From a virus, in the IMG/VR virus record IMGVR_UViG_3300042731_005522, positions 1-20,374 of that record: a DNA stretch of 20,374 bases; one strand, 5' to 3'. Positions 1-20,374 of this stretch are shown here, one piece after another. The notes below the pieces were generated by a model that saw only the letters and a program-made list of their open reading frames with translations, did no database searches and was not told the origin of the DNA. Position 1 is the stretch's first letter. Each line of letters opens with the position of its first letter. A program made the translations under genes and the position numbers.

Positions 1-292
1 GAAAAACAGACACCATTGAATGAACATCTTTTGATTTAATACAGCTTGTTAATTGATTTCTTTTTGTAACTACATCAATAACCACAAACCTATCATTTTT
101 ACTATTCGTTTTTAATGAAACCATTAGATAGTCACCAGACATACACATTCCTTTTGCCCCAACTATATCATTAGTCTCAGAAATATCTAATGGAATCCAT
201 TCTAATTTTTTAGATTCAGTATCTACCAATAAAAGCAAATGATCTTTGTCCATAATCTGACCATATTGAGAACAAGACAGAATTAACCGCAT
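1..292 (-). CDS. Partial protein of unknown function, possibly beta-propeller-like (3' end beyond window)
   Basis: Reading the minus strand from the ATG at 292 gives 97 open codons with no stop before the window edge, so the C-terminus is missing. The start follows the TAG stop of the preceding gene by 11 bases. An AGAGG ribosome binding site overlaps that stop, with about 9 bases to the ATG. The fragment begins MRLILSCSQYGQ. It alternates hydrophobic strands and turns (LLLLVDT, LEWIPLD, YLMVSL, FVVIDV) in the way of beta-propeller blades, and ends near a KDVHSM motif. The pattern is faintly like TIGR03032/DUF4915-type propellers, but that is inference from a fragment. It is probably the last or next-to-last member of the tail operon. 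I am confident that it is coding and unsure of its function. Confidence 0.72.
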   Translation of the reverse strand, partial: MRLILSCSQYGQIMDKDHLLLLVDTESKKLEWIPLDISETNDIVGAKGMCMSGDYLMVSLKTNSKNDRFVVIDVVTKRNQLTSCIKSKDVHSMVSVF

Positions 293-303
293 TTTCTTTT
301 CCT

Positions 304-852
304 CTATTTTATACTATTCTCAACTCTCATTTGTTTAACAACTTGTTGCACCACCAACCTAACCATTTCAGCAGTTTCTTGTCTGCGGTCTCTTGCTAAA
401 ATAGTTTTCATCTGAGTCATTAGTTCAATTAATTGCTTGTTCATTGAAGTAATTTCTGTTCTGGTCTCATCCCTTTTTGAATCTGCATCTTTCACAATTC
501 CTTTTAATTCAATAGTAATGTCATCCAGCTTTCTGCAAAAATTATCTTGAAACATTTTTTGCTGCATGTGACACTCCTCTCTCATATCTATACACATTGG
601 AACAGTTTGAAATTTAAACTGCTCATCTTTATCAAATAAAACATTATGTGGTATAAAATTATTATTTTCTAATTTTTTTATTTTTTCAAAAACAACATCT
701 AATTGTTTTTCCATAAAAGGAATTTTTCCTTTCAAAACCACAAGAACAGAAACTACAAAACCAATAACAGCCACACCTATAGGCCAATATGTTTTTATAA
801 AAGTGGTTATAGCATATGTCTCATCTGTCAAAATTGGATCTGTCATAAGCAA
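304..852 (-). CDS. Membrane-anchored coiled-coil protein, possibly linked to tail or lysis functions
   Basis: This 182-residue protein has one clear hydrophobic segment at about residues 22-41 (PIGVAVIGFVVSVLVVL), followed by a Lys-rich stretch. Beyond it lies a long charged, probably helical region: residues 44-65 and 105-180 look coiled-coil-forming. Three cysteines (87, 94, 106) sit between the helical parts. A single N-terminal anchor with a soluble coiled coil fits a small phage membrane protein at the end of a tail module, such as a holin-associated or spanin-like factor, but no family is recognised. Two starts are possible. TTG at 852 is 5 bases from AAGGAG. ATG at 846 is 11 bases away and gives MTDPILTDE. 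The TTG has the better spacing. It lies 9 bases after the last LamG-like gene. Confidence 0.75.
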   Translation of the reverse strand: MLMTDPILTDETYAITTFIKTYWPIGVAVIGFVVSVLVVLKGKIPFMEKQLDVVFEKIKKLENNNFIPHNVLFDKDEQFKFQTVPMCIDMREECHMQQKMFQDNFCRKLDDITIELKGIVKDADSKRDETRTEITSMNKQLIELMTQMKTILARDRRQETAEMVRLVVQQVVKQMRVENSIK

Positions 853-861
853 GAATTCTCC

Positions 862-1884
862 TTATGTAGTTATTTCTAAACCAAACTCTGCTGCTTCTAA
901 TTTTGTTTGCGTCCAAGCATTTGAATCATCTGGATCTGTTTCCCAAATCTCTGAAATAAACACATAATTAGCAGGAATATTATCTGTTTCTGTACCAGAG
1001 TAATTTGTACTATTAGATCTAATTAAAGGAGTTATTTTTCTGGTTCCTGCTTGATCTATTCTAACATGATTATTTACCTGTATTCCTTTAACTGTTCCCA
1101 ATGCTCCTGTAGTTATTCCAAAAGTTTGTTTATCATTTAATGTATCTGAATAAATATAATCTGTATCTTCATTTGATTGTTCTTCATCAACGCAATCATC
1201 TTTATTTCCAGCAGAAGCAGTAAAATCATTATTGGTAGAGGATACTGAATCAGGATAAAAAGGTTTAACTTGACAATCTCCATGAAATTGTGAACTATCT
1301 ATATAAAAATCATCTAACCATGCAACATCAGTTTGAGAAGTTCTATGAATATGTCCAAACTCAATATAACGTATATAATCTGTACCTATTTTTGTATCCT
1401 GATTAGTTAAATTTAAAACTTGAGATTCATTTACTCTCATTGTAACTATTCCAACAGTATTAGAAATAGTTACTCTAATTTCTAAATATTGCCAAGTTAA
1501 AGGTTTTAAAACACCATTTGCTGTTGATCCTAATAAAGTATTACTGCCATCATAAACACCAAAACCATCATTAGAATTCCAATGTATTTTTACTTGATCT
1601 GCATCAACTTCATCTGTAAATTTAATAAAAGGATAAGTGGATGAATAAACCGATGTTTCCCCACTATCTTTATAAAAAGCTATACCCATATAAACAGTAG
1701 TTAAATTTTGACCAATATCTTTTCTAACTTTATCATTATAATCATCCAAATAAATTCCAAGACCATAACCAAAACGAGAATAATTAACATGCTGTGCAAC
1801 TGGATTCCATGTTACATATCCTTTATCATATGCACGATCAGCACCATAATAATGATCAAAACCATCCATAAATAATAGTGTCAT
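862..1884 (-). CDS. LamG/concanavalin-like tail adhesin, paralog 1 of 3
   Basis: This 340-residue protein is predicted to be beta-rich. Residues 1-198 resemble the LamG/concanavalin A-like jellyroll of phage structural proteins. It opens with MTLLFMDGFDH and contains strands such as YLEIRVTISNTVGIVTMRVN and the closing DDFYIDSS. Residues 203-340 form a second conserved region starting at GDCQVK. That region includes a DEEQSNEDTDYIYSD segment and the ending AWTQTKLEAAEFGLEITT. This two-part layout is common in phage accessory structural proteins that probably bind glycans. It is closely related to the proteins at 1911-2915 and 3163-4167, and is the most diverged of the three around residues 205-255. 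An AAGGGG ribosome binding site lies in the shared 26-bp spacer. No catalytic motif is visible, so a binding or decoration role is inferred. Confidence 0.85.
   Translation of the reverse strand: MTLLFMDGFDHYYGADRAYDKGYVTWNPVAQHVNYSRFGYGLGIYLDDYNDKVRKDIGQNLTTVYMGIAFYKDSGETSVYSSTYPFIKFTDEVDADQVKIHWNSNDGFGVYDGSNTLLGSTANGVLKPLTWQYLEIRVTISNTVGIVTMRVNESQVLNLTNQDTKIGTDYIRYIEFGHIHRTSQTDVAWLDDFYIDSSQFHGDCQVKPFYPDSVSSTNNDFTASAGNKDDCVDEEQSNEDTDYIYSDTLNDKQTFGITTGALGTVKGIQVNNHVRIDQAGTRKITPLIRSNSTNYSGTETDNIPANYVFISEIWETDPDDSNAWTQTKLEAAEFGLEITT
869..1121 (-). repeat. 253-bp 3'-end repeat of LamG-like genes, copy 1
   Basis: This 253-bp segment covers the end of the first paralog. It is highly similar to 1918-2170 and 3170-3422, with long identical runs including the stretch around GTCCAAGCATTTGAATCATC. 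It encodes the conserved C-terminal about 84 residues (ALGTVKGIQV to GLEITT). Confidence 0.85.
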
Positions 1885-1910
1885 TTTATTATCCCCTTAC
1901 TAATTATTAA
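1885..1910 (-). repeat. 26-bp intergenic leader, copy 1
   Basis: This spacer lies between the stop at 1911 and the ATG at 1884. On the minus strand it begins TTAATAATTAG and continues with AAGGGG and GATAATAAA before ATG. It is nearly identical to 2916-2941 and 3137-3162, with differences only inside the ribosome binding site. Confidence 0.9.
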
Positions 1911-2915
1911 TTAAGTGGTTATTTCTAAACCAAACTCTGCTGCTTCTAATTTTGTTTGCGTCCAAGCATTTGAATCATCTGGATCTGTTTCCCAAACTTC
2001 AGTATAAAAAATATAATCTTGAGATATATTATCTGTTTCTGTACCAGAGTAATTTGTACTATTAGATCTAATTAAAGGAGTTATTTTTCTGGTTCCTGCT
2101 TGATCTAAACGAATATGTTGATTAACTTGTATTCCTTTAACAGTTCCCAATGCTCCTGTAGTTATTCCAAATAAAGATTTATGATTAAGAGTATCTGAAT
2201 AAATATAATCTGTATCTTCATTTGATTGTGCTTCATCTACACATTCATAATCATTTGATCCGGTGGATCTTGTAAAATCTGAAGAATTACCATCAGCATC
2301 AGGATAAAAAGTTTTAACTTCACAATCTCCATGAAATTGTGAGCTATCTATATAAAAATCATCATACCAAACCCCACCATTATATAAATGTCCAAATGCA
2401 ATATAACGAATATATTCTGAACCATTTCTTGTATCTTTAGAAGTTAAATTTAAAACTTGAGATTCATTTATTCTCATTGTAACTATTCCAACAGTATTAG
2501 AAATAGTTACTCTAATTTCTAAAAAATACCATTTATAAGAATTGTAAACATCATCAGATGTAGATCCCAATAAAGTATTATCCCCCCTGTAAGCAGAAAA
2601 ACCATAACTTGAATTCGGATGAATTTTTACTTGATCTACTCCAGATTCATCTTTAAAAGCAACTAAAGGATAATTGGAATGATACCCTGGATTAGACCCA
2701 AAACTTTTTCTAAAAGCTATTCCAATATAAACAGTAGTTAAATTTTGACCAATATCTTTTCTTATATACCTACCAAAGTCCAATAAAAGAAGTCCTAAAC
2801 CATTACCAGAACGAGAATAATTAACATGCTGAGATGTTGGATTCCATCCATTATATCCCTTATCAGTACCAATATTATTATAATGATCAAAACCATCCAT
2901 AAATAATAGTGTCAT
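1911..2915 (-). CDS. LamG/concanavalin-like tail adhesin, paralog 2 of 3
   Basis: This 334-residue paralog has the same N-terminus (MTLLFMDGFDHY) and C-terminus (AAEFGLEITT) as its two relatives. The jellyroll spans about residues 1-190 and the conserved C-terminal region about 195-334. Its affinities are mixed. The central strand region (LTTVYIGIAF, VTISNTVGIVTMR) matches the 862-1884 protein. From GDCEVKTFYPDADGNSSDF onward it matches the 3163-4167 protein almost exactly. This suggests recombination or gene conversion between copies. An AAGAGG ribosome binding site lies in the repeated spacer, 26 bases after the small repeat protein's stop. It is probably a virion-associated carbohydrate-binding protein, inferred from the fold and context. 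Confidence 0.85.
   Translation of the reverse strand: MTLLFMDGFDHYNNIGTDKGYNGWNPTSQHVNYSRSGNGLGLLLLDFGRYIRKDIGQNLTTVYIGIAFRKSFGSNPGYHSNYPLVAFKDESGVDQVKIHPNSSYGFSAYRGDNTLLGSTSDDVYNSYKWYFLEIRVTISNTVGIVTMRINESQVLNLTSKDTRNGSEYIRYIAFGHLYNGGVWYDDFYIDSSQFHGDCEVKTFYPDADGNSSDFTRSTGSNDYECVDEAQSNEDTDYIYSDTLNHKSLFGITTGALGTVKGIQVNQHIRLDQAGTRKITPLIRSNSTNYSGTETDNISQDYIFYTEVWETDPDDSNAWTQTKLEAAEFGLEITT
1918..2170 (-). repeat. 253-bp 3'-end repeat of LamG-like genes, copy 2
   Basis: This has the same length and frame as copies 1 and 3. It shares with copy 3 the codons for FYTEVWETDPDD, where copy 1 has FISEIWETDPDD. Confidence 0.85.
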
Positions 2916-2941
2916 TTTATTATCCTCTTACTAATTATTAA
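2916..2941 (-). repeat. 26-bp intergenic leader, copy 2
   Basis: This has the same spacer length and sequence as the other two copies, with AAGAGG as the ribosome binding site. It separates the 64-residue repeat gene from the second LamG-like gene. Confidence 0.9.
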
Positions 2942-3136
2942 TTAAGTAATAATATTAATTAATGGTGGATTACCACCACCAATTTTAATTAAGGCTTCAA
3001 CTACAACCTGTGAATTTCTCATATTGGGATTGGCATTAGTTTCTAAAGTTTCAACAACCACTTGTGTATTTCTCGTATTAGGATTGGCATTTGTTTCTAA
3101 AGTTTCAACTACTATTTGTGTATCTCTAACAGCCAT
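2942..3136 (-). CDS. Small 18-residue-repeat protein (RxTQxVVETL repeats)
   Basis: This 64-residue protein consists mostly of two and a half tandem 18-residue units. Each begins RDTQIVVETL, RNTQVVVETL or RNSQVVVEAL, and the first two close with ETNANPN. A Gly/Pro-rich tail (GGGNPPLINIIT) follows. Comparable short Q-V-V-V-E repeats occur in phage tail and appendage proteins, where they probably form beta structure. That comparison is from general knowledge. The ATG at 3136 follows an AAGGAG site in a 26-bp leader nearly identical to those of the two flanking LamG-like genes. The small size could suggest a degenerate fragment, but the good ribosome binding site and regular in-frame repeats argue for a real gene. 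The function is unknown; a linker or decoration subunit is possible. Confidence 0.72.
   Translation of the reverse strand: MAVRDTQIVVETLETNANPNTRNTQVVVETLETNANPNMRNSQVVVEALIKIGGGNPPLINIIT
2990..3127 (-). repeat. 54-bp tandem repeat, 2.5 units, coding for 18-residue units
   Basis: Units lie at 3127-3074, 3073-3020 and a partial unit at 3019-2990. They encode R-N/D-T/S-Q-V/I-V-V-E-T/A-L, and the full units end in ETNANPN. Silent changes between units indicate that the repeat is not brand new. Confidence 0.85.
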
Positions 3137-3162
3137 TTTATTATCTCCTTACTAATTATTAA
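3137..3162 (-). repeat. 26-bp intergenic leader, copy 3
   Basis: This is the same spacer with AAGGAG as the ribosome binding site, leading into the 64-residue repeat gene. A related AATTAATAATTA stretch precedes the ribosome binding site of the gene at 4932-5354. Confidence 0.9.
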
Positions 3163-4167
3163 TTAAGTGGTTATTTCTAAACCAAACTCTGCTGCTTCAA
3201 GTTTAGTTTGAGTCCAAGCATTTGAATCATCTGGATCTGTTTCCCAAACTTCAGTATAAAAAATATAATTAGCAGATATATTATCTGTTTCTGTTCCTGA
3301 ATAATTCGTACTATTAGATCTAATTAAAGGAGTTATTTTTCTCGTTCCTGCTTGATCTATTCTTACATTATTATTTACCTGTATTCCTTTAACTGTTCCC
3401 AATACTCCTGTAGTTATTCCAAATAAAGATTTATGATTAAGAGTATCTGAATAAATATAATCTGTATCTCCATTAGATATTACTTCATCAACGCATTCAT
3501 AATCATTTGCTCCTGTTGATCTTGTAAAATCTGAAGAATTACCATCAGCATCAGGATAAAAAGTTTTAACTTCACAATCTCCATGAAATTGTGAGCTATC
3601 TATATAAAAATCATCATGCCAAATATTGCCATTTAAATAAAAAGGACAAAAACTAACATATCTTATATAATCTGTACCTATTTTTGTATCTTTAGAAGTT
3701 AAATTTAAAACTTGAGATTCATTAAGCCTAAAAGTTACTTCACCAACTGTATCAGAAACAGTCACTTTAATTTCTAAAAAATACCATTTGTTATCTATAA
3801 TAATATTATTATTAGTAGAACCTAAAAGAGTTTGATTCCCATTATAAACAGAAAAACCATAAGAAGGATTCATATAAATCTTTACTTGAGATACAAATGA
3901 TTCATCATGAAAAACAATTGTAGGATATACAGAATTATAAATTGGAGTACCTGTACCTGCTTTTAAAAAAGCAATTCCTAAATAAATAGTAGATAAATTT
4001 TGACCAATATCTTTAGTTATTCTATTATTTATACTACTACCTAATTGTATGCCCCGACCAGAACCAAAACGAGAATAATTAGAACTATAAGAACATACAA
4101 AATAAGAATACCCTTTGTTAGAATGATCATCTCCATGATCAAAACCATCCATAAATAATAGTGTCAT
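3163..4167 (-). CDS. LamG/concanavalin-like tail adhesin, paralog 3 of 3
   Basis: This 334-residue protein is the first of the LamG-like array to be transcribed. It starts MTLLFMDGFDHGDD. The jellyroll covers about residues 1-190, with strands such as FLEIKVTVSDTVGEVTFR and the closing DDFYIDSS. A conserved C-terminal region begins at GDCEVKTFYPDADG and ends AAEFGLEITT. The surface-exposed middle differs most from the other copies (for example YFVCSYSSNYSRFG and SFCPFYLNGNIWHD), as expected if the copies bind different ligands. The AGAGG ribosome binding site overlaps the stop region of the preceding gene. The leader matches the repeated spacer only over its first 12 or so bases. No enzymatic residues are evident. 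Confidence 0.85.
   Translation of the reverse strand: MTLLFMDGFDHGDDHSNKGYSYFVCSYSSNYSRFGSGRGIQLGSSINNRITKDIGQNLSTIYLGIAFLKAGTGTPIYNSVYPTIVFHDESFVSQVKIYMNPSYGFSVYNGNQTLLGSTNNNIIIDNKWYFLEIKVTVSDTVGEVTFRLNESQVLNLTSKDTKIGTDYIRYVSFCPFYLNGNIWHDDFYIDSSQFHGDCEVKTFYPDADGNSSDFTRSTGANDYECVDEVISNGDTDYIYSDTLNHKSLFGITTGVLGTVKGIQVNNNVRIDQAGTRKITPLIRSNSTNYSGTETDNISANYIFYTEVWETDPDDSNAWTQTKLEAAEFGLEITT
3170..3422 (-). repeat. 253-bp 3'-end repeat of LamG-like genes, copy 3
   Basis: This is the third copy. A few silent differences (for example AGTTTAGTTTGAG for ATTTTGTTTGCG on the plus strand) set it apart from the other two while the protein stays almost unchanged, which suggests selection on the protein. 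Confidence 0.85.
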
Positions 4168-4181
4168 TTTATTATCCTCTA

Positions 4182-4919
4182 TTAAACCCTTATACCTACT
4201 ATAGTAATAACAACATCTTTTAATGATGCGTCTGCCGTATCAGGCGCATAAATTTCTACCCAATCTCCAGCATCTAAAGTAACTTTACTATTCCATGTAA
4301 AACTACCTGTAGTTGCAGAAGCAGAAATATCAGCACTTCCTTTAGAAACTTGATTAACTTGTATATCAAATGAAATAGATCCGGTAGGAGCAATTTTACA
4401 CTTAATAAAACTGTAAGGCAAATTTTTTCTTAATTCTACTGATTCAGATCCAGAAACCAAATGCATAAAAATCAATTGATCATCAGTAAAAAGACCTGGA
4501 GAAGAAACCCCCATTACATATATAGGTAAAAACTTATCTGTTTTCCCTTTATTTTTTTCATCTCCAACATCTCCTGTTGCACCATTCCAAAGAACAGTAG
4601 CTACTGGAACTTGAGTAGAAAGATCCCAAATAGTTTGAGAAGCCCCTAAAACACCACTTGAATTATAAGAAATATACCAAAGACCATTAACATCATCTAT
4701 TTGAACATTTTCAGCAGAAGTTTTTTCATAACGAGTTCCAAAAGCCCAAAAAACAAAAGAATCTCCTGTTGGCTGAATTGTAAACGTTCTTGTTCCATTA
4801 TCAAAAGATAAAGAACTATCAGTAGGATCTTCAAAACCTGTGGACTCATTTACAATTTCATTATAAAAATTATTGACTTCTACTGACCCACCACCTAAAG
4901 AAATTAATTTAGTAGACAT
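4182..4919 (-). CDS. Beta-rich phage tail/appendage structural protein
   Basis: This 245-residue protein has two visible parts. Residues 35-125 contain the pattern SFDNGTRTFTIQPTG, then FWAFGTRYEKT, VQIDDVNGLWYISYNSSG and GDVGDEKN. This resembles a domain frequent in phage tail-fibre and appendage proteins that lies before a G-D-E-R/K-H-G-like motif. Residues 165-245 look like a small jellyroll (LPYSFIKCKIAPTGSISFDI, then LDAGDWVEIYAPDTA) of the type that often ends such proteins. Canonical relatives are usually longer, so this may be a compact version. The AGGAG site is 9 bases from the ATG and overlaps the preceding stop. It sits directly before the LamG array and is probably part of the same host-recognition set. 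The role is inferred. Confidence 0.75.
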   Translation of the reverse strand: MSTKLISLGGGSVEVNNFYNEIVNESTGFEDPTDSSLSFDNGTRTFTIQPTGDSFVFWAFGTRYEKTSAENVQIDDVNGLWYISYNSSGVLGASQTIWDLSTQVPVATVLWNGATGDVGDEKNKGKTDKFLPIYVMGVSSPGLFTDDQLIFMHLVSGSESVELRKNLPYSFIKCKIAPTGSISFDIQVNQVSKGSADISASATTGSFTWNSKVTLDAGDWVEIYAPDTADASLKDVVITIVGIRV

Positions 4920-4931
4920 AATTATTATCTC

Positions 4932-5354
4932 CTATTTTCTTTCTTCTACTGTAATTGTTCCTGCTGCTGTAAATTCAAATATAATTTGATCACAATTACA
5001 ACCAACAGAAAGTTCCCTCATAGTATTTACAGGAATTGGTAAACCAGGAGTATTTGATTTAGATCTGATAAAAGCAGTAACATCAACGGAAGAATTATGA
5101 ATGATAATTAATTTAGTTTCTCGATTAACTGAATGAGTTTGATCATTTCCTGGGCCAGTAGAAGTAACTGTTGTAGCTTTCATTAAAGGATTAAAATAAG
5201 GAGCAGGATTCACTTCTGTTAAATTAGAATCAAGCAAAACATATTCAGTTGTTTTTTGTTCACCAGGATTAAATTTAAAAGTCTTCATATTACCATTTTG
5301 ATCTTCAACTTTTTCTGTAATAATGTTTGATGTTTCATTTTTATAAATTGGCAT
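4932..5354 (-). CDS. Small beta-rich structural protein of unknown function
   Basis: This 140-residue protein begins MPIYKNETSNIITEKVE. Its short beta-like stretches include TKLIIIHNSSVDVTAFIRS, a loop with GCNCDQ, and the closing IIFEFTAAGTITVEER. The fold looks like a single small beta-sandwich with no signal peptide or membrane segment. No family is recognised. It is the first gene after the 38-bp gap that follows the glycosyltransferase, and it has the strongest ribosome binding site in this part of the window (AAGGAGG, about 5 bases before ATG). A sigma70-like promoter candidate overlaps the end of the glycosyltransferase. If it is real, this gene heads a separate adhesin transcript. A minor virion component is the most likely role. 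Confidence 0.72.
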   Translation of the reverse strand: MPIYKNETSNIITEKVEDQNGNMKTFKFNPGEQKTTEYVLLDSNLTEVNPAPYFNPLMKATTVTSTGPGNDQTHSVNRETKLIIIHNSSVDVTAFIRSKSNTPGLPIPVNTMRELSVGCNCDQIIFEFTAAGTITVEERK

Positions 5355-5381
5355 TTTGACCTCCTTAAATAATTATTAATT

Positions 5382-5410
5382 ATTATACACTATTATACAT
5401 TATAACTCAA
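5382..5410 (-). promoter_or_regulatory. Candidate sigma70-type promoter at the head of the adhesin cassette
   Basis: On the minus strand TTGAGT (5410-5405) is followed after exactly 17 bases by TATAAT (5387-5382), a perfect -10 box with a 4-of-6 -35 box. A second TATAAT lies inside the spacer. Transcription would start about 20 bases before the AAGGAGG of the next gene. It overlaps the end of the glycosyltransferase, in the longest gap of the window. Chance matches are common in AT-rich DNA, so this is a candidate only. Confidence 0.38.
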
Positions 5411-6271
5411 GACATTATCTATTATTTGATCTGGTTCAATCATAGCAATGCAACGTCCGTAAGGTCTTCCTTTCCAACGATCTAAACAATCATATGCTTG
5501 TGAAATCCAGCAACCCCTTGTTTTACAACAATCTAATTTTCCAACGGTGTGTAAATATCGATGATCAGGATACCGTTCCCAATTTGGATCTTCTCTACCT
5601 CCAGCAACCACCACACAAGGCTTATTAAAAGCTGCTGCTACATGCATATGTAATGAAACATGACCAATAGTTCCTTGAGAATGCAAAACTAAAGAAAAGA
5701 AATCTCTTAAATTTTCAGTTTGTCCAACTACCGTTTTATAAATATTATTATGTATTGGATGAATATCATTTTTACTGCCTACCTGAACGAGTCTAATTCC
5801 TTTTTTTGAAAGACCGTCAATAACTTTTTGCCATAAATTAGGAGGATAACCTTTTATGGGAATATCACTTTTTACTCCAGTATTAATTATCCAATATGGT
5901 TTTTTAATCTCTAAACGTTCAAGAATTCTTTCAGTTTTTTCATCAAAGGTTAAATGAATATCAGGTTTCATCGATGTTTTTTTAATTAAAATATTATACA
6001 TATCATTAAGAACACAAATAAAAGCATCCGAAAAATGATAACCTTTAGGAGCAATTTGATCTCTTACTTTTGCGTAATTTAAATTAACTATAGGAACACT
6101 ATTGTTTTTAGGAAAATAAATTAAATAAGGATTATTAAAAAAAACTTCTGGATAACAAGTAAAAACATCTGTTCTAAATTTTCCAGGGTATATTTTATGC
6201 AAATCTCTAATTGCTACAGTTAACATTAATAAATCACCTGGAGCTTGCCATTGTTTAAATATTATATCCAT
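5393..6271 (-). CDS. GT9-like (heptosyltransferase-type) glycosyltransferase in the tail operon
   Basis: This 292-residue protein looks like a compact glycosyltransferase family 9 enzyme; cellular heptosyltransferases are usually near 320-350 residues. The N-terminus has a GD motif with Asp13 and a following helix (PGDLLMLTVAIRDLHKIYPG), matching the GD position of WaaC-type enzymes. The C-terminal Rossmann half has VGSKNDIHPI, then IGHVSLHMHVAAAFNKPCVV, the expected nucleotide-sugar site. A GGREDPNWERYP segment and a Cys-rich tail (Cys248, 249, 254, 262, 274, with DCCKTRGCW) place it in a distinctive subgroup. It would transfer a sugar from an activated donor. The acceptor is unknown and could be a tail protein, other phage glycan or host surface sugar. 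Its ATG overlaps the stop of the propeller-collar gene in a TAATG, tying its translation to structural proteins. Confidence 0.85.
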   Translation of the reverse strand: MDIIFKQWQAPGDLLMLTVAIRDLHKIYPGKFRTDVFTCYPEVFFNNPYLIYFPKNNSVPIVNLNYAKVRDQIAPKGYHFSDAFICVLNDMYNILIKKTSMKPDIHLTFDEKTERILERLEIKKPYWIINTGVKSDIPIKGYPPNLWQKVIDGLSKKGIRLVQVGSKNDIHPIHNNIYKTVVGQTENLRDFFSLVLHSQGTIGHVSLHMHVAAAFNKPCVVVAGGREDPNWERYPDHRYLHTVGKLDCCKTRGCWISQAYDCLDRWKGRPYGRCIAMIEPDQIIDNVLSYNV

Positions 6272-7491
6272 TATTGTATCCGTATATAAGAATCAATTCC
6301 TGGTTGATTTTTTTGTATTAAATTAGGCACACAAAATTTTGTCTGAGGATCATAATCACCATAAAAATATTTATAAATATAATCAAAAGAACTTTCGCTG
6401 GATTCAAATGATGGAACAATCATAAAACGCTCATATTCAGCATCAAAACCACAAGGTCTTTCTGCTCCATCCTGATTAAATCCTGGGCCTGAAAAGTTAA
6501 CCCAAGCTCCACCATCTTTTTGATAATAACCTCTAAAATAGTTATCTACTACAAACCAAATATGACAATCACCATCCCAAAGAGTGCCATTTTGAAAAAA
6601 TTGATATGACTCAGCCCATCTTGATCCAAGCAATTCTACTGACCAAGTATCACCATCATCATAAGATACATATACTTGATTTATACCATAAGTTATATCA
6701 TCGATAGTAAACATCCATTTATCACTATCAGGAAAATACATCACATTAGATGCATAAACAGTCATGTCATAAGGTCTAAACTGATATTCAAAATACTCCT
6801 TATTTGTCCAGTTTATACCATCAGTCGAATGATAAATATATGGGGAAGTTGCTTCACTGATAATCATTAATTCATTATTATTTAAGTCAACAGCTATTCC
6901 GCTTTTATCTGGAGATGGCATACTTGATCTTTGTGTCCATGTAGATCCATTAGAAGAAGTAAAATAAGTTCCTCCATCAGATGCATAAAGAATCCATTGA
7001 GTACCATCCCAAATTAAATGTTCCCAAAGTCCAGATGAAGACAATGCTGAAGCAGAACTCCATGTAATACCATCTGAAGAATAAGCAACTACTGTACTAT
7101 TATATCCTACAGCAACAAACTGACTATTTGCATATCTTACAATTCTCCAATCCTGTGAAGATGGAAGATTAGTAGAATATTCTGTCCAGTTATCACCACC
7201 ATCTGTTGATCTCCAATGATACCTTGTCGTTCCCCCAACCATAACAATTGTGTTCCCATTAATTGCTACTGATTTAATTCTAACAGAAGGAGTATTTGTA
7301 AAAGTGAGTCTTTCATATTTTTGAAATCTCAATGGATGAAGATCAACGCAATTATTTACATATTCAGGATAAGAAGATTTAAGATAATTCGATCCATCAC
7401 ATAAAACCCATCCAGCACCAGGACTACCTTGAGCATTAACAATAGCTCCTATAGGATGTTCAACTGAATCAGATATAGGATAAAGTTTCAT
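6271..7491 (-). CDS. Tail-collar/beta-propeller fusion protein 2
   Basis: This 406-residue protein appears to be a tail-collar domain interrupted by a beta-propeller. Residues 12-42 (HPIGAIVNAQGSPGAGWVLC, DGS, SSYPEY) match the start of phage tail collar domains. The matching end seems to be at 385-406 (KFCVPNL, then SYIRIQ). Between them lie Asp-box-like turns of the BNR/sialidase type near residues 93-102 (WRSTDGGDNW), 137-144, 177-185, 221-228 (HSTDGINW), 275-283 and 322-330, spaced about 40 residues apart. This predicts a propeller of roughly six blades. Asp boxes are structural, and no sialidase catalytic set is evident, so ligand binding is more likely than cleavage. The start has an AAGGG site 7 bases away and overlaps the previous stop (TAATG). 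Confidence 0.82.
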   Translation of the reverse strand: MKLYPISDSVEHPIGAIVNAQGSPGAGWVLCDGSNYLKSSYPEYVNNCVDLHPLRFQKYERLTFTNTPSVRIKSVAINGNTIVMVGGTTRYHWRSTDGGDNWTEYSTNLPSSQDWRIVRYANSQFVAVGYNSTVVAYSSDGITWSSASALSSSGLWEHLIWDGTQWILYASDGGTYFTSSNGSTWTQRSSMPSPDKSGIAVDLNNNELMIISEATSPYIYHSTDGINWTNKEYFEYQFRPYDMTVYASNVMYFPDSDKWMFTIDDITYGINQVYVSYDDGDTWSVELLGSRWAESYQFFQNGTLWDGDCHIWFVVDNYFRGYYQKDGGAWVNFSGPGFNQDGAERPCGFDAEYERFMIVPSFESSESSFDYIYKYFYGDYDPQTKFCVPNLIQKNQPGIDSYIRIQ

Positions 7492-8690
7492 TATTTAGCC
7501 CTTATAAAATAGTAAAGATTATTAACTCCAAACTGATTGCGAGAAATTCTTGGCAATTGAAAATAAGTAGAATTATTAAAAATATATTCTTCACAGTAAG
7601 TCATATAACGATACCAAGATTCTATTATAAAAATTTTTCCTGTAGAACTATTATATCCTGCTATTTGAGGAGAAGAAACACCCCCCATATTTATTACCCA
7701 AGGATAAAATCTTTTTAAATCTGGAGATCTAACACCAACACTTTGACCACTATCATCAGGAAGCGCAAACCATTGATCTTTGAAATAATACCATTTAATT
7801 CCAGATAAATTCAATTCTCTTGGAGAAAAATTAGAATAAATCTCACCACCTATATTTTCCCAATTAGTAAACCATATTTTTTTCCATTCAAGACCATCAG
7901 AAGAAATAATAGTATATCCTGTTCTGTATTCAGCAGGTAAAATAAAATAACCGTTCGCATAAGATATTGGTGTACCATAATCCGTACCAAGAGGATAAGG
8001 AGCATAAAATACCGTTGTCCAATTACTACCATTATCTGTAGTTCTCATTATATGACCATTAGAACGCATTGCCAAAGTAATTCCTGATCCATTAGTAGCA
8101 ATTGAATGTGCGCCAACCGGAAATGTTCCAGCACTACTCCAATTAATACCATCAGTAGATCTTCTGCATTGAGTGTCATCATTGGCAACTGGAATAAAAT
8201 AAGTTCCATCCCAAACAAGACCCTCCCAATCAGAAGTCGCTGGCATTGTTCTTCCTGTCCATGATGATCCATTAGTAGAAGTAGCTGAGTTGGTACTGTT
8301 ATAAGCAATCGTTAAAAAAACAGTTCCATTCCAAGCACAGCACAAATATGTTCCGGTATTTGGTAAAGCCACATACGTCCATGTTTCACCATTATCAGAA
8401 TAAGCAGAATCTCCACTTTCTCCTACTGCTACCCATCGACTACCACTATAAGCCAAAGCATAAAGACCAGAAGAATCAAAATTAGAATCTAATGGTCTTT
8501 TAGTATATGTATATTGCCAAGCATAGGGATTATCAGTATCTAATGCTGCCAACAATTCAGCATAAGTAGATCTTGAAAGTAATTGTCCTTCACACTTTAT
8601 CCAATTATCATTAGGAGGACACGTTGCTTCAATGATAGATCCTATTGGATATAATTCTTGTGTTTGAACTGATGGATGCAAAAGAGTCAT
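7491..8690 (-). CDS. Tail-collar/beta-propeller fusion protein 1
   Basis: This 399-residue paralog-like neighbour has the same architecture as the 6271-7491 protein. A collar-like opening is at residues 14-50 (YPIGSIIEATCPPNDNWIKC, EGQLLSRSTYAEL). Asp-box turns follow near 97-104 (YSDNGETW), 137-144 (TSTNGSSW), 177-184 (RSTDGINW), 216-224 (RTTDNGSNW) and 262-269 (ISSDGLEW). A collar-like ending is at 376-399 (YFQLPRI, then FGVNNLYYFIRAK). The near-regular 40-residue spacing indicates a propeller inserted between collar halves. A surface-binding role on the tail tip is inferred from the collar family, whose members sit on phage fibres. A GGAG site lies 7 bases from the ATG. The start overlaps the previous stop and the stop overlaps the next start, both as TAATG. 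Confidence 0.82.
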   Translation of the reverse strand: MTLLHPSVQTQELYPIGSIIEATCPPNDNWIKCEGQLLSRSTYAELLAALDTDNPYAWQYTYTKRPLDSNFDSSGLYALAYSGSRWVAVGESGDSAYSDNGETWTYVALPNTGTYLCCAWNGTVFLTIAYNSTNSATSTNGSSWTGRTMPATSDWEGLVWDGTYFIPVANDDTQCRRSTDGINWSSAGTFPVGAHSIATNGSGITLAMRSNGHIMRTTDNGSNWTTVFYAPYPLGTDYGTPISYANGYFILPAEYRTGYTIISSDGLEWKKIWFTNWENIGGEIYSNFSPRELNLSGIKWYYFKDQWFALPDDSGQSVGVRSPDLKRFYPWVINMGGVSSPQIAGYNSSTGKIFIIESWYRYMTYCEEYIFNNSTYFQLPRISRNQFGVNNLYYFIRAK

Positions 8691-9142
8691 TAAGTTACTC
8701 CATAATCAATTGATATATTGTCTCCAGAAGATATTGATTCAAGAGATACTTTAAATGATTTTGCACCAAAAATATTTGCAAAAACAACAATATCTCCCCA
8801 ATATCGTGTAGATATAGATTTTCCAAGATTCGCAATAGAAATAAGTTCTGAATACCCTATTGGTATATCAGCAGAATCATAAAAATAAAATCTAATTGAT
8901 GCTACTGCTGCATCATCATTATAGGTATTTTTTAAAATAATATAGTATCTACCACGAACCTCTATAGCAGAAGCAGGATACAGTCCTGTTGAACTTTGAG
9001 AACTTGTAAGTGTAGCAAGAGTAATTTCACCCATACCTGCAAGATCACGTTCAATCTGTCTTGTATTACCACCAATGGAGACTTGTACTGTTGAGACATT
9101 TTTGCCCGAACCTTCAGTTACGGCAATTTGTGACTCAGACAT
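8690..9142 (-). CDS. Small beta-rich phage structural protein
   Basis: This 150-residue protein opens with MSESQIAVTEGSGKNV and VSIGGNTRQIERDL. This resembles the Ala/Val-T-x-G-S-G openings of many small tail-associated proteins. Residues 60-150 alternate strands and turns (IEVRGRYYIILKN, SIRFYFYDS, DIVVFANIFG, SFKVSLESIS), suggesting a beta-sandwich. There is no signal peptide, membrane segment or enzymatic motif. A strong AAAGGAG site overlaps the stop of the previous gene, six bases before the ATG. The stop forms TAATG with the start of the first propeller-collar gene, so the two are probably made in linked amounts. It may be an adaptor or decoration subunit of the tail tip, but this is inference from position. 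Confidence 0.75.
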   Translation of the reverse strand: MSESQIAVTEGSGKNVSTVQVSIGGNTRQIERDLAGMGEITLATLTSSQSSTGLYPASAIEVRGRYYIILKNTYNDDAAVASIRFYFYDSADIPIGYSELISIANLGKSISTRYWGDIVVFANIFGAKSFKVSLESISSGDNISIDYGVT

Positions 9143-9153
9143 AATTTACTCCT

Positions 9154-9753
9154 TTACACGTCTTGAGCATTAATAGTAACGACAATTTTTAATACTTCTG
9201 CTGCATTAAATGGACGAGATGAAGTAAACCTTGCTGCGGAAAACATAACACCAGTACCAGATGCAGTATCTCCTTTTGTTGAAACGTTAACCATAAATGC
9301 TCCATAAATAGTATTTGTTCCAGATGTACAGGTAAACTCTGCTGGAGATGCTGAATTATCAAGGGATTGTGAAGATATAGATCCTTCTACCCATTCTTCC
9401 CTTGTGGTTTCATCATAATTAGTAAACTCTGTACATACCGGAGTAGCATATGTCCATCCAGCAGCAGGAGTAGAATCAGAACTGAAAATCGCAATATACC
9501 AAGTAGCAGATTGTGTTCCTGATTTAAAATAAACATCAAGTACATCATCTAATCCTTCATTAACTACCAAATTATGAATTACTTCTTTCCATTTAGGAAC
9601 AAAAGTCCTTTTACCATTCATAATAACATAACGACCACATTCAAAACTCCAAATATTATAAAACCCAAAACCGCCCATCAATCCTGATTTTTTCAACAGT
9701 TTCAATACTGCTTTACGAACTAAAGGATTTTTTAAATTAATAATTTTTTTCAT
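9154..9753 (-). CDS. Conserved-type phage structural protein (NLVxNEGLD family pattern)
   Basis: The protein has 199 residues from the chosen ATG. The N-terminus is basic and helical (KKIINLKNPLVRKAVLKLLK). A domain follows with RYVIMNGKRTFVPKWKEVIH, NLVVNEGLDDVLDVYFKSGT and WYIAIFSSDSTPAAGW. This order (a nL V x n/t x GL x x L L x V segment, then Trp-Tyr-x-x-x) is typical of a widespread but uncharacterised phage structural family. The second half is beta-rich and Ser/Thr-rich (EEWVEGSISSQSLDN, then RPFNAAEVLKIVVTINAQDV). Two ATGs are adjacent at 9756 and 9753. AGGAGG ends 2 bases from the first and 5 from the second, so the second was chosen. The basic N-terminal helix is unusual for the family and may mediate assembly. 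Confidence 0.8.
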   Translation of the reverse strand: MKKIINLKNPLVRKAVLKLLKKSGLMGGFGFYNIWSFECGRYVIMNGKRTFVPKWKEVIHNLVVNEGLDDVLDVYFKSGTQSATWYIAIFSSDSTPAAGWTYATPVCTEFTNYDETTREEWVEGSISSQSLDNSASPAEFTCTSGTNTIYGAFMVNVSTKGDTASGTGVMFSAARFTSSRPFNAAEVLKIVVTINAQDV

Positions 9754-9762
9754 CATATCCTC

Positions 9763-10014
9763 CTAAGTAAATGTCTTGACTACCTGCCAAGAACTATTAT
9801 AATAAACTTTTTCTTGATTATTTGTAGTATCTATCCATCGCATTCCTGTTGATGGTGTAACATCAGGCCAATTAGTTGCATGACCTGGAGGATTAGCACC
9901 AGGGAATCCAAGCAATGCTGCTTCTAATCTATCCATGTTATTATTTACTTCTTCATCGTATCTTACTGTACGGTATGCAGGTTTTGAAAAATTAAATGCT
10001 GTCGTATAAGCCAT
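9763..10014 (-). CDS. Small tail-associated protein
   Basis: This 83-residue protein begins MAYTTAFNFSKPAYRTVRYD. An E-V-N-N-N-M-D-R-L-E-A helix follows, then a Pro/Gly-rich loop (GFPGANPPGHATNWPD) and an ending MRWIDTTNNQEKVYYNSSWQ. The opening (F-x-K-P-x-Y-x-x-x-x-Y/W then N-x-N-x-D-x-L-E) resembles N-terminal attachment segments of phage tail-fibre-like proteins. The W-x-D-T-x-x-N-x-x-K-x-Y-x-x-x-x-W end is a frequent short phage motif. It is probably a compact structural or adaptor subunit. Its ATG overlaps the previous stop as TAATG, with AAAGGAG about 10 bases upstream. No alternative function is suggested by the sequence. Confidence 0.75.
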   Translation of the reverse strand: MAYTTAFNFSKPAYRTVRYDEEVNNNMDRLEAALLGFPGANPPGHATNWPDVTPSTGMRWIDTTNNQEKVYYNSSWQVVKTFT

Positions 10015-10760
10015 TAGACTAAATCTCCTTTATAAAAAGAAGCTGTTATATCAATATAATCTGCTGGAGACCATACATCATTTATATCAACTTGATATAC
10101 TTCAAATCTTAAATTAGGCTCAAAATATCCATTATCAGATACATTCATTGCTGCCGTATAAGTATAGATTGCCGAACCATCGGGATACGATTTATTAACA
10201 ATAGGAATAGTAGCAGTACGAAGCACAGAGGAATCAGAAAGACGAATAACCTTAACTTTAAATTCTTTAAGCTCATTGATTACATCTCCATCTCCATAAG
10301 AAGTATGATCCCCATAAGGAGCAGCACCATAACCATATGTTAATTTTTTTGTTCGGGTTCTCCATCTTATTTCATAATTAATTTTTAAATAACCGTATCC
10401 TCCATCAGTAAAACCAATATTTTCATTAAGCTCAACATACAAACTCATACTTTCAGATATAGCATCTCCTAAACCCAATTGTTCAATTATTTCTGTATAA
10501 TCATATTGAAACAGTATATCCCCTAATCCAAGGATTTCTGTTATATCTTCAGGTAAAATAATTGTATGGGAATCTCCTAAACCAATAGTATCTGAAAAAG
10601 ATTCTTCTGTAATAACAGAATAATCATCATTTAATCCTAAAGATTCTGAAAAATAAATTAAAAATTCAGAAACAGTTAAAGCATCATTTAATCCAAGAGT
10701 TTCTTCAATATATTCTGTGTCAGGTAATTCCTGATCTAATGTAAACTTTAATACTTTCAT
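10014..10760 (-). CDS. GLGD-repeat protein with a fibronectin-like C-terminal domain
   Basis: This 248-residue protein has two parts. Residues 19-120 carry six imperfect copies of an E-x-L/I-G-L-G/N-D motif (TLGLND, SLGLND, TIGLGD, ILGLGD, QLGLGD, NIGFTD) spaced 16-22 residues apart. Residues 125-240 look like an Ig/fibronectin III-type domain, with strands at LKEFKVKVIRLSDSSVLRTA, YTYTAAMNVSDNG and LRFEVYQVDINDVWS. Such domains are common near the C-termini of gpJ-like tail-tip proteins. The same GLGD motif ends the 1676-residue tip protein three genes earlier. SEFLIYFSESLGLNDD here closely matches KEFLLYVAESLGLGDD there. This implies recent exchange or a shared binding partner. The ribosome binding site is weak, and the start is 3 bases after the preceding stop, suggesting coupling. 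Confidence 0.78.
   Translation of the reverse strand: MKVLKFTLDQELPDTEYIEETLGLNDALTVSEFLIYFSESLGLNDDYSVITEESFSDTIGLGDSHTIILPEDITEILGLGDILFQYDYTEIIEQLGLGDAISESMSLYVELNENIGFTDGGYGYLKINYEIRWRTRTKKLTYGYGAAPYGDHTSYGDGDVINELKEFKVKVIRLSDSSVLRTATIPIVNKSYPDGSAIYTYTAAMNVSDNGYFEPNLRFEVYQVDINDVWSPADYIDITASFYKGDLV
10407..10706 (-). repeat. GLGD repeat array, six degenerate units (N-terminal part of the 248-residue protein)
   Basis: Six in-frame units encode an E-x-L/I-G-L-G/N-D core. At DNA level the cores read on the plus strand as variants of TCTCCTAATCCAAG, at about 10415, 10467, 10519, 10574, 10627 and 10684. The spacing is about 50-57 bp. It is the same repeat family as at 11984-12316, but more degenerate. 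Confidence 0.75.
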
Positions 10761-10763
10761 AAT

Positions 10764-11090
10764 TTACATCTTTAAAAGATTCCAATCAAACGATCTTCCA
10801 GTTCCATCCGTTTGTTCAATAGTACAAATAAGTTCTGTATCAATAGGAATTGCCGGAGAATATTTATTTATTTCAGTTTGAGCATTTGCAAATGTAGCCT
10901 GATAAGCTAATCTCGAAGTAGAACCACTTTTATTCTTTGTTTTAATTCTTAAAATAACTACATCTCCATCTGCTAAATTATTCATATCCACAACCAAAAC
11001 ATAAACACCTGCTGTTGTTTCAGTATCAAGAGTATGTTCAGTATCTAATGTACATGATTGACTTCCTGATCCTACACTTGTAACTGCCAT
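10764..11090 (-). CDS. Small conserved-type phage tail protein
   Basis: This 108-residue protein begins MAVTSVGSGSQSCTLDTEHT, continues TETTAGVYVLVVDMNNLADG and VVILRIKTKNKSGS, and ends GRSFDWNLLKM. This combination (S-G-S-x-x-x-T-L-x-x-E-H-T-L, T-x-A-G-x-Y, V-D-x-x-N/S-x-x-x-G-D, then a closing F-x-W-x-L-L) is a recurring small phage protein pattern found beside tail-tip genes. It predicts a single beta-sandwich, probably a decoration or adaptor subunit of unknown exact role. An AAGGAG site lies 8 bases from the ATG, and the gap to the previous gene is 12 bases. There is no signal peptide or membrane segment. Confidence 0.78.
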   Translation of the reverse strand: MAVTSVGSGSQSCTLDTEHTLDTETTAGVYVLVVDMNNLADGDVVILRIKTKNKSGSTSRLAYQATFANAQTEINKYSPAIPIDTELICTIEQTDGTGRSFDWNLLKM

Positions 11091-11102
11091 TTTTAATTCT
11101 CC

Positions 11103-11933
11103 TTACGATAAAGTATGTAATACTAATCCAAATTCTCTATCTGATGCCGTTGTTATTGTACATTTTGCTCTTGCTGAAATTCTTGTTCCTGATGAGATTG
11201 CTATTTGAAATATAGGAGTATTTAAAGGCATCGGCATATCATTACTATTCCAAAGAGAAACTAAAAAATCTTTAACTATAGCTACTTCATTACCTGAAGA
11301 ACCAATACCTATATCAAATGCCCAATAACAACTTGTTCTTGCCCAATCATGTAAATTATCTATATCAAGCCAAAAAGCATTTATTCCTCTTGTTAAACCA
11401 GAAGTAAGTTCCACCCATGATCCTTTTGTATTTGCTGTTGCCCCAGGATCAATTGCCGTTCCTATTGTGCTTGCTGTAACAGCACCATAGGTATCTGATA
11501 TTTGATAATTACGTGAAAATTCTTTCCTTAAAAAATGTACACCAACTTTTAACCATTGACCAACAGCATTATAAGTAGATTGCACTCTTGCAGAAACTCT
11601 TGTTCCTGATTTTATTGATATTGGTATAAAATGATTTATTCCCATAAACCATTGACTTGCTTGTACCTGATGACCGAGATTAGAAACAATGACAGATTCA
11701 GAAGATGCTGCCCCTATTGCTATATCCCAAAAAAATCTATGCGCTCCATAATATTCAGCCACAGATGAGGCAATAATTCCAGATATATCATAAGGCAAGG
11801 AACTAACTATTTCCGAATAAGACCCTTTAGTATGTGCTGATGGATTAGGAGTTAATTGAACTCTATATTCAGTATTACTTTCTGCTGGATTATAACAATC
11901 AACAAATTTTCCCATTTGATTCCAATTAGTCAT
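11103..11933 (-). CDS. Structural protein with two tandem homologous beta domains
   Basis: This 276-residue protein is built from an internal duplication. Domain 1 (about residues 24-136) and domain 2 (about 156-276) share an order of motifs: AHTKGSYSEI versus ANTKGSWVEL, FFWDIAIGAASSE versus YWAFDIGIGSSGNE, IPISIKSGTRVSARVQST versus IFQIAISSGTRISARAKCT, and VGVHFL versus LVLHTL. Proteins with this A-x-x-K-G-x-x-x-E-L and I-x-x-G-T-R-I/V-S-A-R pattern occur in many tail modules. They are probably jellyroll-like decoration or fibre-base subunits. The ATG at 11933 follows the TAG of the large tip protein by 8 bases, with an AGGAT site overlapping that stop. The role is inferred from context. 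The duplication is read directly from the sequence. Confidence 0.8.
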   Translation of the reverse strand: MTNWNQMGKFVDCYNPAESNTEYRVQLTPNPSAHTKGSYSEIVSSLPYDISGIIASSVAEYYGAHRFFWDIAIGAASSESVIVSNLGHQVQASQWFMGINHFIPISIKSGTRVSARVQSTYNAVGQWLKVGVHFLRKEFSRNYQISDTYGAVTASTIGTAIDPGATANTKGSWVELTSGLTRGINAFWLDIDNLHDWARTSCYWAFDIGIGSSGNEVAIVKDFLVSLWNSNDMPMPLNTPIFQIAISSGTRISARAKCTITTASDREFGLVLHTLS

Positions 11934-11941
11934 TTTTTATC

Positions 11942-14900
11942 CTATAATATATTATTATTTAAAATCATCATTTGTTCTTCTAAACCCTCATCTTCAATAT
12001 AATCTAAATCATCTCCTAATCCAATAATTTCAGATATTTTAACAAGCATTTCAGCAATACTATCTGTATCTCCTAATCCAAGGGATTCATAAATATATTC
12101 TATTCCCTGTGCTACAAAATCATCTCCTAATCCAAGAGATTCAGCAACATATAATAAAAATTCTTTGATAGTTATTACATCCCCTAATCCAAGAGATTCA
12201 CTAATTTGAGCCAATGTCTCTGGAATATTAATTGAATCCCCTAATCCAAGAGATTCTATTATTCTTTCCGTTTCATCAATATTGCCTGACAACCCAAGAC
12301 TCTCAAATAAATAATGCAATTCAGGTAATTCAGAAATAGGAACATGAATTGATTCTGGAAAATAAGGTAATGTTCCATAACCAACAATATCAATACTATC
12401 AGATGGAGCTAAAGACAAATCAGAAACCAATCCATGAATAGTAAATGAAACCGCTTTAAATTCCTGGGTAGTTCCTGCCCAATCTGAAGGTACTTCATAA
12501 GAAAGAGTAGAATCATATAAATAAAGCCAAACATCATCCTCAACATAATGAGAAGTTATTTCCGTATCTTTATATCCTCTAATAACATTAGTAAAAGCAT
12601 TATTAGTCGTATCTATTCCATGATAATAAACTAACTCATTTTCAATCCAAAGAACTCCTTGAGATGGAAAAGACCCATACATTGTATCTGGATCATAATA
12701 TATTATAGTATCATCTTCATCTACATCCTGAGCCAATTTCACAGATGGTATTGTTTCATTTATAATAGTAATAAATTCATAAGCACCATTTGTTTTACGA
12801 TAAATTCTTGCACCAACAAAAAATCCAGAATCATTTGATGGTGATTTAAATAAAAAATATAAATTTCCAGTTTCAATATCTTCTTTTACCTCAAATCTTT
12901 CAACTCTATTTGGAACATAAGGCTGTGGAAAACCACCATAACCAAAATTACTTAAAACAGGAACACCATAATCATGATATGTATATGGATTAAATTCTTC
13001 TAATTCCAATTTAACTTCAAAATCCATTAATTCTTCCATTGCTATTATTCTAAACCATTTATAATTCCATCCAGTAATATCATGCTGTATAGCTATAATT
13101 TCACCCATACATAAATGCATTCCCATTAAATCAGTTTCAAATCCACAAATAAATTTTTGATAATTCCATTGATCGAGTATTCTTTGAGCCATACGTCCTG
13201 CTTGTGTAGCTCTTTTAATACCATACATTTTATAAAAATCTATTTTTTCAGGTTCTTCCAAAACATCTAATCTATAAACATCTTCAGCTTCAGCAACATC
13301 TTTTGCATAATCTAATAACCTATTTTTAAATTCGATCCTAACTTTATTAGGACGATCATGATATGATTTTTCAGCAAAAGTAAAAGATCCTTCTTTAATA
13401 TTATCTTTTATTAATGTAAATTGTTGTCCATTAGGCCAATAATAATATTGTATAGGAATTCCTAATTTTATATATGTAGAAGTTTGTTCAATTACAGCAT
13501 TAAACCGACTATCAGGCCAGGGCCACCCTAAATTAAAAACCTGACCCATATCGACTTCATCTCCTTTCCAAAAATTATCTGGATAAGAAGAAAAATCAGC
13601 ATATATTAAATCTGTTTCATCTGACAATTGATTACTTGTAAAAACAGTTTTTTCTCTACCAAAATAATGTACTGGAGTTTCATCTTTATTTGGTATAATT
13701 ATTTTATAATTATAATTTCTTAATGCATCCCATAAACAGGGAGATATAAAACCCTGACAGGTTTCTAAAACCTCTCTAATAACATCATCCATTTGTGTAA
13801 CTTGATCATAACAATTAGAAAATTGAAATCTCCTTTCATTTATTTCAAATTCTTCTGATGGAGTAATTATCTCTGCCCTAACAACTTCTTTACAAATAGC
13901 ATCTGCTTCAGTAATATCTAATTGTTGCCATAAATCAGGCCCAAAATAATGAGGTTCATAATAATATTGCCAAAAATCTTTTATTATTTCTGGAGGAGAT
14001 TCATCACAATGATACCAAAGACCTGTTCCATTACCACCAAAACCATGCCTACAAGCAGTAAAAGTTCCAAGAACTTCAATTTCTGATCCAAAAAAATATT
14101 TTTCACTATCTAATATTACGTCCGTTTTTTGAAGCATATATAATTCTCCAGCAGGATTAGAATCTGATGGAGGAATAAATTTCCAAGTTTCAAAATATCC
14201 TTTATCTAAAATATCCCCATTTCCTCTATTTACATAAAAATAAATATGATCATTAATTCCATACTTTCCTATTTGATATTTATTCTCTATATTAAAATTG
14301 CCACCATACATATAATGCCATAATGGGCCTGTTAATATACCTTTACGAAACAAAATTCTATCAACACCATGAGCAGTTATATCTAATCCATATAATGTTT
14401 CAGAATCAGGATTATCAACCACTTCATTTGAAAACTTTCCTTCAGTCAATTTAACAAAATACGTTCCCCAATCAGCAACACCATCAGAAAACCCATAACT
14501 ACTATATGATTCAAGCAAAGAATACCAAACATCTATCCATTGTTCTGTTTCAACATCCCATTCTTTTACTACTGTTGTTCCCATATAACACCAATTAGGA
14601 ATGTGTCCTCCCTGTTGAGCTTCAGGATCATGATCAATTACTTGTTCTATACCAGAAGTAAAATCGAGAACATATGAATATAAATTCATAATAGTTCCAT
14701 ACTGTTCTTCATGCCCATAAAAAAATGCTTGTTTATCTGTAGCACAAGCATAAAGACTTAATCCTGCTGTCCAATACCTTGCAGGCCCAACCCAAGAATG
14801 AGGATGATTTACTCTATGATAATCAAAAACATCAATATCACCTGTATTTTTATTTATTCTCCAACATATATGGTGAGAAAAACTCCCCTCATTACCTCCA

Positions 14901-16972
14901 ATTGTGCTTGGTTTAAATGTTGTATCAGTAAACCCCAAATCCCATAATACATCATAATATTCTGGTAAATAAGGATCTACTATAGTTGGATCGTAATCAG
15001 AGTCCGGTTCTGTAAAAAAAACAATCTCACCAGGATCAGGCGCACGTTCCATAGGAGAACTTAAAGTAACTACAGTAGGATAAGGATCAGTATAAGAACA
15101 AGATATTTGTTGAGTTAATGTTGCAACAAGTCCTGCTTTATTCCATTTTGTAGCAGCAGGGGAACACATATCAGTAGGATCTGGAGGATTACAAATTATT
15201 TGTGTAGTTGTACTTCCTTCTCCAGCAATAGCATATCCAATATCTGATGATGGATATTTTTTTAATCTAATCACTTCTCCAGGCAAAGGTATTTCTCCAA
15301 ACCCACCTGTAATTCCTCCTTGTAAATCATTAACTATTATATAAGTTTCAGTTTGTTCTGTTATTTGACACCATTTTCCAAATGATTCTTGTTGTAAAGC
15401 AGCATAATATCCCTGCCAATAATTATCTGGATATTGAGAAAAATCAGCATAAACTTTTATATAAGTATTATCACCAGAAGTAATTTCTCTTTGGTCAGAC
15501 AAAATAACATCTGTTTGAACATGACCTCCCCAAACATATATATAAGTATCATCTGATACCATTGTCATCATTTTACATGCTGGATTTGAATATTCAGGCC
15601 GACCTGAAACATTAAATTGCTCATTATGTAAAACAGAAGTTACACTACATTCAGGATCATTCATATCAAAATAAAATAAATCAAATTCAATTCCATATTC
15701 TGCATGATGCGTTTCCCAATAATTTATTCCATAAACCCCCCTCCCTTGATACGGAGTCCACCAACTTCTATTAACTAAAATATAAATTCTATCATCATGA
15801 TAATCTGTACATTGTAAAACATTTCCTCCTTCAGATATATTATCTTCAAACCATTGTTTAATTAAACTTCCATCCATTACTCCAGTATAACCATTTCCAG
15901 CAAATCTTACTATTCTTTCAGCAGGACAAACATAACTGCAATAAAAATTATTATTTTGATTATAAATTCCAACAATATATTCATATTTAGCCGTTCTACA
16001 ACTAAAATGAGTATCAATAACTATATTATATGTAGAATAATCTGATTCATTTTGATGAAGACTTGAAGAAGGTAATCCTGCTCCCCCTTTCATTGATTCT
16101 GGACTTAAAAAAACTCTACTTCTATTCACTTCTGTTGTAAAAGTAGGAAATTGATTTAATGCATTAATAGGAAGATTACCAGGATTTACATCAGTTACAT
16201 CTTTTGGTGGATTTGATATACTTGGATCTGTAGGAAGTCCAGAAAAATCAGCAAATAATCCTTTAAAATAAGCAACTGTATCAAATTTTACTGGAGATTC
16301 CTCTGGTAATTTAGTATTTACTTCTACCTCTCCATAAAATCCTTGTCCAAAAGCCCCTTTTTGACCTGAATCAAAAACAGTTATTGGAGGGTAAGGATCT
16401 AAAGGATCATCATATAGCTCATAATAATCACTTAATAAAAGATAAAACCAAACAGGCTTACTATTAAATTTAATTACTCCTAAATTATACTCAAACTCCT
16501 GAGTTCCATATTCTAAATAACGACCACAAAAATTAATAGCAAACTCTGCCCAATAAATTGATTTTTGTGCAGACAAGGACTCTATAAATGTTACCCATGC
16601 TGAAGGGGCTTCTGGAGGAAGATGACCTTCTTGCAAAAGAACACCTAAAAAAGAAACATCTGATGGATAATAAACTCCAAGAGTATTTTTATTAACCCAA
16701 ATTACTTTACCAGGACAAATATCTGTTCCAATAACATCTGGTACTGGATCTATTTTTGCTTTGTATGTTTTATATTCTGGATTATAAATATCTTTTGGTT
16801 TTGGATCAGTAGGTTTAAATAAATATCCACCAATAGACATTCCTATCATCATTCCTGGGTATCCCCCCAAGAAACCACCAATAATACCACCAGCACCAGA
16901 AGCAAGCATATACTTTCTTTTTTCTGGATCTTCTTTAAATTCTTTTGAACTTTTTTCTAAATCTATATTCAT
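11942..16972 (-). CDS. Giant gpJ-like tail-tip protein with large insertion and C-terminal GLGD repeats
   Basis: This 1676-residue protein is paralogous to the 744-residue protein encoded just before it. Residues 25-50 are a Gly-rich hydrophobic stretch (GGIIGGFLGGYPGMMIGMSI) also present in the paralog. Residues 1048-1330 align with its core (RFQFSNCYDQ, YADFSSYPD, DNIKEGSF, GIKRATQAGRM, WFRIIAMEEL). Residues 1355-1530 match its fibronectin-like C-terminal part (RVERFEV, MYGSFPSQGVLWIENELVYY). About residues 190-990 have no counterpart. They are rich in strand-turn repeats with Trp, Tyr and Cys (DDRIYILVNRSWW, SDDTYIYVWGG, HHICWRINKNTGDIDVFDYH) and look propeller-like. Six GLGD repeats fill 1553-1663. 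The ATG overlaps the upstream stop as ATGA, with no strong ribosome binding site. It probably forms the central receptor-contacting spike. Confidence 0.85.
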   Translation of the reverse strand: MNIDLEKSSKEFKEDPEKRKYMLASGAGGIIGGFLGGYPGMMIGMSIGGYLFKPTDPKPKDIYNPEYKTYKAKIDPVPDVIGTDICPGKVIWVNKNTLGVYYPSDVSFLGVLLQEGHLPPEAPSAWVTFIESLSAQKSIYWAEFAINFCGRYLEYGTQEFEYNLGVIKFNSKPVWFYLLLSDYYELYDDPLDPYPPITVFDSGQKGAFGQGFYGEVEVNTKLPEESPVKFDTVAYFKGLFADFSGLPTDPSISNPPKDVTDVNPGNLPINALNQFPTFTTEVNRSRVFLSPESMKGGAGLPSSSLHQNESDYSTYNIVIDTHFSCRTAKYEYIVGIYNQNNNFYCSYVCPAERIVRFAGNGYTGVMDGSLIKQWFEDNISEGGNVLQCTDYHDDRIYILVNRSWWTPYQGRGVYGINYWETHHAEYGIEFDLFYFDMNDPECSVTSVLHNEQFNVSGRPEYSNPACKMMTMVSDDTYIYVWGGHVQTDVILSDQREITSGDNTYIKVYADFSQYPDNYWQGYYAALQQESFGKWCQITEQTETYIIVNDLQGGITGGFGEIPLPGEVIRLKKYPSSDIGYAIAGEGSTTTQIICNPPDPTDMCSPAATKWNKAGLVATLTQQISCSYTDPYPTVVTLSSPMERAPDPGEIVFFTEPDSDYDPTIVDPYLPEYYDVLWDLGFTDTTFKPSTIGGNEGSFSHHICWRINKNTGDIDVFDYHRVNHPHSWVGPARYWTAGLSLYACATDKQAFFYGHEEQYGTIMNLYSYVLDFTSGIEQVIDHDPEAQQGGHIPNWCYMGTTVVKEWDVETEQWIDVWYSLLESYSSYGFSDGVADWGTYFVKLTEGKFSNEVVDNPDSETLYGLDITAHGVDRILFRKGILTGPLWHYMYGGNFNIENKYQIGKYGINDHIYFYVNRGNGDILDKGYFETWKFIPPSDSNPAGELYMLQKTDVILDSEKYFFGSEIEVLGTFTACRHGFGGNGTGLWYHCDESPPEIIKDFWQYYYEPHYFGPDLWQQLDITEADAICKEVVRAEIITPSEEFEINERRFQFSNCYDQVTQMDDVIREVLETCQGFISPCLWDALRNYNYKIIIPNKDETPVHYFGREKTVFTSNQLSDETDLIYADFSSYPDNFWKGDEVDMGQVFNLGWPWPDSRFNAVIEQTSTYIKLGIPIQYYYWPNGQQFTLIKDNIKEGSFTFAEKSYHDRPNKVRIEFKNRLLDYAKDVAEAEDVYRLDVLEEPEKIDFYKMYGIKRATQAGRMAQRILDQWNYQKFICGFETDLMGMHLCMGEIIAIQHDITGWNYKWFRIIAMEELMDFEVKLELEEFNPYTYHDYGVPVLSNFGYGGFPQPYVPNRVERFEVKEDIETGNLYFLFKSPSNDSGFFVGARIYRKTNGAYEFITIINETIPSVKLAQDVDEDDTIIYYDPDTMYGSFPSQGVLWIENELVYYHGIDTTNNAFTNVIRGYKDTEITSHYVEDDVWLYLYDSTLSYEVPSDWAGTTQEFKAVSFTIHGLVSDLSLAPSDSIDIVGYGTLPYFPESIHVPISELPELHYLFESLGLSGNIDETERIIESLGLGDSINIPETLAQISESLGLGDVITIKEFLLYVAESLGLGDDFVAQGIEYIYESLGLGDTDSIAEMLVKISEIIGLGDDLDYIEDEGLEEQMMILNNNIL
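11984..12316 (-). repeat. GLGD repeat array, six units (C-terminus of the giant tip protein)
   Basis: Six in-frame units encode ESLGLSG, ESLGLGD (four times) and EIIGLGD. On the plus strand the cores are variants of TCCCCTAATCCAAGAGATTC beginning near 12012, 12069, 12123, 12180, 12237 and 12288. The spacing is 51-57 bp (17-19 residues). Cores are highly conserved and the linkers vary, as in a modular repeat rather than a slipped simple repeat. Confidence 0.85.
13403..13648 (-). repeat. YADFSSYPD domain, copy B (giant tip protein residues 1109-1190)
   Basis: This segment of about 80 residues reads LIYADFSSYPDNFWKGDE, then IEQTSTYIKL and FTLIKDNI. It aligns with residues 328-399 of the 744-residue paralog at the equivalent position, so it was present before the gene duplicated. 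Confidence 0.75.
15257..15505 (-). repeat. YADFSSYPD domain, copy A, inside the large insertion
   Basis: Residues 490-572 of the giant tip protein read KVYADFSQYPDNYWQG, then ITEQTETYIIV and GEVIRLKKY. They share the order of motifs with copies B and C but lie within the paralog-specific insertion, about 620 residues from copy B. This suggests the domain was copied into a new place. Confidence 0.65.
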
Positions 16973-19203
16973 GATATAGTCACAGAATCCGTTGGAGATG
17001 TAGAAAAGTTTGCTGTTAAATTATATGCAGTAATCGATACTGCTTTTATTGTCCATGTTTGCCCTACTTCTGAATCTTCAAAGGTAATATAAGGGGTATT
17101 ATCTTGTTTTAACATACTATATTTATCTATTGTATGAGAAGTTGCATTTGATCCTCTGGTACACCCTTCAAATTCATGATTTACATCATCAATACTTGTA
17201 TATGTAATCAATTCATCTTCAATCCAAAAAGAACCTGAAGATGGAAATGAACCATATAAAGTAGAATTATCGTATCCAATGGTTGTTTGTGAATCATCAA
17301 TACCTGCACTTAATTTAACTGAAGGGGTTACTTGACCAACAGTTTTATTCCAAACATAATCACCACCACCAACACTTACATATATTTTAGCACCAATAAA
17401 ATAATTATTATCATCCGGCCTTTTAAAAAGAATATAAAGTTTATTTTCCGTAAGATCTTGAACAACATAAAAACGTTCAACAATATCTGGTGCTTCATAT
17501 GGACTTGGAGGATTAACATCAGGAGTAGGAATTACTTTAGGTATATTATCAGAATAAACATTTGGATCATATTCATGGCATGTAAATTTTATTTCATCAT
17601 TTTCTAATTCCTCCATACCAATTATTCTAAACCATTTATTAGTCCATCCTGTTTGAGCGTGACTTATTCCTATTATATCTCCAACAGCATGATAATATCC
17701 TTGTATTCCAGTAGCAAAATCACACCATTTATTATTATAATAAGCAAAATCCGTATAAAAATTTAACATTCGCATAGCTTGAGATTTTCTTTTAATTCCA
17801 GCTAAACGAATAGTTCTTAATTTAGTTTGATCTGTAAGATCTAAATGATATTCTTCAGCATCTTTTTCAACAGCATCCCATATATAAAGATTCTCAAAAT
17901 TATCATCTTCATCTTTAACTTCTCTTAAAACATATTCAATTCTATATCTGTTTGGTATTTCAGAACTGGCAGTTAATTTATAATTAAAAGATCCTTCTTT
18001 AATATTGTCTTTTACTATTTCAAAAGAATCACCAGAATTAGGTGTTACTGAAAGATCCTCAAATAAATCAATATAAGTAGAAGTTTGATCTTTTACTATA
18101 AATCTATAATCTATTCCTGATATTGTTATTATTCCTTCATCTCCAAACCAATAAATATCAGGGTAAGAAGAAAAATCAGCATATAATCTATTAACTGTGC
18201 TTGATCCTCCAGCGGTAAACTGTCCTTTTCTTTGATCAGCAAAATATGCTTCAGGAGTTTCATTTTCATTTTCAACTAATACTTCAATCTTTCCTTGTTT
18301 CAATCTAACAAGACCTCTACAAGTAAGCATTATGTCTGTAACAATATCAAAAGCCTTTGCCCTTGCATCAAAAACATTTGAATATCTAAAACGTGGTTCA
18401 TTAACAGGATTATCTTCGTAATCTATATACTGAACTGTTTCATCACAATAATCTGCTGCTATTTTCCAAGGGCTTCCTGCTGTATCTGGATCACCATTAA
18501 ATTCAGAAGTATCTATTCCAACCCCCCATCTTGTATTTGTTAAAAAACTATAAACACACCGAATTGGATTAGCTTCATCTTCACCACTTTCCATATTAAA
18601 GCCTTTTATTTCAGCAGCAATATCCGGTAACTTTTGAAGAATTTGGTTATATAAATTTAAACTAACTTCTGTATAAGCAGTATATTTAAAATTTATAGCT
18701 GGAATAGATTTATTAGCTTGATATGAAGCTATTTCAGAATCTATAGGTTGTGTAGCTGTTCCTATTCTGGAATCAAAAACAGCATAATATCCTTCACTCT
18801 CCATTGTTCCAGCAATTTTATTATCAATATAATAAAGACCTGTATAACTATCTACTGGCCCTTCACAATGAGCTACCGCCCAATCAGCATTCATTTCTGG
18901 TGTCCATTCAGGATTTTTACGTGATCCTTCATTACTCCAATTAGCATCAATATTTCCTATCCAAATAACACCGCCATGAACTTTACATTGTCCAAAACAT
19001 AAAGAAACAGGAGTAGATCTAACATATGAATTTTTTCCTATATCTCCTAAAGGTGGAGGAGGAGGAGCATCAGGAGGATCAACCCAAAGACCAAGTTGAC
19101 CACCAAGAGCCATACCAATCATAGCCCCTGGAAAGCCACCAATAACACCCCCAATAATGCCCCCAAAAACCATTCCAACTGATTGTCCAATTGTTTGCCC
19201 CAT
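16969..19203 (-). CDS. gpJ-like tail-tip (host-specificity) protein
   Basis: This 744-residue protein has the layout of lambda gpJ/GTA gp15-type tip proteins of the 'putative phage tail protein' family. A Gly-rich hydrophobic stretch is at residues 13-38 (GGIIGGVIGGFPGAMIGMAL), then a proline linker (DAPPPPPLGD). A region with TPVSLCFGQCKVHGGVIWIG and NADWAVAHCEGPVD follows. The core is at 270-550, including FRYSNVFDARAKAFDIV, DNIKEGSF, AGIKRKSQAMRM and WFRIIGMEEL. The C-terminal part (573-744) is fibronectin-like and includes the DNSTLYGSFPSSGSFWIEDE segment. The next gene is an enlarged paralog. The ATG follows the peptidase stop by 2 bases and has only a distant AGGGA, so translation is probably coupled. 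The likely role is to close the tail tube and contact the receptor, known for the family and inferred here. Confidence 0.88.
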   Translation of the reverse strand: MGQTIGQSVGMVFGGIIGGVIGGFPGAMIGMALGGQLGLWVDPPDAPPPPPLGDIGKNSYVRSTPVSLCFGQCKVHGGVIWIGNIDANWSNEGSRKNPEWTPEMNADWAVAHCEGPVDSYTGLYYIDNKIAGTMESEGYYAVFDSRIGTATQPIDSEIASYQANKSIPAINFKYTAYTEVSLNLYNQILQKLPDIAAEIKGFNMESGEDEANPIRCVYSFLTNTRWGVGIDTSEFNGDPDTAGSPWKIAADYCDETVQYIDYEDNPVNEPRFRYSNVFDARAKAFDIVTDIMLTCRGLVRLKQGKIEVLVENENETPEAYFADQRKGQFTAGGSSTVNRLYADFSSYPDIYWFGDEGIITISGIDYRFIVKDQTSTYIDLFEDLSVTPNSGDSFEIVKDNIKEGSFNYKLTASSEIPNRYRIEYVLREVKDEDDNFENLYIWDAVEKDAEEYHLDLTDQTKLRTIRLAGIKRKSQAMRMLNFYTDFAYYNNKWCDFATGIQGYYHAVGDIIGISHAQTGWTNKWFRIIGMEELENDEIKFTCHEYDPNVYSDNIPKVIPTPDVNPPSPYEAPDIVERFYVVQDLTENKLYILFKRPDDNNYFIGAKIYVSVGGGDYVWNKTVGQVTPSVKLSAGIDDSQTTIGYDNSTLYGSFPSSGSFWIEDELITYTSIDDVNHEFEGCTRGSNATSHTIDKYSMLKQDNTPYITFEDSEVGQTWTIKAVSITAYNLTANFSTSPTDSVTIS
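18007..18222 (-). repeat. YADFSSYPD domain, copy C (744-residue tip protein)
   Basis: Residues 328-399 read RLYADFSSYPDIYWFGDE, then VKDQTSTYIDL and FEIVKDNI. The segment interrupts the gpJ core just before the DNIKEGSF motif, and corresponds in position to copy B of the larger paralog. Confidence 0.75.
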
Positions 19204-19205
19204 AT

Positions 19206-19682
19206 TTAATCAAATTCCCTGTATCTAAGAATATAAGCTAACTTTTTACTATAAGATGATTCTAAAGAATCAAATGATACTCTTTTATCTCTTGATTTCC
19301 ATCCACATTTTGCATGAATAAAATATTTATCGTCAATCATTATACCACTATGATGCGCTGGATAATGATTGCCATATAATTTAAATAAAACTATATCTGC
19401 TTTATCATATAATTCATTATTAGATAAAATTCTAAATCCACAACCAAGTAAAGCATTTAATAAACGCTCTTTTGCTCCGGTCTGTTTCCACCATGCTACT
19501 GTATAAGGCATTCCATCACTTTTAGGCAATTCAATTCCTGCTCTACTATAGGACAAATATAACAATCCGGCACAATCAATACCTAAAGTTGACCTGCCGG
19601 AATGTCTAAATGGAGTACCTATAAATTTACGAGCATTTTGAACAATTTTATCCTTTATAATATTGGTTCTACTGGAACCCAA
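19206..19682 (-). CDS. NlpC/P60-family tail peptidase
   Basis: This 158-residue protein matches the tail-associated NlpC/P60 cysteine peptidases (GTA gp14 type). It is a compact single domain of expected length. The catalytic cysteine is Cys37 in GIDCAGLLYLSY. The catalytic histidine is His111 in HHSGIMID, and the third polar residue is probably His123 in YFIHAKCGW. Such enzymes cut peptidoglycan peptide stems during DNA entry and sit in the tail tip. The start is a TTG at 19682, supported by GGAGG six bases upstream. It lies 28 bases inside the preceding hub gene, in a different frame. The position between a DUF2163/BR0599 protein and a gpJ-like protein is the canonical gene order. There is no signal peptide, as expected for a virion component. 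Confidence 0.9.
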   Translation of the reverse strand: MGSSRTNIIKDKIVQNARKFIGTPFRHSGRSTLGIDCAGLLYLSYSRAGIELPKSDGMPYTVAWWKQTGAKERLLNALLGCGFRILSNNELYDKADIVLFKLYGNHYPAHHSGIMIDDKYFIHAKCGWKSRDKRVSFDSLESSYSKKLAYILRYREFD

Positions 19683-20374
19683 GGATAACCTCCGTACTCA
19701 CTAAAGTTATTAAAATCATCCTGACAAGTAACATAATTTTTAGCACATAATTTTACTATATCAACATTAACACCATTAGCAATTACATCATCAAAAGGAA
19801 CTCTTACTGTTACTGTTGTGGTATCATTTTGTAAAACAGGTCTAACTGAACCAGATAAATCTCCAGATTTAATTTCCACATAACCAGGAACAAAATAATC
19901 TATAGCCTGACCATGTGAACAAGTTAAAGTCACACCATCAGACTGAGCAGACAAATTTACATTGGTTACATAATTAGATAAAGTTAAACCACAAGTATCA
20001 TAATTACAAAAAGTCCAATTACATCCTGCTTGATAAATTCTTTTTGGATAATTACGATTAAGATATGGAAAAGGGATAACAGACATAGTTATCCAATGTT
20101 CATCTCCTTTAGGTTCATCTGTTTTTCCTTGAAACAATAAAACTTCTTCATCAACTCTCCAACTTCCTCCAAAATAATAAGGAAAAACAAGATAAACTTT
20201 AACATCTTTATTATTATATTTACCAGACATTATGTTATTTTTAAAACTAAGATCTACATTATCCAAACCAATTTCTAATTCATTTAATATTGTTCCTTCT
20301 TCAGATCTTATAGGATTACGCTTTATAGCCAAAGGATCATAAGAACCAACGGCTACAGTATTGGCTATAAACAA
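19655..20374 (-). CDS. Tail hub protein, DUF2163/phage_BR0599 type (5' end beyond window)
   Basis: The visible 239 residues reach the window edge without a clear start. The first codon is TTG at the very edge with no upstream sequence, so the N-terminus is probably missing. The C-terminal half has the phage_BR0599 pattern: YPKRIYQAGCNWTF, C-N-Y-D-T-C-G-L, FVPGYVEIKSGDLSG, and the closing C-x6-C (Cys210, Cys217) followed by FNNFSEYGGYPWVP. The N-terminal half (EIGLDNVDLSF, VKVYLVFPYY, LLFQGKTDEP) fits DUF2163. In gene transfer agents this is gp13, the ring that joins tail tube to tip. It overlaps the peptidase gene by 28 bases. The conserved cysteines Cys118, 123 and 128 with Cys210 and 217 may form a metal or disulfide site, an inference. 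Confidence 0.85.
   Translation of the reverse strand: MFIANTVAVGSYDPLAIKRNPIRSEEGTILNELEIGLDNVDLSFKNNIMSGKYNNKDVKVYLVFPYYFGGSWRVDEEVLLFQGKTDEPKGDEHWITMSVIPFPYLNRNYPKRIYQAGCNWTFCNYDTCGLTLSNYVTNVNLSAQSDGVTLTCSHGQAIDYFVPGYVEIKSGDLSGSVRPVLQNDTTTVTVRVPFDDVIANGVNVDIVKLCAKNYVTCQDDFNNFSEYGGYPWVPVEPIL

Follow-up and report, generated by a model that had tools for sequence, protein, structure and literature searches.

A tandem array of concanavalin A-like, probable tail-protein genes that appears to be shuffled by homologous exchange in a metagenomic virus

Tandem genes that are nearly constant at their edges and variable in their middles pose the question of whether they are fixed duplicates or exchangeable cassettes, and of what their products do for the element that carries them. 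Such a set occupies the minus strand between positions 862 and 4167 of IMG/VR record IMGVR_UViG_3300042731_005522 (20,374 nucleotides, positions 1 to 20,374; here, the window): three paralogs of full length together with a repeat gene of 64 aa, with coordinates and gene content in agreement with the first-pass annotation. We think it reasonably likely that they constitute a shuffling array of concanavalin A (ConA)-like tail-protein genes, with RecA-type homologous exchange and a variable domain predicted to face glycans, the virion location being likewise a prediction. The array and its neighbors, from high to low coordinates, are as follows:

5393..6271, minus strand: glycosyltransferase family 9-like gene, conserved upstream flank
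4932..5354, minus strand: 140-aa gene, conserved flank upstream of the array
4182..4919, minus strand: 245-aa gene upstream of the array, conserved flank; weak matches to PHROG 29809/22757
4168..4181, minus strand: short leader of cassette A1, TAGAGGATAATAAA; its final bases are common to the 26-bp leader
3163..4167, minus strand: cassette A1, 334 aa, with a variable ConA-like N-domain and a conserved C-domain; transcribed first; PHROG 2448, E 5e-31
3137..3162, minus strand: 26-bp leader of the repeat gene; Shine-Dalgarno (SD) GGAG
2942..3136, minus strand: repeat gene, 64 aa, about three 18-aa repeats (xRNTQVVVETLETNANPN)
2916..2941, minus strand: 26-bp leader of cassette A2; SD GAGG
1911..2915, minus strand: cassette A2, 334 aa; PHROG 2448, E 1.8e-31; AlphaFold model with pLDDT 94.8
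1885..1910, minus strand: 26-bp leader of cassette A3; SD GGGG
862..1884, minus strand: cassette A3, 340 aa, mosaic; PHROG 2448, E 4e-28
304..852, minus strand: 182-aa gene, conserved flank downstream of the array; weak holin/spanin matches

In the window, all copies are intact ORFs, each preceded by a ribosome-binding site of its own, and the cassettes of each array are co-directional both here and in the syntenic relatives. In some relatives, a 130-aa gene takes the place of the 245-aa flanking gene, and the 64-aa repeat gene is a short counterpart of a 292- to 293-aa gene found amid the cassettes of relatives L005 to L007. The array occupies the 3′ end of the tail module of what is most likely a tailed phage. 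NlpC/P60, TipJ-family-like, and Collar-domain proteins are encoded upstream, a placement in keeping with a phage receptor-binding protein. In phiCbK, a distant homolog lies with the endolysin on one side and a virion-associated tail protein on the other. Neither the window, at the nucleotide level, nor the repeat gene had a match in the phage collection.

All three cassettes match the PHROG 2448 profile (E 4e-28 to 2e-31) from residue 3 to residue 333/339. A Pfam search of the three recovered no family at E≤1, including Laminin_G_3 (PF13385), which is matched by three distant members among 53 relatives (best 2.3e-6). The family profile had no match among PDB sequences, and the A-class profile found no confirmed relative in bacterial or archaeal genome contigs. 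The fold was instead reached through an AlphaFold (AF2) model of A2, in which residues 1 to 200 form a ConA-like jelly roll and residues 200 to 334 a CBM-like beta sandwich. The former segment matches ConA-like lectins and lyases with Z scores of 14 to 17 over 164 to 192 residues (rmsd 2.6 to 3.5), which bears out the earlier suggestion of LamG-like proteins, the variable half being LamG/ConA-like in predicted fold. For the C-domain, the best Z score, 7.7, is below the level that tells families apart, with the phi812 baseplate chain 9eui_D, IFT25, CBM6, and CBM15 tied. Predicted proteins from other phages have this two-domain architecture along their whole length (TM up to 0.87 to 0.89), and one fold neighbor, from Achromobacter phage AchV4, bears the annotation "virion structural protein."

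The two domains also differ in their evolution: dN/dS is 0.76 to 0.99 in residues 13 to 130 versus 0.22 to 0.44 in the C-domain. A value near 1 fits either relaxed constraint or diversifying selection. Taking the fold and gene position together, the cassette product is probably a sugar-binding tail protein, its place in the virion being predicted from the position of the gene. The modeled fold suggests that the cassettes may bind host ligands or glycans, and fold and dN/dS together point to several possible ligand specificities; the variation of the array would then probably serve to vary the host surface gripped by the virus.

The same structural neighborhood raises the alternative that the N-domains are polysaccharide lyases (PL7/14/20/36-like) or other depolymerases rather than lectins, such that the array varies the capsule that is cut. 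Glucuronan lyase 2zzj and alginate lyases vAL-1, Aly36B, and PL14 are among the structural neighbors, weak Pfam Polysacc_lyase matches occur in 3 of the 53 family members, and the Pam4 homolog is annotated as a polysaccharide lyase. However, equally good matches are obtained to ERGIC-53, a trans-sialidase lectin domain, and Cip1, for which no activity has been detected (PMC3764139). Further, the near-invariant N-domain residues (D7, G8, F9, R35, G65, E133, D185, D186, and Y188) look fold- or calcium-associated rather than like an obvious catalytic set. We regard a lyase role as unlikely and retain the sugar-binding tail protein as the preferred reading.

How the cassettes are joined bears on whether they could be exchanged. 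The spacers at 3137-3162, 2916-2941, and 1885-1910 all read TTAATAATTAGTAAG[GA/AG/GG]GATAATAAA; they are pairwise identical at 24 to 25 of 26 positions and differ only in Shine-Dalgarno bases, as first noticed. Most A cassettes of relatives are preceded by a related leader, and an exact search of viral contigs with the 26-bp leader gave no match, the window's own record possibly being absent from that set. The claim that the spacers are more alike than the coding parts stands insofar as they are more alike than the paralogs are at synonymous sites (pS 0.14 to 0.43; P ~0.007 for at least 24 of 26 at 70% per-site identity), but the leader is a ribosome-binding site under constraint, which explains part of that identity. 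The three leaders also score as weak promoter-like sequences (9/12); since such matches are no commoner than in shuffled sequence, a promoter role was rejected and we read them as translation leaders.

The cassettes themselves begin with 33 to 36 identical nucleotides from the ATG, and the first 11 residues, described as near-fixed, are identical. The 253-bp 3′ ends were overstated as nearly fixed: they agree at 228 to 229 of 253 positions (~90%), and only the last 75 bp reach 92 to 97%, against a whole-protein identity of 71 to 73% between A2 and the other window cassettes. At the nucleotide level, repeat family D1 comprises three 300-nt copies with 82 to 91% identity, far beyond chance. As evidence of exchange, however, the constant ends lose their force: 53 family members, mostly from single-copy loci, show little or no variation at D7-G8-F9 near the start or at P312, W318, and G329 near the end. 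The constant ends are thus a family-wide constraint and, since single-copy relatives carry them too, are not by themselves proof of exchange.

Evidence for exchange between paralogs, which the first-pass annotation had anticipated, comes rather from conversion tracts. Of the 11 A pairs within genomes, 6 had identical runs of at least 40 nt (tracts of 40 to 100 bp), versus 0 of 55 between-genome A pairs; L004-A2 and L005-A1 share a 100-bp identical tract amid ~60% identical DNA. Some tracts are mid-gene (residues 131 to 148, 137 to 170, and 184 to 217). Recombination tests agree (GENECONV-like, p 0.003; PHI, p 0.001), with PHI on third codon positions being weak (A, p 0.09; B, p 0.04), and homogenization within genomes was looked for and not seen in B cassettes. 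In the window, residues ~206 to 245 of A3 are of a type common to cassettes of other genomes, the rest being mostly closest to A1/A2, and the N- and C-domain trees conflict over A3 (support 100/99 versus 95/94).

Among the syntenic relatives, it is the array that varies, in copy number, class (A and B denote cassette classes), and order, against an otherwise stable genome. Beside conserved flanks, the order is D-S-A-r-A-A in the window, D-S-A-A-R-B-B in L007, D-S-A-r-B in L059, A-D-S-A-R-B-B in L005, D-S-A-A-R-B-B(cut) in L006, B-A-A in L004, and R-B-B-B-A in L057. Related contigs carry 2 to 5 copies, some of class A alone and others of both classes, in no constant combination; five lie on one 108-kb contig, and another virus has perhaps seven. 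Thus, the comparison of related genomes proposed earlier uncovered variation in both copy number and order, and no fixed three-copy order. L004 and L057 share a flanking backbone that is mostly 92 to 97% identical beside differing cassette orders. One B cassette is 96.4% identical in the two and has different neighbors on both sides, the edges of the common segment being its start codon and the first codons of the next gene; a B cassette takes its SD from the final codons of the gene ahead of it. The idea that the flanks are the exchange sites is accordingly right for these breakpoints, which lie in constant starts and ends, and incomplete for the tracts that also occur mid-gene. No record was found with a backbone much closer than ~70 to 80% aa identity to the window, and we therefore infer turnover in its own lineage from the relatives and its own mosaicism. 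The flanking gene at 4932-5354, used as a single-sequence query, gave no match, yet loci recovered by other routes do contain its homologs.

Plain tandem duplication followed by divergence, with fixed paralogs whose N-domains changed by point mutation and no continuing exchange, would account for the grouping of the window's three copies as one N-domain clade (100/99) and for their pS being lower than that of backbone genes between genomes (0.46 to 0.58 with the window). It is already disfavored, and we consider it quite unlikely, in view of the mosaic tracts, the domain-tree conflict over A3, and orders that differ despite 92 to 97% identical flanks. The copies might instead be subunits of one fiber or baseplate decoration under concerted evolution, with no role in specificity; an intact ORF and ribosome-binding site for each copy and the constrained C-domain fit such a heteromer, which the varying number and class of copies per genome and the many single-copy family members render improbable. 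Finally, all loci are metagenome assemblies, some mosaics could be strain chimeras, and six contigs end inside the array, where assemblers evidently struggle, but chimerism of co-occurring strains is an improbable source of the mosaic and reordered contigs, as the L004 B-to-B1 junction recurs at the end of L005, L057 and L056 from two metagenomes are 99.9 to 100% alike in their overlap (last cassette onward only), and four virus lineages each have identical tracts within a genome (the window, L004/L005, L006, and L007).

For a shuffling array, the machinery has to be sought among known diversifying systems or in general recombination. A diversity-generating retroelement was rejected: reverse transcriptase (PF00078) is absent from nine related records, including the 108-kb one, the window genome itself being a fragment, and variable columns show no adenine bias (A, 36% of bases versus 35% overall). 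An invertible tail-fiber system of the Gin/Cin type or site-specific integration was likewise rejected, with the genes all co-directional and with serine recombinase (PF00239) absent from eight and tyrosine integrase (PF00589) from nine related records, incomplete as these may be and able to hide one. RecA is encoded on the contigs of four relatives; the phage annealing recombinases RecT and ERF were sought and not found. The presence of RecA in relatives, where neither a reverse transcriptase nor a resolvase or integrase was recovered, supports general homologous recombination as the route of cassette exchange.

Taking these findings together, we propose that each cassette is a complete two-domain gene with its own translation start, comprising a variable N-terminal lectin domain and a retained C-terminal beta sandwich. 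The products would most likely be virion tail proteins, anchored by the constant C-domain, with the lectin domain turned toward glycans of the host surface. Homologous recombination of the general type, probably aided by the phage's own RecA-like protein, would act at the near-identical starts, ends, leaders, and conserved core segments, resulting in duplication, deletion, and reordering of cassettes and in short-tract copying between them, with selection on the lectin domain meanwhile relaxed or diversifying. A bolder version, which is tentative and in our view somewhat unlikely, is that the array could be an active reservoir in which RecA-driven conversion and shuffling rewrite host-binding lectins within a population, with neither a retroelement nor a dedicated invertase. 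Its junctions would fit any cassette to any slot by means of constant ends and portable ribosome-binding leaders or, in B cassettes, the SD in the last codons of the preceding gene.

Changes in phage host range are usually ascribed to a tail-fiber tip swap, inversion, or a retroelement. Here, what changes is apparently an entire lectin-like gene, one of a tandem series whose junctions are interchangeable, and the array turns over fast enough to differ between genomes with 92 to 97% identical flanks. Should the proteins bind host glycans, the array would amount to a natural combinatorial collection of modules for host recognition, and the assembly breaks at this site in this virus group would be accounted for. 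PHROG 2448, a family without an assigned function, thereby gains a testable role.

Several parallels are offered by known systems. Members of the concanavalin A-like lectin/glucanase superfamily (LamG_3, Cip1, PL20 glucuronan lyase, and TtX122) have the same predicted fold as residues 1 to 200, whereas the cassettes have no Pfam match and possess an extra conserved C-domain. In the wider family of PHROG 2448 and PHROG 6368, neither of them a named family, proteins begin with MALLFMDGF and finish with WTxxxxNAAEFG as the cassettes do, but most relatives were found in single copy rather than as an array. Serratia phage JS26 and the UniProt run A0A7G8AMI0-I5 have several proteins of similar predicted fold per phage, as in the window; however, sequence identity is only 11 to 16%, and gene adjacency there is deduced from accession numbers. 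Antigenic variation by gene conversion (pilE/pilS and vlsE) involves segmental copying among paralogs with a constant framework and variable parts, and the way the array works may be likened to it. The array differs in having neither silent partial cassettes nor a single expression site; all its copies are intact ORFs with leaders, and silent-cassette conversion of the pilE/vlsE type was set aside. In the metaviromic islands of marine phages, tail fiber, carbohydrate-binding, and lectin-like genes lie between conserved regions (Mizuno et al. 2014, PMC3909814), much as the array is a variable island between conserved flanks; those islands were defined by read recruitment and the array by assembled contigs, and the text of that study has no tandem paralog cassettes, nor the strings "duplicat" and "recombination." A literature search found no description of phage arrays of this kind. 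On these comparisons, we rate the array as a putative hypervariable host-recognition module of a known kind, whose form as tandem whole-gene cassettes appears to be new.

The window, an entire virus record of 20,374 bases with a G+C content of 31%, carries all its main genes on the minus strand:

19206-19682, minus, NlpC/P60 gene, a tail gene upstream of the array
16969-19203, minus, tail protein with weak matches to the TipJ family and the GTA "megatron"
6271-8690, minus, two proteins with Collar-domain matches, upstream of the array
5393-6271, minus, GT9-like glycosyltransferase, between the Collar-domain proteins and the small flank genes
4932-5354 and 4182-4919, minus, two small flank genes directly before the array
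3163-4167, minus, cassette A1
2942-3136, minus, 64-aa repeat gene separating A1 from A2
1911-2915, minus, cassette A2
862-1884, minus, cassette A3
3137-3162, 2916-2941, and 1885-1910, minus, 26-bp spacers
304-852, minus, 182-aa gene after the array, with weak holin/spanin matches

The cassette array is confirmed. The 26-bp leaders are near identical, as the first-pass annotation had it, agreeing at 24 to 25 of 26 positions and differing solely in the bases of the ribosome-binding site (SD), and the first 33 to 36 nt of the genes are identical; its description of the last 253 bp as nearly fixed proved too strong, these ends being alike at 90%. A terminator-like 12-pair hairpin at 2957-2984 (minus) sits at the 3' terminus of the repeat gene, which places it between A1 and A2, and could lower the expression of A2 and A3. 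Among the tail genes, the adjacent large proteins 11942-16972 and 16969-19203 resemble paralogs on inspection by eye: their glycine-rich starts are similar, and both have MYGSFPSxG close to the C terminus. Perhaps a hub gene was duplicated and one copy bears a large insertion. ESLGLGDxxx repeats occur in two neighboring tail proteins, that of 10014-10760 and, at the 3' end of its gene, that of 11942-16972.

A Pfam search of the three window cassettes matched no family; each of them matches PHROG 2448, a family with no assigned function, along its entire length. An AlphaFold model of A2, from an alignment of 53 members drawn from the window and IMG/VR loci, has a mean pLDDT of 94.8. Its residues 1-200 are predicted to adopt a concanavalin-A-like jelly roll, with TtX122, Cip1, glucuronan lyase, alginate lyases, the trans-sialidase lectin domain, and ERGIC-53 as structural neighbors (Z 14-17). 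Cip1 (Asp5, Asp206) and glucuronan lyase possess a structural calcium site (PMC3764139), and from position we infer that the near-invariant D7 and D185/D186 lie at roughly the equivalent place. Residues 200-334, predicted alone, form a beta sandwich (pLDDT 95.7), whose best fold matches, CBM-like domains and a phi812 baseplate protein, are at Z 7.7 too weak for a family to be named. Other phages encode relatives of the full-length predicted fold. A distant phiCbK homolog has a virion-associated tail protein on one side and the endolysin on the other, and so occupies the same tail-to-lysis position as the window array. At L041:8001-10184 and L044:8001-10178, family members of 725-727 aa carry a long insert that either separates the two domains or lies inside them. 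In a more distant syntenic relative (L070:13474-18825), the array slot is filled by tandem proteins of another type with MSIIWCGGEPxD starts, which match the family profile weakly (E 1e-7 to 1e-16).

Syntenic relatives have the flanks in common and differ in the array. Two cassette classes are defined by their ends, ...DPDDSNxWTQTKLEAAEFGLEITT for class A, that of the window, and ...DPSDSxxWTxAKINACEFGMEVA for class B; with R/r for the repeat gene and D and S for the small flank genes, the arrays read:

Window: D S A r A A
L059 (89-kb contig): D S A r B
L007/L068 (108-kb contig): D S A A R B B; the ends of the contig overlap each other within the first A
L006: D S A A R B B (cut)
L005: A D S A R B B
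L004: (end of a B) B A A
L057: R B B B A

A fixed order in all close relatives, which would have spoken against the proposal of the first-pass annotation, is thus not seen, the closest relatives by backbone having mostly 65-85% protein identity to the window and all loci being metagenome assemblies. L005 and L004 come from the same metagenome and are 98.7% identical over an overlap of 153 bp, so they may represent one virus with seven cassettes. Contig ends fall within the array in six related contigs (the starts of L004, L056, and L057, the ends of L005 and L006, and both ends of L007/L068), as though assemblies tended to stop there, which hints at repeats or at variation in the population. 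The cassette at L059:9001-10005 combines an A-like N-domain with a C-domain closest to the adjoining B cassette (60% nt) and is a possible domain swap, its tree placement being unsure because of long branches.

The breakpoints of a reordering can be mapped between L004 and L057, which outside the array share about 92-97% identity over most alignable DNA (97% aa in the downstream gene). One B cassette is 96.4% identical (L004 121-1208, L057 874-1961); the matching stretch opens at its start codon and closes about 35 nt inside the following gene, and the neighbors on either side differ. The L004 gene preceding it ends like the third B of L057 (111/120 bases), which in L057 stands two cassettes after the common B. 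The partner switch falls within a gene's last 80 bp and the next gene's first codons, that is, in the very constant ends that had been suggested as exchange sites. GT9-like genes flank the array on both sides in this virus group (window 5393-6271; downstream L004:4095-4925, a weak match), and perhaps act in host glycan modification after infection; in L057 the downstream gene (5913-6838) is broken into two ORFs that overlap and contains a near-identical duplication of 99 bp, and in L004 and L056 it is a single ORF.

Tracts within the cassettes point the same way. L004-A2 and L005-A1 do not differ over a tract of 100 bases (residues 137-170) amid DNA of ~60% identity; in the window, A1 and A2 share 100 nt (residues 184-217), and A2 and A3 share 82 nt (residues 270-297) and 79 nt (residues 307-333). 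Of the A-cassette pairs, 6/11 from the same genome and 0/55 from different genomes have identical runs of 40 nt or more (Fisher p 5e-6, with L004 and L005 taken as one genome; the pairs are not independent). Permutation of run length gave a global p of 0.003 for the best pairs, and PHI a p of 0.001, the signal from third codon positions alone being weak (A, 0.09; B, 0.04). The N-domain tree groups window A3 with A1 and A2 (100/99), and the C-domain tree groups it with L004, L006, and L057 cassettes (95/94). The conflict is due to residues ~206-245, which come in two types, DGNSSDFTRSTGSNDYECVDE and SSTNNDFTASAGNKD-xCVDE, that are common to several genomes. Synonymous distance in the class A C-domain is 0.41 within versus 0.57 between genomes (label permutation p 0.0002); the class B C-domain has no such effect. 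Exchange between cassettes is hence supported by the order changes and tracts; the constant ends are family-wide and by themselves no proof of it.

Exchange probably proceeds by general homologous recombination, which is the simplest fit. RecA-family genes occur in 4/9 related records (contigs of L004, L007, L056, and L059); the related records searched, several of them fragments, yielded no resolvase, integrase, RecT, ERF, or reverse transcriptase, and variable positions have no adenine bias. Before most A cassettes stands an A/T-rich leader that includes an SD and has a consensus near TAATAATTAGTTAGGAGATAAnAAA; this leader is present also after a non-cassette gene (L059, L006, L068) and therefore travels with the A gene. 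A cassette following a B gene starts in a TAATG overlap, its SD, GGAGGT, lying within the codons for B's last residues, MEVA (ATGGAGGTAGCATAATG; L004:1153-1176, L057:1906-1929, and similar junctions). We infer that the leader or B-end SD lets a newcomer cassette be translated in any slot.

Window dN/dS is 0.99, 0.76, and 0.99 over residues 13-130 and 0.22-0.44 in the C-domain, and over residues 12-130, 71% of loop positions are variable versus 45% of strand positions. This fits a putative binding face on which selection is relaxed or diversifying, supported by a constrained base. It is plausible that the cassettes would confer several ligand specificities. The concept of a hypervariable host-recognition module is known; what is new here is its form as tandem cassettes of lectin-like genes with mapped shuffling.
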